The notes under the pieces were generated by a model. It ran no database searches. It was not told the origin of the DNA and worked only from the letters and a program-made list of their open reading frames with translations. This document shows positions 1-64,000 of a stretch of DNA of 64,000 bases, in pieces. Origin of the DNA: Halomonas sp. JB37. GTDB taxonomy: Bacteria > Pseudomonadota > Gammaproteobacteria > Pseudomonadales > Halomonadaceae. The position numbers and the translations under genes are program-made. Numbering within the stretch: position 1 is the stretch's first letter; each line of letters begins with the position of its first letter. Location: contig NZ_NRGW01000001.1 of assembly GCF_002332255.1 (NCBI RefSeq), positions 1,550,001-1,614,000 of the forward strand, in the 5' to 3' direction.

Positions 1-81
1 CAATTCGGGGATGAGAAACTTAAGTGCATGGTGTACTCTCTAAAGAGGTCACCTTTCAAGAGTAGACTCTTTGGCGAGTAT

Positions 82-330
82 ATGGCAAGCGATTTAGCAA
101 AAAGAATTCGTTTAATTAGAGAAGCTGAAACTTCAGGTCGTGCTGAGTTTTCGCAACTTATTGGAATATCTAAAAAAACGATAGAAGGTGTGGAGCAGAC
201 AGGCAGAACACCAAAAGGTGAATTGTTGGAAGCAATATGCCTTCAGTGGCCTGAATATTCATTATGGTTAATGACTGGAAGTGCAGACTGGGATTGTGCT
301 CAGAAAGAACCGATGCAAGATACGATATAA
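82..330 (+). CDS. Small HTH (XRE-like) DNA-binding protein
   Basis: This is a short protein of about 82 residues, or 100 if translation begins at the upstream ATG at 28. A helix-turn-helix pattern follows the start: a charged helix (DLAKRIRLIREAE), then FSQLIGISKKTIEGVEQTGR, which resembles the recognition-helix part of Cro/C1-type domains. The tail (WPEYSLWLMTG) is the kind of C-terminus seen in small phage or island regulators. I prefer the ATG at 82 because the HTH begins right there, although neither start has a strong ribosome site. It is probably a DNA-binding regulator of the AT-rich island; its target is unknown. The base composition is AT-rich, unlike the genes beyond 2.1 kb. Confidence 0.6.
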   Translation: MASDLAKRIRLIREAETSGRAEFSQLIGISKKTIEGVEQTGRTPKGELLEAICLQWPEYSLWLMTGSADWDCAQKEPMQDTI

Positions 331-418
331 AAAGTTGAAAAAGGTTGTTTGAAATAATATTCAACAATATTGTGTAAATTACATTCGTGTTTTTTAGATA
401 GTTAATAGGGGGCGCAAG

Positions 419-1120
419 GTGAGAGTGAATAATGAGAAATTGCCAGTAAATATAGAGCTGGCGGAACTTGAGTTGAGCGTTAATGGAACAATGTTTGTGA
501 AGCTAAAAACGCTAAGCGAACTTGAGGATTTTTGGGAAAAAAATAAAGAACTATTTAAATATGCAGTAGAAGGTGTTGATTTAAATTGTGATCAGACTTT
601 TTTGAATGGTTATGAGTGGGTCTTTGGAAAAACAAAAGAATCAGTAGTGCGCACGTTTATGCGTTGGGATGAAACATCTGTTAAATGCGATTTTTATGAT
701 CAGTCAAAAGAGAATTATAAAGAACATAAGTCTTTTTTTTTAGAAAGAGATAATTATCGTGAAGATATGATGAAGCGTGACACTTGGACAATTGAAGATG
801 AAGAGGAATACCAAGTTGATTGTTTAAAAAAAACACCAGATAGCTACCGAGGATGGTGGAGATTAACAAATTTGCCTAATGGATTGAATTCTGAAGAATG
901 GGTTGATCCATACGCAGAAGATGAAGAGTTGTATGATATAAATATGTCTACTCATGAAGTAGCTCAAAAACTTCAAGTGCAAATTTTCAACAGCTGGATG
1001 GAAAGTGATTGGGGCGAGTTAAGGTTTTATGATCGCAAAAGTATAGAAGAGAAGATCTTTTACTGGAGAAATGAGAAAAATGCAGGTCAAGATTATTATG
1101 GTAGTGAAAATGAGGTGTGA
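419..1120 (+). CDS. Hypothetical acidic protein of the AT-rich island
   Basis: I do not recognise this 233-residue protein. It begins with GTG behind a purine-rich AGGGGGCG. It is rich in Glu, Asp, Trp and Tyr, has no signal peptide and no membrane segment, and so should be a soluble cytoplasmic protein. The middle (residues about 80-150) is highly charged and contains the cluster EDEEEY; the end has WMESDWGELRFYDRKSIEEKI. The AT-rich codon use matches the small HTH gene upstream, not the bulk of the window, which suggests joint acquisition. The convergent gene downstream ends 12 bases away. No function is assigned. Confidence 0.55.
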   Translation: MRVNNEKLPVNIELAELELSVNGTMFVKLKTLSELEDFWEKNKELFKYAVEGVDLNCDQTFLNGYEWVFGKTKESVVRTFMRWDETSVKCDFYDQSKENYKEHKSFFLERDNYREDMMKRDTWTIEDEEEYQVDCLKKTPDSYRGWWRLTNLPNGLNSEEWVDPYAEDEELYDINMSTHEVAQKLQVQIFNSWMESDWGELRFYDRKSIEEKIFYWRNEKNAGQDYYGSENEV

Positions 1121-1132
1121 TCCCCAAATAAG

Positions 1133-1489
1133 TCATTTTGTGGCAGATGTTTTTACAATTGCTTTTGATAAGTTTGATTCTATTTCTTTAATGTTTTTTT
1201 CTATCGTGCTTATAGGTTGTGATAGTTGCATGAATGCTTTTTTGAGATGAAGATAAATCTCACCAGCTCGCTCTTCATTTATGCCGCTTATCATTTTAAA
1301 TGAAATTGATGGATAGAATGGAATGGAGATGTTTTTAAGCTTTTCTGCTAGTTGTGGTTTAGATAAGCTATAGGCTTCTCTGGAATTGTCATTGCACTTT
1401 TTGTGGATATGCGAGCAAATTCTTTCTAAACGATACTCAAGTATGTCATTGGGGACGTTGATGCCTTCTTTTCTTGATATGCTCTTCAT
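1133..1489 (-). CDS. Hypothetical protein, 118 aa
   Basis: An unrecognised small, basic, mostly helical protein. No signal peptide, membrane segment or known motif is visible. The C-terminal third (LKKAFMQLSQPISTIEKNIKEIESN, shown here only as ending in IEKNIKEIESN) looks like an amphipathic helix that could form a coiled coil. It is transcribed towards the 419-1120 gene and nearly touches it. Its AT-rich composition matches the other two genes at the left edge, so all three probably belong to one acquired segment. Confidence 0.5.
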   Translation of the reverse strand: MKSISRKEGINVPNDILEYRLERICSHIHKKCNDNSREAYSLSKPQLAEKLKNISIPFYPSISFKMISGINEERAGEIYLHLKKAFMQLSQPISTIEKNIKEIESNLSKAIVKTSATK

Positions 1490-2116
1490 GAGATTATCTC
1501 TTCGAATTTAAGTGATATATTTTTATCTGCTTATGATTAATCTAGCCCCAAAATAGAATATTTTTACGGAAAGTTCAATAACCAGAAAAATGAAATGTTG
1601 CAAGCTAATTGCTTAGCTAAAAATGCCTGCAGAAATATGGTTTATTAAGCTAAATCAATATTTTTGATTGCCGTAGGTCGCTTTTTTTAAATTCTATACT
1701 CCTACGGCTTTTTCAGGCTCGTGTTTATAACCAGTAAGCTGGTCACGTCAACAAAGAGTCAACTGAAATGTGCGCTAGCCTGCTGTGCTGCGCATTAAAG
1801 TCTTCTTAAATTCATTGGTTTATGATGGGCTATGCCATTGTGTGACGCTTCAAGACGCTCTCATAATCCCTTGGTCGTCCGTTCAAGTCGGACTGGGCCC
1901 ACCATTTCTATACTTGTCTATTTCAAATAGCTGCTCATCTTACGTCCTGTGCTTTACCGCTCATTATTAGCAGCAGCCGCATCCCCTTTTCAGTAACTGC
2001 TAACAGCAGGGCCGCTTGGGCTGTCAACGCTTAAGACCTCTCGCTGATTCCTCTGTTTCAACACTCTTGGCTGTTTATTAACAGGCACCAATGGCGCTCA
2101 AATAGTCAGCTATCTA
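1490..2116. other. Gene-poor stretch between AT-rich island and iron locus
   Basis: No convincing gene is seen in these 627 bases. The left part (to about 1720) is AT-rich like the island; the right part drifts to the composition of the following genes. The only clear structure is an inverted repeat at 1670-1708. A 61-codon open frame at 1785-1970 has no ribosome site and no recognisable features. I could not find a tRNA or an obvious attachment site that would mark an island boundary. Confidence 0.5.
1670..1708. terminator. Inverted repeat, possible terminator
   Basis: GCCGTAGG (1670-1677) and CCTACGGC (1701-1708) are perfect 8-bp inverted arms around a 23-base AT-rich loop, followed on the + strand by TTTTT. 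This could be a weak intrinsic terminator or a remnant transposon or integration end. The long loop makes a terminator role uncertain. Confidence 0.35.
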
Positions 2117-2956
2117 CTATTGGATTGGCGCAAGACCGCTGGCAGGTTGCTTGCGCGGTACGCACACTGGGCTGCCACTTTCGGGGTCGTGGAGCACGCG
2201 TGCCTCTAGGTCAAATACGCGCTTTAGGTTTGCGGCGGTAAAGATCTCGCTGGGCGGGCCGCTGGTGACTATGCGGCCATCACACATCATGACTAGATGG
2301 TCGGCGTAGGCAGCGGCCAGGTTTAGGTCGTGAAGCACTAATAACAGAGTGCGACCATGTTCGTGGGCGAGGCGAGATAGTAGCTCTAGAAGATCGACCT
2401 GCACCTTTAAATCAAGAAAGGTGGTGGGTTCATCGAGCAGAATTAAATCGGTTTTCTGCGCTAGCACCATGGCAATCCAGCAGCGTTGGCGCTGCCCACC
2501 AGAAAGCGCATCCACGTTGCGGTCGGCGAACTCGGTAACGTTGGTGTAAGCCATTGCCTCGCGAATGGCTTCGGCATCCTGCTTAGTGTTCTGGCGCCAC
2601 AGCGTCTGATGGGGAAAACGCCCCATACCAACCAACTGTTTAACGGTTAGCCCTTCAGGGGCGATGGGCCCTTGGGGAAGTATGCCAAGCCGTTTCGCTA
2701 CGTCTCGCGTATTGCTGTGGTGAATGTCCTTACCATCTAAATACACGTGGCCGGCGCTGGGCTTAAGCGTTCGTGCAAGCGTTTTTAAAAGCGTCGATTT
2801 GCCACTGCCATTAGGCCCTAAAAGCACCGTTAACTTGCCTTGCGCTATGGCGATATCCACGCCTTTTAATACGGGGCGAGTCTCGTAGCCAGCCGATAAG
2901 GCTTTGCCGGTTAATCGGGGCTGTTGGTCTGAAAGGTCGGTCACAGGTGGGCTCAT
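2117..2956 (-). CDS. Fe(III)-siderophore ABC transporter ATP-binding protein (FecE/FepC type)
   Basis: This is the cytoplasmic ATPase that powers siderophore import through a FecCD permease pair. Walker A is GPNGSGKS at residues 47-54, the ABC signature LSGGQRQR at 151-158, and Walker B LILLDEP at 171-177, with the switch His in VLHDLNLA; the order and length (279 aa) are standard for the family. The open frame extends to a GTG at 3016, but the ATG at 2956 gives the family-like N-terminus; neither has a strong ribosome site. It is divergent from the TonB receptor and 2.4 kb from the permeases, which lie beyond that receptor. Because it shares the upstream region holding the Fur-like box, Fur repression is likely. 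Confidence 0.9.
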   Translation of the reverse strand: MSPPVTDLSDQQPRLTGKALSAGYETRPVLKGVDIAIAQGKLTVLLGPNGSGKSTLLKTLARTLKPSAGHVYLDGKDIHHSNTRDVAKRLGILPQGPIAPEGLTVKQLVGMGRFPHQTLWRQNTKQDAEAIREAMAYTNVTEFADRNVDALSGGQRQRCWIAMVLAQKTDLILLDEPTTFLDLKVQVDLLELLSRLAHEHGRTLLLVLHDLNLAAAYADHLVMMCDGRIVTSGPPSEIFTAANLKRVFDLEARVLHDPESGSPVCVPRKQPASGLAPIQ

Positions 2957-3143
2957 TGCATGGCCTAGGCAGGCAGCACCGTAAGGTAAAACATTCTCAT
3001 TTTCAATATTTAACACTTTACGTTAGTGGATGCTTACTAGGTAGTGCCATCGTCTACAGAGTAGCGAATCATAAACGCAAGCAAGATGATTGCAAAAAAG
3101 TGAACGGTGCGTTCAGGTTTGGTAGACCTGAATACGTTTATAT

Positions 3144-3162
3144 GCATAATACAATCATTATC
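3144..3162 (+). promoter_or_regulatory. Fur box
   Basis: The 19-mer GCATAATACAATCATTATC has a right half (AATCATTATC) identical to the Fur consensus GATAATGATAATCATTATC; its left half is degenerate. It lies 57 bases before the receptor ATG and inside the divergent region shared with the ATPase gene, where iron-dependent repression of both would be expected. Fur binding is inferred from sequence only. Confidence 0.65.
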
Positions 3163-3219
3163 ATTTGTATATGTATTACGCTTTCTCTCGATCGTTCACT
3201 CCAAAGGTATAAAAAGAAC

Positions 3220-5361
3220 ATGCGCATTAAGAATCGTCCAGTGTTTTGGCCAACGGTAACACTCGCTGGTTTGGTGGCTATGAGTCAGGCCCACGCGCAG
3301 AATACGGCTGTATCAGATTCACAACGTAGCCGTGGTGACGCCGATCAAACAATGGTCGTGACCGCCTCACGGACTAATGCCACGAAAGACGATTCTCCCC
3401 AAACGGTGCGCATTATCACTAAAGAGGAAATCGACCAGCAGCTGCAGATTTCCAGCGATTCATCGCAAGTATTAAGCAACCTGCTGCCGTCATATTCGCC
3501 TAGCCGCCAGAAGATGAGTGGCAGCGGCGAGACGCTACGCGGACGCACCCCGCTGATTTTGATTGACGGTATTCCCCAGTCTAATCCGCTACGTCCCACA
3601 GGGCGTGAAGCACATACCATCGATTTTTCCATGGTTGAGCAAATTGAGGTCATTCAAGGTGCCAACGCCACCAATGGCGTTGGGGCGGCTGGCGGCGTGA
3701 TTAACCTGATTACCAAGCGCCCGGAGCCAGGCTCTTACAACCAGCATGCAGAAATTAGGGTGACAACCCCTACCAGCGAGCTGGATAGCGACACGCTGAG
3801 CTATGAAACGAATTATGGCGTGAGTGGTAATACCGGCGATATCGATTATCTCTTCTCGGCGAGCGTCGAGAGGCAGGGGCTTTTCCTCGACGGTAGCGGT
3901 GATGCTGTCGGCGTCGATAACACGCAGGGCGATCTGATGGACTCTCGCTCCTATGACTTTTTGGGCAAGGTGGCCTACTGGATCGATGATAATCAGCGCC
4001 TGCAATTGACCCTGAATCACTTTGATATTGAAGGGCAAAATAATTACGTCAGCGTGACGGGGGATCGTGCCAACGGTGTGGTGACCACCTCTGAGCGTGG
4101 AACCCCAGAGGGCGATGTGCCTTATAACCGCGTGTGGACGACGGGGCTGAGTTACGATAACTACGATCTCGCTGGGATGCGCTTAAGTGCTCAGGTGTTC
4201 TACCAGGACTATGAGGCACTGTTTGGCGCGACCAACTCCGGGACCTTCCAAGACCCTGCTATTGCGCCAGTGGGTAGTTTTTATGATCAAACGTTGGCGA
4301 CGACTAGCAAATTTGGTACCAAAGTATCGCTGACTAAGGATGATCTATTTAGCGACCGGCTCACGCTGACCGGCGGCTTTGATACACTGTTTGATGAAAC
4401 GGAGCAGTACCTGTATCAATCTGACCGTACCTATGTGCCGTCGACAGAGTACACCGATCTTTCGCCTTTCATTCAAGCCGAGTTTAGGCCCATCGATTCG
4501 CTGCTTTTATCCGCTGGCGCCCGTTATGAATATGCCAAGCTAGATATCGGTGGCTACCAGACCGTTGCGGCTAACAATGGCGTTGAGGTCGAAGGTGGTG
4601 CCCCCAGCTTCAATGAAACGCTGTATAACGCCGGGGTTGTGTGGAAACCCGTTGATAACTGGAGCCTCTTCGCCAACTACTCCGAAGGGTTTGTGATCCC
4701 AGATGTAGGGCGTGCACTGCGTGGTATTTCGACACCCGGACAGTCGGTCAATAGCATTGATAACCTTCGCCCCATCGTCACCGATAATGTTGAGACCGGC
4801 GTACGTTTTGAGAACGGGCGCTTAGCGGCTGAGCTAAGCTATTACGAATCGTCCTCTGAGTTCGGCAGCCGCCTGACGGAAATCGATGATGTCTTCTTTT
4901 TGAGCCGCGAGGAAACCGAGATTAAAGGGCTGGAAGCCTCGGTGGATTATCAATTTACCGAGCAGCATTCCGGCCGCGTGGCCTACTCACGTATGGAAGG
5001 GCGTTTTGACAGTAATGAGGACGGTAGCCTAGATTCCCAACTGTCAGGGCTTGATGTGTCGCCGGATCGCCTGGTCGCCAGCTGGTCAGCGAATTGGACG
5101 GATGAACTCTCGACGTTTGTACAGGCAAACTATGCCTTTGATGAAACCTTTGACGAGGAAGATCGTGAGTTTGATGGCTATCTGTTAATGGATGCGGCGC
5201 TGGGATATAAACTGCCGGTCGGGCAGGTCAGCGTGGGCGTTGCCAACCTGTTAGACGAGCAGTACGTCACCTACTATTCGCAAAGCGCGCTGGTTAACGA
5301 CGAGCGTTATTTTGCAGGGCGTGGCAGAACCGTTACCTTCGGCTATCGTTTGGATTTCTAA
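3220..5361 (+). CDS. TonB-dependent siderophore receptor
   Basis: This is an outer-membrane receptor that imports a ferric siderophore with TonB energy. The start at 3220 is chosen because it gives a clean signal peptide ending AHA-Q (residues 24-27); the longer open frame back to 2947 would run through the Fur box. A TonB box (QTMVVTAS, about 43-50) is followed by the plug domain (ILIDGIPQ, VEQIEVIQGANATNGVGAAGG) and then a beta-barrel of alternating aromatic strands ending in the terminal Phe (GYRLDF). Total length is 713 aa, normal for the family. The FecB-like binding protein nearby hints at a carboxylate or citrate-type siderophore, but this is a guess. The stop codon overlaps the stop of the convergent permease gene. 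Confidence 0.9.
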   Translation: MRIKNRPVFWPTVTLAGLVAMSQAHAQNTAVSDSQRSRGDADQTMVVTASRTNATKDDSPQTVRIITKEEIDQQLQISSDSSQVLSNLLPSYSPSRQKMSGSGETLRGRTPLILIDGIPQSNPLRPTGREAHTIDFSMVEQIEVIQGANATNGVGAAGGVINLITKRPEPGSYNQHAEIRVTTPTSELDSDTLSYETNYGVSGNTGDIDYLFSASVERQGLFLDGSGDAVGVDNTQGDLMDSRSYDFLGKVAYWIDDNQRLQLTLNHFDIEGQNNYVSVTGDRANGVVTTSERGTPEGDVPYNRVWTTGLSYDNYDLAGMRLSAQVFYQDYEALFGATNSGTFQDPAIAPVGSFYDQTLATTSKFGTKVSLTKDDLFSDRLTLTGGFDTLFDETEQYLYQSDRTYVPSTEYTDLSPFIQAEFRPIDSLLLSAGARYEYAKLDIGGYQTVAANNGVEVEGGAPSFNETLYNAGVVWKPVDNWSLFANYSEGFVIPDVGRALRGISTPGQSVNSIDNLRPIVTDNVETGVRFENGRLAAELSYYESSSEFGSRLTEIDDVFFLSREETEIKGLEASVDYQFTEQHSGRVAYSRMEGRFDSNEDGSLDSQLSGLDVSPDRLVASWSANWTDELSTFVQANYAFDETFDEEDREFDGYLLMDAALGYKLPVGQVSVGVANLLDEQYVTYYSQSALVNDERYFAGRGRTVTFGYRLDF

Positions 5362-6341
5362 CGCTGTCGGCGCGTTCTATGCAGTAGATAGACAAAGAAG
5401 GGCGCGCCGATGCCTGCTACGAAAATACCCGCAGGCAGGTCTTTCGGTAAGAAGGCCACTCTGCCAAGCAAGTCGGCGTACAGTACGATCAGCGCGCCGA
5501 CCAGCGCAGAGGCGGGCACTAGCCGTGCCATATTACGCCCCACCAGCCTAGCCGCTAGGTGGGGCGCAATCAGGCCCACAAAGCTTAAGCCACCGGCGAA
5601 GGCCACCGCGGCACCGGCTAGCGCTACGCTACAGGCGAGTAATATCATCCGACTGCGCAAAATCGGCACTCCTAGCCCTTCGGCAACGCTGTCCCCCAAT
5701 GCCATGGCATCCGCATGACGCGCAAAGGCCAAGCAGATGGGCACAGGCACCAATAGCCACGGCAATATTCCTTCTACATCCTTCCATTGCGCGGCATACA
5801 GGCTGCCGGTTAGCCATACGTAGGCGGTCATGGCGGCGGCGTCATCGCTGATAACAATCAACAGCGTGGTACCTGCGCCAGTGGCTGCTGCAAGGCCGAT
5901 ACCGACCAGCACCAAGCGTGATGGGTTGATGCCGTTTTTCCAACTGAGGCTAATCACCAGCAGCGCTGATATCAGTGCGCCTAGCATGGCCGCGAAAGGC
6001 AGCCAGTGAAGACTAAAATGGGTACTCAGTAACGCTAAAAAAAGCACTGCCGCTAACGCCGCGCCGCTGGTAATGCCAATCACATCCGGAGACGCCAGCG
6101 GGTTGCGCACAATGCTTTGCAGAATAGCTCCCGCCATCGCCAGGGCAGCACCAACGAGTATTGCCAGCGCAATGCGAGGCAGCCTCAATTCCCAAATGAT
6201 AAAGGTAATGTCGCTATTTTGCGGCGCGGTCAGGGCGCCCAGTACCTCGAGCGGCGGCGTTGGAAAGCTACCTAAGCATAGCGAAAGACCGGCGCTAGCC
6301 GCTAGTAACAGGCTTAGCAAAAGCACGGTGGATTTAGTCAT
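5358..6341 (-). CDS. FecCD-family iron-siderophore ABC permease
   Basis: An inner-membrane permease of 327 residues with about nine to ten hydrophobic segments, one half of the FecCD-type channel for ferric siderophores. Family marks are the LPRIALAILVGAALAMAGAILQ stretch near residues 53-72 (Pxxxxxxx-GAxLAxxGxxxQ), then RNPLASPDVIGITSGAA, and GLSFVGLIAPHLARLVGR-like sequence near the C-terminus. It is the last gene of the operon binding protein - permease - permease and overlaps the previous gene by 4 bp (ATGA). Its TAG overlaps the TAA of the convergent receptor gene. Confidence 0.9.
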   Translation of the reverse strand: MTKSTVLLLSLLLAASAGLSLCLGSFPTPPLEVLGALTAPQNSDITFIIWELRLPRIALAILVGAALAMAGAILQSIVRNPLASPDVIGITSGAALAAVLFLALLSTHFSLHWLPFAAMLGALISALLVISLSWKNGINPSRLVLVGIGLAAATGAGTTLLIVISDDAAAMTAYVWLTGSLYAAQWKDVEGILPWLLVPVPICLAFARHADAMALGDSVAEGLGVPILRSRMILLACSVALAGAAVAFAGGLSFVGLIAPHLAARLVGRNMARLVPASALVGALIVLYADLLGRVAFLPKDLPAGIFVAGIGAPFFVYLLHRTRRQR

Positions 6342-7342
6342 TGGCTAGTCATCTTGCGTCGCGCCAAATAAATAAAGAAGGGCGTGCCAATGAGGGCCGT
6401 CATCACACCCACCGGCACTTCTTGCGGCGGCATTAAAAACCGTGAAGCCACGTCGGCCAGCAGCAGCAAGCAAGCGCCGAGTAACGCGCAGCTGGGCAAC
6501 AGCCAGCGATGGTCAATACCAAAGATGCCTCGCGCCATGTGGGGTACGATCAGGCCCACAAAACCAATCATGCCTGCTAATGCAACAGAGCTGCCTGCCA
6601 ATACAATCACGATAAGCCCTAACAGCAGTTTGATCGTGGTTGCCTGCATGCCCAGTGCCGTAACCATGTCGTCGCCTAGCATTAATGCGTTTGCGTGGCG
6701 CACTAACAGCGCGCTCAGCAGCATTGCAGCGCCGAAAAGAGGCAATAGCGGCGTGACTAGCGAAAGGTCGCGCCCTGACACCGACCCCGCCAGCCAGTAA
6801 AGGACGCTTTCAAAACTTTGCTGATCCATCACCAGCAGCCCTTGGCTGAACGAGACAAACATAGCGGTGACGGCAACGCCCGCTAACACAACGCGAAGAG
6901 GCGAAAGCTCGCCGTGACGGCCTCTGCTGAGAATGACCACGAGCGCCGCGGCGACAAGCGCGCCTAGCAGTGCGGCCCACACATAGTCAGCGGGTGTACG
7001 CAGCGGTAGGAAGGAAACCGCGACCACCACAAAAAACATTGCACCTGCGTTGATCCCCAAAATCCCCGGTGATGCCAGCGGGTTGCGTGTCATGGTCTGC
7101 ATGAGCGCCCCGGCAATAGCTAAGCTGGCGCCGACCAGCGTGGCAATCACCGCGCGGGGTAAGCGCTCGGTGAATAAAATGATGTGATCGATTTGGGTGG
7201 GGTCATAGTGATGAACTGCGGCCGCTAATGATGCCAGCGGAATGTCGGTGGTGCCGAGCATAACGCTAGCGAAAAAGGCCGCAAGTGCCGTCAAGGCTGC
7301 TAGTAAAAGCCCCAGGCTTTTTGCAGTGCGGCTGTTCAGCAT
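6338..7342 (-). CDS. FecCD-family iron-siderophore ABC permease
   Basis: This is the second permease of the siderophore importer, 334 aa with a family-typical hydrophobic profile. It has the conserved LPRAVIATLVGASLAIAGAL, RNPLASPGILGINAGA and GFVGLIVPHMAR motifs. Together with the neighbouring permease it should form the heterodimeric channel driven by the ATPase at 2117-2956. It overlaps the binding-protein gene by 7 bp upstream and the next permease by 4 bp downstream, so the three genes are almost certainly co-transcribed and translationally coupled. Confidence 0.9.
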   Translation of the reverse strand: MLNSRTAKSLGLLLAALTALAAFFASVMLGTTDIPLASLAAAVHHYDPTQIDHIILFTERLPRAVIATLVGASLAIAGALMQTMTRNPLASPGILGINAGAMFFVVVAVSFLPLRTPADYVWAALLGALVAAALVVILSRGRHGELSPLRVVLAGVAVTAMFVSFSQGLLVMDQQSFESVLYWLAGSVSGRDLSLVTPLLPLFGAAMLLSALLVRHANALMLGDDMVTALGMQATTIKLLLGLIVIVLAGSSVALAGMIGFVGLIVPHMARGIFGIDHRWLLPSCALLGACLLLLADVASRFLMPPQEVPVGVMTALIGTPFFIYLARRKMTSQ

Positions 7343-8316
7343 GTCGTTTGCTCCACGCTAGTGGCGGCAAGAGCGCGGCAGGCTTGGCGGGGCAGCGGTT
7401 GCGTCAACCCATAATGGCTATAGAGTTCATCTAGCATGGCATTTGCGGCCAGTATGCCGCCGCCCATCATCCAGCTCACGGGTTCGGCTTCATACACGCG
7501 CTGGTTTTGAACGGCGCTTAATTGTTGCCATAACGGGTGAGAAGACCAGTGGCGGTAATTATTAGCAATGGCGGCATCGTCTGGCTCTAGCAGTACAAAG
7601 ATGACGTCGGCATCCAGTGCCGGAATATTTTCAGTGCTGGAAAGCTTCATACCCCAGCCCTGGGTTTGTAGGGTATCGGGTTGCTCAAAGCCCAGTTCAT
7701 CTAAAATGGAGCCCGCAAAACCACTGGTATAAATGCGAACGTGGTCGCTCTTGAAGCGAATGACGGCAACCTTTTGCGGCCATTCATTGCCCATTTGGGC
7801 GGCTATCTGCTGGCGAAAATCAGCAACCCGAGCGTCCCAGCGTTGCAGTAGCTCGCTTGCCTGTGCCTCTCGCCCGGTGGCATTGGCGATCATGGTAAGC
7901 GTTGTTCTGAAGCCGAACACGTTAGGCGCCGTCACCGTGGTGGCGATAGCGCTCAATAGCGGCGCTACGCGGGCATGACGAAAATCGCTGGCAACCACTA
8001 AATCAGGCGCGAGCCAGGCAATTTTTTCTAGGTTGGGCTGAGTTTCTAAGCCTACGTGCTCTACGTTAGTAAGCGCGTCACGCAGGTAGTGATACATGGG
8101 TTTTTCTAGCCAGGAATCGACCACACCAATGGGCGTAATACCTAGGGCGACGGCGCTATCGGTCGCGCCCTGATACAGCGTGACGATGCGGGCTGGCGTA
8201 GTGGGCTGCTCTTCGCTAGCCTCGGCAATGGCGTAAGCCAGCGTTGCACAGGCCGCCAGTAGCACGCACCGTAACATTTTGCGGTAATGGCGGTGAGCGT
8301 TCAGGTTGAAGATCAC
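7336..8316 (-). CDS. Siderophore ABC transporter substrate-binding protein (FecB-like)
   Basis: A periplasmic binding protein of the cobalamin/Fe3+-siderophore class (Peripla_BP_2). Residues 14-34 form a hydrophobic signal segment ending near IAEAS. The mature part contains RIVTLYQGATDSAVALGITPIGVVDSW and the FecB-like stretch VGLETQPNLEKIAWLAPDLVV (both given from parts of the protein near residues 43-120). It is the first gene of the three-gene import operon. The frame opens with GTG at 8316; an internal ATG at 8277 would give a more compact signal peptide, and neither start has a clear ribosome site. The resemblance to FecB suggests a citrate-like ferric ligand, with low certainty. Confidence 0.85.
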   Translation of the reverse strand: MIFNLNAHRHYRKMLRCVLLAACATLAYAIAEASEEQPTTPARIVTLYQGATDSAVALGITPIGVVDSWLEKPMYHYLRDALTNVEHVGLETQPNLEKIAWLAPDLVVASDFRHARVAPLLSAIATTVTAPNVFGFRTTLTMIANATGREAQASELLQRWDARVADFRQQIAAQMGNEWPQKVAVIRFKSDHVRIYTSGFAGSILDELGFEQPDTLQTQGWGMKLSSTENIPALDADVIFVLLEPDDAAIANNYRHWSSHPLWQQLSAVQNQRVYEAEPVSWMMGGGILAANAMLDELYSHYGLTQPLPRQACRALAATSVEQTTC

Positions 8317-8382
8317 TTTCAGACCGGCGGAAATTAGAGAGCCGCGATGATGTCATGCAGCAAAAGTCAATGCAACGCATTA

Positions 8383-8715
8383 TCAAATGTGAGCGGCTAT
8401 TTGCACTAGGCCAAAAACGGCCACCCCAGCGGCCACGGGCCAGCCTAATGAGCGTAGCCGCGACCATACTGCCAGCGTGACGGAAAGCCCAATGGCCGTT
8501 GCGATCCAGGCAATAGCACTGGGATTAACCGGCATAATCGAAACGCCCAGTACAGCGGCAATCATCAGTGGGCCGAGAATACCCAGCCACTGAGGCATAT
8601 TATTGATGCCGGTATCGCTATTGAGGCGGCGCTGCATCCATAGGAAAGGGACGACGCGCATTAACAGCGTGCCGATGGCGCACGCTATAACGGCGATCCA
8701 TAGCTCGGTGCTCAT
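8383..8715 (-). CDS. azlD: AzlD-family branched-chain amino acid exporter subunit
   Basis: A small membrane protein (110 aa) with four hydrophobic segments and the family signature LLMRVVPFLWM near the N-terminus. AzlD is the small partner of AzlC in a two-component exporter of branched-chain amino acids or analogues. I use the ATG at 8715, which makes an ATGA overlap with the azlC stop, rather than the longer frame to 8757. It is the last gene of the operon regulator - azlC - azlD. Confidence 0.88.
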   Translation of the reverse strand: MSTELWIAVIACAIGTLLMRVVPFLWMQRRLNSDTGINNMPQWLGILGPLMIAAVLGVSIMPVNPSAIAWIATAIGLSVTLAVWSRLRSLGWPVAAGVAVFGLVQIAAHI

Positions 8716-9434
8716 AGCGTGCGTCCTCCCGCCTGGAACTTCACGATATAGAAACACAGCGCGCCGCAGGCAGCGGCCAGCGGAATAGCCACATTGCTCC
8801 AGCCATAAAGCGTGAATAACAGTGCTGAAAGAATGGTGCAGCCCATCGCCAGTGCCCAGCGCTTATCGGTGAAGCGCGGCGCCACCATGGTCAGAAATAG
8901 TGCGGGCAGAGCAAACGGCATAACCTCGCCAAGCAGCGGCCAGCGTGCGGTTAACGTTTCTCCTGCGGTGGCGCCTACTACCGTGCCCACTATCCACACT
9001 CCCCATGCCAGCAAAGAGGCCCCCATAAACCAGCTAAAACGCTCGGGCGCAGACAGCTGAGGCAGCCGAGTCAGGGCGAGGGCAAAGACCTGGTCGGTTA
9101 AACCATGCATTAACCAAGGCCAGTGGCGGCTGGGTGGCAGCCATGACGCTAAATTAGGACCGTAAACGACATGGCGTACGTTGATGAGCAGGGTCATTGC
9201 CACCACTAGCCATAGCGGTGAACCCGCCGCCACCATGCCTACAAATAGAAACTGCGATGCACCGGCGTAAACAAGCGCTGAAATCGCGGCGGCTTCCCAG
9301 GTGCTAAAGCCTGCTTGCGTCGCCACCAGGCCAAAGGAGAGTGAGACCGGTATATAGCCTCCCAGCAACGGAATGGCTTCCCGGACACCTTTTACGGTTG
9401 AGCGAATAGGTGTGTGACGAGCAGGCTGGCTCAT
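8712..9434 (-). CDS. azlC: AzlC-family branched-chain amino acid exporter
   Basis: The large membrane subunit (240 aa) of the AzlCD exporter. AzlC features are visible: PLLGGYIPVSLSFGLVATQAGF, then LVYAGASQFLFVGMVAAG, and the segment INVRHVVYGPNLA at about residues 85-97. It overlaps both the upstream regulator gene and downstream azlD by 4 bp, so the three form a tight operon. Expression is probably controlled by the XRE-cupin protein through the palindrome at 9978-10009. The exact export substrate cannot be read from sequence. Confidence 0.9.
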   Translation of the reverse strand: MSQPARHTPIRSTVKGVREAIPLLGGYIPVSLSFGLVATQAGFSTWEAAAISALVYAGASQFLFVGMVAAGSPLWLVVAMTLLINVRHVVYGPNLASWLPPSRHWPWLMHGLTDQVFALALTRLPQLSAPERFSWFMGASLLAWGVWIVGTVVGATAGETLTARWPLLGEVMPFALPALFLTMVAPRFTDKRWALAMGCTILSALLFTLYGWSNVAIPLAAACGALCFYIVKFQAGGRTL

Positions 9435-9961
9435 GGCGTATTGCCTTTTTCACCATAGGTGATGGTCATTATTAAAGTGGCCTCCACGGCCTGGGTGCGA
9501 TAAAGGTGCGGCTGGTCGGCGGAGAATGTCACCGTCTGTCCTGGGGTAAGCGCTATCGTCGACCCGTCTGGCCCCGCTTCCAGGCAGCCGCTAATCAGCG
9601 TTAGCGACTCTCGGGTGCCCGGCGTATGAGGTTCGGCTTGGCGAAGCGTATGGGGCGCACAGCGCATCCAGTAAGCATCCACTTGCGGGATGCCTTTGCC
9701 TTGATCAATCAGGCGCACCTGAACGCCATCCTCGCCTAGCGGCACGGTAATCGGGGCTACCAGAGTGCCGAAGGGGACATTGAGCTGTACCGCCAGCCGC
9801 CAGATAGTATCCAGCGTGGGGTTGCCGTTACCCTGCTCAAGGCGGCACAGGTTAGATTTAGCGATGCCCGCGTCATTGGCCAGCTGCGAAAGCGACCAGC
9901 CCCGCTCCATGCGCAGCGTCTGCAGGTGTTGACCTAGGGTACTGAGTGAAAGCTTATCCAT
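9431..9961 (-). CDS. XRE-family transcriptional regulator with C-terminal cupin domain
   Basis: A 176-residue regulator with an N-terminal Cro/C1 HTH (residues about 9-63, including GWSLSQLANDAGIAKSNLCR and LEQGNGNPTLDTIWRLA) and a C-terminal cupin (about 105-170) likely to bind a small ligand. This architecture is common for regulators that sit in front of azlCD-type exporters. It is the first gene of its operon and overlaps azlC by 4 bp. A perfect 32-bp palindrome containing two tandem operator-like sites lies 16 bases before its ATG and overlaps the predicted promoter, so autoregulation is likely; the ligand may be an amino acid, by inference from azlCD. Confidence 0.88.
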   Translation of the reverse strand: MDKLSLSTLGQHLQTLRMERGWSLSQLANDAGIAKSNLCRLEQGNGNPTLDTIWRLAVQLNVPFGTLVAPITVPLGEDGVQVRLIDQGKGIPQVDAYWMRCAPHTLRQAEPHTPGTRESLTLISGCLEAGPDGSTIALTPGQTVTFSADQPHLYRTQAVEATLIMTITYGEKGNTP

Positions 9962-9977
9962 GACGTACCGCCCAGCT

Positions 9978-10022
9978 GTTCTTTATATAGAACGTTCTAT
10001 ATAAAGAACGGTAGCCTGTCAA
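9978..10022 (-). promoter_or_regulatory. Promoter with two-site palindromic operator of the azl operon
   Basis: Bases 9978-10009 form a perfect 32-bp palindrome. Each half (GTTCTTTATATAGAAC and GTTCTATATAAAGAAC) is itself a GTTCT-N6-AGAAC dyad, so two 16-bp sites sit back to back. On the minus strand a consensus -35 (TTGACA, complement of 10017-10022) precedes it and the -10 must fall inside the palindrome. A repressor bound here would cover the core promoter. The natural candidate is the XRE-cupin protein encoded immediately downstream. Confidence 0.7.
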
Positions 10023-10198
10023 CGATTAGTGCGCCGGTCAGGAGAGCCAGTGCGGTAATCGTGTGCCAGATCTGGGCAGGCCTGGTGTATAGATAATGGC
10101 GAGTATCATTGATAGGCAGCTGCCTGCTTTCGAATTTTCATCCGAGAAACAGGCAACTGTGAGGGGCAAGGAGTGCAAGCGAGGAGGAAGAGCAAACG

Positions 10199-10987
10199 TT
10201 AAAAAGTGCCGGGGTAGCTACCGCCATCCAGCAAGAAGTTTTGCCCCGTCATGTAGCCGGCATGCTGGCTGCAAATAAATGCGCAAAATGCGCCAAACTC
10301 TTCTGCCGTGCCAAACCGACCGGCAGGCACACCGCTTAGACGCTTTTCAGTCACGTCTTTCAGGCTGTGGCCAGAAATGTTGGCTTCAGATGCTAAGGCG
10401 CTTTCAAGGCGTTCTGTCTCAAACGGGCCAGGCAAAAGATTATTGATGGTGACGTTGCGACTCACCAATTGAGGCTGACGCGATAATCCTGCAATAAACC
10501 CCGTCAGCCCACTGCGAGCGCCATTAGACAGCCCAAGTACTTCGATCGGGGCTTTTACGGCACCGGAGGTAATATTCACCACGCGCCCAAAGCCGCGTTC
10601 CGACATGCCATCAACGGTGGCTTTGATAAGCTCGATGGGTGTGATCATGTTGGCTTCTAATGCCTTGAGCCAGTCCGACCGGCTCCAATCACGAAAATCG
10701 CCCGGCGGCGGCCCGCCATTATTATTGATAAGGATATCGACCTGGGGGCAGGCCGCTAACATCGCCGCACGCACCTGCGCATCACCAATGTCGCCAGCAA
10801 CGGTGACGACGTCTATACTCGGGTTCAGCGCTTTTAACTGTTGTGCCGTGGTCGCCAAGGTTTCGCTATTGCGGGCATTGATGACCAGATTCACTCCCTC
10901 TTGGGCAAGTGCCATGGCGCACCCTTTACCCAGACCCTTGCTCGCGGCACAAACCACTGCCCAGCGACCTTTAATTCCTAATTCCAT
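10199..10987 (-). CDS. SDR-family oxidoreductase with non-canonical active site
   Basis: A short-chain dehydrogenase/reductase of 262 residues. The N-terminal Rossmann glycine pattern is VVCAASKGLGKG (about 11-22), the cofactor-side NNG is in ILINNNGGPPPGD, and the catalytic Ser is in NITSGAV. The usual YxxxK is absent: the aligned position reads LSNGARSGL, with Ser or Asn where Tyr belongs and Arg where Lys belongs. The C-terminus YMTGQNFLLDGGSYPG is standard for the fold. It is the last gene of the TTT-transporter operon, 24 bases after the other SDR gene. Probably a dehydrogenase or a relative that acts on the operon's substrate; the altered active site makes ordinary carbonyl reduction uncertain. 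Confidence 0.8.
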   Translation of the reverse strand: MELGIKGRWAVVCAASKGLGKGCAMALAQEGVNLVINARNSETLATTAQQLKALNPSIDVVTVAGDIGDAQVRAAMLAACPQVDILINNNGGPPPGDFRDWSRSDWLKALEANMITPIELIKATVDGMSERGFGRVVNITSGAVKAPIEVLGLSNGARSGLTGFIAGLSRQPQLVSRNVTINNLLPGPFETERLESALASEANISGHSLKDVTEKRLSGVPAGRFGTAEEFGAFCAFICSQHAGYMTGQNFLLDGGSYPGTF

Positions 10988-11011
10988 CGTGGCTCTCCTG
11001 ATAAAGATTGT

Positions 11012-11707
11012 TTAACGAGCGGCGTAGCCACCGTCCACCGGCAGAATGACGCCGGTCACAAATTTTGCTCCGGGTGATGCCAGAAACAAGGCGGGCCCTA
11101 TCAAATCATCGGGTGCTCCCCAGCGACCCATAGGCGTCCGGTCTATAAGCTCCGCCGAACGCTCTTTGTCTTGAACTAACGCTGACGTTAATTCTGTCGC
11201 TATCCAGCCGGGTGCTAGCGCATTGACACGGATACCTTCGGGCGCCCAAGCAATCGCCAGTGAGCGCGTCAGCTGGGCGATGCCTCCTTTAGATGCGGAG
11301 TAGGCGGGAACAAATCCGCTGCCAAAAAATGACAGCATCGACGCCGTATTGACAATACAGCCACCTGCGTTCTTAAGCGCTTCAAAGGCCGCCTGACAGC
11401 AACGCTGGGTCCCGTTTAGATTAATATCCACGACATCGGCGAAACCTTGAGGCGTAAATTCCTTACCACCGCGTAGGATGACGCCCGCACAGTTAACCAG
11501 CACATCAATGCGAGTGAATTGAGCAAAGAACGTCGTCACGGCATCGTCATTGCGAACATCAAGCTGATATTGAAGGGCGCCGAAATCAGTGACGCCGTTG
11601 TCTGACGCCTCAACGCCCGTTATATGAACGCTGGCCTGTTCTGCAAAGGCGGAGGCGATTGCCCGGCCAATGCCGCTGCTGCCTCCAATTACGACCACGG
11701 TTTTCAT
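11012..11707 (-). CDS. SDR-family NAD(P)-dependent oxidoreductase
   Basis: A classical SDR of 231 residues with the glycine motif IGGSSGIGRA (7-16), NCAG near 76-79, the catalytic Ser in NTASML and the YSASKGG active-site motif, and the C-terminal FVTGVILPVDGG. The enzyme should interconvert an alcohol and a ketone with NAD(P). Its start overlaps the stop of the upstream tctA-type gene by 4 bp, placing it in the same operon as the cupin dioxygenase and TTT transporter. A catabolic role with those genes is likely, but the substrate is not evident. Confidence 0.88.
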   Translation of the reverse strand: MKTVVVIGGSSGIGRAIASAFAEQASVHITGVEASDNGVTDFGALQYQLDVRNDDAVTTFFAQFTRIDVLVNCAGVILRGGKEFTPQGFADVVDINLNGTQRCCQAAFEALKNAGGCIVNTASMLSFFGSGFVPAYSASKGGIAQLTRSLAIAWAPEGIRVNALAPGWIATELTSALVQDKERSAELIDRTPMGRWGAPDDLIGPALFLASPGAKFVTGVILPVDGGYAAR

Positions 11708-13218
11708 GTGTTTTCCTTGTTAGCTACGTTGGGCCGGCTGCGAGCGGCTGACATGAGCGCAGACGCAATAATCGCGACCCAAACCAGCACGGCAAGGGTG
11801 CCTAGCGTGGCCGCAATCGGGCGGTCAAATAGCATCAGCAGATCACCGTTTGCTTTGATCATAGAGCGCAGGAAATTGCCTTCAACCACAGGCCCTAAAA
11901 TGACCGCAAGAATCATTGGCCCGATAGGGAAGTTGTGCTCGACCATGACATAAGCAAATAAGCCTAAAATCAGCATAATCCAGATATCGAGCATGCTGTT
12001 ATTAGCCGCATAGGCGCCGACGATGCAGAACAGCAAGATAAGGGGATACAGCACGCCGTGAGGTACGGACAAAATATGCCGCGCGCTTCGTATGGCGAGT
12101 AGACCCAGTGGGATCAGCAAAATATTGGCGAGAATAAAGACAATAAAAATCGCGTTAACTAACACCGCATCGGTGGTGAATACGTCCGGCCCTGGGGTAA
12201 TGCCTTTCATCATCAGTACGCCGATAATGATGGCGGTGATAGTGTCGCCGGGGATGCCGAACACAAGGGCCGGTATATAGGCGCCTGAAAGCGCAGCGTT
12301 ATTGGCTGAGCTAGCGGATACCAAGCCCTCTGGATGTCCAGTGCCGAATTTCTCCGGTGTGCGCGAGAGCTTGCGAGCCAAGGCATAGCTTATCCACGAT
12401 GCTATATCCGCACCGGCTCCCGGCAGCGCACCGATCAGCGTGCCCAGGAGGCTGCTGCGCGCCACCCCGCCTTTGTATTTCCACAGCAGCCCGCCGACGC
12501 CTTCAAAAGGCTTCTTAACAAGCGGCATCTTAGACAGCGATATCGTGCCAATTTCAGGCAGCCGCCGCAGCAGCTCCGCTATCGCGAATAAGCCAATTAA
12601 CACAGGTAAAATCGCAATGCCGTTGAGCAGTTCAGGCACCCCAAAGATAAACCGCATCTGCCCGGACACTGAACTCATGCCCACCATCGAAATCAGCAGG
12701 CCAAGCAGCATCGAGATTGCCCCTTTCACAGGATCGGTTCCTGACACGAGTACCGCACAGGAAAGACCCAGCAGGGCTAGCCAGAAATACTCATCACTGG
12801 TGAATTGGATGGCAAATTCTGCAACCAATGGCGCAAAAAAAGCCAGAATCGCAACGCCAATGACGCCGCCCACGACAGAGCAGGCCAAGTTGACGCCCAA
12901 CGCCTGACCCACTTTTCCCTGGCGACCCATGAGATACGCTTCGTCAGTATACGCGGCTGATGCGGGGGTTCCCGGTATGCGAAGCAATGCGCCCGGTATA
13001 TCCCCTGCGACAATCGCCATCGCAGTGGCCGACACAATGGCACCAATGGCGGGAAGAGGGTCCATGAAAAATGTGAGAGGGACTAACAACGCTGTTGCCA
13101 TGGTGGCGGTCAGTCCAGGGATCGCGCCAATGAAGAGCCCGAAGATTGAGGCCCCTAGAATCACTAGCAGCACCTGCCAATCAAATACCATTGCTAATGA
13201 TTGCTGTAGTTCCATCAT
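11704..13218 (-). CDS. tctA: Tripartite tricarboxylate transporter large permease (TctA family)
   Basis: The large membrane subunit (504 aa, many hydrophobic segments) of a TTT carboxylate uptake system. Hallmarks are GAIPGLTATMATALLVPLTF near the N-terminus and GALPGAGADIASWISYALA about midway. The ATG at 13218 shares one base with the TctB stop (TAATG) and has GAGGTG about 9 bases upstream, so the longer open frame to 13287 is rejected. It works with the small subunit TctB and binding protein TctC encoded just upstream. The substrate is an organic acid that I cannot specify. Confidence 0.92.
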   Translation of the reverse strand: MMELQQSLAMVFDWQVLLVILGASIFGLFIGAIPGLTATMATALLVPLTFFMDPLPAIGAIVSATAMAIVAGDIPGALLRIPGTPASAAYTDEAYLMGRQGKVGQALGVNLACSVVGGVIGVAILAFFAPLVAEFAIQFTSDEYFWLALLGLSCAVLVSGTDPVKGAISMLLGLLISMVGMSSVSGQMRFIFGVPELLNGIAILPVLIGLFAIAELLRRLPEIGTISLSKMPLVKKPFEGVGGLLWKYKGGVARSSLLGTLIGALPGAGADIASWISYALARKLSRTPEKFGTGHPEGLVSASSANNAALSGAYIPALVFGIPGDTITAIIIGVLMMKGITPGPDVFTTDAVLVNAIFIVFILANILLIPLGLLAIRSARHILSVPHGVLYPLILLFCIVGAYAANNSMLDIWIMLILGLFAYVMVEHNFPIGPMILAVILGPVVEGNFLRSMIKANGDLLMLFDRPIAATLGTLAVLVWVAIIASALMSAARSRPNVANKENT

Positions 13219-13688
13219 TAGTAGATCACCTCTTCTAGGATGCCTAATGACAGTGGAACGAGCAGTAGTTCGGCAAAGGTTAGCCAAATGATGAGCGTCG
13301 CCACGGTAGCCACGCTAATCGCTAGCCACCATCTTCCCTTAGTGAAGACGCCGATGAGCACAGTCAGCATGATGAGTGAGACAATGGGAAAGCCAAGAGT
13401 CGGCGTTAGGAGTATGTAGCCAGCCACGGCTGCCACCACGGCCATGATACAGAACAGCACATGGCCGATAGGAATAGCGTCTTGCCAAACAATTAACGGC
13501 CCTTTTTGAATCCAACCGCGTAGACAAAGTATCAAGCCCATCGCTATTAATAAGACCGCTACCAGCGTCGGGAAGGTTCCCGCGCCATAGTCCTGGCGCG
13601 GAAGAGAGGGAAAGTCTTTTGAGAGCCAAACGGTAATAGTGCCGAGTAGAACGGTTAAAAGCCCCAGGATAAAATCGTGAATACGCAT
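13218..13688 (-). CDS. tctB: Tripartite tricarboxylate transporter small subunit (TctB family)
   Basis: A 156-residue, four-segment membrane protein in the position and length expected of the small TTT permease subunit. It starts 12 bases after the TctC-type gene and its stop overlaps the TctA start. Sequence conservation in this family is low, so the call rests on the hydrophobic pattern (segments near 8-25, 37-55, 75-100, 110-150), the FPSLPRQDYGAGTFP-like loop and the context between tctC and tctA. Confidence 0.9.
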   Translation of the reverse strand: MRIHDFILGLLTVLLGTITVWLSKDFPSLPRQDYGAGTFPTLVAVLLIAMGLILCLRGWIQKGPLIVWQDAIPIGHVLFCIMAVVAAVAGYILLTPTLGFPIVSLIMLTVLIGVFTKGRWWLAISVATVATLIIWLTFAELLLVPLSLGILEEVIY

Positions 13689-13700
13689 GGTCTTCCGGCC

Positions 13701-14675
13701 TTACTGGGCCAGCCCCAGCGTTTCGATGATCTCGGCATTATTAGCATCTGATTCGGTCATGAACTGAAGGAACTCTTCTGGTCCACGCCACTCGGTTCCA
13801 AAGCCACGCTGCTGCATGAAAGACTGGAAGTCATCGGATTCGTAAACTTTCTGAGCAGCTTCGGCAAGCGTTGCGACGATATCCTCAGGTAGCCCTTTGG
13901 GGCCCGCTAGCCCGCGCCATGTGCCGGCTGTCCAAGGCTGGCCGGTCTGCTCTGCGGCGGTAAGAATGTCTGGAAAGGTCGACAGCCGCTCATCTGAGAA
14001 TACGGCGAGCGTATCAATACGGTCTGCTTGGCGCATGGACTCAGATTCCGGCAGTGACGAGAATACGAAGTCCACGCCGCCGGCCGCTAGCTCTTGTAGT
14101 CCAGGCGCGGCACCTTCACTCGGAACAAGGGCGACAGAGTTGGGATCAATACCCTGCTGGTTAAGCAGGCCAGCAAAGGCCAAGTGGTAAGCCGCCCCCG
14201 GGGCCGACCCCGAAACAGTGTACTGATTAGGGTTTGCTTTGATGTCATCAAGCGCGGCCTCTAACGAATCCCAGCCGGAGTCCGCATTGACACTGAAGGC
14301 GGCAGAATCAAAGTTGACTAGCGCGATGGGGGTAAGGTCTTCATATGAAATGGCTGACGTGCCGATATGCCGATACGTCGTGATCTCAGCCGTCGGCAGG
14401 CCAAGCGTGTAGCCATCGGGCTTGCTCATGGTGATCGCCGTATGGCCGATAACGCCAGCACCGCCGGTTCGGTTGACCACGTTGACCTGCTGCCCTAGTT
14501 CTTTCTGTAAGCCACTTGCTAACTGACGCGCAACGGCGTCCGTACCACCGCCGGCGGACCAAGGCACAATCAGTTGGATAGGCTTCTCGGGGTAGTCGGC
14601 TTGAGCAGCCCCAGCCGATAGAGCGATGGCCAGGAAACCGGCGCCGAGAACGAGGGGAGAAGAGGATGTTTTCAT
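13701..14675 (-). CDS. tctC: Tripartite tricarboxylate transporter substrate-binding protein (TctC/Bug family)
   Basis: A periplasmic binding protein of the Bug/TctC family, 324 aa. The ATG at 14675 is chosen: AAGGA lies about 8 bases before it and it yields a signal peptide ending GAAQA-DYPEKP near residue 26. The frame continues upstream to 14834 only as open sequence. Family marks are YPEKPIQLIVPWSAGGGTD, a loop with GGAGVIGH, and the C-terminal stretch near LPEDIVATLAEAAQKV. TctC captures the carboxylate and hands it to TctAB. It lies 67 bases after the cupin gene. Confidence 0.92.
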   Translation of the reverse strand: MKTSSSPLVLGAGFLAIALSAGAAQADYPEKPIQLIVPWSAGGGTDAVARQLASGLQKELGQQVNVVNRTGGAGVIGHTAITMSKPDGYTLGLPTAEITTYRHIGTSAISYEDLTPIALVNFDSAAFSVNADSGWDSLEAALDDIKANPNQYTVSGSAPGAAYHLAFAGLLNQQGIDPNSVALVPSEGAAPGLQELAAGGVDFVFSSLPESESMRQADRIDTLAVFSDERLSTFPDILTAAEQTGQPWTAGTWRGLAGPKGLPEDIVATLAEAAQKVYESDDFQSFMQQRGFGTEWRGPEEFLQFMTESDANNAEIIETLGLAQ

Positions 14676-14742
14676 GGATGCATTCCTTATTACTTGTTGT
14701 TCGTGAAGGGTTGTTTGCATAAATGAAGCAGCGGTAATGGGC

Positions 14743-15267
14743 TTAGCGAATGAACTGGTCGACGTAATCGCTGCCCAGACCACACTCTGAGTAGTGTTTG
14801 CGGCACATATCAATTTTAGAGAAAACATCCTCATACCCCAGATGCTTGCCCCACGGGTCGACGTAGTACATCACGCCGTTTACCTGAAATAGCGTGATCA
14901 TTTCTTCAACATCGTCATCGACCACCAAGGTGTGTGTTTCCCCTGGAGGCTCATAAACGTAGCTGCCCTCCGTGGCCTCCCAGTCGTGTTCGAGGTAGCG
15001 CCATCTGCCTTTGAGCACTACACCATGTACGGGATTGGGATGACGATGGCGACTCAGGACGCCGGATTTACGCACCCGCAGCAAGTTCACCCAGTAACCC
15101 TGTGAAACGTTGAGGCATAAGGGGCGAAAATGGACGTTTTCAGCCTGGGGTACCCAAATACGTTCGTCTGTGGGAATAGCGTGCGGCACGACAATATCCG
15201 CAGCAGCTTCCGCTGGCTGGGCGTATTGATAAGGCATCCGTTTATGTTGTTCTTGAATATCGGTCAT
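14743..15267 (-). CDS. Cupin protein of the 2,4'-dihydroxyacetophenone dioxygenase family
   Basis: A single-cupin protein of 174 residues. It matches, from memory, the 2,4'-dihydroxyacetophenone dioxygenase family: an HRHP motif (His 79 and 81 if counted from the longer frame), a Glu in RYLEHDW and a His in GETHTL, at nearly the spacing of the Fe ligands reported for that enzyme. Such enzymes cleave a C-C bond next to a ketone with O2. The ATG at 15267 has GGAGA just upstream and is preferred over 15282. It is the first gene of the operon with tctCBA and two SDRs, so it may act on an imported aromatic or keto acid. The true substrate is unknown. Confidence 0.75.
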   Translation of the reverse strand: MTDIQEQHKRMPYQYAQPAEAAADIVVPHAIPTDERIWVPQAENVHFRPLCLNVSQGYWVNLLRVRKSGVLSRHRHPNPVHGVVLKGRWRYLEHDWEATEGSYVYEPPGETHTLVVDDDVEEMITLFQVNGVMYYVDPWGKHLGYEDVFSKIDMCRKHYSECGLGSDYVDQFIR

Positions 15268-15276
15268 CTTATCTCC

Positions 15277-15312
15277 GTCCATAATGTGGACATTTAAATC
15301 ATAATGTGGACA
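15277..15312. promoter_or_regulatory. Direct repeat / dyad, candidate IclR operator
   Basis: ATAATGTGGACA occurs at 15281-15292 and again at 15301-15312, exactly 20 bp (about two helical turns) apart, in the divergent region between the cupin operon and the IclR gene. The first copy is also part of the dyad GTCCA-N5-TGGAC (15277-15291). The position and same-face spacing suggest binding sites for the IclR-type regulator encoded alongside. Confidence 0.5.
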
Positions 15313-15391
15313 ATTGAAATCTAAGACACCCAGGTCACTTCGTCAATCATGGTTAAGTCGCACGATATTAGACATTCGTCTTGGAGGACGT

Positions 15392-16168
15392 ATGAGCGAG
15401 AGGATTGAGTCCATTACCCAGCGGCCACCGGTACAAGGAGCCGCAGCGCTCGTCAAAGGTTTACGTGTGCTACAAGTGATTCCCGAGTTAGGGCCACAGG
15501 CGCATGCAAAAAATATTCAGGAGCGCCTCGGCTTGCCGCGTCCTACCGTGTATCGACTGCTCAATACACTTGAGCAGGAGGGCTTTATTGAGCGCAATCC
15601 AATAAGCGATGAATACGCTCTTGGTCGTCAGTTGATTCACCTGGCACATCAATCGCTGACTCGCAGTGATTTGCGCGAGAGGGTGCGGGGAGTGATGCAC
15701 GAGATCAGCCAGCAGACAGGGGAGACCGTGCATCTGGCGATTCCGTATGGTTATCACATGACGTTTATCGATAAGGTCGAATCGGCCGACGCCGTGCGTA
15801 TGGCCTCTTATATCGGTATGCCGGTGCCTATGCACTCAACCGCGGTGGGTAAAGCCTACTTGGCCGCACTGAGCGAAGAAGCCTGCGAACAATACCTAGC
15901 GCGGCTAACGCTGGAACCTATCACGGTACAAACATTGACGAGTCTGGAGGATTTACGAGGGGCACTGGCAGTGACGCGCAAGCAGGGCTATGCCATTGAC
16001 GATGAAGAAAACGAGCTAGGTATTATCTGCTTCGGTCAAGCGGTGAATGGCGTCGATGGGCGCGTCTCGGGGGCGATCAGCGTTAGCGTGCCGCGCTACC
16101 GTTTTCAAGAGGGGACCGCCCACCATATCGTGACGACCATCCAAGAGCACCTTAGCGCGCTGCACTGA
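15392..16168 (+). CDS. IclR-family transcriptional regulator
   Basis: A 258-residue regulator. The N-terminal winged HTH includes AHAKNIQERLGLPRPTVYRL and NTLEQEGFIER. The C-terminal effector domain has the family features around FIDKVESADAVRM, HSTAVGKAYLAAL and YAIDDEENELGIICF. The ATG at 15392 follows GGAGG with ideal spacing, so the longer frame from 15314 (TTG) is rejected. It is divergent from the cupin-TTT-SDR operon and probably controls it in response to the aromatic or organic acid substrate, through the repeats at 15277-15312. Confidence 0.92.
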   Translation: MSERIESITQRPPVQGAAALVKGLRVLQVIPELGPQAHAKNIQERLGLPRPTVYRLLNTLEQEGFIERNPISDEYALGRQLIHLAHQSLTRSDLRERVRGVMHEISQQTGETVHLAIPYGYHMTFIDKVESADAVRMASYIGMPVPMHSTAVGKAYLAALSEEACEQYLARLTLEPITVQTLTSLEDLRGALAVTRKQGYAIDDEENELGIICFGQAVNGVDGRVSGAISVSVPRYRFQEGTAHHIVTTIQEHLSALH

Positions 16169-16219
16169 GGGCTCTTGCAGCGCTTATGATGAAAACAAGC
16201 CATTCCTCTAGATTGGCGG

Positions 16220-17443
16220 TTAAGAGTGCATCTTTTCTCTCGCCTGACAGGCCGCTGCGGTGAACAGTACATCAGTCGAGGAGTTAAGCGCGGTTTCGGT
16301 TGAGTCCTGCACCACGCTGATCACAAACCCAATAGCCACTGCTTGCATGGCCACTTCCGTCGGGATGCCGAACAGGTTAGCAGCCATGGGAATCAGCATT
16401 AGTGATCCGCCCGCCACGCCTGAAACGCCGCAGGCCGCTAGCGCTGAAACCATGCACAGCAGCAGCGCTGTGGGGAAGTCAACGTTAATGCCCAGCGTAT
16501 GGGTAGTGGCCAGCGTTATCACTGTAATGGTGATAGCCGCACCACACATATTGATCGTCGCTCCCAGCGGAATCGAAATAGAGTAGGTATCGGCATCTAA
16601 CTTCAGGCGGCGGCACAGCTCCAAGTTAACCGGAATATTTGCGGCCGAGCTACGAGTGAAAAAAGCGGTAATCGCGCTGCCACGCAGACAAGTAAATACC
16701 AGTGGGTAAGGGTTTTTTCGGGTAGTTAAGTAAACCAACAGCGGATTGGTTACTAGTGCGACAAATAGCATGCAGCCCACAATTACGCCCAGCAGCTGGG
16801 CGTAATTGAGTAGCGCCTCAACGCCAGATTCTGCCAGCGTACCGGCCACTAAACCAAAGATACCCAGCGGCGCTAAGCGAATCACCAGCGTTACAATACG
16901 GGTTATCGCCGTGGATAAATCACTTAAGGCTTGCCGGGTGGTATCGCTAGCTTGGCGAAGCGTTAAGCCAAGGCCGATTGCCCACGCTAGGATAGCGATA
17001 AAGTTCGACTCCATCAGCGCGCCAACGGGATTGGTAACCGCATTTAACAACAGGTCGCGTAGAACGTTAACGATGTTCCCAGGCGGGTTGCCATCCACTT
17101 GCACTGCGTTCAAGGCAAGTTCAGTGGGAAATAGAAAGCTTGCTGCTACCGCAATTAACGCAGCGATTAGAGTGCCTGCCACATATAGCACCAGCACGGG
17201 ACGAATATGGGTTGGCTGACCTTTTTGATGAGCAGAGATGGCAGCGGCGACCAGTACAAACACCAAAATGGGAGCCACCGCCTGCAACGCGGCAATAAAT
17301 AGCTGGCCAAATAGTGCCACATTGCCAGCCATGCCCGGTGCAAACAGGGCTAGCAGTACTCCAGCAACGATACCCATTAAAATCTGTGGGATAAGACCTA
17401 GCCGTAAAAATGGCCGAAAAACGGCTTGGACAGTAGCGATCAT
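16220..17443 (-). CDS. sstT: Sodium:serine/threonine symporter SstT
   Basis: A 407-residue dicarboxylate/amino acid:cation symporter of the SstT type, which takes up serine and threonine with Na+. The N-terminus ([19 protein letters not shown]) and the stretches [16 protein letters not shown] and [16 protein letters not shown] are typical. The ATG at 17443 follows AAGAG about 8-9 bases upstream and gives the family length; the frame upstream to 17623 is not protein-like. Na+ coupling suits a halophile. It is convergent with the IclR gene, with 51 bases between. Confidence 0.92.
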
Positions 17444-17680
17444 TGCGCAACTCTTAGATAGTGGGAAGTGAGTGGCGTTGCGGCAAGGGGCCGCTAACGC
17501 GCTTGAATCGGGCGGTATTCTATCAGTTGCGGGTATGCCATGGGCGGCTGTGTCAAAATCTTGGCGCACATCTCCTAAAAGAGAAACAGGATATATAATG
17601 CGTTGGACGTTGAGTTTTAACATTCAGTGATGCATAAAGCGTAACTTGCTACTTTCTATAACAATTCAGGCAAATTTCTA

Positions 17681-17812
17681 ATGCTTATCAAAACGTTGTT
17701 GGTTGCACTTGTAGCGCGAATGATTTCATCATTCGCGCTAGCTGCTGACTACTATGTGGATATTACTAACCGCACTGGCTATACCATCATACCGCGCTGC
17801 CTGGCGCTATGA
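17681..17812 (+). pseudogene. 5' remnant of a small secreted-protein gene
   Basis: A 43-codon frame. It starts with a good signal peptide (MLIKTLLVALVARMISSFALA) and continues ADYYVDITNRTGYTI, which from memory resembles the mature N-terminus of a family of small secreted proteins beginning with an NxTGY motif. After TGYTI the similarity stops and the frame ends in the 3' end of the ndvB gene on the other strand. It looks as if the rest of the gene was lost when the ndvB block joined here, near 17785. A very short functional peptide cannot be ruled out. Confidence 0.55.
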
Positions 17813-20800
17813 ACATCTCAAGCTGATGGCGCTCGCCGTCCAGCGGGATACGAACATCGCCCTGTGGTCGTGTCAGTGAATGGCCATCTAGTAACGCATA
17901 AGCTTCCTCGCTAGTTGTGGCTATGGTGACGGCATAGTGCGTGGCGCCGATGCTGAAGGCGGCACTAAAGCCTGGCCAGTCGCTAGGTAAGCAGGGGGCG
18001 ATAACCAGCCATCCACCTTCTCGGCGGATACCCAAGATGCCCTCAATACCCGCTCGGTACATCCAGCCTGCTGACCCCGTGTACCATGTCCAGCCACCGC
18101 GCCCTGTGTGCGGCGCAACGGAGTACACGTCCGCGGCGACAACATAGGGCTCAACGCGATAACGAGCCGCGTCATTGGCCGTTCGAGCATGGTTAATCGG
18201 GTTGAGAAGTGAAAAGAGCGCGTGTGCCTTGCCGCCTTCGCCGAGCTTAGCAAAGGCTAATATCGCCCACATAGCTGCATGGCTATACTGCCCGCCGTTT
18301 TCACGCATACCCGGTGGATAGCCGCCAATATAGCCAGGGTCGCGCTGGGGTTGGTCGAAAGGAGGCCAGAACAATAGCGCAAGCTGTTCGTCTTGCAGAA
18401 TGAGTTCGCGTTCAAGCGAACCCATGGCAAGCGCCGCCCGGTGCGGCTCTGCTGCCTCCGAAAGTACTGCCCAGGACTGGGCAATCGAATCAATTCGGCA
18501 CGCATCGCTTGTCTTGCTGCCCAGCCAGCTACCGTCATCAAAGGTGGCGCGCCGATACCACTGACCATCCCAGGCGTTACTTTCCAACGCTAAACGCAGG
18601 GCCGTTGCGTGGGCGCGCCATCGCTTGGCTCGGCTAGCCTCGCGCTGCTCTGCAAAGGGTAAAAAAAGCTCAAGGGTATGTAGCAGCAGCCAGCCTAACC
18701 AGACACTTTCGCCTTTGCCCGCTTCGCCAACACGGTTCATGCCGTCGTTCCAGTCGCCTCCGCCGATCAGCGGCAGGCCGTGTTCACCCGTTAATGTCAT
18801 GCTCTGGTCTAAGCCGCGGGCGCAGTGCTCAAATAACGAGGCGCTTTCTGCCGCGACCATCGGCTGGAAGAAACAGTCGTGCTCGTCAGGCGCGAGCAGG
18901 GCGCCTTCAAGAAAGCTTACCGGCTGGTCGAGCACATCTTCGTCATGGGATGTCGCGATATATCGGGCGCAGGCATAGGCTAGCCATACTCGGTCGTCGG
19001 AAATACGCGTGCGCACGCCTTGGCCAGAGTGTGGTAGCCACCAGTGCTGCACATCACCTTCAACAAACTGGCGCGATGCGGCCCGCAGCAGGTGCTGTCG
19101 AGTGGTTTCGGGGCTGGAAAAGGTTAGCGCCATACCGTCTTGCAGCTGGTCGCGAAAACCGTACGCGCCGCTGGCTTGATAGAACCCAGAGCGAGCGGTG
19201 ATCCGACAGGCAATGGTTTGATAAAGCAACCAGCCGTTAAGCATGATATCCGTGGCGCGGTCGGGCGTGGTTACCTGCACGGCATTGAGCTGGGCTTGCC
19301 AGTGTGCGTGAACCGCGGCGAGTTCAGCATCAATGTCGGCCTGGCGATAACGCGCAATCAGCGCCTGTGCCTCCGCGGTTGATTTCCCCTGGCCCATCAA
19401 AATGACCACATCCACGCTTTCGCCCACCGCTAGCGTCACGCTGCGCTGTAGCGCGGCACACGGATCTAATCCCGCACCGTGAGCGCCAGAAAGCGGCGCC
19501 TTAGTGCGTAGCCCCGCAGGCGCTGACAGACTACCGCCAAGGCCAATGAATTCGCCGCGGTCGGCTGTCCAGCAGGCAGGCTGAGAACCGACATCGACAA
19601 ACGCGACTCGGCCTGGAAAGGCAATGTTCCAAGGTTTTTCGACCATCAATGCACCGCTTTCAGCATCCGGATGCGAAATTAGCAACGGTGCCGAGGCGCT
19701 GCGCGATGTGCCCATCACCCACTCTGCATAGGCGGTTACCGATAGCTTGCGTGGCCGGTCTGAATGATTGCGCAGACTTAATCGTGAAATCCTAAGGGAT
19801 GCATCTAAGGGAACAAAGTGTAGTAATGCTAGCGCGATACCGTCGGTTTGATGCTCAAACTGGCTATAGCCGAAACCGTGCCGCGCCAGGTAGCGGCCCT
19901 GATCCCGCACCGGGCGGGCGGTGGCGGTATAAAGTGCCAGCGATTCTTCATCACGGACATAGATAACGTCGCCACAGGGGTCTGCCACCGGGTCGTTTGA
20001 CCACGGCGTTAACTGGTTTTCGCGGCTATTATCCGCCCATAGATAGCCCGCGCCCTCTGCCGATACTTGGAAGCCAAAGCCCTCATTAGCGATAACGTTA
20101 ATCCAAGGGGCGGGTGTTGAGCTGCCTTCATCAAGTACTGTGACGTACTCGCGGCCATTGTCGGCAAAGCCGCCTAGGCCGTTAAAAAACTCAAGCGCTG
20201 GAAGCGGCTCAGGTGCAGGATCGCTGGCCTTAATGGGGCTGTGCTTGGGCAATAAGGTGCGCTGTAAGTCTGGCAGCACCGATTTAGCGGGATGGGCGGG
20301 CAGCGTCAACGCTAATTGATGGGCAATGTTGCCTCGCTGAGCCATTAATGCAACGCAGGCCACCGACTGCAGCTGCATGCGTACTTCCAAGCTTATGAGA
20401 TCAGCACGCAGCGCTACGATGCTGCCGTGGACATGGCCAGAGCGCAAATGTGGCCGCGCCTGGCTGCTGAGTACCGCGGTCTCGATGGCTTGCTGCAAAT
20501 CTTGAATATAGGAGGAGGCTCGCTCGTTGATAATCACTAGGTCCACGACTAAGCGTTTCATGCACCAGTATTCATGCGCGCGCAGCAGCTGATGCACCTG
20601 GGCAAGATCATCAATCGTGTCGATACGCAGCAGCACAATGGGCCGATCACCGGAAATCCCATGTTGCCAAAGCCGTGACTGTGGCCCGGCCCCTCGCTCT
20701 ATGGCATCCGCAGGCGCTCTAAAACGCGCGTCTGGATATAAAATCGGCGCGGCTAAGCGTTGAAAATCAGCGGCTTCCTCCGGTTGAATGGCTAAGTGGC

Positions 20801-23800
20801 GAAGCTGAACCTGAGCCTGAGTCCAGGCCAGTGTTTTGGCGCGTTCAAAGGCGCTGTGATGATGGTGCTTATCTATTAAGTCGATAAGTGCTTCGCGCGA
20901 GGAAGCCACCACGGTCCAGTAAGCGATCCGAGCGGCTTTGCCTGGTGCTAGGCGAAGGCGGTAACGCAGCGCAAATATTGGGTCCAGAACGCTGCCGACC
21001 GTACTTGACAGAGGCTGCCCATCGCTAAGCGCGGCGGCGCTTAACATACTTTCACCACGGCCTAAGAACCGAGCGCGGTCGGTCTCAAACTGCAGCTCGC
21101 CCACAGTGTCGCCTTCCACGACGGCAAAGTGGGCCGCCCATACCGGCTCTTCGTCAGGCGTGCGCTTTCTGCGTGTGGCCACTAGCGCGCTGAAAGCTTC
21201 CAAATACTCGGTCATCACAAACATTTTAGCGAAGGCCGGATGAGCATTGTCGGCATCCGGCGTGGTCAGCACTAATTCTAAATAAGAAGTAATGTCTATA
21301 TCGCGGGCGCGCCGACCGCTGTTAGTCAGCGAGAGGTGGCGTACTTCGCTATCGTCCTCGCCGGATACCAACACTTCCATATGCGTGGTGATATCGTTGT
21401 GACGATGCGTGTAACGCGCGTAATCCTCGGCAAAGGTTACCTGGCTATGCTGGTCGGTGATGTCGGCCGCGTGCCTAGCCATTTGTCCTGTCGCGGTCCA
21501 TATGCTGGGAGATTGGCTGTCGCGTAGAAAGATAAAGCTTCCCAGGTGGTCGCGGGTGGCGTCCGGCTGCCAGCGGCTAATCGCGATGTTACGCCACCGA
21601 CTGTAGCCGCCACCGCTGGCCGTTAGCATCACTGAGTAGCAGCCGTTAGAGAGTAAATGAGTCACCGGCGCGGCGCTGGCCACCGTGGAAACGTGGCGCA
21701 TCGTTTGCGCCTCGTTAATACTCTGGCTGGCGGTTGATTTCACCTCTTCAGCGCGGGGATGAATGATGGCTACATCGCGGGGAACACGCTCTTGCAGTAA
21801 CAGCTCGCTGGCCTGAATCATTGGCTCGCGGTGAAAGCGCGCGCGCATTTGACCATGATTCAAGGTATTGGCAATCGCCACGATAGTCATGCCCTGATGA
21901 TGGGCCATAAAGCTGCGCACAATGACCACCGTTTCGTCAGCCGGCAGCCTTGAACGGGTAAAGTCGAGCGCTTCATAGAAACCGTAGCGGCCTAATGCGC
22001 CCATCTCCGCTAGGCGGTTAAAGTTTCGACAGGCGCCGCTGGGGTCAACCATGGTGGCTAAACCGGTGGCATATGGTGCGATTACTAGGTCCGCAGAGAG
22101 CCCGCGCTTGAGGCCCAGGCCCGGCACGCCGAAGTTGGAGTATTGATAGGTGAATTCCAAATCTCGGGCGCTGTAGGCTGATTCGGAAATGCCCCAGGGG
22201 GCGGAGCGCTGAGCGGCATAAATTTCTTGGCGTTTCACTACCAGTCGATTGGTTTGTTCGAGTAGGCTGCCGCCGGGGGCGCGCATCACCAGTGACGGCA
22301 TCAGGTATTCGAACATTGAGCCTGACCACGAGATCAGCGCAGAGCCGAACGTTAATGGGGTTGCCGCACGGCCAAGCCTAAACCAGTGGCGAGTAGGAAT
22401 ATCGCCTTTGGCAATGGCAAACAGGCTGGCTAGTCGCGCCTCGGAAGCCAGCAGGTCATAACAGCTGGTATCCAGGCAGTGATCATCCAGCGAGTAGCCA
22501 ATCGATAGCAGCTGGCGCTCAGTATTGAACAGAAAGGCAAAATTCATCCCCATGGCAAGGCGTCTAGTAGATTCAGCCAGTTGCTTCAGGCGCATGACGA
22601 GTTGACTGTCTTCCTGATGGGACTGTTCCTCTTGGTTTTCTCTGTCCTGGCGGTGCTGCGTCACGGTGGCATGCAGTGTTTGTATCCAGAACAGCAGGTC
22701 ATCGCTATTGCTTACCAAACTGAGGGTTTTGTCGATGAGTAGTGCGGTATTCGCCAGGCATTCTGGCCCCATTGCATCGCCTTTGAGCAGGCCTTCAATG
22801 GCATCAAAGTGCACGGTGAGCTGAACCACGTCTTTTTCTGGAAGCGTTGAGGCCTGTGCAAGTGCCTGACGAGCAAGATATAAAGTGTCGGCGATACCTG
22901 CGCGTGGGTCGGGTAGGTAGGTGGCTTGCTGCCAGGTTTCGCAGGCGTTAGCGATGACGATGAGATGGCCTGCCAGGTTGCCGCTATCAACCGTTGAGAC
23001 ATAGCGTGGGTTCAGCGGGCGTAGGTCGTGAGTCGCATACCAGTTATAGAAGTGCCCTCGGTAGCGTGGCAGCGTCAGCATAACGTTAAGCGTCGCTTCG
23101 AGGCGCTCTAGCGCTTGATGGGTGCCTATCCAACCAAAATCTCGGGCGGCCAGTGTGGAAAGAAAATACAGCCCCATATTCGTAGGCGAGGTGCGTTGAG
23201 CCAGTACGGGTTGTGGGTCTTCTTGAAAGTTATCCGGCGGTAAACGGTTATCGGTGGCGGTGACAAAGGTTTCAAAGTAGCGCCAGGTGCGCCGTGCAAT
23301 TACGCGTAGCTCAAGGGCTTCATCGGCCGAAATAGAGGGCTGGACCACGGCACTTTTATTGCTGCTTAGCCACCAGGCAACGGCCGGTGCCGCCAACCAA
23401 AGTAGCGCCATAGGAACGGCGATTGGCCACACATCGCCTGCCGACCAAAGCGCACTAATGGCCACCGCTAGCCCAAGCGCAGTGCCCGGTGCCATGCGTT
23501 GGTAAAACCCTAAGATGCTCAGTGCCGGGCTTTTCATCGACTGCGCCGCCGAGGTCCATTCAAGCAGGTGCCGGTGAGTGATTAATACACGGTTTAAGGT
23601 TCTAGCAATGGCATCCAGCATGCGCCATGCCTGATCGGGTAAAAAAACCACCTGCAGCAACACCTGACTGCTACCCAGCGTTAGTTCGTCAAACCAAAGA
23701 TGATAATGATGGCGTAGCTTGGCTTTCGCTCGGAAAGGGATAAACGATGTGGCTAACGAAAGCAGCACCGGGGCTCCCATAACGACCAACAGCAATAGCG

Positions 23801-24293
23801 TGCTGATGATGGCCATGCTGAGCGGTAGCTGCCAACTGACGGCAAAGCCTGCAAGCATCAGGGGGGGCAATAGTGGGCGGCGCAGATTGCCCAGCATTTT
23901 CATCCGCCCGGTAAGCGGCAGGGCTGAGGTCTTTAGCCATGGTAGTAGCTGCCAGTCGCCGCGAGTCCAGCGGTGCTGTCGCTTAGCGGCAACGTCATAT
24001 CTTGCCGGAAAATCTTCAATCACCTCGATGTCAGAAGCGAGCCCCGCGCGGGCAAAGACGCCTTCAAACAAATCATGGCTGAGTAGGCTATTGTCGGGTA
24101 CTCGACCCGCCAACGATGCTTCAAAGGCATCAATGGCATAGATGCCTTTACCCGCAAACGAGCCTTCGCCGACTAAGTCCTGATAAAGATCTGAAATAGT
24201 GGCGGCATAGGGGGCAATGCCGCCGGGGGATGAGAAGAGCCGCTGATAGATAGATAGAGCCTTCGCCCCCGGTAGGTAACGATGGGATGACAC
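17787..24293 (-). pseudogene. ndvB: ndvB fragment 3: rest of synthase, glycoamylase-like and GH94 domains
   Basis: An open frame of 2168 codons, correct from about SIYQRLFSSPGG onward. The first ~330 residues finish the GT84 part (GEGSFAGKGIYAIDAFEASL, then HRWTRGDW) with four or more membrane segments. Residues about 340-870 are the glycoamylase-like domain. Two GH94/GT36-type units follow; the second has the general-acid motif GGDWNDGM and the GYPPGMRENGGQYSHAA and GGWTWYTGSAGWMYR motifs that belong to glucan phosphorylase-like domains. If it were translated alone it would lack the donor-binding half of the synthase. Confidence 0.8.
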
Positions 24294-25074
24294 GAGGCTG
24301 TAAAATCGCGTAACCCTCTACTACTCGCTGTTTTCGCTGATGAAGGCGCGGCTGGTTTAACGGGTGCGCCATCTTGCCGATCAGCCGGCTTGCCGCACCG
24401 CGAGGCAGGCGCGTATCCGCATCGAGGGTGATCACATAGCGAATATCACCAGGCACTGCGGGTGGATTGATAAAAGTGGTGTCGGTGGCTCCGCGCAGTA
24501 GACGATTAAGTTCATGCAGCTTGCCGCGTTTACGCTCCCAGCCCATCCAGGTGTTTTCAGTACGGTTGAATACCCGTCGCCGATGCAGTAAGAAAAAGCG
24601 CTTATCGCTGCCAGTGACGCGGGAGCTGGCTGACGCTTGAGCGCTACCCGCCAGGCCATAACGTTCATTTAACTGCTCGATCAGCCTGTGGCCCGTGGTT
24701 AATAGCACTGTCTCTGCTGGAGAATCCGCTTGATGAGCATCAATGCCGTCAGTCAATAGCGCGTAGGTTAGTGCCCCGTCACCGCTAGATAAATGATGTA
24801 CTTCCAGACGCTCAATCTGTTCACGCAGCTCCTCTTCACTGGTGAGCAGCGTTGGCACGACCACCAGCGTACGACAGTGGGCAGGAACACCTTTGGAGAA
24901 ATCGAGGCTGGGCAGCGGCTGGGCATCGATGCAGTTAATAAACAAGCGATTAACGATCAGTGTGGCCACTTCAACAATAGGCAGTAGTGCGAGTACGCCG
25001 AGTAGGAGTAGCCAAGCTAGCGAAGCATCGCTTATCGCCAATGGCAGGGCGGCTAGTGTACTGCCGGCCAGCAC
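24148..25074 (-). pseudogene. ndvB: ndvB fragment 2: start of glucosyltransferase domain
   Basis: The reading frame is the same as fragment 1 but lies beyond the TGA. It opens with the rest of a membrane segment (LAGSTLAALPLAI) and contains synthase signatures: VVVPTLLTSEEE, the TDGIDA loop, and the catalytic-type YVITLDADTRLPRGAA. Correct sequence runs to EGYAILQPRVIPSLPTGGEG followed by SIY and then goes out of frame at the TATC repeat; the last ~40 residues are nonsense. Confidence 0.75.
24245..24258. repeat. Tetranucleotide tract (GATA)3GA in ndvB
   Basis: Three GATA units plus GA on the + strand, read as CTATCTATCTATC in the gene. It lies exactly at the point where the reading frame changes. 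Two units would keep the gene open; three shift it by one base. Slipped-strand mispairing in such a tract can be reversible. Confidence 0.75.
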
Positions 25075-25077
25075 TAT

Positions 25078-26415
25078 TCAACACAGTGTCACCGCCGCCA
25101 CTGTCACGATATAGCTGCTAATCCCGTAGTGAATAAGTGTGCGGCGCAGCCGTTGACGAGGGGAGGGGGCAAATCCCACCGTTTGTTCGAGAGTAGTGCG
25201 CCCCGAGCCAATTAAAAAGTAGCCAGGATCGCCCATGCGGGCAGCTTCTATTGAGTCATCGGTGCTTGCCACTGTCTTGTGCGATAGAGCAAGCGCTGCA
25301 TCCACAATCTCAAGCTCTGAGTGCTTAGAGCCACGCGCGAGTTGCTCTATGGCGCTGCGATACTGGTTGCGGGTGGGGAAATCTAACTGCTCAAAGCCGC
25401 TGTGTTGCCCCAGCCTTCTATCCACTAAGCTGACGCTTTCAAATAGCTCCGCCCAGTCGATGCTGGACACCAGCCGCATACTGGTGATGACATTGCGCAC
25501 GCTAACGTTGGCAGCACCTTGGCGCTGTTGAGCGTGCTGAACCACTTCATCAATGGTTTCACCCTGAAGGCGGAGCTGTTCCTCTAGCCAGCCAATGAGC
25601 GGGCTGCTGCGCGGGTCTAAGCCGCGTACTCGTTTAGCGAGTTGAGCGATAAACGGCTCAGCCAGCGCTCCTTTGTGAGAGTTAAAGGTACGAATGCCTT
25701 CACTTAGAGTGTCAAGCGCCATTGCCGCTGGCTGATCGGACGGCGCTAGCCATTTAGCCGCGAGGTCATCGGCTGCGTCTCTCGCCGTTTGTTCGCTGAT
25801 CATTTGATCGGCTAGCCGGCGCAGATTTTCCACCAGCACAATGCGCAGCGTGATAGCAACGGCCCATAGCTCGCCAATGGTGAGCGGTTGAACACGCTGA
25901 TATGCGCTAATAAAGGTGTGTAGATTAGCCAGATCAACATGACTATCGGTGTGCGCCACAAATGCCCATGCGATGCCAAAAACTCTTGGATACCCGGCGA
26001 ATGGGCCGCTTGCAAGCTTAGGTAGCTGGCGATAGTAGCCGGGGGGGAGATCGCTGCGAATCTCTCGAATTTGAGATTCAATCAGGTGGTAGTTATCAAG
26101 TAGCCAGGCGGCTGCGGGAACGATGTCGCGGTTGTTTGCGAGCGCTGATGCGCTAGCGCGATAAACGCTTAGCAGCGTTTGCGCGTTAGCGTCGAGTCGT
26201 CGCGTTAGTGATACTACTTTGGGTGGGATGCTGGTTACTTTTTGAGCCAGTGCCAGGCTGCCAGCATGCTGTTCCAGGCGCTCTGCGCTGAAGAGTTCCT
26301 CTCTAACGGGGGTGGTAGAATCCCACGGCGCTGCAAACGCATGGTGCGGACGCACAAAACGAAGAAATTGTTTCACAGGTTCCATCCTGGTGAGAGTGCG
26401 CTTCAAGAGCCACAC
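25078..26415 (-). pseudogene. ndvB: ndvB fragment 1: N-terminal region
   Basis: This piece reads as 445 residues ending at the TGA. It carries the NdvB N-terminal region, including FAGYPRVFGIAWAFVAHTDSH and QPLTIGELWAVAITLRIVLVEN (parts near residues 140-195), and ends in the membrane segment ISSYIVTVAAVTLC. The next fragment continues in the same frame after only one codon, so a single base change, such as TGG to TGA, would explain the break. An alternative start is the ATG at 26385. Confidence 0.8.
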
Positions 26416-26575
26416 AAACGATACTTCCTTACCAGGACAGTGGTCGTGCCGCGCGCCTTCGTCCGTGCGCTAGCGCACATAGCATGGATTAATTGCGCTT
26501 TGTTTAGATGTTTAAGCCTTGTTAGTTATTAATTATCAGTGATTGGTTATTTTGGATTGGTTTTTTACAACCCGT

Positions 26576-27304
26576 TTATTTAAAGCTATAAGCGCGTTGA
26601 TAGGGCATTAAACGATCGCTTTCTGCTTTTACGACGGCATAGCACTCACAGCTAAGCTGTTCCAGTAATGCTCTGTTTAGAACGGTAATATGCCCGCGTC
26701 GATAGTCAATGGCACCGCGTTTATGCAGTTTTCCGGCCGCCTCGGTGACGCCTTCACGCCGCACGCCAAGCATATTGGCAATGAGTTCTTGCGTCATGAC
26801 GAGCTCGTTGCCGGGCAGTCGGTCTAGCGATAGCAGCAGCCAGCGACACAGCTGTTGGTCAATCGAGTGGTGGCGATTGCACACCGCCGTTTGCGCCATT
26901 TGAGTAATCAGCGCTTGGGTATAGCGCAAGAGCAAGTGGAGCATTGCTCCATGGCGGCCGAACTCTTCGCGTAAGCTCGCCGCGGGTAAGCGCAGCGCGT
27001 GCCCGGCACTTTGCACGATAGCGCGATTTGTTGTGCTTTCCCCTCCCATAAACACGGCAATGCCAACCAACCCTTCGTTACCGACGACCGATATTTCCGC
27101 CGAGTCACCGTTTTCGGTAACATACAGCAGCGAAACAATTGCGTTAATTGGAAAGTAAACGTGCGCAAGCGTAACACCTGGCTCGTAAAGCACCTGGCCT
27201 AACGACAAGTGGAGCGGTTCAATTAGCGGAGTAAGCCGCCGCTGAGCGTCAGCCGGCAAGGCTGCGAATAAATGATTCTGTGCCGTTAAATCACGATCTT
27301 TCAT
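26576..27304 (-). CDS. Crp/Fnr-family transcriptional regulator
   Basis: A 242-residue regulator. Residues about 10-130 form a cyclic-nucleotide-binding-type beta-roll (GQVLYEPGVTLAHVYFPINAIVSLLY, SAEISVVGNEGLVGIAVFMGG). The C-terminal winged HTH contains LIANMLGVRREGVTEAAGKL and the RGHITVLNR wing. I see no Fnr-type N-terminal Cys cluster and no full set of cAMP-contact residues, so the signal is unknown. It is read towards the ndvB remnant, 160 bases upstream of it. It resembles the regulators often found near stress or membrane-lipid genes, but its target cannot be named. Confidence 0.88.
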   Translation of the reverse strand: MKDRDLTAQNHLFAALPADAQRRLTPLIEPLHLSLGQVLYEPGVTLAHVYFPINAIVSLLYVTENGDSAEISVVGNEGLVGIAVFMGGESTTNRAIVQSAGHALRLPAASLREEFGRHGAMLHLLLRYTQALITQMAQTAVCNRHHSIDQQLCRWLLLSLDRLPGNELVMTQELIANMLGVRREGVTEAAGKLHKRGAIDYRRGHITVLNRALLEQLSCECYAVVKAESDRLMPYQRAYSFK

Positions 27305-27351
27305 CTGTCATCATCCCTGAGAGAGCGTGTCATCGTGCGTTTGAGCATACG

Positions 27352-27981
27352 CTATCGTTCGTTGGCTTCATGCCTGCGCAGTGTCCAGTAGCCTCCCCAT
27401 AGACGTGTTGCCGTGGTGACAAGACATGCACTGGCAAAAAGGGTCGCTAGGGTCGAAAAGTGACCAGGGAAAAGGCAAAAAACCACCAGGGCGAGTACGG
27501 TTTCAGTGCCCTCGGTTAATCCTTCTAAATAATAGAACGCTTTGTTAGGAAAGTTGGGGCGAGTAAGGGATTTTTGTTTAGCGGCAATGGCGAACGCCAG
27601 AAACGACGTGCCGGTACCGATAAAGGCAAACAGTAGCAGGGTCGCTGCAAGCGCATTTTGGGCTGGATTAGCCAGCGCAAAACCAAGCACGACAGCCGCG
27701 TAGAAAACAAAGTCTAGCCCGATATCAAGAAACCCGCCTGCTTCGCTGGTGCGACCACTTATGCGTGCTAATGCACCGTCCACGCCGTCGCCGATGCGAT
27801 TGAGCACAATGGCGAGTAAGGCGAGACCATAATGCTCCCAAGCTAACAGTGGCAGGGCGGTCATGCCGATCAAGAAAGCCCAGAGCGTGGCCTGGTCCGG
27901 CGTTATACGCCATTTGTGCAACGCGTTGGCGAATCGCTTGAGAGGGCGCTGAGCCAGCGGCATCGTCCATCGGTCTAGCAT
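27352..27981 (-). CDS. CDP-alcohol phosphatidyltransferase family membrane enzyme
   Basis: A 209-residue inner-membrane enzyme with the family motif DGxxAR-N8-G-N3-D-N3-D, visible as DGALARISGRTSEAGGFLD followed by IGLD at about residues 68-90, and several hydrophobic segments. Such enzymes move a phosphatidyl or similar group from a CDP-lipid to an alcohol. The ATG at 27981 has AAGGAG 6 bases upstream and is chosen over 28002. The acceptor is unknown; the short form resembles unassigned family members rather than PgsA or PssA. It lies 47 bases upstream of the Crp/Fnr gene. Confidence 0.85.
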   Translation of the reverse strand: MLDRWTMPLAQRPLKRFANALHKWRITPDQATLWAFLIGMTALPLLAWEHYGLALLAIVLNRIGDGVDGALARISGRTSEAGGFLDIGLDFVFYAAVVLGFALANPAQNALAATLLLFAFIGTGTSFLAFAIAAKQKSLTRPNFPNKAFYYLEGLTEGTETVLALVVFCLFPGHFSTLATLFASACLVTTATRLWGGYWTLRRHEANER

Positions 27982-28255
27982 ACGCGGCTCCTTACTCTGC
28001 ATATAAGAAATTAATTAACTATGGCAGTAGCTTGCGAGCTAATAAAGCCGTTTTAATAGCTAGCGATAGATAATGATTAGAACTAAAGACTGTTAGACTT
28101 TGGTGGTAAATGCGGGTAAATGACTGGACTGAATACCTATTGCAGTGAAATAAAGGGCGCCATAGGAATACCCGCAACGCGTGTTAGTAGGCTAACCGAC
28201 TACGCGTGCATCCTCGACATCCGATCACTAATATCTCGAAAGCGACGCTAATTGT

Positions 28256-29905
28256 ATGCATAAAACTGCCCTGATGACGGTATGGGATCAGCTATGGAAT
28301 TCCCATTACCAAGCCAAAAACCTATTGATGTGCGCACTGCCCACTGGTGGTGCCGCGAAGGCAGCGGCTTCCAATGCCAAGCGCGAGCCATCCCCTGACC
28401 CTAAACCACCGGCCTACACGCCGCCGCAGAAGGTGGGGTTACTGCTTGGGCCTTTGCTATTTGCTTTTGTCGTGATGTTTTTTCATCCCGAAGGCTTAAG
28501 CTTTGAAGGGCGTATGGTGCTTGCGACCACGCTGTGGGTGGCCGTATGGTGGATCACGGAAGCCATCCCTATTCCCGTTACCTCGCTATTGCCCATCATC
28601 TTACTGCCGATTACCGGCGCGCTCGAAGGCAGTAAGGTCACCGCTGCGTACGGTAATCCGATCATATTCCTATTCCTAGGCGGCTTTATGATCGCGCTGG
28701 CCATGGAAAAGTGGGATTTGCACAAGCGTATAGCGCTGTCGATTATTGCCGTATTGGGTACCAGCATTAATAACATCGTGTTTGGCTTTATGGCCGCCAC
28801 GGGCTTTTTATCGATGTGGGTATCCAATACGGCGGCAGTCATGATGATGCTGCCGATCGGGTCGGCTATTGTTTACCAAGTGAGCCAAGAGCTGAAAAAA
28901 AGTGATGAGGATCACAGCGGCGAAATTGATAAATTTAGCAAAGCGTTGATTTTTGGTATTGGCTATGGCGGTACTATCGGTGGCCTGGGTACGCTGATTG
29001 GCACGCCGCCGAATATTATTCTCGCGGCAATTGTTAACGAGCTTTTCGGTATCGAGATCTCTTTTGCTGGCTGGTTAATGTTTGCTTTTCCCGTTGTCGT
29101 GGTACTGCTATTCGCCACATGGCTGCTGCTGACTCGCGTATTTTTCCGAATCAAATTTAATCATTTGCCGGGCGGACGTGAACTCATCCACAAAGAAAAG
29201 GCTGCCTTAGGCACTACTAGCTTTGAAGAAAAAGCGGTGCTGGCGGTGTTCCTGCTGGCTGCCTTTTTGTGGATCACCCGCTCATTTTTATGGCAAGGGC
29301 AGATCATCAATATTCCGGGTATCAGTGACACGATGATCGCGATTTTTGCTGCAATTCTGCTGTTTTTGATTCCCTCCAAGAACAAAGGCGGCTGCCTGCT
29401 AGGTTGGGACGTTGCTAAAGACGTACCTTGGGGCATTTTGCTGCTGTTCGGTGGAGGCTTGGCCATTGCCGCAGGCTTTGGTTCTTCAGGCTTAGCAGAG
29501 TGGATCGGCGGACAGATGAGCGTGCTGGAAGGTGCTAACTTCCTGCTAGTGATCCTGCTGGCAACCGGTATGGTACTGTTCTTAACCGAAATCACTTCGA
29601 ATACCGCAACGGCGACGATGATTCTTCCGGTGCTGGCGTCACTGGCATTGGCGCTGGATATTCATCCCTTCGTACTGATGGTGCCTGCTGCCATGGCGGC
29701 TAACTGCGCCTTTATGTTGCCGGTGGGTACTCCACCAAACGCGATTATCTTCGCCACCGGTAAGCTTAAAATTATTGAAATGGTGCGTACCGGCTTCTGG
29801 ATCAACATCATTGCCATGCTTTTAATCGTGGCAGCGGTTTACTTCCTGCTACCCGTGATGTGGAACGTTGACTTAACCAGCTACCCAGATGCCTTCCGTC
29901 GCTAA
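28256..29905 (+). CDS. DASS/SLC13-family sodium:dicarboxylate symporter
   Basis: A 549-residue inner-membrane transporter for C4-dicarboxylates or related acids with Na+. It has the two SNT signatures of the family: VSNTAAVMMML about a third of the way along and TSNTATATMILPV near residue 450, plus paired hairpin motifs GTLIGTPPN and PVGTPPNAI. The N-terminal ~55 residues are soluble and rich in Ala and Pro. Its start is uncertain: ATGs at 28256, 28274 and 28328 are possible and none has a strong ribosome site. It is followed by a clear terminator. Na+ coupling suits the inferred saline habitat. Confidence 0.88.
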   Translation: MHKTALMTVWDQLWNSHYQAKNLLMCALPTGGAAKAAASNAKREPSPDPKPPAYTPPQKVGLLLGPLLFAFVVMFFHPEGLSFEGRMVLATTLWVAVWWITEAIPIPVTSLLPIILLPITGALEGSKVTAAYGNPIIFLFLGGFMIALAMEKWDLHKRIALSIIAVLGTSINNIVFGFMAATGFLSMWVSNTAAVMMMLPIGSAIVYQVSQELKKSDEDHSGEIDKFSKALIFGIGYGGTIGGLGTLIGTPPNIILAAIVNELFGIEISFAGWLMFAFPVVVVLLFATWLLLTRVFFRIKFNHLPGGRELIHKEKAALGTTSFEEKAVLAVFLLAAFLWITRSFLWQGQIINIPGISDTMIAIFAAILLFLIPSKNKGGCLLGWDVAKDVPWGILLLFGGGLAIAAGFGSSGLAEWIGGQMSVLEGANFLLVILLATGMVLFLTEITSNTATATMILPVLASLALALDIHPFVLMVPAAMAANCAFMLPVGTPPNAIIFATGKLKIIEMVRTGFWINIIAMLLIVAAVYFLLPVMWNVDLTSYPDAFRR

Positions 29906-29924
29906 TATGCCATGCTAGTGTCTG

Positions 29925-29951
29925 AAAGCCCTGCCTCGAGCGGGGCTTTTT
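29925..29951 (+). terminator. Intrinsic terminator after the DASS transporter
   Basis: AAAGCCC (29925-29931) pairs with GGGCTTT (29943-29949), and the stem runs into TTTTTG. It ends the transporter transcript before sbcD. Confidence 0.8.
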
Positions 29952-30016
29952 GTTATTGGGAGATTGTGTGGGTTGATTGTTATGATGCCGCTACACCCTT
30001 TGCAATTGAGCCTGTT

Positions 30017-31162
30017 ATGCGACTACTTCACACCGCTGATTGGCACCTGGGACGGCTATTTCACAACCTTTCGTTGCTGGATGATCAGCGCCATGTGCTC
30101 AGCCAACTCCTTGAGATCATTGATCGTGAAAAGGTCGAGGCGGTATTGATCGCGGGTGATATTTACGATCGTTCGGTGCCTCCTTCCGCCGCGGTAACGC
30201 TGCTGGATGAGGTGCTTCACGCGCTGTGTGAGGTGCGCAAACTTCCGGTCATCATGATTTCAGGCAATCACGATGGCGCTGAACGGCTGCGCTTTGGCGC
30301 ACGCCACTTGCGTCAAGCCGGGCTGCATATTCTCTCTGACCTAGCTGACTTCGCGACCCCCGTGACGCTCACTATTGATGGCGTTGAGGTAGATGTTTTC
30401 GGTATTCCCTACGCTGATCCTGAGCATGTGCGCAGTCACTTTAAGGTCGACGTGCACGATTTTGACGGTGCCCATCGTTATTTGGTCGAGCGAATTAGCG
30501 AGCAGCGTCACCCAACGCGCCGCTGCATATTGATGAGCCACTGCTTTGTTGCTGGCGGCAGCGCGTCAGATTCAGAGCGCCCGCTGACTTTAGGCGGTGC
30601 CGAAAGCGTTGCCTGGGAGCCGATGCAAGGCTTTGACTATGTGGCGCTTGGCCACCTGCATGGCCCGCAGTATCGCGGTGGCGAGCACATTCGCTACAGC
30701 GGCTCAATACTCAAGTACAGCTTTTCTGAAGCCCGCCAGCACAAAGGCGTTACGCTGGTGGATTTAGACGCAGGTGGCGTCACGAAGATTGAACAGATTA
30801 CGCTGTTGCCAAGCCGGGAAGTCCGCGTGCTGGAAGGCGAGATTGACGCCTTGATCGCCCAGGGCCGAACCGATAAGAACGCAGACGATTACCTGCTGGT
30901 GCGGTTAACCGATCGTCACGCCATTCTCGATCCGATGGGTAAGCTGCGCGAGGTTTATCCTAACGTGCTGCATCTCGAAAAGCCGGGCATGTTAGAAACC
31001 CGCGGGGGGCAGCAGCTTGATCGGGAGCGTTTACGTTTTGATGCGCTGGATATGTTTGGTGATTTTTTCAATCAGACTAGCGGAGAGGCTATGAGCGAAG
31101 AGCAGGCGCGGGCCATGGCAGAACTCATTAACCAGCTACAGCGCGATGAGGCTCAAGGATGA
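30017..31162 (+). CDS. sbcD: Exonuclease subunit SbcD
   Basis: The nuclease subunit (381 aa) of the SbcCD complex that opens DNA hairpins and processes ends. Metallophosphoesterase motifs are present: DWH (8-10), GDIYDR (47-52), GNHD (83-86), and later MSHCFVAGG and GHLHGPQ. The ATG at 30017 gives the family-typical MRLLHTADWHLGR start; the frame upstream to 29912 runs through the terminator region. Its stop overlaps the start of sbcC by 4 bp (ATGA), as expected for a coupled pair. Confidence 0.95.
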   Translation: MRLLHTADWHLGRLFHNLSLLDDQRHVLSQLLEIIDREKVEAVLIAGDIYDRSVPPSAAVTLLDEVLHALCEVRKLPVIMISGNHDGAERLRFGARHLRQAGLHILSDLADFATPVTLTIDGVEVDVFGIPYADPEHVRSHFKVDVHDFDGAHRYLVERISEQRHPTRRCILMSHCFVAGGSASDSERPLTLGGAESVAWEPMQGFDYVALGHLHGPQYRGGEHIRYSGSILKYSFSEARQHKGVTLVDLDAGGVTKIEQITLLPSREVRVLEGEIDALIAQGRTDKNADDYLLVRLTDRHAILDPMGKLREVYPNVLHLEKPGMLETRGGQQLDRERLRFDALDMFGDFFNQTSGEAMSEEQARAMAELINQLQRDEAQG

Positions 31163-34100
31163 CGCCATTAACCCTGACCATGCAGGCATTTGGCCCTTTC
31201 GCAGGGACTGAAAACATTGATTTTACTGCGCTAGGCACCAGCCCGCTGTTTCTTATTAACGGCCCGACTGGGGCGGGCAAAAGCTCGATTCTGGATGCTA
31301 TTTGCTTCGCACTATACGGCCAGACCACCGGCAATGACCGCGATCCAACGCAGATGCGCTGTGATCAGGCGTCCGATACGCTGTTAACGGAAGTAACGCT
31401 GAGTTTTCGCCTGCGCGGTGTGGACTACCGGGTAAGGCGTGTACCTCAGCAAGAGCGCCCCAAAGCGCGCGGTGAAGGTACCACCACCCATAGTGCTGAA
31501 GCGCAGCTATGGCGGCTAACCACGGGTGGCGAGATAGATACCTGCCTAGTGGCGCGTAAGGTCAACGATGCGACCGCTGAGCTGCAGGCGTTAATCGGGC
31601 TAAATGCCGACCAGTTCCGCCAAGTGATGGTGCTGCCGCAGGGCAAGTTTCGCGAACTGCTAATCGCAGATTCTGCCAAGCGGGAAAGCATTTTTTCTCA
31701 GCTGTTCCAAACGCAAATTTTTCAGCGCATTGAAGAACGTTTGCGTACCCAGGCTAATCAAATCGTGCGGGACGTTAATGATCATCAGCATCGGGTAAAA
31801 GGCATCTTAGAAGCCAGCGATGTTGAAAGCGAAGCGGCGCTGAGTGAACTGCTGGAATCGCTCATGCCAGATCAGCAGGTCGCCAACGATGCGTTAGCCG
31901 CCGCTAAGCAGCAGCGTGAAAACGCGCAGGCGGCCGAGCGTCAGGGGCAAGAGCATCAGGCGTTGTTTGATCGCCAGACGGCGCTGATTGAAGAGCATCG
32001 CCTGCTGCTACAGCAACAGCCTGAGGTCAATCACGCCCAAGAGCGTTTAAGCGCACATGAGCAAACGCAGGAGCTGGCGGCGCCGTTTCACAGCCTCCAC
32101 ATGGCGCAACAAGCGTCGCAGACTACTCAGCAAGAGTATGGGCAGGCTCAGGCGAGCGTCGAAAAACAGCGCACGGCCTACCATCAGGCTCAGCAAGTGC
32201 TGCAGCAGGCGCAAGCTCATTATCACCAGCTGCCTGAACGGCGAGAGCAGGTCGGCCGATTACAGCAAGCCCTTGAGCAGTTTCAAGCGTTAAACCGTGT
32301 CGAAAAGACGTTGCATCAAGCCCGTGAGGCGTGGCAGGCGTTAGATCAGACCGTCGGCCAGCAATTACACCAGCGCGACACCATCGCTCAGCAAGGGGAG
32401 GCGCTAGCCGCGCAGTTGAAAGCGGAGCAGGCGGAGCGCAATAGCTTGGCAGGCAGTGAAGCAGTGCTGCAAGGCCGCCAGACCCTGCGCGACCAGCGGC
32501 ATACGTTGGCGGGACTTGAGACTCAGCGCAGTGTGCTCAGCGAACAGGTAGCTCAGGCGAGTAGCCAAGTAGCAAGTCACCAGCAAACCCTCGAGCGCTG
32601 TCAGCAGCGTGCCACTGAGCAAGAAATGCACTGGCACCAGGGTCAGGCAGCGCTCCTGGCAGCTCGGTTGGAGATTCACCAGCCTTGCCCAGTTTGCGGC
32701 AGCTGCGAGCACCCAGCGCCCGCCGCGCCAGACCAAGCGGCCGTGACCCAGGCGGATGTAAAGCGTGCGCGCATGGACTACGAGCAGGCGCAGCAGACGT
32801 TGGTGAAAGCCCAGCAGCTGCAACAGCGGCTAGCCCAGCAGCTTAGCCACAGCGATGAGCAGAGTGAGCAATTACGCCGCACGCTCGGCGAGTGGAGTAG
32901 TGAGCCCCTCACCGCATTAGACGCCGCCTGCCAAGAGAGTCAGCGCGCTTTGGAGCGCCATCAAGCGCTTGTTCAACACATACAGACGCAGGAGCTCACC
33001 CTTGAGCAGCGGCGTAGCGAGTGGAAAGCGCTGGATGCTCAGATAAAGTCTCAACAGCCCGATGTAGAGGCGGCTCAAAAGCGCTGCCACCAGTTAGAGG
33101 CTCAGTGTGAGCAGCTGCGCGCGTCGTTGCCTGAAGCACACTCATCATCGGAGGCCTTACAGGCAGAACTGACACGCTTGCAGGGTGAAATTCAGCAGGG
33201 CGAGACGGAATGGCAATCGGCTCAGCAGACTGCCCATCAGGTACAAACAGCGCTTGCCCAGGCTGACACTACGCTAGCGGGTAGCGCCCAGCGTGCAACA
33301 GCAACGAGCGAGGCATTAACGACCGCCCAGCAAGAATGGCGTAGCGCGCTTGAACGTAGTGTGTTTGAAAATGATGCAGGCTTTTTGCAGGCCCGTTTGG
33401 AAACATCGGCGCGCCAAGCGCTGGTTGAAACCGTTACGCACTTTCAGCAAGAGCTTGCCAAGCTAGAGGGCCAGCTTGAAGCCAGCAAGGCGCGTCTTGA
33501 GGGCCTGGCAGCGCCTGACGTAAAGGCACTCGCTGAACGGGTGGCCGTAGCGCAGGCCCGCGAGCAAACCTGCGATGAAACCTATCAACGCCTGGCGGCA
33601 CGCATAGCCCAGTTAACCAATACCCAGCAGAAGCTTAAGACGGCCCACACGGCTCAGGCGGCGCTTGAAGCCCAGTACCAGCTGTGGGGCACGCTAAGCG
33701 AGGTTGCTAATGGCCGCACCGGGCATCGTATTAGCCTGCAACGCTTTGTGCTTGGTGTGCTGCTCGATGACGTGCTGATTCAAGCCTCCGCGCGGCTGGT
33801 ACGCATGAGTCGCGGACGCTACCAGCTAGTGCGTCGAGAAGACCCGTCAAAAGGCAACAAAGCGTCAGGCCTTGAGCTAGATGTAGCGGACACCTATACC
33901 GGCAAAAATCGTTCGGTAGCGACACTTTCCGGCGGTGAATCATTTATGGCCGCGTTAGCACTGGCGCTGGGGCTTTCGGACGTTGTGCAGGCTTACGCTG
34001 GCGGTATTCAGCTGGATACACTATTCATTGACGAGGGATTTGGCAGCCTGGATCAAGATGCCTTGGATCAGGCCATTGCCATGCTTAGCGAGCTGCAAAT

Positions 34101-34224
34101 GGGCGGGCGCATGATTGGTGTTATCTCACACGTCAGCGAACTCAAAGAGCAAATGCCCGTCCGTATAGACGTGCGTGCCAGCCGCCACGGTAGTTCGGTG
34201 GAAATAAAGGGCGCACTTCTTTGA
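31159..34224 (+). CDS. sbcC: Exonuclease subunit SbcC
   Basis: The SMC/Rad50-like ATPase subunit, 1021 aa. Walker A is GPTGAGKSS at residues 35-43, long Gln- and Glu-rich coiled coils run on both sides of a zinc-hook CPVC near residue 508, and the C-terminus has the signature LSGGESFMAALALALGLSD near 924 and Walker B with LFIDEGFGSLD near 955. Together with SbcD it forms an ATP-dependent double-strand exonuclease/endonuclease. The coding strand is long and Gln-rich, which is usual for this coiled coil. The gene ends within a short tandem repeat. Confidence 0.95.
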   Translation: MTPLTLTMQAFGPFAGTENIDFTALGTSPLFLINGPTGAGKSSILDAICFALYGQTTGNDRDPTQMRCDQASDTLLTEVTLSFRLRGVDYRVRRVPQQERPKARGEGTTTHSAEAQLWRLTTGGEIDTCLVARKVNDATAELQALIGLNADQFRQVMVLPQGKFRELLIADSAKRESIFSQLFQTQIFQRIEERLRTQANQIVRDVNDHQHRVKGILEASDVESEAALSELLESLMPDQQVANDALAAAKQQRENAQAAERQGQEHQALFDRQTALIEEHRLLLQQQPEVNHAQERLSAHEQTQELAAPFHSLHMAQQASQTTQQEYGQAQASVEKQRTAYHQAQQVLQQAQAHYHQLPERREQVGRLQQALEQFQALNRVEKTLHQAREAWQALDQTVGQQLHQRDTIAQQGEALAAQLKAEQAERNSLAGSEAVLQGRQTLRDQRHTLAGLETQRSVLSEQVAQASSQVASHQQTLERCQQRATEQEMHWHQGQAALLAARLEIHQPCPVCGSCEHPAPAAPDQAAVTQADVKRARMDYEQAQQTLVKAQQLQQRLAQQLSHSDEQSEQLRRTLGEWSSEPLTALDAACQESQRALERHQALVQHIQTQELTLEQRRSEWKALDAQIKSQQPDVEAAQKRCHQLEAQCEQLRASLPEAHSSSEALQAELTRLQGEIQQGETEWQSAQQTAHQVQTALAQADTTLAGSAQRATATSEALTTAQQEWRSALERSVFENDAGFLQARLETSARQALVETVTHFQQELAKLEGQLEASKARLEGLAAPDVKALAERVAVAQAREQTCDETYQRLAARIAQLTNTQQKLKTAHTAQAALEAQYQLWGTLSEVANGRTGHRISLQRFVLGVLLDDVLIQASARLVRMSRGRYQLVRREDPSKGNKASGLELDVADTYTGKNRSVATLSGGESFMAALALALGLSDVVQAYAGGIQLDTLFIDEGFGSLDQDALDQAIAMLSELQMGGRMIGVISHVSELKEQMPVRIDVRASRHGSSVEIKGALL

Positions 34225-34295
34225 TGTCTAAGCTTTTTAATGCCTCAGTCTTTAATGCCTCAGTCTTTAATGCCTCAGTCTTTGATGTCTGAGCC
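34220..34295. repeat. 15-bp tandem repeat after sbcC
   Basis: The unit TTTAATGCCTCAGTC is exact at 34236-34250, 34251-34265 and 34266-34280, with degenerate copies on both sides (TTTGATGTCTAAG at 34220 and TTTGATGTCTGAG at 34281). The array begins at the last codons of sbcC and fills the 5' half of the 165-bp gap to the next gene. Copy number may vary between strains. Confidence 0.8.
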
Positions 34296-34389
34296 AGCGT
34301 TAGTTCACGCTGCGTTCATACAGTATGTTTTATAACGTGAGTTAATCTTTAAACGGGCCTAAAGATAATATCGACCTAGGAGTACAAGG

Positions 34390-35139
34390 ATGAACGCAAG
34401 CAAAATTTTGCAGCAGTTGATGCAGCAAGCCGGCGGTAGCCAGAAGGGCGGTAGTGGCAGCGGTGTCGATGTTAAGGGAATGCTGAGCGGGCTTTCTAAG
34501 CACTTAGGCGGCGGTGGCGGCAGTAGTCAAGGCAACGGATCCTCCGGTGGTTTTGACGTAAAGAGCCTGCTGGGCGGCGGTGCTATGGGCATGCTAGTAG
34601 GCTCCAAGCGTGGCCGCAGCATGGGCGGCAAAGCGCTTAAGTATGGCGCTATTGCGGGCGTGGGCATGCTGGCTTGGAAAGCGTGGCAGAGTTCACAAGC
34701 TGCTAAAGACGTCGGCGCGCAGCCCTCCGCTGAACAGGCGAGTGCGGCAGAGGGCGAGCGGGTAGAAGTGCTCAGCGGTGAATTCCAAGAGCGGCGTAGC
34801 CTTGAACTGCTGCAGGCGATGATCATGGCCGCACGCGCCGATGGCCACATTGACGAGCAAGAGCAGGCGCTGATTACCGAACAAATTGATGCGCTAGGGG
34901 CCGACCAGGAGATGCACAACTGGGTAGAGCAGCAGCTAAAAGCACCGCTGGATGCCCCGGCGTTGGCTCGCGAAGCAGACTCCCCACAGGCCGCGCGTGA
35001 GATGTACTTGATCAGCGTGGCGGTCACTGATGATCAAAACCCGATGGAACGTGCTTGGCTAGACCAGCTGGCCAGTGCTCTTAATCTATCCAAAGAGATG
35101 ACGACTGAGCTCGAGCACCAAGCTCAGCAGGCTGGTTAA
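34390..35139 (+). CDS. DUF533/YebE-like membrane protein with TerB-like domain
   Basis: A 249-residue protein. The N-terminal part is Gly/Ser-rich (GGSGSGVDVKGMLSGL, then FDVKSLLGGGAMGMLVGSKRG) and holds one hydrophobic segment (YGAIAGVGMLAWKAW near residue 90). The C-terminal half is a helical TerB-like domain starting near residue 130 (ELLQAMIMAARADGHIDEQE). This matches DUF533 proteins such as E. coli YebE, whose function is not known. The GGAG-type ribosome site AGGAGTACAAGG lies just before the ATG. It shares TAATG with pgpA, so they are probably co-translated. Confidence 0.85.
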   Translation: MNASKILQQLMQQAGGSQKGGSGSGVDVKGMLSGLSKHLGGGGGSSQGNGSSGGFDVKSLLGGGAMGMLVGSKRGRSMGGKALKYGAIAGVGMLAWKAWQSSQAAKDVGAQPSAEQASAAEGERVEVLSGEFQERRSLELLQAMIMAARADGHIDEQEQALITEQIDALGADQEMHNWVEQQLKAPLDAPALAREADSPQAAREMYLISVAVTDDQNPMERAWLDQLASALNLSKEMTTELEHQAQQAG

Positions 35140-35615
35140 TGCTCGAAACGTTCAATCTATGGCTGGCCACTGGCTTTGGGCTAGGGCTGGCGCCAATAGC
35201 GCCGGGTACGTTTGGCTCGTTGCTGGGTGTTCCACTGGCATGGTGGCTGCTGGGCAGGCCGACGTCTCATCAGGCGGCGATCATAGCGGTATTGATAGCC
35301 ATTGCGATACCGGTTTGCCATGTCGCTTCGCTGCATTTTGCCGGCTTGGATCATGGCAGCATTGTGGCCGATGAGTACGTAGCTTTTCCTCTCGCCGTGA
35401 TTGGTTTGCAAGCGGCCCGCCACCCGCTGGTAATGGCACTGGCATTCGGCGTTTATCGTTTTTTCGACGCGTTAAAACCACCGCCGATACATTTAGCAGA
35501 GGCGGTGCCGGGTGGTTTAGGTATTGTGCTGGATGATGTTATCGCTGCACTAATCACCTGGTTTATCGTGGCGGCTGCATTGGGGCTTTGGCAGCGTCGA
35601 GCCAGCACTATCTAA
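35139..35615 (+). CDS. pgpA: Phosphatidylglycerophosphatase A
   Basis: A 158-residue inner-membrane lipid phosphatase that makes phosphatidylglycerol from its phosphate. Family motifs are GFGLGLAPIAPGTFGSLLG, IVADEYVAFPL, FDALKPPPI and a GGLGIVLDDVIAAL near the C-terminus. In many gammaproteobacteria pgpA follows thiL; here it sits behind a DUF533 gene, so this may be a relocated or second copy. The start codon overlaps the upstream stop (TAATG). A strong convergent terminator follows. Confidence 0.88.
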   Translation: MLETFNLWLATGFGLGLAPIAPGTFGSLLGVPLAWWLLGRPTSHQAAIIAVLIAIAIPVCHVASLHFAGLDHGSIVADEYVAFPLAVIGLQAARHPLVMALAFGVYRFFDALKPPPIHLAEAVPGGLGIVLDDVIAALITWFIVAAALGLWQRRASTI

Positions 35616-35629
35616 TACGTGATCGCAAT

Positions 35630-35663
35630 AAAAAACCTCGCAGGCAATAGCCTGCGAGGTTCT
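35630..35663. terminator. Bidirectional intrinsic terminator
   Basis: AACCTCGCAGGC (35634-35645) and GCCTGCGAGGTT (35650-35661) form a 12-bp perfect stem with a 4-base loop. The run of A before it serves the minus strand and the T-rich sequence after it the plus strand, so it can end both pgpA and the aldehyde dehydrogenase transcript. Confidence 0.9.
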
Positions 35664-35696
35664 AGTTTTAGCAGCTTAGTGGTCTTGTCTGATGAC

Positions 35697-37079
35697 TTAC
35701 TCCTTAACCACAATCACCGACTTGGCATTGACGAATTCAAGCATGCCGAAGCCGCCATGCTCGCGTCCATAGCCAGAGTCTTTTACACCGCCGAAGGGCA
35801 TTTCTGGTGTTGCGACGCCAAAGCCATTGATAAATACCATGCCGGTATCAAAGTACTTGCTGGCAAGCTCTGTCGCGCGCTTAACGTCTTTAGAGATGAT
35901 CCCGCCCCCCAGACCATAACGGCTGTCGTTGGCGATACGCATGGCGTCTTCATCGTCTTTGGCGCGAATCAGTGCCGCCACCGGGCCAAACAGTTCGTCG
36001 TCATAAGCGGGCTGCCCAGGGGTCACGTTGTCTAGCACGGTGACCGGGTAAAACGCGCCTTTACCTGAGGGCTTTTCACCGCCGCAGAGAATTTTTGCGC
36101 CTTTGCTTACGCTCTCTTCTACCTGCTTATGAAGAGCATCGCGCAGATCAACGCGGGCCATGGGGCCAAGGTCGCTACCTTTTTGGTTGGGATCGCCTGC
36201 GGTCAGTGCCTGCATACGAGCCACGTAGCGTTGTTTAAACGCATCATAGTTCTTTTCAGTCACCACAAAGCGTTTAGCCGCAACGCACGTTTGGCCACCG
36301 TTATAGACACGCCCTTGAACACAGGTTTCTACCGCGAGATCGAGGTCGGCATCGTCAAGCACAAGATAAGCATCGTTGGAGCCTAGTTCTAACACGGTCT
36401 TTTTCAAATGTTCGGCGGCTTTAGCGGCGACTTTGCGGCCTGCACCGTCACTGCCGGTAAGCGTGACGCCGCGAACCGCAGAATGACCAATGACTTCATC
36501 AGACACGTCGTGAGATATCACAAGCGTGCGGAAAACGTTCTCGGGAAGGCCCGCTTCGCGATAGATTTTTTCCAGTAACAGGCCGCTTCCGGTCACGTTT
36601 TCGGCGTGCTTAAGCAATACGCCATTACCCGCCATTAGATTGGCGATTGAGTAGCGCACGACTTGATAAGCCGGGAAGTTCCAAGGCTGAATGCCGTAGA
36701 TGACGCCCATCGGCGAATAGGTAACAAAGCCGCGTTCACCATTGCCAGGCTGGCGCTCTTCGTCAGCTAATTTTTTAGGGCCATGTTCAGCGGTGTAATC
36801 ACAAATGCCAGTACACAGGTCAACTTCTTGGCGCGCCTGGTCAGGCAGTTTGCCCATTTCTTTGACCATCAGATCGGCCAGTGCTTCTTTATGCTTTTGA
36901 AGCGCTTGGCCAATCGCTTTAACCATTTTAGCGCGACTTTCAAGAGACTCAAGACGCCATTCCAGAAACGCCTCGTAACAAGCATCCACTACCTGCTTGG
37001 CTTCACCGCTGCTCATTAGCGCATAGGTATCGAGGGTTTCGCCGTTAGTCGGATTAATCGTCGTGATATTGTTGCTCAT
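35697..37079 (-). CDS. NAD(P)-dependent aldehyde dehydrogenase (succinate-semialdehyde type)
   Basis: A 460-residue aldehyde dehydrogenase. Markers are QPWNFPAYQVVRY for the cofactor pocket, LTGSDGAGRKVA, the catalytic Glu in VLELGSNDAY (near residue 234) and the catalytic Cys in NGGQTCVAAKR (near 268), and the C-terminal EMPFGGVKDSGYGRE. Its length and sequence resemble the short Sad/GabD-like succinate-semialdehyde enzymes. It is divergent from an iron alcohol dehydrogenase, which suggests that the pair oxidises an alcohol through its aldehyde to an acid. The exact aldehyde is not proven. Confidence 0.85.
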   Translation of the reverse strand: MSNNITTINPTNGETLDTYALMSSGEAKQVVDACYEAFLEWRLESLESRAKMVKAIGQALQKHKEALADLMVKEMGKLPDQARQEVDLCTGICDYTAEHGPKKLADEERQPGNGERGFVTYSPMGVIYGIQPWNFPAYQVVRYSIANLMAGNGVLLKHAENVTGSGLLLEKIYREAGLPENVFRTLVISHDVSDEVIGHSAVRGVTLTGSDGAGRKVAAKAAEHLKKTVLELGSNDAYLVLDDADLDLAVETCVQGRVYNGGQTCVAAKRFVVTEKNYDAFKQRYVARMQALTAGDPNQKGSDLGPMARVDLRDALHKQVEESVSKGAKILCGGEKPSGKGAFYPVTVLDNVTPGQPAYDDELFGPVAALIRAKDDEDAMRIANDSRYGLGGGIISKDVKRATELASKYFDTGMVFINGFGVATPEMPFGGVKDSGYGREHGGFGMLEFVNAKSVIVVKE

Positions 37080-37484
37080 AAGATCTCCTATCTTTAGGTC
37101 AACGTGTTGGTCAAATCGCCCAGCTCCTGGGCGTTTAATCGACCGGTCTATTTCTAATGTAGAGTCACTTTAGTACAAACTGAGGGCTTATGCACAATGA
37201 AGCACTTATTGTCGGGCAATGAATTATGAGAGTGGTTCCATACGCTTGTTAAAAGCGCTTTGCATTACTGATGATTTTTTTCATCGATCAAGTATTTTTT
37301 GATGATTTTTTTCTTTTCCTAATCAGCGTTTTATTTTTTTATTCAGTTATTTTAATTAAATCATAAGCTTATGATTATTATATTATTGGCATGGCATTTG
37401 CTTTGAATTTGTTATCCGGTGAAATCGCCTTCGTATTAGCAGCGCTGGTAGAACAATCAATAACATTTCTATAGGAAACGTCAC
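37080..37484. other. Divergent AT-rich regulatory region
   Basis: These 405 bases separate the aldehyde dehydrogenase from the iron alcohol dehydrogenase. A sigma-54 promoter at 37387-37402 faces the alcohol dehydrogenase. Upstream of it are two copies of TGATGATTTTTTT (37269-37281 and 37300-37312), 31 bp apart, the first followed by TCATC so that it forms a small dyad. They could be activator or IHF contacts. Nothing else coding is seen. Confidence 0.5.
37387..37402 (+). promoter_or_regulatory. Sigma-54 (-24/-12) promoter
   Basis: TGGCATGGCATTTGCT matches the consensus TGGCAYR-N4-TTGCW at every fixed position, with GG at 37388-37389 and GC at 37400-37401. It lies about 85 bases before the alcohol dehydrogenase ATG, and a sigma-54 activator is encoded two genes downstream in the same block, as expected for self-contained sigma-54 regulation. 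Confidence 0.8.
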
Positions 37485-38657
37485 ATGCAGTTAAGTCCTT
37501 TTAATCAAGTAAGTAGCTTTAAAAGCGCGGGTAAGCTGGTCACTGGTCACGGAGCTGCCCAGCAGTTGCAGCTCTATGTGCAGTCGCTGGGGATGCAACG
37601 ACCGTTGATCGTGACCGATAGGGGGGTGGTGGCTTCAGGCACGCTGGATATCATCACCGAGCAGCTCATGGCGCTAAATGTGCCCTATGCAGTATTTGAT
37701 CAGATTGCGCCCGAGCCTGAAGTGGAAATAGTTGAAAATTGCACGCGTGCTTTTAATGGTGGTCAGCATGATAGCGTTATCGCCGTAGGCGGCGGAAGTG
37801 GGATGGACATCGCCAAGTGCGTGGCGGTATATGCACACTATGAAGGCCCGCTTGAGGGATTGTTTGGTGAAAATAAAGTTGCCCAACGTGAGGTGCCTTT
37901 AATCGCCATGCCAACCACGGCGGGCACAGGATCTGAAGTAACCAATATCGCAATTTTGTCGGATAAAGTTCAGAAGATGAAAAAGGGTATAGTAAGTGAT
38001 TGCCTACTACCTGACGTAGCTATTGTAGCGCCGGAGTTGACGCTGAGCTGCCCGCGTTCAGTAACGGCGGCCAGCGGGGTCGATGCGTTGGTGCATGCGA
38101 TAGAAGCCTACCTTTCTAACTTCGCAACGCCGATTACCGATGCCTTAGCGGTTAAAGCCATGAACTTGATCATCCATGCGCTACCCAAGGCATTTGCTAA
38201 CCCTAACCACCTTCAAGCCCGTGAAGACATGGCTACTGGCAGTCTCTTGGCGGGATTGGCGTTTGGTAATGCTGGTGTGGGGGCGGTGCATGCCTTGGCA
38301 TATCCATTAGGTGGGCGTTACCACTTGGCTCATGGAGTAACCAATGCACTCTTGTTGCCATTTGTGATGGAGTGGAACAAGTTGGCCTGCGTCGAGCGCT
38401 TTCGTGGCATTGCGGTGGCCTTTGATGAACCCGTGGCTGGGCTTTCGGATGATGCCGTTGCCGATGCGGTTATCAAGCGCATGCATAAGCTGTGTGCTGA
38501 TGTGGAGATTCCTGCCGGTTTACGCTCTTTTGATATTCCTGAATCCGCCATTCCCGAGTTGGCCGCCGAGGCCATTAAGGTGGAACGTTTGCTACGTAAT
38601 AACCCGCGGGTATTAACGCTTGCGGATATTGAGGCGATTTACCACGACGCTTATTAA
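37485..38657 (+). CDS. Iron-containing alcohol dehydrogenase
   Basis: A 390-residue group III alcohol dehydrogenase. The nucleotide motif is GGGSGMDIAK near residue 103, and PTTAGTGSEVTN follows. The metal ligands are visible as the Asp and His of GVDALVHAIEAY, the His of AVHALAYPLGG and the His of HLAHG, all present. It should oxidise a primary alcohol or hydroxy acid with NAD. The ribosome site AGGAAA lies before the ATG and a sigma-54 promoter upstream. Together with the divergent semialdehyde-type dehydrogenase and the permease it suggests catabolism of a compound such as 4-hydroxybutyrate, as an inference. Confidence 0.9.
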   Translation: MQLSPFNQVSSFKSAGKLVTGHGAAQQLQLYVQSLGMQRPLIVTDRGVVASGTLDIITEQLMALNVPYAVFDQIAPEPEVEIVENCTRAFNGGQHDSVIAVGGGSGMDIAKCVAVYAHYEGPLEGLFGENKVAQREVPLIAMPTTAGTGSEVTNIAILSDKVQKMKKGIVSDCLLPDVAIVAPELTLSCPRSVTAASGVDALVHAIEAYLSNFATPITDALAVKAMNLIIHALPKAFANPNHLQAREDMATGSLLAGLAFGNAGVGAVHALAYPLGGRYHLAHGVTNALLLPFVMEWNKLACVERFRGIAVAFDEPVAGLSDDAVADAVIKRMHKLCADVEIPAGLRSFDIPESAIPELAAEAIKVERLLRNNPRVLTLADIEAIYHDAY

Positions 38658-38736
38658 TGCGCCGCTAATTAAAACGCCATAACGACAAAACGTTTATTAA
38701 AAAAATACTAACAATTTTAAAATAGGAGCCCATGCC

Positions 38737-40158
38737 ATGAGTGCTTGGAAACATCGCGTTGACGGTGAAGAGAGCCCGTACACCCCGTTAGGGCCATTTA
38801 AGCTACGCCTGCCGTTTTATCATTACCGTTTTGAACTGCCCGATTACCTGCAGGGCCTATTAATGTGTGCGGTGGATCTTGCCGCCATTCCATTGATGAT
38901 GCAGTTACTAGGCATGCCGTTTGAAGCAGCGTTGGCCATTGTAATTTTAAATGGCTTGCTCTATTTGATGCATCATCTGCTGGGTGATCCGGTTATCCCA
39001 GGTTGGATTACCCCCGCTATTCCTCTGTTGATGGCTTATGTGTCGACCTTTCCTGAGGGGGTAGACAGAGTTCATGCGCTGATTGCCTTTCAGATGCTAT
39101 TGGGGATTATTGCGCTTGGGCTTGGGGTAACGGGTATGGCTAGCAAGGTGGTGCGGCTAATCCCTTCTGCTATTAAAGCGGGTGTCATTATGGGCGCTGG
39201 GCTGGCGGCCATTGTCGTGGTGTTTGATGAGGGTGGTCGCTTTGAGCAGTATCCTTTTACCATTGCGATTGCGGTAGGCGTTGCGTTCTATCTGATTTTT
39301 TCTAAGCACTTTAATAAGTTGAAAGCGCAGGGCGGGCTTTGGGGCGCGATCGGTAAGTTGGGTATTTTTCCCATTATTGTACTGGCCATCGTGGTGGCAC
39401 CACTGTTTGGTGAAGCACCGTGGCCTGATGTGGAGTGGGGGTTTAGCCAGCCTGATTTCGCGCTGATGTTTAGTGAATACACGGTGTTTGGTGTTGGCTT
39501 GCCGCCGTTGACGATGTTTTTGACCGCGTTACCTACAGTTATCGCCGCTTACATTGTGCTGTTTGGCGATGTGCTTCAAAGCAAGGCGTTACTGGAAGAG
39601 GCTGATGAGAAACGCCAGGACGAAAAAATCGATTATAACCCTAATCGTGCACACATGATTTTTGGTGGGCGTAACTTCGGAATGAGTATCTTTGGTCCCG
39701 ATGTGGTGATGTGTGGCCCGCTGTGGGCAGCGATGCATGTAGTAACGGTGGAGCGTTACAAGCAGGGCAAAGCAGCGATGAACTCTATCTTCGGCGGCTC
39801 CGGCTCATTCCGCTGGGGCACGAATACCGGTTTGTTGCTGTTGCCAATTGTTAGCTTGGTGGAGCCCATCCTGGGGATTGCATTGGCGCTGACGTTGTTA
39901 ATTCAGGGCTACGTGAGTGTACGTATTGGCATTATGGAAGCGCGCAGCCAGCGAGACTTAGGTATCGCGGGAATTATTGCTGCCATGCTGGTCATTAAAG
40001 GCGCTACCTGGGCTTTTGCGGTGGGTATCTTGCTCTGCGCGTTAATTTACGGCAAACGCTTCTTCTCAGGTGAGGTGGATAAAACCTTCGTGAAGGACTG
40101 GGACGAGGCATTGTTACCGGAGGCTGATCCCGAGCCGGAGGTGCCATTGCGCAAATAA
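38737..40158 (+). CDS. Multi-spanning permease, NCS2/xanthine-uracil-like
   Basis: A 473-residue inner-membrane protein with about 12-14 hydrophobic segments. The order LIPSAIKAGVIMGAGLAAIVVV, a periplasmic-type loop, FGDVLQSKALLEEADEKR and FGMSIFGPDVVMCGPLWAAMHV recalls the NCS2 nucleobase transporters, though sequence support is only partial. It follows the iron alcohol dehydrogenase by 79 bases and precedes the sigma-54 activator, so it probably imports the alcohol substrate of this cluster or a related compound. Its substrate class is uncertain, and a SulP-like fold is possible. Confidence 0.65.
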   Translation: MSAWKHRVDGEESPYTPLGPFKLRLPFYHYRFELPDYLQGLLMCAVDLAAIPLMMQLLGMPFEAALAIVILNGLLYLMHHLLGDPVIPGWITPAIPLLMAYVSTFPEGVDRVHALIAFQMLLGIIALGLGVTGMASKVVRLIPSAIKAGVIMGAGLAAIVVVFDEGGRFEQYPFTIAIAVGVAFYLIFSKHFNKLKAQGGLWGAIGKLGIFPIIVLAIVVAPLFGEAPWPDVEWGFSQPDFALMFSEYTVFGVGLPPLTMFLTALPTVIAAYIVLFGDVLQSKALLEEADEKRQDEKIDYNPNRAHMIFGGRNFGMSIFGPDVVMCGPLWAAMHVVTVERYKQGKAAMNSIFGGSGSFRWGTNTGLLLLPIVSLVEPILGIALALTLLIQGYVSVRIGIMEARSQRDLGIAGIIAAMLVIKGATWAFAVGILLCALIYGKRFFSGEVDKTFVKDWDEALLPEADPEPEVPLRK

Positions 40159-40209
40159 CAGACACTGCCTCTATAGTGGCTTAAACGCTATTAGGTAGAA
40201 AATCAATGT

Positions 40210-40227
40210 CCACCGCGAAAGCGGTGG
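40210..40227 (+). other. GNRA-loop hairpin before the sigma-54 activator
   Basis: CCACCGC-GAAA-GCGGTGG is a perfect 7-bp stem with a stable GAAA tetraloop, 25 bases before the ATG at 40253. There is no T-tract, so it is not a terminator. It could protect or attenuate the mRNA, or be a chance structure. Confidence 0.4.
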
Positions 40228-40252
40228 GCGTGGTCTATCAGGGGGAGCTGTT

Positions 40253-41851
40253 ATGCAACGTATCGACGAGTGCCTTTCGTTGGAAGCCGCGCTGCCGTTA
40301 TTTGACTTGCACGGTACTGATGCAGTGGAGGTATTTGATATCCAGGGCCAGGTGATTGGAGTATTAACCCGCACCGATATTGAAGAGGCGCAGTGCAATA
40401 AGGCGTCAGGTCGATTGGTGGGTGAGTGTATGCGTTATCGTGTAACGGGCATTACCCCCCCTAGCGAGGCCCAAAGCGTTGATGCTTTTGGTTTTGATCA
40501 GGAGCCGTTGAGTTCTTTGTTGGATGCTTTGCACGATGGTGTCTATATCACCGATGCCAGCGGGATTACGGTCACGATCAATAAGGCTTATGAGCGTATC
40601 ACCGGAATTTCTCGGGCAGAGGTGGTGGGCTTTCATATGGCCGACTTGGTGAAAGCGGGGTTTATCTCTAAATCGGCCTCGTTGGAAGTTATTCGTGAGC
40701 GTCGTCCGATTACACTGGTGCAGACTATTCATGATAGCCGGAAAATCGTGGTAACCGGCACGCCCATGTTCAAAGCCGATGGCTCGATTGCGTATGTGGT
40801 CACCAGTGTGCGTGATATTACCGAGTTGCTGTTAGCGAAACACGCTCAGGAGCAGTTAGAACAGATTCAGCGCATGCGTGAGACGTTTAAGGTGCCGGAA
40901 GTAACGGCGCTAAGTGCGTCTGGGGTGATTATCAGCCGACAAACGGAGCCTTGCTTTGAACTGGCCAGGCGAGTAGCAAAAACGTCCGCGAAGATACTTA
41001 TTCGAGGCGAGACGGGCACCGGTAAAACGCTATTGGCACGCTATATTCATCAGCACAGTGATCGCGCGGATGGGCCGTTTATGGAACTTAACTGTACAGC
41101 GTTCCCTGAAGGGCTGCTGGAGGCAGAGCTGTTTGGTTATACCGCTGGTGCCTTTACCGGAGCGGCACCAAAAGGCAAGCAGGGGCTGCTGGATGTTGCC
41201 CATGGTGGCACGCTATTTCTGGATGAAATTGGAGACCTGTCGCTCGCGTTACAAGTGAAACTGCTCAAAGTAGTGGAGGAAAATCGCTATTTACCGGTCG
41301 GTGGAACGGCGTTTCGTCAAACCGATGTGCGCTTGATTACTGCTACTCATCAGGATTTACATGACCGGGTAAAAGAAGGCTGCTTTCGCGAGGATCTATT
41401 TTATCGCATTAGTGTGGTGCCTTTGTGGTTATCGCCTTTACGACAGCGACGCGATGAGATTATTCCACTACTTAGCTATTATTTGAGTCACTTTAATAAG
41501 CTGCATGGGCTGTGTCGGCGATGGGATCCGGAGGCCTTGGAACTACTTTCCAGCTATCCATGGCCTGGCAATATTCGTGAGCTGATTAATTTAACCGAGC
41601 GTTTAACCGTTACGGTGTTAGAAGACCTAATAACCGCTACGTCGTTGCCGAACGAGGTATTTCCCTGTGCCACGCTTTGTGTAAAGCATGTTAGTGGCGA
41701 CCTCCGCCAACAGGTCATGCACTTCGAACAGCAGTTAATTCACCAAGCACTTGCTAGCCATGGCTCTACCCGCGCTGCAGCCACTGCATTGGGGGTCGAC
41801 CAGTCGACTCTGGTAAAGAAGCAGCGGCGCTGGCGTCAGGCGAGCATCTGA
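40253..41851 (+). CDS. Sigma-54-dependent activator with CBS-like and PAS domains
   Basis: A 532-residue bacterial enhancer-binding protein. The N-terminal ~75 residues look like a CBS-type module, followed by a PAS domain (LSSLLDALHDGVYITDASG near residue 85-105). The AAA+ domain has Walker A GETGTGKT near 252, the sigma-54 contact loop GAFTGA near 299 and Walker B-type TLFLDEIGDL. The C-terminal Fis-type HTH is RAAATALGVDQSTLVKK. It is most likely the activator of the consensus sigma-54 promoter at 37387, 2.8 kb upstream in its own cluster. The PAS domain should sense the inducer or a redox signal. Confidence 0.9.
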   Translation: MQRIDECLSLEAALPLFDLHGTDAVEVFDIQGQVIGVLTRTDIEEAQCNKASGRLVGECMRYRVTGITPPSEAQSVDAFGFDQEPLSSLLDALHDGVYITDASGITVTINKAYERITGISRAEVVGFHMADLVKAGFISKSASLEVIRERRPITLVQTIHDSRKIVVTGTPMFKADGSIAYVVTSVRDITELLLAKHAQEQLEQIQRMRETFKVPEVTALSASGVIISRQTEPCFELARRVAKTSAKILIRGETGTGKTLLARYIHQHSDRADGPFMELNCTAFPEGLLEAELFGYTAGAFTGAAPKGKQGLLDVAHGGTLFLDEIGDLSLALQVKLLKVVEENRYLPVGGTAFRQTDVRLITATHQDLHDRVKEGCFREDLFYRISVVPLWLSPLRQRRDEIIPLLSYYLSHFNKLHGLCRRWDPEALELLSSYPWPGNIRELINLTERLTVTVLEDLITATSLPNEVFPCATLCVKHVSGDLRQQVMHFEQQLIHQALASHGSTRAAATALGVDQSTLVKKQRRWRQASI

Positions 41852-41879
41852 TAATAAGTGGTGTTATATGGCAAGGTTT

Positions 41880-42500
41880 TTAGAACTCTGGCCCACCAGC
41901 TTCTTCGCCCCACACCTCGTCTAAACGTCCATCGCGCCCACAGCTGAAGCGATAGAACTTATAGCGCACCGGGTTTTTCTGGTAATAATCCTGGTGGTAC
42001 TCCTCCGCAGGCCAGAACGCCGTGGCGGGTACTATTTGGGTGGCGATATCCTTGTCAAAGCGAGCCTCCATGTCGGTTTTGGACGCTTCGGCCAGTTCTC
42101 GCTGCTCTTCATTATGATAAAAAATCGCCGAGCGGTATTGATCGCCCACGTCGCAGAACTGTCGATCCACCGCGAAGGGGTCGATATTGCGCCAGAATAT
42201 GTCTAATAGCTGCGAATAGCTGATTTCTTCCGGGTCGTATTCAACTTGAACAGCTTCAGCGTGACCGGTGCCGCCCCGCGAAATATCCTCGTAGCTAGGA
42301 TTCTCTAGCTCGCCGCCGATGTAGCCAGAAATGGTGGCGCTGACCCCTGGCTGCTTATCGTAAGGTGGTTCCATACACCAAAAACAGCCGCCGGCAAACG
42401 TAGCTTCAACGGTCGCCTGGGCTTGAAGTGACGGGCTGGCGAGGCCTGCAGCGGCCACTACGCAAAGTGCTAATGGACGAAAAAGGGGAAGTCGGGTCAT
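41880..42500 (-). CDS. msrA: Secreted peptide methionine sulfoxide reductase A
   Basis: MsrA of 206 residues that reduces methionine-S-sulfoxide in proteins. The catalytic motif GGCFWC (Cys 39 and 42) is followed by GYIGGELENPSYEDI and RGGTGHAEAVQVEYDPE, all family hallmarks. Residues 1-28 form a signal peptide (ending SLQAQA), so this copy probably works in the periplasm. The resolving Cys expected near the C-terminus may be that in FSCGRDGR. It is read opposite to the sigma-54 gene, and its stop is 28 bases from that gene's stop. Confidence 0.93.
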   Translation of the reverse strand: MTRLPLFRPLALCVVAAAGLASPSLQAQATVEATFAGGCFWCMEPPYDKQPGVSATISGYIGGELENPSYEDISRGGTGHAEAVQVEYDPEEISYSQLLDIFWRNIDPFAVDRQFCDVGDQYRSAIFYHNEEQRELAEASKTDMEARFDKDIATQIVPATAFWPAEEYHQDYYQKNPVRYKFYRFSCGRDGRLDEVWGEEAGGPEF

Positions 42501-42686
42501 TCAAAGCACTCCAGTGGCGGTAGTGATACGGTTCGAGCTTAAGCCTATTAATGGCTTGGGGCTTAGCTTGCTGACAGCGGCATTAAACTAACGCCTAGGC
42601 TCCCTTGGCTAACTCAGTAGGCTAGTCTCTAGTTATACGTTTATCAGCAGCCTTTTCAAAACACGTTTTTTATTAAAGGTAGGCCC

Positions 42687-42788
42687 ATGACAACAACAAT
42701 CCAATCAATTAATGCGCTTTTTAGCCACAACGCCCAGGTGGCAAAGGTTGGCACGCACGCGAGTACAGCGCTAGTGATGGTGAAGTAG
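42687..42788 (+). CDS. Possible small protein, 33 aa
   Basis: An ATG at 42687 preceded by AAGGTAGG is followed by 33 codons (MTTTIQSINALFSHNAQ...). No known motif is visible and it is hydrophilic apart from its middle. It lies between msrA and the GMC oxidoreductase gene, 22 bases before the latter. It could be a small protein or leader peptide, or the 5' remnant of a lost gene. The good ribosome site is the main reason to list it. Confidence 0.3.
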   Translation: MTTTIQSINALFSHNAQVAKVGTHASTALVMVK

Positions 42789-42810
42789 CGCCTTAACGTT
42801 ACCGGAGTCC

Positions 42811-44472
42811 GTGATGCCAGAACTAGCTAATAACCACTATGATTATATTGTTATCGGCGCAGGCACCGCCGGGTGCCTGCTGGCCAATCGTTTGAGCGCA
42901 AACCCCAAACATCGCGTGCTGCTGATAGAAGCGGGAGGGCGGGATAACTACTACTGGATTCATATTCCCGTAGGGTATCTCTACTGCATCAATAACCCGC
43001 GTACCGATTGGCTGTTTCGCACCGAGCCCGACAAAGGGCTCAACGGCCGTTCATTGATTTATCCACGCGGCAAAACCCTGGGCGGCTGTTCCAGCATCAA
43101 TGGGATGATTTACATGCGCGGCCAGGCGCGAGACTACGACCACTGGGCTGAGGTGGCGGGAGACGATGCTTGGCGTTGGGAAAACTGCTTGCCCGATTTT
43201 ATCAAACACGAAGACCACTATCGATTAGATGTGGGCGGCGATGGCGACGCTAAACATCGCCACTTTCATGGGCATGGCGGCGAATGGCGGGTCGAAAAGC
43301 AGCGCCTGAAATGGCCCGTGTTAGACGATTTTGCCGAAGCTGCCGTGCAGGCGGGTATCCCGCGCACCGACGATTTTAACCGCGGTTCAAACGAGGGCGT
43401 GGCCTACTTCGACGTCAATCAGCGCTCGGGCTTTCGGTGGAATACCGCTAAAGCATTTTTACGCCCGGCACTTAAGCGCGATAACTTAACGCTATGGCAT
43501 TCCACGCAGGTTAATCGGCTGTGCTTTAACGAAGAGGGAGGTATGCCGCGGTGTTCGGGCGTTGAAGTTGAGCGCAATGGCAGTGCCCAGCGAGCGACAG
43601 TGAGTGGGGAAGTGGTGCTATGTGCCGGTGCCATTGGTACGCCGCACTTGCTGCAGCTTTCCGGCGTGGGGCCTGCCGAGCTGTTACGCAAACACGGCGT
43701 TACCTTGGTACATGAGCTGCCGGGCGTCGGCGAGAATCTGCAGGACCACCTGCAGATTCGCTCAGTCTATAAAATTACCAATGGCAAAACATTAAACGCC
43801 ATGGCCAGTACGCTATGGGGAAAGGCCGGTATCGGGCTTGAATATTTACTCAAACGTTCTGGGCCTATGAGCATGGCGCCTTCGCAGCTGGGGGCATTTA
43901 CTCGTAGCTCGCCAGAGCACGCGCACCCCAATATTCAATACCATGTGCAGCCGCTGAGCCTTGAGGCTTTTGGCCAACCACTGCACGCATACCCAGCCAT
44001 TACCGCAAGCGTGTGTAATTTGAACCCCACCAGCCGAGGGACAGTGCGTCTAAAAAGCAGTGACCCGCATCAAGCGCCGGCCATTTCGCCTAACTATCTG
44101 AGTACGCCTGAAGACCGTAAGGTGGCAGCGGACTCACTGCGCGTCACTCGGCATATTGCCGAGCAGCCTGCTTTTAACAAATATGCGCCTGAAGAAGTGA
44201 AGCCGGGCGCTGAGTATCAAAGTGATGATGAGCTTGCCCGGTTGGCGGGCGATATAGGAACGACCATTTTTCACCCCGTTGGTACTGCGCGCATGGGTCG
44301 CAAAGACGATGTTATGGCGGTGGTGGATGCCCGGCTTAGAGTGCGCGGTATCAACGGTTTGCGAGTCGCTGATGCCAGCATCATGCCCACCATTACCAGT
44401 GGCAATACGAACTCTCCAACCTTAATGATTGCCGAGAAGGCTGCCGATTGGATCTTAGCGCCACATAGCTGA
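42811..44472 (+). CDS. GMC-family FAD-dependent alcohol oxidoreductase (choline dehydrogenase-like)
   Basis: A 553-residue flavoprotein. The dinucleotide motif is [18 protein letters not shown] near residues 12-29, then the GMC signature [21 protein letters not shown] and the second one [16 protein letters not shown]. The active-site His region is [20 protein letters not shown] at the C-terminus, with [10 protein letters not shown] before it. GMC enzymes oxidise alcohols, from choline to long-chain alcohols; betA-like function for glycine betaine is possible in a halophile, but no bet genes are adjacent. The start is GTG at 42811 or ATG at 42814. Confidence 0.88.
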
Positions 44473-44526
44473 AATTCAGCGAAAGTCCAGGAATTTAGGG
44501 GCTTTTAGCTAGGTATTATAGTAGTG

Positions 44527-44555
44527 TTGACGGGTGCATGGGTTAGGCGCAAAAT
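44527..44555 (+). promoter_or_regulatory. Candidate promoter for the cold-shock gene
   Basis: TTGACG (44527-44532), a 17-base spacer and CAAAAT (44550-44555) fit a weak sigma-70 promoter about 140 bases before the start codon. That leaves a long 5' leader, as is common for cold-shock genes. Only suggestive. Confidence 0.35.
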
Positions 44556-44695
44556 ACGCTCAGTTGGTTAGCAAGTCGAACGTTGTCAGCAGTATAGAAA
44601 CGCCTCAAGCGTTAATTCTGGTGAAAGTTTCTTGTTCTACCCACTGTAATTCGGGTATTTCCCGGTTTTGATTAGCTACATCGAGGATTTCGATC

Positions 44696-44899
44696 ATGGC
44701 AACTGGTACCGTTAAGTGGTTCAACGACACTAAAGGCTTCGGCTTCATTTCTCCTGACGACAATGGCGACGACCTGTTCGCACATTTCTCTGAAATTCAG
44801 TCTGAAGGTTTCAAATCTCTGCAGGACGGCCAGAAGGTTTCCTTCGACGTCACTCAGGGTAAAAAAGGCCTTCAGGCTTCTAACATCAAAGTTGTTTAA
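44696..44899 (+). CDS. CspA-family cold-shock protein
   Basis: A 67-residue single cold-shock domain. The RNA-binding motifs RNP1 (KGFGFI, residues 13-18) and an RNP2-like LFAHF (27-31) are intact, and the typical start [11 protein letters not shown] is present. It binds single-stranded nucleic acid as an RNA chaperone. A long leader precedes it and a strong terminator follows, so it is monocistronic. Whether it is cold-induced cannot be read here. Confidence 0.95.
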
Positions 44900-44954
44900 G
44901 TTAATTCTTAAACCATGAGATGTTAACAATTAGCGCTTAGCGTTGATTGATCGT

Positions 44955-44984
44955 AAAGCCCCGCCAAGCGCGGGGCTTTTTGTT
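44955..44984 (+). terminator. Intrinsic terminator after the cold-shock gene
   Basis: AAAGCCCCGC (44955-44964) and GCGGGGCTTT (44970-44979) form a 10-bp perfect stem with a 5-base loop, running into TTTTTG. A classical strong terminator. Confidence 0.92.
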
Positions 44985-45141
44985 GCCCGTCATTTAGAGA
45001 GTGCTCTAAGCCGCGATATTGATGCCACTATGGCTACTCTTATATTCTTTTTTGTTCTTTAAGTGTTTCTAAAAATAACTTTTTAGAATATGCGGTTGGC
45101 GTCACAATAGCCCATGCTTGTGGATTAAGAATGGGGTGGGT

Positions 45142-46911
45142 ATGTCGCTGGATGCATGGATTGCGGTAGCAGTGGTGGTTACGATCTTTCCGCTCATGGC
45201 TTTTTCACGCCTCGGGCCCGACATTATTTTGCTGGGTGCGGTTATCGTGCTGATGACGCTGGGAGTCATTGATCCTCAGCAGGCGTTAGGCGGCTTTTCC
45301 AATAGCGGTTTATTCACCGTCGCGTTTATGTACGTGCTGGTGGCTAGCATTCGTGAAACCGGTGGGATTGATCTCATTATTCGCTATGTGTTGGGGCGCC
45401 CTGCGAGCGAAAGAGGCGCCCTGACGCGCCTGCTGTTACCCGTGGCGATGCTCAGTGGTTTTGTCAATAATACCCCGGTAGTGGCTACCTATATCCCCGC
45501 GGTGATGAGCTGGAGCCGGCGGCTGCGTTTATCTCCACAGCGGCTGCTCATGCCGCTCAGCTTTGCTTCTATCCTGGGTGGCACCATTACCCTGTTCGGC
45601 ACCAGTACTAACTTGGTCGTGCATGGACTGTTACTTGACCGTTATCCCGAGCGCGGCATGGGCCTTTTAGATCTCGCTTGGGTCGGGATTCCCGTGGCCA
45701 TAGCGGGCCTAGTCTATCTGATTGCACTAGGGCCTCGGCTGCTACCGGCGCGTTCCGGGGTGGCCAGTGCGTTTGCCAATCCGCGTGAGTTCACGATTGA
45801 AATGGAGGTAGACCCAGCTGGTGTACTGGTCGACCGTAGCGTTGAGGAAGCCGGGCTGCGCCATCTACAGGAGCTGTTCCTGGTGGAGATTGAGCGTGCA
45901 GGCAATATTGTCACCGTTGTCGGGCCTGGGGAGCAGCTTAAAGGTGGCGACCGTCTAGTGTTTGCCGGAACCAGCGATGCAGCGGTAGAGCTCCAGCAAA
46001 TCCGTGGCCTCATTCCTTCTCGAGACGACACTTCCAGTTTAGAGAAAGAGTTTAAAGAGCGCCGTTTGGTCGAGGCCGTTGTGTCTGACCAGTGCCAGTT
46101 TATTGGCCAGCGTATTCGCGATGGACGGTTTAGAACGCTGTATGGCGCAGCGGTGCTGGCGATATGCCGTGGCGGTGAGCGGGTAAAAGGGAATTTAGGT
46201 CAAGTGCGCTTGCAGTCAGCGGATGTGCTGCTGTTAGAAGCACGCCCACCGTTTATTGAACGTCATCGTCAGTCCAGAGACTTCTTGCTGATAAGCGAGC
46301 TTAATGGGTCAGCACGGCCGATCCATGAAAAGGCGCCGCTTGCGTGGGGGATCTTGCTGGGTGCCGTGGTGCTTGCAGCGCTGGGCGTGCTTAGCATGCT
46401 CAATGCCGCCATGTTAGGGGCTGCGCTAGTGCTACTCACCGGCTGTTGTTCGGTGGGGGCGGCTAAGCGAGGCCTTGATACCCAGGTGCTGCTAACTATT
46501 GCCGCCTCGTTTGGCGTGGGGGCCGCGCTACAAAGCTCCGGTGCGGCGGAAGTGATTGCCGGTGGTTTGCTGGCGCTAGTGGCGGGTAATCCTCTACTCT
46601 TGCTGATAGGGACCTACTGTGTCGTAGCGCTTCTCACAGAGCTAGTCACTAACAACGCTGCGGCAGTGATTATTTTCCCGGTCGTGATGAGCGCTGCAGA
46701 AAGTTTAGGCGTTAGTCCGATGCCTTACGTCGTGGCCGTTATGTTTGCTGCCTCGGCCAGCTTCTTAACGCCTATCGGCTATCAAACGAACTTGATGGTG
46801 TATGGCCCTGGCGGCTATCGGGTGAGTGACTTTCTGCGCTTAGGCAGTGGTTTAAATGTGTTAACCGGTGCGATAGCGCTGGTGTTGATTCCTCAGGTAT
46901 GGCCTTTTTAA
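45142..46911 (+). CDS. SLC13-family permease with paired TrkA-C domains
   Basis: A 589-residue membrane protein with about eleven segments. The N-terminal half contains FVNNTPVVATYIPAVM and GTITLFGTSTNLVVHGLLL; the C-terminal half has LTNNAAAVIIFPV-type and FLTPIGYQTNLMVYGPGGY motifs. Two RCK/TrkA-C domains lie between (about residues 210-370). This is the architecture of putative divalent-anion:Na+ or sulfate-type permeases. The ATG at 45142 with GGGGTGGG before it is preferred over a TTG at 45118. The anion transported is unknown. Confidence 0.85.
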   Translation: MSLDAWIAVAVVVTIFPLMAFSRLGPDIILLGAVIVLMTLGVIDPQQALGGFSNSGLFTVAFMYVLVASIRETGGIDLIIRYVLGRPASERGALTRLLLPVAMLSGFVNNTPVVATYIPAVMSWSRRLRLSPQRLLMPLSFASILGGTITLFGTSTNLVVHGLLLDRYPERGMGLLDLAWVGIPVAIAGLVYLIALGPRLLPARSGVASAFANPREFTIEMEVDPAGVLVDRSVEEAGLRHLQELFLVEIERAGNIVTVVGPGEQLKGGDRLVFAGTSDAAVELQQIRGLIPSRDDTSSLEKEFKERRLVEAVVSDQCQFIGQRIRDGRFRTLYGAAVLAICRGGERVKGNLGQVRLQSADVLLLEARPPFIERHRQSRDFLLISELNGSARPIHEKAPLAWGILLGAVVLAALGVLSMLNAAMLGAALVLLTGCCSVGAAKRGLDTQVLLTIAASFGVGAALQSSGAAEVIAGGLLALVAGNPLLLLIGTYCVVALLTELVTNNAAAVIIFPVVMSAAESLGVSPMPYVVAVMFAASASFLTPIGYQTNLMVYGPGGYRVSDFLRLGSGLNVLTGAIALVLIPQVWPF

Positions 46912-47013
46912 AATAGCTTTTGGCGGTGTCTTGGCTCCTTTAGGCGCGCCACTACTCGCGGTTAGCACTGGTTTGCGCTAGGGTTGCTTTTTTTGCACAA
47001 GGAATGAGAGTCG

Positions 47014-47679
47014 ATGACTGATCCTGGCGAACTGATTATTGAGCCGAAAAACGGTCAACCTGCCGATGCGTGTGTCTTTATTATTCACGGTTTAGGTGCT
47101 GACGGGCACGATTTTGAGCCGCTAGTGCCCGCGTTAGCACTGCATAAAAACTCGCAGGTTCGTTTTATCATGCCCCATGCGCCGCGCCTGGCCGTGACGA
47201 TTAATGGCGGCATGGTGATGCCCGCGTGGTATGACATTCTCGCCATGGATTTGGGGCGTCGGGTGGATAAAAGCCAGCTCAAAAAATCGGCTGAGCGATT
47301 ACAGGGGCTGATGCAAGAGCAAATTGATCAAGGAATCGATAGTCGGCGCATTATTGTGGCGGGTTTTTCGCAAGGCGGCGCCGTTGCCTATGAAGCCGCG
47401 CTCACTTTTCCCGCGCCCTTGGGCGGCTTGTTAGCGATGTCGACCTATTTTGCCACTGCCGACAATATCGTTCTGAGCGATGCAAATCGACAAATGCCTA
47501 TTGAAGTACAGCACGGTAACTTTGATCCTATCGTGCCCGAAAGCCTGGGGCGCAGCGGCGTAGACCGCCTGAAAGAGATGGGTTACACGGTCAATTACCG
47601 CCAGTACCCAATGGCCCACGCGCTCTGTCCACAGCAGGTTAATGACATCGGCAAATGGCTGGGCACACGTCTAAGCTAG
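47014..47679 (+). CDS. Carboxylesterase/phospholipase (alpha/beta hydrolase)
   Basis: A 221-residue alpha/beta hydrolase of the carboxylesterase II type. The oxyanion region is FIIHGLGADGHDF (23-33). The triad is visible as Ser 119 in GFSQGG, Asp 171 in HGNFDPIVP and His 202 in PMAHAL. It should hydrolyse short esters or acyl thioesters in the cytoplasm, since no signal peptide is present. It stands alone, 102 bases after the SLC13 permease. Confidence 0.92.
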   Translation: MTDPGELIIEPKNGQPADACVFIIHGLGADGHDFEPLVPALALHKNSQVRFIMPHAPRLAVTINGGMVMPAWYDILAMDLGRRVDKSQLKKSAERLQGLMQEQIDQGIDSRRIIVAGFSQGGAVAYEAALTFPAPLGGLLAMSTYFATADNIVLSDANRQMPIEVQHGNFDPIVPESLGRSGVDRLKEMGYTVNYRQYPMAHALCPQQVNDIGKWLGTRLS

Positions 47680-47735
47680 CATTCGCCTAAACTCAGCGCC
47701 TATTCGTGCCCGATGCAAGGACGTAGCGAAAACGA

Positions 47736-48416
47736 ATGATAGCTTCCATTGATGTGGTAGAAGTAGCGCTAGCGCTGTGCCTTACGGGGACGGCGCTGGT
47801 GTGCTTGTTTGATCGCCATCTTCTGCGCGCCTGCCGCTTCTTTGTGGCTTTTGCTATCGCTATGGCATTGGCATGGTGGCAACTAGGTGCCATTTGGTTA
47901 GCAAGCGCAGAGCTACTGCTAGGAGCAGTGCTGACAGGGCTCTGCTGTTTTTATGCTCTTGGCCACGTTGGGTCTAGCGGCTCATCTGTTTTAGCGCACG
48001 ATCATTTTAGCGAGCCGTGGACACGAATTGCCATGCGAGTGGTGTTAGCGCTGGTTTGGTTTGTCATGGTCGCTGTGGCGATTGGCTATGTACTAACCGA
48101 TATGCAGCACTCGCCTGCTGAACATCCGCTTTTGTTGGCTGGGGTGGTGATTGCTGCCAGCGCCATGGCCTCCTTTGCACTACACCGTCATCTGTTAAGA
48201 CGTTTGCTGGCGTTTAACCTACTCGGTTCTGGCGTATTTATGTTGCTTGCCGGCGTGGCGGGTACTACTCCGACTGCCCAGGTTTTAATCAGCGTGGGTC
48301 TGCTAGTGGCGGCGCTTGGGTCGATGCTCGGTGTCTTGCTGATAAGACAGCTTTTACATTTGCAAGGCGTTAATGCCTTGGACCACGACAGCGGGCCCAA
48401 AGAGAGTGCGACATGA
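47736..48416 (+). CDS. Fused MbhD (DUF4040)-MrpC/NuoK-like membrane subunit
   Basis: A 226-residue membrane protein. Residues about 8-72 resemble the DUF4040/MbhD segment normally found at the end of MrpA, and residues about 135-215 (ASAMASFALHRHLLRRLLAFNLLGSGVFML) the MrpC/NuoK fold. The short linker has one or two extra segments that could be MbhE-like. Fusing these two parts is unusual. It is the first of four genes with 4-bp overlaps, so it is a core part of the Mrp-like antiporter complex. Confidence 0.7.
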   Translation: MIASIDVVEVALALCLTGTALVCLFDRHLLRACRFFVAFAIAMALAWWQLGAIWLASAELLLGAVLTGLCCFYALGHVGSSGSSVLAHDHFSEPWTRIAMRVVLALVWFVMVAVAIGYVLTDMQHSPAEHPLLLAGVVIAASAMASFALHRHLLRRLLAFNLLGSGVFMLLAGVAGTTPTAQVLISVGLLVAALGSMLGVLLIRQLLHLQGVNALDHDSGPKESAT

Positions 48417-49903
48417 TCTGGCGCTTTGGTCTCTTCGATAGCACCTTTACGCCGCTTGCCACAACCCACTGGGCGCTGTTGACGGTGCTTTGCCTACCGC
48501 TGCTAATGGGGCTGTTGGCGGCATTATTCCCCCCTAAGCGAGCATGGCCCGTGCTACTTGCCAGCGCGCCGATAGTGGCGGCTGGTTTAATGCTGCTGTT
48601 CGCCTTTAACGATGCGGGGCTACTGCGCTGGCAGTGGGCGGTGGCGGATATCCAACTGTCGCTGCGTTTGAACGGGCTCAGCGTACTGCTGCTATTAACG
48701 ACCCAGTGGATTGGCGTTGCCGCAGCGCTATATACGCCGGGCTATTTGCGCTTAAGCGACCCCGGCCCGATGGCACGCTGGCTTTGGCCGCTGATGGGGA
48801 CGTTGATAAGCGCGCTTTCATTAATGTGGCTAGCCACTGATCTACTCACCCTCTATGTTGCGTTGGAGCTGATGGGCTTGGCGGCGGTCGGCATGCTGCT
48901 GCTATCGGGGAAAGCGGCTGCCCTTAAGGCGGGGATGCGCTATTTGCTGCTAGCGCTGGTGGGGTCATTGACTTATCTGCTGGGCGTTGCTTTGATTCTA
49001 GGTCACTGGGGCCGGTTAGATTTACAGGGTTTAGCCGAGATAATCGAGCCCGGCCCCGTGGCATGGTTCGCGGCGGCGCTAGTGGGCGCGGGACTTGCGT
49101 TGAAAGCTGCGCTGTTTCCGCTGCATGCCTGGCTGTCGCCTGTCCACGAAAATGCCTGGACGCCGGTGAGCGCACTGCATGCCGGGCTGGTGATCAAGGC
49201 TTCGCTTTTTATGCTGGTGCTGCTATGGAGCATTTTACTGCCAGATGCTTTCTATGCACCGCGTGTTATTGCCTGGCTAGGCATGCTGGCGATTGTATGG
49301 GGTGGCCTATTAGCATGGCGAACCGACTCACTGAAAACGTTGGTCGCCTCATCAACCGTCGCGCAGCTGGGTTATTTGATGGTTATTTTCCCGCTGCTAC
49401 TGGGAGCAGACGTTGCCCCGCTGCCACGCGCCTTGGCGTGGGAAGGCTTTTGGTTACAGCTAATGGGGCACGCTTTTGCTAAGGCTGCGATGTTTATGGC
49501 TGCCGGAAACCTGATTCTGGCGACCGGTGAAAGTACCTTAAAAGGCCTTGCAGGCACTAGCCGGCGTTTGCCGCTTTCGCTGTTAGTGTTTGGCATTGCT
49601 TCCATCACGTTAATGGGCCTGCCACCCAGCGCTGGTTTTACCGCAAAATGGCTGCTCTTTGAGGCCATGATTATCACGCAGCAGTGGTGGGCGGTGGCGG
49701 CACTGCTTGTCGGTACGTTACTAACTGCAGCCTATATATTCCGCATGTTTCGCTATTCGTTTGACGAGTCGGCACCTCGCCAGCGTTACCAGCCTCTTGC
49801 GCCGGGGATGGACTTAATCGCCCTGACGCTGGCGCTAGCCGCTTTCGCACTGGGGCTTTTCGCGCATTATCCATTGGGATTGATGCATGGAGGTGGCGTA
49901 TGA
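48413..49903 (+). CDS. Proton-pumping antiporter-like subunit (NuoL/M/MrpD family)
   Basis: A 496-residue membrane protein of the Proton_antipo_M family with about 14 segments. Conserved features are the Glu in YVALELMGLAAVG, then GLALKAALFPLHAWLSP with the key Lys, HENAWTPVSALHAGLVIKAS with a second Lys, and GLPPSAGFTAKW. These residues belong to the ion-conducting half channels. It overlaps both neighbours by 4 bp. It is one of three such subunits of the complex. Confidence 0.82.
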   Translation: MIWRFGLFDSTFTPLATTHWALLTVLCLPLLMGLLAALFPPKRAWPVLLASAPIVAAGLMLLFAFNDAGLLRWQWAVADIQLSLRLNGLSVLLLLTTQWIGVAAALYTPGYLRLSDPGPMARWLWPLMGTLISALSLMWLATDLLTLYVALELMGLAAVGMLLLSGKAAALKAGMRYLLLALVGSLTYLLGVALILGHWGRLDLQGLAEIIEPGPVAWFAAALVGAGLALKAALFPLHAWLSPVHENAWTPVSALHAGLVIKASLFMLVLLWSILLPDAFYAPRVIAWLGMLAIVWGGLLAWRTDSLKTLVASSTVAQLGYLMVIFPLLLGADVAPLPRALAWEGFWLQLMGHAFAKAAMFMAAGNLILATGESTLKGLAGTSRRLPLSLLVFGIASITLMGLPPSAGFTAKWLLFEAMIITQQWWAVAALLVGTLLTAAYIFRMFRYSFDESAPRQRYQPLAPGMDLIALTLALAAFALGLFAHYPLGLMHGGGV

Positions 49904-51405
49904 CTGCTGAGTGGCTACCCATCACCGCGTTGGCTATCGCGCTGTTAGTCACCGGGATTATTTTTGTGCTGCCGGAAGAGTCCCATCGTCTACGCACCAC
50001 GATTAATCTGCTGGCGGCGGTCACCAATATTGTTCTGGTCACCTTGATGGTCAGGCGAGTAGCCGCTGGGTATGAAGATATTTTCAGCTTCCAGGTTGTC
50101 GGCGGTGTTGATTTCGTATTGCGCACGGATGCGCTTGGGGTGATGTTCGCCGGGTTATCGTCACTGCTTTGGCTGTGTACGACGATTTACGCGATTGGTT
50201 ACTTGGAAGGGTCTGCCAACAGGAAGCGCTTTTTTGGCTTTTTTAGCCTCTGCGTGGCCAGCACCATCGGCATTGCGCTGGCTGATAACTTGTTTACCTT
50301 TTTGATTTTCTACGAAATGTTGACGCTCTCCACGTACCCGCTAGTGGTGCACCGGGGTACGGAGCAAGCGCTCAACGCGGGCCGCATTTATTTGCGCTAT
50401 ACCCTCACGGCTGGCGTGGTGCTGCTCCTGGGCGCGGTGCTGCTTTATAGCCTGACGGGGGACCAGTCGTTTTCTTCCGAAGCAGGCTTGGGCGATTATT
50501 TAAACGATAACCGTGGCTTGCTAACGCTAATATTTGCGCTGCTGGTGGGCGGGTTTGCGGTTAAGGCTGCTATGGTGCCGCTGCACGGCTGGCTACCAAG
50601 AGCAATGGTTGCGCCAGCGCCGGTGAGTGCGCTGCTGCACGCCGTCGCAGTCGTGAAGGCTGGCGCGTTTGGCATCTTGCGAGTGGTTTATGATCTTTAT
50701 GGCATTGAGCTTAGCGTGGAGCTTGGTGTCATTACCGCGCTGGCGGTGGCGGCGTCTATTACGATTATTTATGGGTCGTTGAGAGCCATCGCGCAAGAGG
50801 AGCTGAAACCACGCTTGGCGTTTTCTACCATCAGCCAAGTTTCCTACGTTATTCTCGGCATCGGCTTATTTGGGCCTTTCGGCACTATTGGCGCGTTAGC
50901 GCACTTGCTGCACCAGGGTTTAATGAAGGTCACGTTATTCTTCTGTGCGGGTAACTATGCAGAAGAGCTGGGGATTCACCGCATTGACGAGATGGACGGT
51001 GCCGGTAAGCGCATGCCGTTAACCAGTATTGCATTCACGATCGGCGCGCTAGGCATGATCGGCCTCCCGCCCTTTGCTGGTTTTATTACCAAATGGTACC
51101 TCGGTATCGGCGCGATCCAGGCTGAAATGTACTGGGTGGTGGCCGTGTTGGTGATCAGCAGCACGCTCAACGCGATGTATTTTTTACCGATTGTGCATCG
51201 CCTGTGGTTCCGTTTAGGGCCTTCTCATGGCAAAGGCAGTTGGCCCGACGAACAGCGTTTAGGCCGCTTTGAAACCCATGGCTGGTTGCTTTTACCGATG
51301 GTGTTTACCGCGCTGGTGAGCCTCGCTGCTGGTTTGTTGGCAGGCTTGCCGTTTAGTCCGCTGGACTGGGCAACCCGCGTCGCAAACGGGGAGTACTTGC
51401 TATGA
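49900..51405 (+). CDS. Monovalent cation/H+ antiporter subunit D-like protein (MrpD family)
   Basis: A 501-residue homologue of MrpD/NuoN. The conserved Glu is in FYEMLTLSTYPLVVHRG, and the Lys residues in GGFAVKAAMVPLHGWLP and HAVAVVKAGAFGI; IGLPPFAGFITKWYLG follows. It is nearer to MrpD than the neighbours are. It overlaps the previous gene and the next by 4 bp each. A role in Na+/H+ or K+/H+ exchange is likely, but ion specificity is not shown. Confidence 0.85.
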   Translation: MTAEWLPITALAIALLVTGIIFVLPEESHRLRTTINLLAAVTNIVLVTLMVRRVAAGYEDIFSFQVVGGVDFVLRTDALGVMFAGLSSLLWLCTTIYAIGYLEGSANRKRFFGFFSLCVASTIGIALADNLFTFLIFYEMLTLSTYPLVVHRGTEQALNAGRIYLRYTLTAGVVLLLGAVLLYSLTGDQSFSSEAGLGDYLNDNRGLLTLIFALLVGGFAVKAAMVPLHGWLPRAMVAPAPVSALLHAVAVVKAGAFGILRVVYDLYGIELSVELGVITALAVAASITIIYGSLRAIAQEELKPRLAFSTISQVSYVILGIGLFGPFGTIGALAHLLHQGLMKVTLFFCAGNYAEELGIHRIDEMDGAGKRMPLTSIAFTIGALGMIGLPPFAGFITKWYLGIGAIQAEMYWVVAVLVISSTLNAMYFLPIVHRLWFRLGPSHGKGSWPDEQRLGRFETHGWLLLPMVFTALVSLAAGLLAGLPFSPLDWATRVANGEYLL

Positions 51406-53174
51406 TGACGCTGCTGCTGGCGCTGTCACTGCTATGGCCGCTGTGCGTCGCCGGGTGTTCAGCTTGGCACGCCTATCGCACGCCAAGCTCACGGCGCGAC
51501 TATTTTTCCCTGCTGTGGGTGAGCGCTGCTTGGCCTGCCTTACTGTTAGCGTACGGTGGCGAAGCGCAGTGGACTATCGATGCCTGGATGCTGGGCGGGG
51601 AGTGGGCGTTAAACTCGCTAAGCAGACCATGGCTGGCGTTTACCGCGCTGCTGTGGAGTTTAGCAGCCGTGCACGCGCGAGGTTACTTTGCGGCGGAGCA
51701 TAAGCAGGCTCAGGCAGGCGATCAAGATGTTCAGCGCCGCCTGCAACGTTTGTCACTGCTGTGGCCAATGACCTTATTAGGCAACGTGTTATTGGTTGTC
51801 GCCCAGGATATTGCCAGCTTCTATTTAGGCTTTGCGCTGATGACGTTTGCCGCTTATGCCCTCGTAGTGCATACCGGTACACAAGAGGCTCGGCTGGGCG
51901 CGCGGGTATATTTAATACTGGCCGTGGTCGGCGAGGGCCTTATTTTAGCCGGCTTTTTGTGGGCCGCCGGTGAGGCCGACACGCTAACGCTGCAAGGTGT
52001 GCGTGAGGGTATTTTGATCGCAGAGCAGGGCGCATGGATGGCCGCCTTGCTGTGCTTAGGCTTCGGGGTAAAAGCCGGCGTTATCGGATTGCACGTATGG
52101 CTGCCGTTGGCGCATCCGGTAGCGCCCGCACCGGCCAGTGCGGTGCTCAGCGGGGTGATGATTAAAGCAGGCCTGCTCGGCTGGATAAGCGTGCTGCCGC
52201 TGGGTCATGACGAGGTACCTGGTGCCTTAGCCCAGTTTGGCCACGTTATGCTGATAGCCGGGTTGGCAGCCGCCTTTGCCGCTGCGCTTTACGGTGTATT
52301 TCAGCGCCATCCAAAAGCCGTGCTAGCGTATTCAAGTATTAGTCAAATGGGCATGATGACCGCGCTGGTGGCAATGGGGCTAGTGGCGCCGGATGTTTGG
52401 CCACTGCTGTGGCCGGGCTTGGTGCTGTTTGCCGCTCATCACGCGCTGGCCAAAGGTAGTCTATTTATGGGCACCAGTATTAGTGAGCACCTGCCACGCT
52501 GGCCGTTGCCTCTGGTGTGGGCGTTGATGGCGCTGCCGGGCATATCGCTGGCTGGTGCTATTGGCGCAGGTATGATCAGCAAATGGGGCGTCAAAAGCCC
52601 GCTTTATGAGATGCATCATGAATCGTTAATTAAGCTGCTGAGTTGGGCCGCCGTTGGCACCGCGGCGCTAGTCAGTGTTGCGCTTTGGCGCCAGTGGCAG
52701 CAGCGCGAGCAAGGCGGCAGCAATCCGTGGCAGTGGGGTGCTTGGCTTGCAGGCATTATGGCGGCGCTCGTAACGCCGCTGTGGTTACCGCTACCTGCGG
52801 GCAGTATTGAAATGGCGCCTCTTAAAGAGTGGCTGGGGATTATATGGCCATTTCCGGCAGGTGTTGTGCTCGCTGTATTGGGCTGGCTATTAACCCGCCC
52901 CTTTAAGGGTAAATCGCCCCCCGCAGGTGATCTATGGTGGCTGTATGCCTTTATAGCCAACGCTGCGCTAGTGCCTATACGTTTGATAGGCCACGCCTGT
53001 GGCAAGATTAAAGCGGCCAGCGTGGCGGCCGCGCAAAGTATGGAAAAGAGATTCATGGTTTATTTATCACGCGGATTGGCCGGGGAGAGCTGGTTGCGGC
53101 ATCATTCTAGTGGTTTGATGATGGTGCTTGCCGCAGTGCTTGCGGCGCTACTTATGTGGGAAGGCCAAGGATGA
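51402..53174 (+). CDS. Proton-pumping antiporter-like subunit (NuoL/HyfB family)
   Basis: A 590-residue NuoL-like protein, the third antiporter-type subunit here. The channel residues are in GFGVKAGVIGLHVWLPLAHPV and SGVMIKAGLLGWISV, and LPGISLAGAIGAGMISKWG is the PF-like motif. The C-terminal ~150 residues are an extra membrane and amphipathic region, as in NuoL/HyfB. It lacks the C-terminal DUF4040 of true MrpA; that part appears instead in the first gene of the block. Confidence 0.8.
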   Translation: MMTLLLALSLLWPLCVAGCSAWHAYRTPSSRRDYFSLLWVSAAWPALLLAYGGEAQWTIDAWMLGGEWALNSLSRPWLAFTALLWSLAAVHARGYFAAEHKQAQAGDQDVQRRLQRLSLLWPMTLLGNVLLVVAQDIASFYLGFALMTFAAYALVVHTGTQEARLGARVYLILAVVGEGLILAGFLWAAGEADTLTLQGVREGILIAEQGAWMAALLCLGFGVKAGVIGLHVWLPLAHPVAPAPASAVLSGVMIKAGLLGWISVLPLGHDEVPGALAQFGHVMLIAGLAAAFAAALYGVFQRHPKAVLAYSSISQMGMMTALVAMGLVAPDVWPLLWPGLVLFAAHHALAKGSLFMGTSISEHLPRWPLPLVWALMALPGISLAGAIGAGMISKWGVKSPLYEMHHESLIKLLSWAAVGTAALVSVALWRQWQQREQGGSNPWQWGAWLAGIMAALVTPLWLPLPAGSIEMAPLKEWLGIIWPFPAGVVLAVLGWLLTRPFKGKSPPAGDLWWLYAFIANAALVPIRLIGHACGKIKAASVAAAQSMEKRFMVYLSRGLAGESWLRHHSSGLMMVLAAVLAALLMWEGQG

Positions 53175-53210
53175 TGAGAATGCCGCAACCGTGTTGGGCT
53201 TTGACGCGCT

Positions 53211-54185
53211 ATGAGTAATCTTGAGCGTGGCCGGCATGCCGAGGTGCCGGGCGAGATTCCCGCTCGTGGCTGGCATGATATTGTCTGGCGAGTAGTGCGC
53301 GCCGCGCGGCGGGACCGCATTACTATGCTGGCGGCCGGTGTCGCTTTTTACGCATTGCTCGCATTGTTTCCCACTATTGCCGCGGTTATTTCGCTCTGGG
53401 GGCTGCTGTTTGACCCCTATGAGGCGGGCCAGCAGCTGTACGAAATTAGCCGTTTTATGCCACCCGATGCGGCCAAGTTAATTGATCAGCAGGCCCAAAA
53501 GGTAGTGGAAAGTGCTGAATCAAGTAACGTGATGGCCACGCTAGTCGGTCTATTGATTGCCATGTTTGTTGCCTCAAAAAGCGTGGCGGTATTAGTGATT
53601 GGATTAAACGTGGTGTATGGGGAAACGGAAAAACGCTCACTATTTCATCGCAGTACGGTGTTGGTGTCGCTGACGTTTGGTTTGATTATTATGACCTTGG
53701 TATCACTGGGTTTTATCGCCATCGTACCCATGCTGGTTGATGCGCTAGCCATTGATCCACCCCTGGATAAGCTGCTGAAATGGTTACGTTGGCCTGCGCT
53801 CTTAGTGCTAATGAGCGTGCTGATCGCGTTACTTTATCGTTTCGCACCCTATCGGCGTTCAGCGCAGTGGCGGTGGTTAAGCTATGGAACGTTACTCGCC
53901 ACTTTTATGTGGCTATTAGGTTCTGGCGGGCTTTCGCTGTACGTACGCTATTTCGCAACCTTTAGTGAGCTCTATGGATCACTGGGGGCCGTCATAGCGT
54001 TAATGATATGGTTTTGGCTCTCTGCCTTCGTGGTGCTGTTTGGCGCAGAAGTGAACAGTGAAATGGAGCGTCAGACTTACCGCGATACAACTGTCGGTTA
54101 TCCGCGCCCTCTTGGCGAACGCGAGGCGTTTGCCGCAGATACTATTGGCAGCCCTCAGCCGTGGCGGGCATCAGACGCTGAGTAG
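53211..54185 (+). CDS. YihY/BrkB-family inner-membrane protein
   Basis: A 324-residue protein with about six membrane segments and the family opening RDRITMLAAGVAFYALLALFP. Other hallmarks are SKSVAVLVIGLNVVYGE, then YRFAPYRRSAQWRW and YGSLGAVIALMIWFWLSAFVVLFGAEVN near the end. This is the group formerly called BrkB or RNase BN; function is unresolved, with suggestions of transport or virulence roles. It starts 36 bases after the antiporter block and may be co-transcribed. Confidence 0.9.
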   Translation: MSNLERGRHAEVPGEIPARGWHDIVWRVVRAARRDRITMLAAGVAFYALLALFPTIAAVISLWGLLFDPYEAGQQLYEISRFMPPDAAKLIDQQAQKVVESAESSNVMATLVGLLIAMFVASKSVAVLVIGLNVVYGETEKRSLFHRSTVLVSLTFGLIIMTLVSLGFIAIVPMLVDALAIDPPLDKLLKWLRWPALLVLMSVLIALLYRFAPYRRSAQWRWLSYGTLLATFMWLLGSGGLSLYVRYFATFSELYGSLGAVIALMIWFWLSAFVVLFGAEVNSEMERQTYRDTTVGYPRPLGEREAFAADTIGSPQPWRASDAE

Positions 54186-54263
54186 TCGCTTAAGCCCTGT
54201 CGCTGAAGTACTTGTGTGCTCCGCTTCTTGGATCAGCTTTCCTGGTTAAACTTACTTGAATAA

Positions 54264-54298
54264 ATCATCCCTCACCCGGTCCCCGCGTGAGGGATGAT
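54264..54298. terminator. Hairpin between convergent genes
   Basis: ATCATCCCTCAC (54264-54275) and GTGAGGGATGAT (54287-54298) are 12-bp perfect arms with an 11-base loop, sitting between the BrkB and PhoH gene ends. There is no strong T-run on either side, so its termination strength is uncertain. Confidence 0.55.
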
Positions 54299-54316
54299 GC
54301 TTAACAATCGCTAGTC

Positions 54317-55726
54317 TTATAACAGCTCTTCAGCGGCAAGTGCTAAGCGAGAACGTTCAACACTTTTCAAGGTGATATGGCCGGCGTGAGGCCAGTCTCG
54401 AAAACGCTCAACGACGGCCGCCATGCCGCAGGTATTGGCGGTTAGGTAGGGGGTGTCGATCTGACCAACGTTGCCCAGGCAGACAATCTTGGTATTGCGC
54501 CCCGCCCGTGTCACCAGCGATTTTAGCTGTTTGGGGGTAAAGTTTTGCGCCTCATCAATGATTAGAAACGTGTCATTTAAGGTGCGGCCGCGCATAAAGC
54601 TTGGCGAGCGAATTTGTACGCGTGAGCCAATCAGTTGGCGAGTGGCGCCATTATCCCAGCTGGACTCTCCCTCCTCGTTGCGCAGCAGGTTATCCATGTT
54701 GTCGTGAAAAGCGCCCATCCACGGTGACATTTTCTCCTCTTCGGTACCGGGTAGAAAACCGATATCTTCCCCCATAGGGATCGGCGCGCGGGTAAATACA
54801 ATGCGCTCAAATAGCTTGGCATCCAACGTTTGTTGAAAGGCGGCGGCCAGCGTCATAAACGTCTTACCGGTACCGGCGTTACCGGCCACCGTCACCAGGT
54901 CAATATCCGGGTCCATCAGCAAGTTTAAGGTGAAGTTTTGCCGGCTGTCATGTGCATGAACGCCCCACACGCCGGCATGATGGCGGTAGTTGGTCAGTAG
55001 CTGAAGGCGGGCTGTGGAGGGGCCCAGTTCGCGAACGATCGCCTCGAACTCTGCGCCATTCTCACTATCCGACACCAGCATGCCAACGTGCCAATGCCGG
55101 GGCATCACGCCATTGAGCTGATAGAACGTGTGATGACCAACGCGCTCGACGGTGACATCGACATTGAGGCCTTCCCATAGCGTGGCGCCATCTTGCCCTG
55201 CTGAGGCATAAACCTGTGCGCCTTCAATCATGGCATCGCTATCAGAGAATGCGCGGTCGTTTAGATAATCCTCAACCGGTACCTTTAGCGCGGCGGCTTT
55301 AACGCGCAGGTTGATATCTTTGGTGATCAGAATCACCGAGGCATCGGGGCGTTCATCGCGCAGGCGGCAGGTCTCCGCCAATATGCGGTTATCGGGGCTG
55401 TCATCAATGGCGTCGAGGAGTTTTAAATCGTTGTAGCATAAAAAGTGCAGGCGACCTGATTCGCCGCTAATTCGGGGGATTGGAATGCCGAGCTGAATTT
55501 CATCAAAGGTGACTTGGCTAGTAAGGTCAGAAAGCGTACGGCTAATTTGGCGGGCCGTGCGGGCGATTTCACGAATACCGTTTTTGTGCTTATCCAGTTC
55601 CTCCAGAACCGTCATCGGGATAACAACATCGTGCTCATCGAAGTGATAGAGCGCGGCAGGATCATGAATGAGGACATTAGTGTCCAGCACGTACAGCCGA
55701 GTGGCTTTCTTATCGAGTCGTACCAT
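54317..55726 (-). CDS. PhoH-family ATPase with N-terminal PIN domain
   Basis: A 469-residue PhoH2-type protein. The PIN ribonuclease domain starts with YVLDTNVLIHDPAALYHF and continues with VIPMTVLEELDKHKNG. The C-terminal ATPase has Walker A GNAGTGKT and Walker B FLIIDEAQNFTPKQLK. PhoH2 proteins couple RNA unwinding and cleavage. The ATG at 55726, with AAGGAG 11 bases upstream, is chosen over the GTG at 55738. It is a single gene with no antitoxin-like partner in front. Confidence 0.93.
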   Translation of the reverse strand: MVRLDKKATRLYVLDTNVLIHDPAALYHFDEHDVVIPMTVLEELDKHKNGIREIARTARQISRTLSDLTSQVTFDEIQLGIPIPRISGESGRLHFLCYNDLKLLDAIDDSPDNRILAETCRLRDERPDASVILITKDINLRVKAAALKVPVEDYLNDRAFSDSDAMIEGAQVYASAGQDGATLWEGLNVDVTVERVGHHTFYQLNGVMPRHWHVGMLVSDSENGAEFEAIVRELGPSTARLQLLTNYRHHAGVWGVHAHDSRQNFTLNLLMDPDIDLVTVAGNAGTGKTFMTLAAAFQQTLDAKLFERIVFTRAPIPMGEDIGFLPGTEEEKMSPWMGAFHDNMDNLLRNEEGESSWDNGATRQLIGSRVQIRSPSFMRGRTLNDTFLIIDEAQNFTPKQLKSLVTRAGRNTKIVCLGNVGQIDTPYLTANTCGMAAVVERFRDWPHAGHITLKSVERSRLALAAEELL

Positions 55727-55934
55727 CGGTGGAATCACTCCTTGGTTGACGGCAACTTCGACACTGGCAGGTGCGTATTACGCCCAGATGACACTTGCCT
55801 GTGTCCCTCACATGGCGTGTCCTGGCATCTCCTTCGTTTTTTAATGGCTGAGCACTTTGTAATAGCGTGGAAGGCTTTGGCATTTTTTGCCAATTAAATT
55901 ATTTCAACGCTGTGTCAGTCTGCTTGAGCAGCGG

Positions 55935-56819
55935 TTAAGAAAACTCGGATTGGCGCAGCGTGGCTAAAAAGTGTGCCACCTTGTTCAGCAGCGCTGCGGC
56001 CACTACGCCACGGTTATCGCTTTCTACATAGCGATAATGGTGGCTGTCTAAGACGAGATCGTGATTGAGCGTACACAAAGTGCCTGCCTCCAGGGCACTT
56101 TTGACCAGCGGATAAGGGAGTAGCGCCCAGCCGGTGGCATTAATTACAGCGTCTCGTATGACTTCAAACATGGTGAGCCCAAGATAATTGCCTGAAAACA
56201 ACGCCTCGCTGATCAGTTTGTCGTCTTGTACGTGGGTTAAGCACACCTGCGTGTACTGGGCTAAGTCATCGCGATTGACGCTAGGAAGGCGGCTGAGAGG
56301 ATGCTGCGGCGCGGCCACCAAACGCATCGTGACCGGGGCAAGGTTGGCCGCGTTAGCATCAATGCCTTCAGCGGTGTAAAGGCCAAAAGCGATATCTACC
56401 GTTTGGCGCTGTACAAACTGGGCATGTTCCTGGGGAGGCACCAGATATACCGATATCGCCGTTAGCGGGAACTGCTGCTTTAAATCATGCATTACTTGGC
56501 GCCAAAAGGCCTCTGGCAGGGCATCGTCACGCGCAATACCGAGCTGGCTTTCAACGCCCTGCAGATGCTGGTGGCAGTGCTTTTTGATCCTGCTGGCGCT
56601 GGTTAATAGGCGGTAGCAGTCGGGCAGTACGCTGTCTCCAACGGCGCTAAGCGTTAAGCTATTACCTGAACGCTCAAAGAGCGCCACGCCGAGGCTGTCT
56701 TCCAAGGCATTGACCGCGGCGCTCAGCGTACTTCGCTTTACTCCCGTGTGTCGGGCCGCAGCGGCAAAAGATCCATGTTCGGTAACATCAACAAAGGCCT
56801 GCACCTGTTCAGCACGCAT
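55935..56819 (-). CDS. LysR-family transcriptional regulator
   Basis: A 294-residue LysR regulator. The N-terminal HTH reads FVDVTEHGSFAAAARHTGVK, then RSTLSAAVNALEDSLGVALFER. The rest is the periplasmic-binding-type effector domain. The ATG at 56819 with GAGACG upstream is preferred over 56849. It is divergent from a CDF-type transporter, with 115 bases between the starts, and may regulate that gene, as LysR proteins often do. The effector is not known. Confidence 0.92.
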   Translation of the reverse strand: MRAEQVQAFVDVTEHGSFAAAARHTGVKRSTLSAAVNALEDSLGVALFERSGNSLTLSAVGDSVLPDCYRLLTSASRIKKHCHQHLQGVESQLGIARDDALPEAFWRQVMHDLKQQFPLTAISVYLVPPQEHAQFVQRQTVDIAFGLYTAEGIDANAANLAPVTMRLVAAPQHPLSRLPSVNRDDLAQYTQVCLTHVQDDKLISEALFSGNYLGLTMFEVIRDAVINATGWALLPYPLVKSALEAGTLCTLNHDLVLDSHHYRYVESDNRGVVAAALLNKVAHFLATLRQSEFS

Positions 56820-56934
56820 AGTCGTCTCGTTTAAAAGTGTTAGCGCCAATAAAGCTAGCGCTGAGCGATTGGTTATTCATACAGCCTCCTTCTATTATGG
56901 CGCAAAATTTGCCCAATGTGATGGAGTTATCCGC

Positions 56935-57801
56935 GTGACCCCCTTTGTAGCCGAGCGCCGTGCGCTAAGATTTTCAGCCGTTTCAGCCAGCCTCTTTGCA
57001 TCCACTGGCCTTGTTTTAGGGATCGCCAGTGGCTCGATAACGATTCTTTTTGACAGCGGCTATTCCTTACTAAGCCTATTGCTAGCATCGCTATCGCTCT
57101 ATGCGCTTCACCAAGCGCGTAAGCCTGCTGATGATCACTACCCCTTTGGGCGGCTAACGGTTGAGCCGCTAGCGGTGCTGCTCAAAGGCATAGTGATCGC
57201 CATGGTATGTGTCGTGTCGCTTGTGTCAGCACTTTGGAGCCTATCGGCAGGAGGGCGGTTAGTGACGCTAGATTTAGCCTTAATGTTTGGCGTGGTCAAC
57301 GTGACCGGCTGCTTGTTGACCTGGTGGTGGCTGGCCCGCTATGCCCGCGTGGCACGCTCGTCGCTGCTAGCCGCGGAATTGCGTCAGTGGCAGATGGATA
57401 CCTGGCTAAGTGCTGCAGTGATGCTGGGCTTTGTGCTCACTTGGGGGGTAATGCAAACGCCATGGGCGAGCTACGCACGCTTTGCCGATCCGATCATGGT
57501 GCTGGTGATTGCAGGCTACTTCCTACCGATGCCAATTCGCATGGTGAAAGGCGCTCTACGTGAGCTGATGTTCGGTGTGCCGAGTAACTGCGTGCGTCGC
57601 GATGTCATGAAAGACGTTGCTGATTTTGATGTCACCGATGACGATGTGCGCTTGGCACAGGTAGGCAGTTTCTTGATGGTAGACATCCAGCTCGATAAGC
57701 AGCAGTTTCACGATGCCCAGGAAATAGTTGATAGCGTGGAGCAACGCTGCAAGCGATTAAATCTGCGCCCAATCACCAGTCTTACCCTGATTGCCGGCTA
57801 A
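56935..57801 (+). CDS. Cation diffusion facilitator-like membrane transporter
   Basis: A 288-residue membrane protein with about six segments and the CDF order: SITILFDSGYSLLSLLLASLS, then the loop DDHYPFGRLTVEPLAVLLKG, LRQWQMDTWLSAAVML, and DPIMVLVIAGYFLP. CDF proteins export Zn2+, Mn2+ or Fe2+ in exchange for protons. The second metal motif, usually HxxxD in TM5, here reads QWQMD, so the His is replaced. The GTG at 56935 with GGAG 8 bases upstream gives the start; the long open frame to 56710 overlaps the divergent LysR gene. Metal specificity is uncertain. Confidence 0.8.
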   Translation: MTPFVAERRALRFSAVSASLFASTGLVLGIASGSITILFDSGYSLLSLLLASLSLYALHQARKPADDHYPFGRLTVEPLAVLLKGIVIAMVCVVSLVSALWSLSAGGRLVTLDLALMFGVVNVTGCLLTWWWLARYARVARSSLLAAELRQWQMDTWLSAAVMLGFVLTWGVMQTPWASYARFADPIMVLVIAGYFLPMPIRMVKGALRELMFGVPSNCVRRDVMKDVADFDVTDDDVRLAQVGSFLMVDIQLDKQQFHDAQEIVDSVEQRCKRLNLRPITSLTLIAG

Positions 57802-57903
57802 GCGGCGTTAAAAAAGATTGACGTTATTTGTACAGCGGTGCTATTTAGCGCTACCGACAAAAAGTGTCGGGCTAATGATCGCTACGTTGAGGGTTGTAAT
57901 AAC

Positions 57904-58173
57904 ATGCCATTGCGCCGCTGTTTACCCGCACTGCTGCTGACTGTTCTGGTCGCTGGCTGTGCAAGCTCTACCATTGCTCCCCGCTATACTTCCGATAACC
58001 CAGACGTGATGCGTATTGGCGGAGAGCGTCCGGCTAATCGCGATACAAGCGTTGAAAGTGCCGGTTCTTTCTGCTTGGAAACAGCCGAGCGCTGGAACGA
58101 GCACGGACGTACGCCCGATGGGCAAACCCTTTGGGCGAAAGACATCATGCGTAAAGTAGTGTCTTGTCAGTAA
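57904..58173 (+). CDS. Small lipoprotein
   Basis: An 89-residue protein with a lipoprotein signal peptide (MPLRRCLPALLLTVLVAGC); the lipobox LVAG-C puts the mature Cys at residue 19. The rest (ASSTIAPRYTSDNPDVMRI...) is soluble and has two later Cys (FCLETAERW and VVSCQ) that might pair. No family is recognised. It precedes a strong terminator. Likely anchored in a membrane facing the periplasm. Confidence 0.7.
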   Translation: MPLRRCLPALLLTVLVAGCASSTIAPRYTSDNPDVMRIGGERPANRDTSVESAGSFCLETAERWNEHGRTPDGQTLWAKDIMRKVVSCQ

Positions 58174-58194
58174 GCGCTGATATTTTAACTGTAT

Positions 58195-58236
58195 AAACAC
58201 TAACGCCAGCTTTGTTAAGCTGGCGTTAGTGTTTTA
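58195..58236. terminator. Long-stem intrinsic terminator
   Basis: AAACACTAACGCCAGCTT (58195-58212) and its exact complement (58217-58234) form an 18-bp stem with a TGTT loop, ending in T-rich sequence. It should end the lipoprotein transcript before ybaK. Confidence 0.9.
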
Positions 58237-58261
58237 GTTCCTAGCAAAAAAAGAGAGCGAC

Positions 58262-58729
58262 ATGACGCCGGCGATTAATAGCGCAAAACATGCAGGGGTT
58301 GCCTTCCAAGTTCATGAGTATCATCACGATGTTGCCGCGCAATCCTATGGTTTAGAAGCCGCTGAAAAGCTGGGTGTGTCTGCCGAGCAGGTTTTTAAAA
58401 CGTTAGTTGTGAAGTTGGATGGCAAGCAGCTGGCAGTCGGCATCGTGCCTGTTACGGGGCAGCTAAGCTTAAAGAAAATTGCCAAAGCGGCCGACGTTAA
58501 AAAAGCCGTCATGGCCTCGCCAGAAGAAGTAGAGCGCACCACAGGCTATGTGTTGGGCGGGGTGAGCCCGCTAGGCCAGAAAAAGCGCCTAGTCACGTTT
58601 GTGGATTCGTCAGCTGAAGCATTCGCTACTGTGTATGTCAGCGCGGGCCGACGAGGGCTTGAAATTGAACTGACGCCGAGAGACCTGGCCACCCTGAGTG
58701 AGGCCACTTTTGTATCCCTGGCAACGTGA
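58262..58729 (+). CDS. ybaK: Cys-tRNA(Pro)/Cys-tRNA(Cys) deacylase YbaK
   Basis: A 155-residue trans-editing protein of the YbaK/ProX family that removes wrongly charged Cys from tRNA(Pro). Family motifs are VFKTLVVKLDG near residues 44-54, KKIAKAADVKKAVMASPEEVE, TGYVLGGVSPLGQKK and the C-terminal GRRGLEIELTPRDL. It has its own promoter region after the terminator and is followed by the dbpA-type helicase. Confidence 0.92.
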   Translation: MTPAINSAKHAGVAFQVHEYHHDVAAQSYGLEAAEKLGVSAEQVFKTLVVKLDGKQLAVGIVPVTGQLSLKKIAKAADVKKAVMASPEEVERTTGYVLGGVSPLGQKKRLVTFVDSSAEAFATVYVSAGRRGLEIELTPRDLATLSEATFVSLAT

Positions 58730-58854
58730 TGGCGGCGCAGATCGAGGCACTTTCTGGTATGGTGCGGTAACGTTTGTGTGCGTCGACTGCCCTCCAGAGG
58801 GCGCGCACTGTATTTATGATGGCCGCACACCTGTGGCCCAAGCAAGGTAATATC

Positions 58855-60252
58855 GTGTCTGACTCTTCTTTCTCCTCGTTAGCGTTGCCGAAAGCTTTGC
58901 TGAGCAACCTTGCATCTCTTGGCTACCATGAAATGTCGCCGGTGCAGGCGCAAAGCCTGCCGCCGATGCTGGCCGGGCGCGATGTGCTAGCGCAGGCGAA
59001 AACGGGTTCAGGTAAGACGGCGGCATTCGGTTTGGCGCTGCTGGCGGCGTTGAAAGTAGAAAGCTTTGCTGTGCAGGGGTTAGTGCTGTGCCCAACCCGT
59101 GAGCTCGCTGACCAAGTGGCAGAAGAGCTACGTCGGTTGGCCCGCGGTATGGCTAATGTGAAAGTGCTGACGCTTTGCGGTGGTGCGCCGTTCGGTCCCC
59201 AGCTTGGCTCTTTAGAACACGGCGCGCACATCGTGGTGGGTACGCCGGGACGCATTGATGAGCACTTGCGCAAAGGCTCGCTGACGCTGGATTCCCTTGC
59301 CATGCTGGTGCTGGATGAAGCGGATCGGATGTTGGATATGGGCTTCCAGGCAACCATCGATGACATCATTGCGGACACGCCCGCTTCGCGCCAAACGCTG
59401 CTATTTAGCGCGACGTTCCCGGACGAGCAGGCGTCCGGCGGCTTAACCGAGATGACCCGTGGCATTATGCGCGACCCGGTGACGGTGAAAATCGCCGAGG
59501 TGCACGATGCGCGCACTATTCATCAGCACTTTTATACGGTGGCAAATGAAGAGGCGCGATTTGATGCGCTTCGCCAGCTGCTGCTGACCTATCGACCCAC
59601 CACCAGCGTTGTGTTTTGCAATACCAAGCGTGAGACTCAGGCAGTGGCTGAGCAGTTGACGGACGCCGGGTTTAGCGCGGTAGCTCTCAACGGTGATTTA
59701 GAGCAAAAAGACCGCGATCGCATACTGATTTTGTTTGCCAATCAAAGTGCTTCTGTCCTGGTGGCCACTGACGTGGCCGCTCGTGGCTTAGACATTGCAC
59801 AGCTGGACGCCGTATTTAACTACCAAATTGCTCGTGAGCTTGATGTGCATGTGCATCGAGTTGGACGCACCGGGCGCGCCGGTGCCAGCGGCATTGCCTG
59901 CACGCTGGTGACCCCGAAAGAAAGCTACCGGCTGGAAAAGCTGGAAGTGTTACTGCAGCAACCGCTTGCCACTGAGCCACTCCCCAAACCTCAGCTGTCG
60001 GTGCCGTTTGAGCCGCTGATGGCGACGCTGCAGCTAGCTGGTGGCAAGAAAGATAAGCTTCGCCCTGGCGATATTCTGGGCGCTTTGACCAGTGAGGGTG
60101 GGCTGCGCGGTGATCAAGTGGGTAAAATTAAAGTGCTCGCCCGCAGTGCCTATGTCGCGGTTGAGCGCAATGTGATTCAACAAGCTCAGGCCAAGCTTGA
60201 GCGTGATAAATTAAAAGGGCGGGCTTTCCGCGTTCGTCGTATTCGTTATTGA
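58855..60252 (+). CDS. dbpA: ATP-dependent RNA helicase DbpA
   Basis: A 465-residue DEAD-box helicase. Motifs in order: Q-motif near YHEMSPVQAQSLPPML, Walker A AKTGSGKT, PTRELA, TPGRID, DEAD as VLDEADRML, SAT, and VATDVAARGLD with HRVGRTGRAG. The C-terminal RNA-binding domain (KDKLRPGDILGALTSEG, GKIKVLARSAYVAV) is the DbpA type that targets 23S rRNA during large-subunit assembly. The GTG at 58855 with AAGG 8 bases upstream fits the usual length (~457 aa); earlier in-frame starts are poorer. Confidence 0.92.
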   Translation: MSDSSFSSLALPKALLSNLASLGYHEMSPVQAQSLPPMLAGRDVLAQAKTGSGKTAAFGLALLAALKVESFAVQGLVLCPTRELADQVAEELRRLARGMANVKVLTLCGGAPFGPQLGSLEHGAHIVVGTPGRIDEHLRKGSLTLDSLAMLVLDEADRMLDMGFQATIDDIIADTPASRQTLLFSATFPDEQASGGLTEMTRGIMRDPVTVKIAEVHDARTIHQHFYTVANEEARFDALRQLLLTYRPTTSVVFCNTKRETQAVAEQLTDAGFSAVALNGDLEQKDRDRILILFANQSASVLVATDVAARGLDIAQLDAVFNYQIARELDVHVHRVGRTGRAGASGIACTLVTPKESYRLEKLEVLLQQPLATEPLPKPQLSVPFEPLMATLQLAGGKKDKLRPGDILGALTSEGGLRGDQVGKIKVLARSAYVAVERNVIQQAQAKLERDKLKGRAFRVRRIRY

Positions 60253-60317
60253 GCCAATAATCACTGAACGTAGATGGCAACGATACAGAGAGTAAAGAGG
60301 AGCCGACGCAGCTAACC

Positions 60318-61178
60318 ATGAAAATCCCTAAACGATTACAGCCGCTGGTCGATGATGGAATGATCGATGAGGTGCTGGTGCAGTTAATGAGCGGCAAAGA
60401 GGCGCAGGTTTACGTAGTGCGCTGCGGTGACGATGTGCGCTGTGCGAAAGTGTTTAAAGAGGCCAAGCAGCGTAGCTTTAAACAGGCGGTACAGTACCAA
60501 GAAGGGCGTAAAGAGCGTAACAGCCGCCGCTCAAGAGCGATGGCGAAGAAAACACGTTACGGTCAGAAAGAGCAGGAACAGGCATGGCTTAACGCGGAAG
60601 TTGACGCGCTTTATCGCCTGGCGTCAGCGGGCGTGCGCGTACCCGAGCCCCACGGCTTTGTAGACGGTGTGCTGCTGATGGAAATGATCAGCGATGCCGA
60701 CGGTAACGTTGCCCCGCGCTTAGATGAAGTCACGCTGACTCCAGAGCAGGCCGAAACCTACTACGCCAAGGTTATTCAAGACGTAGTACGCATGCTGTGT
60801 GCGGGCTTAATTCATGGCGACTTGTCGGAATTTAACGTGCTAGTGGATGCCACCGGCCCGGTGATTATCGATTTGCCTCAAGCCGTTGACGCCGCCAGTA
60901 ATAACAGTGCCGCTGCCATGCTTTATCGCGATGTCGATAATATGCGCAACTATTTTGGTCAGTATGCCCCCGCGCTACTGAATACCCATTATGGCAAAGA
61001 GATGTGGGCACTGTATGAATCAGGCGAGCTGCATCCCGATAGCAAGCTGACCGGCCACTTTGATTTCGATAATCACATTGCCAACGTGGATGAATTGATG
61101 GAAGTGATAGACGATGCCAAAGAGGAAGAGGCCGAGCGTCAAGAACGTATGCGTGATGACGATGATGACGAGTATTGA
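60318..61178 (+). CDS. RIO1-family serine protein kinase
   Basis: A 286-residue RIO-type kinase. The ATP site starts with SGKEAQVYVVRCGDD and CAKVFK, the catalytic loop is LIHGDLSEFNVLV with the key Asp and Asn, and the metal Asp is in VIIDLPQAV. The C-terminus is strongly acidic (EEEAERQERMRDDDDDEY). Bacterial RIO kinases of this sort are known in pseudomonads, but their targets are poorly defined. Here it follows dbpA by 65 bases and may be co-transcribed, suggesting a link to ribosome or RNA work, as an inference. Confidence 0.9.
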   Translation: MKIPKRLQPLVDDGMIDEVLVQLMSGKEAQVYVVRCGDDVRCAKVFKEAKQRSFKQAVQYQEGRKERNSRRSRAMAKKTRYGQKEQEQAWLNAEVDALYRLASAGVRVPEPHGFVDGVLLMEMISDADGNVAPRLDEVTLTPEQAETYYAKVIQDVVRMLCAGLIHGDLSEFNVLVDATGPVIIDLPQAVDAASNNSAAAMLYRDVDNMRNYFGQYAPALLNTHYGKEMWALYESGELHPDSKLTGHFDFDNHIANVDELMEVIDDAKEEEAERQERMRDDDDDEY

Positions 61179-61190
61179 GCGATCATATTT

Positions 61191-61255
61191 ACAGAGCTAA
61201 GACGTAACAGAGCTAAGACGTTGAAGTGGGCAGCCCTATAAGGCTGCCCAGCGTT
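61191..61255 (+). terminator. Direct repeat and intrinsic terminator
   Basis: ACAGAGCTAAGACGT occurs at 61191-61205 and 61207-61221. Next, TGGGCAGCC (61227-61235) and GGCTGCCCA (61242-61250) form a 9-bp stem with a 6-base loop followed by GCGTTTTC. The terminator should close the RIO kinase transcript before the convergent ribH gene. Confidence 0.75.
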
Positions 61256-61286
61256 TTCAGGCCAGAATGTTAATAGGCGCTGTGTC

Positions 61287-61763
61287 CTACGCTAGCTCAT
61301 GAATTTTGCGATGATTATTGAGCGTCATCACCACTGCATCAGCTGCTTCCTTTCCTTTGGCGCGGAAGTGGGAGTGGAAAAAGTCGTAGTGGGTGGCGTG
61401 CTCATGAAAATGATGCGGCGTCAGCACAACAGAAAGAATTGGTATTTCAGTTTCCAGCTGCGCGTGCATCATGCCTTCGACTACGGCTTGAGCGACGAAG
61501 TCGTGGCGGTAGATACCCCCATCAATAACAAATCCCGCGCCTACGATGGCCGCGTAGCGCTTCGTTTTGGCTAATAGTTTTGCCTGCAGCGGAATTTCAT
61601 AAGCGCCTGCGACTTGGAAGGTCTCTACTTGCTCTGCGGCAAAACCATGCTGGCTCGACAGCTGAGCAATAAATGCGTCTCGGGCTTGGCTGACAATATC
61701 GTGATGCCAGGAGGCTTCGATAAAGGCAATGCGAGGTGATGAAAAAACACGGGTCTGATTCAT
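61287..61763 (-). CDS. ribH: 6,7-dimethyl-8-ribityllumazine synthase, type II
   Basis: A 158-residue lumazine synthase, the penultimate enzyme of riboflavin synthesis. It has VAGAYEIPLQAKLLAKT and GAGFVIDGGIYRHDFVAQA, then LSVVLTPHHFHEH, which are signatures of the type II (RibH2) enzymes known from Brucella and Mesorhizobium rather than the common type I. Two or more His residues line the phosphate region. The ATG at 61763 follows AAGGAT. It is a stand-alone gene under an FMN riboswitch. This is probably a second, regulated copy beside a housekeeping ribH elsewhere, but that cannot be seen here. Confidence 0.92.
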   Translation of the reverse strand: MNQTRVFSSPRIAFIEASWHHDIVSQARDAFIAQLSSQHGFAAEQVETFQVAGAYEIPLQAKLLAKTKRYAAIVGAGFVIDGGIYRHDFVAQAVVEGMMHAQLETEIPILSVVLTPHHFHEHATHYDFFHSHFRAKGKEAADAVVMTLNNHRKIHELA

Positions 61764-61863
61764 GGTTATCCTTTTGGATTGTTTACCAGAATCAAGGCAT
61801 TAGGAATCCAACGGCACACGTCCAGGCCTATTAAAAATAGGCACTGTCATACGCACAGCATGG

Positions 61864-62034
61864 AAACCTTCTCTTTTATCCGGACTATGACCGTCGGCTC
61901 CGGAATCTCACCGAATCTGCTGACCTCAGCCACTAAAAGCGATTAGCTGGCTGAGCGCTCGTGGGCTTATCCGCAATGACGATTGAAGCGGCATTACCAC
62001 CGGTGGGGACTTGCACCCCGCCCTGAGAAAGTTT
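61864..62034 (-). ncRNA. FMN riboswitch (RFN element) upstream of ribH
   Basis: On the minus strand the closing stem pairs AAACTTTCTC with GAGAAGGTTT (one G-U pair). Inside are the conserved pieces AGGGCGGGGTG, CCCACCGGTGGT, GATTCGGTGAGATTCCGGAGCC and GACGGTCATAGTCCGGAT, in the right order, the long P3/P4-type arms filling the middle (given as parts; the sequences run 61864-62034). It should bind FMN and repress ribH. A hairpin GCCTATT/AATAGGC at 61826-61842 lacks a U-run. TTGGATT (61811-61805) can pair with AATCCAA (61780-61774) directly before the ribosome site AAGGAT, suggesting translational control. Confidence 0.92.
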
Positions 62035-62253
62035 GCCATTAATGGCAGCTGCTTATTATACGCGTGCTGCACGGTGTGTGTAGATGGCATCGCCAAAAAT
62101 TACGTTTTGCATCCGCTTATGCGGGCGTAAAAGGGTGGTTCACGCGCGATCCTGAAGCCCAAAATGGCCTTGTCGGTGGTAAACTGGCGGTTACGCTTAG
62201 CAGGTTAATGATTGCGTAGCGATGAGTAACGTTTTGGAACCAAGGGAGTTGGC

Positions 62254-63294
62254 GTGAAGGATATCCAGATAAATGCAGGGAGCGTCAAAGGGCTGGCAGT
62301 ATCGTTAGCGGTTGGCGCGGTCGGCGGCACCGCCTTTCAACTGACAGGGCTACCCCTAGCCTGGATGCTGGGCCCGCTTATTGCCAATTTACTGGTCTCA
62401 TCTCAAGGTGTGAAAGTCGCAGTACCTGAGCCGGTCCGCAATATTTTCTTAGCTATCATGGGCATGGTGCTAGGCAGCCAAGTAACGCCGCAGTTGGCGC
62501 ATCGGGTGGTCGATTGGCCAGTGTCCGCTGGGCTACTGCTATTGGGAGTCGCGGCTTCTACGGCAGTGGCTGCCGCCTGGTATAGGCGCTGTGGATTTGA
62601 TCCTGTCAGTGCGTGGTTTGGAGCTGCCCCCGGCGCTATGACGGCGATGATACTATTGGGTGAAAAATGCGGTGGAGACCCTCAGCGTATCGCGGTCTCG
62701 CAGTCGCTGCGTATGATCCTGGTTATTCTTTTTTTACCGCCACTGTTTTGGGCCTCTGGCGATGGCGGGGAGGGCGTTGGTCCAGTCCATAGCGGCTTAG
62801 AACATGGCTGGATGCTATTGACGATACCGCTTGTGCTGCCGCTAGGTCGCTTTCTGCGAATCCCTAGTTCAGCGCTGCTGGCACCGCTGCTGCTGGCTGC
62901 TCTATTGTCCGGTTTTGATATCGCCAGCCTTGTGTTACCGGGCTGGGGAATGAATGTAATGCTCTGGGTGCTGGGCAGTGCTATTGGCTCGCGCTTTCAA
63001 GGCATGACGCGCAAGTTGCTAGCGCGCTATTTGTGGCAGTCGGGCATTGCAACCCTACTAGCATTAGCCGTACTGGCATTATTTGCCGAGCTGATTCATC
63101 AAATATTGGGTGTGGGACGCGACGTAGCGCTGTTAGCGCTGGCGCCGGGGGGAATTGGCGAAATGGCGATTTTGGCCTTCGCGCTCAATATTGATCCAGT
63201 ATTCGTTGCTTTCCACCATCTGCTGAGAATGGTGACCCTAATGATCATTGCACCCTTTTGGGCGCGCTGGTTAATGCGCCGATCCGCTTCTTAA
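62254..63294 (+). CDS. AbrB-family membrane protein (ammonia monooxygenase-like)
   Basis: A 346-residue inner-membrane protein with about ten segments and the AbrB family (PF05145) motifs: LTGLPLAWMLGPLIANLL, AIMGMVLGSQVTP, and AWFGAAPGAMTAMILLGEKCGGD near residues 125-147, repeated in the second half as LALAPGGIGEMAILAFAL. The older names 'ammonia monooxygenase' or 'AbrB regulator' are misleading; the role is unproven, perhaps transport. The start is GTG at 62254 behind AAGGGAG. It is separate from ribH, with the riboswitch on the other strand between them. Confidence 0.85.
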   Translation: MKDIQINAGSVKGLAVSLAVGAVGGTAFQLTGLPLAWMLGPLIANLLVSSQGVKVAVPEPVRNIFLAIMGMVLGSQVTPQLAHRVVDWPVSAGLLLLGVAASTAVAAAWYRRCGFDPVSAWFGAAPGAMTAMILLGEKCGGDPQRIAVSQSLRMILVILFLPPLFWASGDGGEGVGPVHSGLEHGWMLLTIPLVLPLGRFLRIPSSALLAPLLLAALLSGFDIASLVLPGWGMNVMLWVLGSAIGSRFQGMTRKLLARYLWQSGIATLLALAVLALFAELIHQILGVGRDVALLALAPGGIGEMAILAFALNIDPVFVAFHHLLRMVTLMIIAPFWARWLMRRSAS

Positions 63295-63344
63295 GACATC
63301 AGCAAAGACCGTTAAAATCAACGTCAGTAACGTAAGGAAGACTC

Positions 63345-64000
63345 ATGCTATCGCGTGTTTTAAAACCGCTATTTCGCTACTTCGAAACGCGGATTAATCC
63401 CTATCCTGAAGGCGACGTTAAAACACCGCCCAAGGGCTTAATGCCCTTTATTGTGCATTTTTCGCGCCCAATGCTGCCGCTGCTGCTGCTGATGACACTG
63501 TTTACGGCGCTGGTGTCGGGTGCCGAAGTGGTTTTTTTCAGCTACATGGGCCAGCTAGTGGATTGGCTGGGTAACGTTGAGCGAGCGGGCTTTTGGGCCG
63601 AAAATGGCCTGTGGTTGGCAGGCTTAGGGCTTTTAATGCTGGTCGGTTTGCCGCTGCTCGTGCTGCTGCAGTCGCTGGTGACTCATCAAAGTATTTTCGG
63701 GAACTACCCGATGATTGGCCGCTGGCTTTCGCATCGCCATATGCTTAGCCAAAGCCTAGCGTTTTATCAGGATGAGTTTTCTGGGCGGGTGTCGCAAAAA
63801 GTCATGCAAACAGCGCTGGCGATCCGTGAAACGGTCACAAAGGTGATGGGCCTGCTGGTCTATGCCATTGTGTATTTCACCGGCGCCGCCTTTTTGCTCG
63901 GGCGGGCAGACCTTTTGCTGCTGATACCGCTTGGCCTTTGGCTAGTCGGCTACTTAGCGATTATGCGTTTCTTCGTGCCCCGCCTGCGCGACATTTCGAT
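63345..64000 (+). CDS. ABC exporter, ATP-binding/permease protein (5' part)
   Basis: The gene starts at the ATG at 63345, with AAGGA about 8 bases upstream, and runs off the window after 218 codons. The visible part (MLSRVLKPLFRYFETRINPY... and FYQDEFSGRVSQKVMQTALAI) is the N-terminal membrane half of an MsbA/YddA-type exporter with about four segments and the intracellular loop FYQDEFSGRVSQ, followed by the start of the next segments. The ATPase half should lie beyond the window. The substrate cannot be named. Confidence 0.85.
   Translation, partial: MLSRVLKPLFRYFETRINPYPEGDVKTPPKGLMPFIVHFSRPMLPLLLLMTLFTALVSGAEVVFFSYMGQLVDWLGNVERAGFWAENGLWLAGLGLLMLVGLPLLVLLQSLVTHQSIFGNYPMIGRWLSHRHMLSQSLAFYQDEFSGRVSQKVMQTALAIRETVTKVMGLLVYAIVYFTGAAFLLGRADLLLLIPLGLWLVGYLAIMRFFVPRLRDIS

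Follow-up and report, generated by a model that had tools for sequence, protein, structure and literature searches.

A reduced four-gene Mrp-type cluster in Halomonas sp. JB37, a candidate minimal cation/proton exchanger

Four overlapping genes of Halomonas sp. JB37, here named AC, D1, D2 and D3, form a reduced Mrp-type cluster whose gene content, order, ancestry from an eight-gene Mrp variant, conservation and transfer as a unit were established by sequence comparison. We tentatively favour the reading that their products form one membrane complex, a minimal secondary cation/H+ exchanger derived from the eight-gene cluster. As the original prediction allowed, the arrangement may be new, since no earlier description of it was found in the literature covered, which was open-access with few subscription papers.

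Results

Layout of the cluster and conserved residues of the D subunits

The genes occupy positions 47736-53174 of the window, which is the whole stretch of 64,000 nucleotides that was analysed.

AC, 47736..48416, + strand; residues 1-122 are the DUF4040/MbhD part (MrpA C-domain, NuoJ-like) and residues about 125-211 the MrpC/NuoK-like part
D1, 48413..49903, + strand, 496 aa, MrpD/NuoN-M-like; Glu152, Lys231, His256, Lys262, Lys357 and Lys412 invariant in 41/41
D2, 49900..51405, + strand, 501 aa, MrpD/NuoM-like, the best conserved; Glu139, Lys222, His247, Lys253, Lys343 and Lys398 invariant in 41/41
D3, 51402..53174, + strand, 590 aa, NuoL/HyfB/MrpA-N-like; predicted lateral helix at 512-567 and closing membrane helix at 569-589

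Consecutive open reading frames overlapped by 4 bp at each junction, and a Pfam scan identified Proton_antipo_M in D1, D2 and D3. The original prediction, three NuoL/M/N-type subunits and a DUF4040-NuoK fusion with 4-bp overlaps, was borne out by the reading frames, Pfam and BLAST. Promoter and terminator hits in a scan of 46800-54400 were no commoner than in shuffles. Numbering the D-subunit helices by comparison to known members rather than from a solved structure, we found the TMH5 Glu and the TMH7, 8 and 12 Lys expected of antiporter-like subunits in D1 and D2 of 41/41 fusion-bearing stretches. D3 retained the Lys residues, and its usual TMH5 Glu position was non-acidic as judged by eye.

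AC joins part of the MrpA C-domain to MrpC

Seven helices were predicted in AC. Residues 16-77 matched Pfam MbhD/DUF4040 (E 3.6e-5; 24.3 bits, under the Pfam cut-off of 27.2), while the MrpC/NuoK half gave no Pfam match at E 0.001 and was recognised by BLAST against the MrpC of eight-gene clusters (E 7.5e-9, in a small reference-protein set) and, weakly, by the MbhG profile (E 0.051). The Pfam match of the N-terminal half and the BLAST match of the C-terminal half agree with the predicted fusion of DUF4040 to a NuoK-like part, and the MrpC subunit of Mrp (CPA3) systems was present solely as this second half of AC. By structural alignment with VIA-align, residues 125-211 resembled NuoK-type chains modestly (Z 7.5), and rows for the AC model reached Z 8.5 for NuoJ-like and 7.5 for NuoK-like proteins; unrelated helical proteins scored 7.0-7.9 too, so VIA-align is weak support alone. 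There was no match for the AC model in Foldseek at E 0.001 or better, for AC alone in a phmmer search of the PDB at E 1, or for AC or the downstream YihY protein in PHROGs.

Residues 7-133 of AC aligned to residues 4-133 of AB, the DUF4040+MnhB protein of eight-gene clusters (profile match, E 3e-15), and the alignment stopped before the last MrpA C-domain helix; the fourth AC helix (95-122) was the counterpart of the next-to-last one. The earlier statement that the locus has no full MrpB stands as far as the absence of MnhB goes, but AC does not hold any part of MnhB, its fourth helix being MrpA C-domain. Glu59 of AC was invariant (41/41 fusions) and corresponded to the MbhD Glu position, one helical turn away from the Mrp Glu706 position as read from alignments. 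The usual TMH3 motif of MrpC ([QH]A-x-x-x-T[GA]I type) was present in 24/25 separate MrpC proteins versus 0/41 fusions. MrpC histidines were also considered as a mark of lost Na+ binding and rejected, as the eight-gene MrpC and JB37's own Mrp are also without them. AC sequences have diverged to about 40% identity, and AC has evolved faster than D1, D2 and D3 and than the neighbouring genes.

Mrp parts that were lost

Profiles built for this analysis were used to search for MrpE, MrpF, MrpG and MnhB in 41 fusion-bearing stretches, of which 39 spanned about 14.6 kb, one 17.5 kb and one, cut by a contig end, 5.8 kb. None was found, fused or adjacent, in any of the 41 stretches, as had been predicted for MrpE, F and G, nor in 80 further loci from a partly overlapping set. 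The helix R-x-x-D-T-x-x-E, which in A. flavithermus carries D792/E796, occurred in 14/14 AB proteins; among AC sequences, 3/41 had the D[TS]xxE pattern (in L074, for example, as the loop DTFNE) and 1/41 had R-x-x-D-T. Lacking the last MrpA C-domain helix, AC has lost two of the three essential carboxylates.

In the excerpts of PMC7419157 and PMC9568556 used here, the Na+ role in Mrp is assigned to MrpE, F, G and B and to MrpA Glu780 of B. pseudofirmus, so that the lost parts are those assigned to Na+. According to the excerpt of PMC7419157, a single MrpF mutation is enough to abolish function, and the title of a paper cited there states that activity is affected by deleting individual genes from mrpA to mrpG. 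These reports count against exchange by the four proteins, as do the missing MrpC motif, the offset of Glu59 from Glu706 and the faster evolution of AC. The excerpt of PMC9568556 also proposes that Na+ enters from the cytosol between MrpC and MrpA-C, along a route whose end point is an MrpA-C Glu. AC retains the MrpC/MrpA-C part to which that excerpt assigns entry.

A minimal exchanger or a proton arm

The cluster derives from an eight-gene one that lost MrpE, F and G, as well as the last MrpA C-domain helix and MnhB, the remainder becoming fused to MrpC. If it encodes a minimal exchanger, AC, D1, D2 and D3 would assemble in one complex whose parts match those of the NuoJ-K-N-M-L membrane arm, in which H+ may enter through the D subunits, coupling may occur at the AC/D1 interface (Glu59 of AC, Glu152/Lys231 of D1), and a monovalent cation would exit over a shortened route, coupled to H+ influx. 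Such a complex might contribute to salt or pH homeostasis alongside three full Mrp systems. Collinear orthology, the AC-AB profile match, the invariant Glu and Lys residues, and the nested D2 clade, Chromatiaceae loci and low dN/dS described below argue for this reading, as do the host genera, which are mostly halophiles, and the kept MrpC/MrpA-C part with its proposed Na+ entry.

The main rival, of clearly lower probability, is that AC-D1-D2-D3 is a free-standing complex-I-like proton arm, made up of a J/K fusion and three antiporter-like subunits, which has shed the cation half and does not exchange cations, but conducts or pumps H+ while driven or gated by an unrecognised partner, encoded elsewhere, that would dock at the MrpF/G/B or NuoH site. 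In its favour, D1-D3 remain intact, whereas the parts of the cation route and the final helix of the MrpA C-domain have been lost. Part for part, the set corresponds to the antiporter arm of complex I, down to a NuoL-like D3 with a predicted lateral helix, and isolated complex I antiporter modules conduct protons according to the abstract of PMC11496545. A TMH8 His in D1 is likewise consistent with this explanation, being present in 41/41 fusions versus 0/18 eight-gene D1 proteins.

A constant partner gene, however, was not apparent. In JB37 the cluster is flanked by CitMHS/TrkA_C and esterase genes upstream and a YihY gene downstream (gaps of 102, 56 and 36 bp), all of which were rejected as operon partners because other carriers lack them or have them at a distance: across the 18 g20 stretches, YihY was not detected and the esterase gene either lay 0.4-3.2 kb off or was likewise undetected, and all three were absent from L092, which belongs to JB37's genus. 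The sole near-constant neighbour was a convergent PhoH gene, in 40/41 stretches, the exception being contig-cut. Hydrogenase and sulfane reductase genes were absent from the five nearest neighbours that were scanned or recognised, in keeping with the earlier claim that a hydrogenase module is absent.

In a D2 tree, 24 fusion D2 proteins formed one clade (100/100) that was nested among eight-gene D2s. Seven Chromatiaceae loci had the same four genes with other neighbours and were nested in the Halomonadaceae clade; these copies reflect horizontal transfer, with the four genes moving as a unit. Inspection by eye of the ORF lists of five of the seven loci (L214, L215, L220, L224 and L228) showed differing neighbours and no apparent partner common to all. 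Spread as a unit argues against dependence on a specific distant partner.

Other systems of the host genome

The JB37 genome has three ordinary Mrp operons, and MrpE, F, G and MnhB gave exactly three matches each genome-wide, all within these operons. We consider it unlikely that MrpE, F and G (and MnhB) from the same cell's ordinary operons complete the complex. JB37 does possess three full sets of these subunits, and 1 to 6 MrpE genes were present in 67/67 other fusion-bearing genomes searched, but Mrp is widespread in these bacteria and MrpE co-occurrence therefore tells little. MnhB, moreover, is hardly lendable from two of the three operons because it is fused to MrpA there, and the final helix of the MrpA C-domain is missing from AC.

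Systems of the DabAB/MpsAB type can work with a single NuoL-like protein, but a bicarbonate/CO2 system of that kind, or another H+-coupled solute system, is highly improbable here: DabAB has one NuoL-like subunit and is not known to include DUF4040 or MrpC, and DabA (PF10070) had no match in the JB37 genome (control positive in 2/14 known genomes).

Distribution and selection

The AC fusion was detected over both halves in 61/201 sampled family genomes, with no stop in the match in 60 of the 61, and was absent from 10/50 genomes of JB37's genus. D1-D2-D3 followed the fusion in 39/40 fetched neighbourhoods, the remaining one being a contig end. In wider samples, one of which was surveyed at a strict cut-off of E 1e-15, full-length AC was found in 4/293 order genomes and 2/369 class genomes, all from JB37's own genus; other matches were partial and, of those inspected, some entered both query halves but lay in frames of about 330-360 residues, which is the size of DUF4040+MnhB.

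The four-gene cluster is under purifying selection, with dN/dS of 0.05-0.18 relative to the nearest relative. In one relative (L137) the four genes have been deleted as a block, with just a scrap left. That scrap, the four lost subunits and the patchy presence of AC within the genus would fit a decaying, functionless relic of an eight-gene operon, the least probable explanation of all given the retention of both AC halves almost always without internal stop, the low dN/dS, the invariant charged residues and horizontal transfer.

Discussion

Published models disagree on the Na+ crossing site in Mrp, according to the excerpt of PMC9568556. In the four-gene cluster, most of the disputed half has been lost in the course of evolution and the rest retained; a conserved, cut-down Mrp that has kept the proton-moving parts and lost most of the presumed sodium parts is a natural test of mechanism. 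Whether or not the four proteins exchange cations for H+ would separate the Na+ models: if they do, a route independent of MrpB, E, F and G would exist; if they do not, they would constitute a proton module of a new kind. In both cases the cluster would offer a naturally minimal model of the coupling problem common to Mrp and complex I.

Like Mrp (Mnh/Pha) groups 1 and 2 of CPA3, the cluster has MrpC, MrpD-like and MrpA C-domain elements, but it has three antiporter-like subunits instead of two (MrpA N-domain and MrpD) and lacks B, E, F and G. It shares irregular order and extra MrpD copies with group 3 Mrp (e.g. cyanobacterial and Microbacterium clusters), which the excerpt of PMC5703873 describes as containing each subunit, whereas the four-gene cluster is without the full set. 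The MbhD-type DUF4040 Glu position and the weak match between the MrpC half and MbhG recall Mbh/Mbs of Thermococcales, in contrast to which the enzyme genes sought nearby and MrpE/F/G/B equivalents are absent. In having one J-like and one K-like subunit plus three of antiporter type, a lateral helix being predicted in one of these, the cluster parallels the membrane arm of complex I (NuoJ, K, L, M, N); unlike complex I, there was no NuoH-type subunit (PF00146) in the JB37 genome (control positive in 11/14 known genomes), and the close relatives are Mrp-type clusters.

Among these is the eight-gene variant E-F-G-[DUF4040+MnhB]-C-D1-D2-D3, annotated in Rhodobacteraceae SC52, Rhizobium rosettiformans and Aminobacter, to whose D2 proteins the JB37 D2 is 52-56% identical; in Haloterrigena and Halomontanus, DUF4040 and MnhB are separate genes. 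The JB37 cluster and the 3' part of this variant are collinear, with an identical order of DUF4040, C, D1, D2 and D3. The JB37 cluster differs in having DUF4040 and MrpC in one protein and no MrpE, F, G or MnhB, and it also lacks the last helix of the MrpA C-domain. Its order is that of the eight-gene cluster minus E, F, G and MnhB, so "reduced" describes it better than the "rearranged" of the original prediction, whereas "minimal" is well supported by a conserved, horizontally transferred unit that one relative has lost as a block.

Four overlapping genes and the content of their loci

The Halomonas sp. JB37 genome (3.81 Mb, 2 contigs) carries a conserved set of four complex-I-like membrane genes, descended by loss from an 8-gene Mrp variant. 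As originally predicted, the genes overlap by 4 bp each:

47736-53174, + strand: AC (DUF4040, the NuoJ-like MrpA C-domain, plus an MrpC/NuoK-like part), D1 and D2 (MrpD/NuoM-N-like) and D3 (NuoL/MrpA-like)

AC has 226 aa, with a Pfam match to DUF4040/MbhD at residues 16-77 that lies below Pfam's cut-off. The three expected NuoL/M/N-type subunits were recovered as Proton_antipo_M matches (E = 2.9e-44 for D1, 2.5e-61 for D2 and 4.1e-28 for D3); among the NCBIfam matches listed, which were below the curated cut-off, D1 and D2 were closest to putative MrpD-type proteins and D3 to hydrogenase-4 subunit B. Elsewhere in the window, nucleotides 1-4000 had a GC content of 0.443, cf. 0.498-0.574 in the other 4-kb steps, and are possibly a foreign stretch.

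Gene content was surveyed in 60 fetched stretches plus L010-L016, scored with profiles built here. The family survey had yielded 60 other carriers, and the fusion set comprised stretches from 40 of them together with L016. DUF4040 and MrpC shared one frame in all of these and E, F, G (MrpE, MrpF, MrpG) and MnhB were found in none, which bears out both the predicted fusion of DUF4040 to a NuoK-like part and the predicted absence of MrpE/F/G and a full MrpB. D1, D2 and D3 followed the fusion throughout except in L107, where the contig ends; in L016, D3 was broken near its end, as were several neighbouring genes.

Eight-gene relatives and the reduction of AC

The four window proteins matched 8-gene clusters (E-F-G-(DUF4040+MnhB)-C-D1-D2-D3), present in plasmid records, in identical order, with D2 identities of 52-56% in four clusters and 44% in L014. 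In haloarchaeal records, DUF4040 and MnhB were separate genes. Rubrobacter radiotolerans plasmid 1 (L010) had a related cluster ordered E-F-G-AB-D3-D1-D2, where AB is the DUF4040+MnhB protein; MrpC was neither annotated there nor found by the profiles used. Twelve stretches (L113, L114, L118-L127) contained E, F, G, DUF4040, MnhB, C, D1, D2 and D3, the D3 match in L127 being weak (22 bits); DUF4040 and MnhB formed a single frame in 5/12 and were separate in 7/12. L115 ended at its contig border. A further Halomonadaceae Mrp variant (L116, L117, L131, L132) had E-F-G-(DUF4040+MnhB)-C followed by one D1+D3-matching frame of about 940-1040 residues, with no match to D2. The window genome also has three ordinary Mrp operons (L128-L130), with MrpA and MnhB fused in two and MnhB separate in one:

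contig 1, about 660-666 kb: ordinary Mrp operon
contig 1, 1787-1793 kb: ordinary Mrp operon
contig 1, 2831-2837 kb: ordinary Mrp operon

In a profile comparison, AC residues 7-133 aligned with AB residues 4-133 (E = 3e-15), ending right before an R-x-x-D-T-x-x-E segment present in 14/14 AB proteins. This segment contains the positions aligned to A. flavithermus MrpA residues D792 and E796, two of three carboxylates that PMC7419157 calls essential. AC thus keeps helices 17-20 of the MrpA C-domain, with MrpC following directly; it may have originated by in-frame loss of roughly 200 codons from an AB-C pair. The AC model (pLDDT 80.7, pTM 0.76) had seven helices, residues 1-126 resembling NuoJ-type and 125-211 NuoK-type chains at Z scores that some unrelated helical proteins also reached.

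Distribution, ancestry and loss

AC matches occurred in 69/201 family genomes, 61 with both halves covered (40/50 of the window's genus and 21 in g20, a second Halomonadaceae group); full-length AC was found in 4/293 order and 2/369 class genomes, all of the window's genus. Of the 228 relatives that a named-genome scan confirmed, 80 were taken for locus analysis; these overlap in part with genomes sampled earlier. The fusion was a single frame in 78/80 loci, D1, D2 and D3 were seen in 77 (3 end at contig borders), and E, F, G and MnhB were found in none. In L187 and L192 all genes, those of the neighbourhood too, were fragmented, which suggests poor assembly; L156, L167 and L173 had a split D2 or D3. 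Seven of the 80 loci were from Chromatiaceae (Lamprobacter, Thiohalocapsa, Halochromatium; two were MAGs), with neighbour genes different from those in Halomonadaceae.

A D2 tree of 46 rows comprised a subset of 17 Halomonadaceae fusions, 7 Chromatiaceae, 18 8-gene and 4 outgroup sequences. All 24 fusion rows formed a single clade (100/100) within the 8-gene rows, on a tree with very long outgroup branches and a weak branch (86/55) linking this clade to its nearest 8-gene sisters. Chromatiaceae D2 (100/100) nested within the Halomonadaceae fusions (95/95 branch).

Relative to the nearest relative, dN/dS was 0.175 for AC, 0.066 for D1, 0.047 for D2 and 0.114 for D3, cf. 0.030-0.045 for three neighbour genes. 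AC was absent from 10/50 genomes of the window's genus. The PhoH-side site was fetched from 14 of 19 fusion-less genomes (9 same-genus), the remaining 5 having no long PhoH match; no Mrp parts were found at these 14 sites except in L137 (sites L140 and L141 were rearranged, and L141 was short). At about 2480-2920 of L137 (genome G168), the first ~30 AC residues were joined directly to the last ~85 of D3, so that the middle of the block was lost there, apparently in one piece; the D3 remnant has an additional frame change.

Residues retained and lost

AC Glu59 was invariant (41/41) and occupies the MbhD Glu position, one turn away from that of Mrp Glu706. The key Glu, Lys and His of D1 and D2 were likewise retained (41/41), as was the Lys set of D3, whose TMH5 position, read by eye, has no acidic residue. 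The TMH8 His of D1 was present in 41/41 fusion loci but 0/18 8-gene D1 proteins, and the typical MrpC motif, which lies ahead of and within the third helix, in 24/25 separate MrpC proteins but 0/41 fusions (nine fusions in the alignment, 41 by motif count). The D3 model (pLDDT 89.2; 57-83 in blocks 501-590) had a helix at 512-567 followed by another at 569-589. Its closest structures were NuoL chains from E. coli (Z of about 39, with an rmsd of about 9 Å over the whole length or 3 Å over residues 2-531), nearly equalled by an MrpA chain (Z 38.2), on which basis D3 is predicted to bear the NuoL/MrpA type of lateral helix.

Partners and function

We infer that the four proteins form one complex and move protons. 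A minimal cation/H+ exchanger is our tentative preference, at somewhat under even odds, given that the unit can be transferred with no fixed partner and that the AC/D1 coupling site is kept. A proton arm with a driver yet to be recognised is considered less likely. NuoH and DabA were absent from the window genome, and no neighbour gene constant between carrier groups was found. MnhE, MrpF, MrpG and MnhB had exactly three matches each genome-wide, all in the three ordinary Mrp operons. MrpE was present somewhere in the genomes of all 67 other carriers searched, so the complex might borrow such subunits from elsewhere in the cell.

No prior description of the four-gene set was found in an open-access library that includes few subscription papers. 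Whereas the Mrp antiporter has B, E, F, G and the full MrpA C-domain, the set lacks these four subunits and part of that domain and therefore falls outside the Mrp antiporter proper by membership, although it may still work like one.
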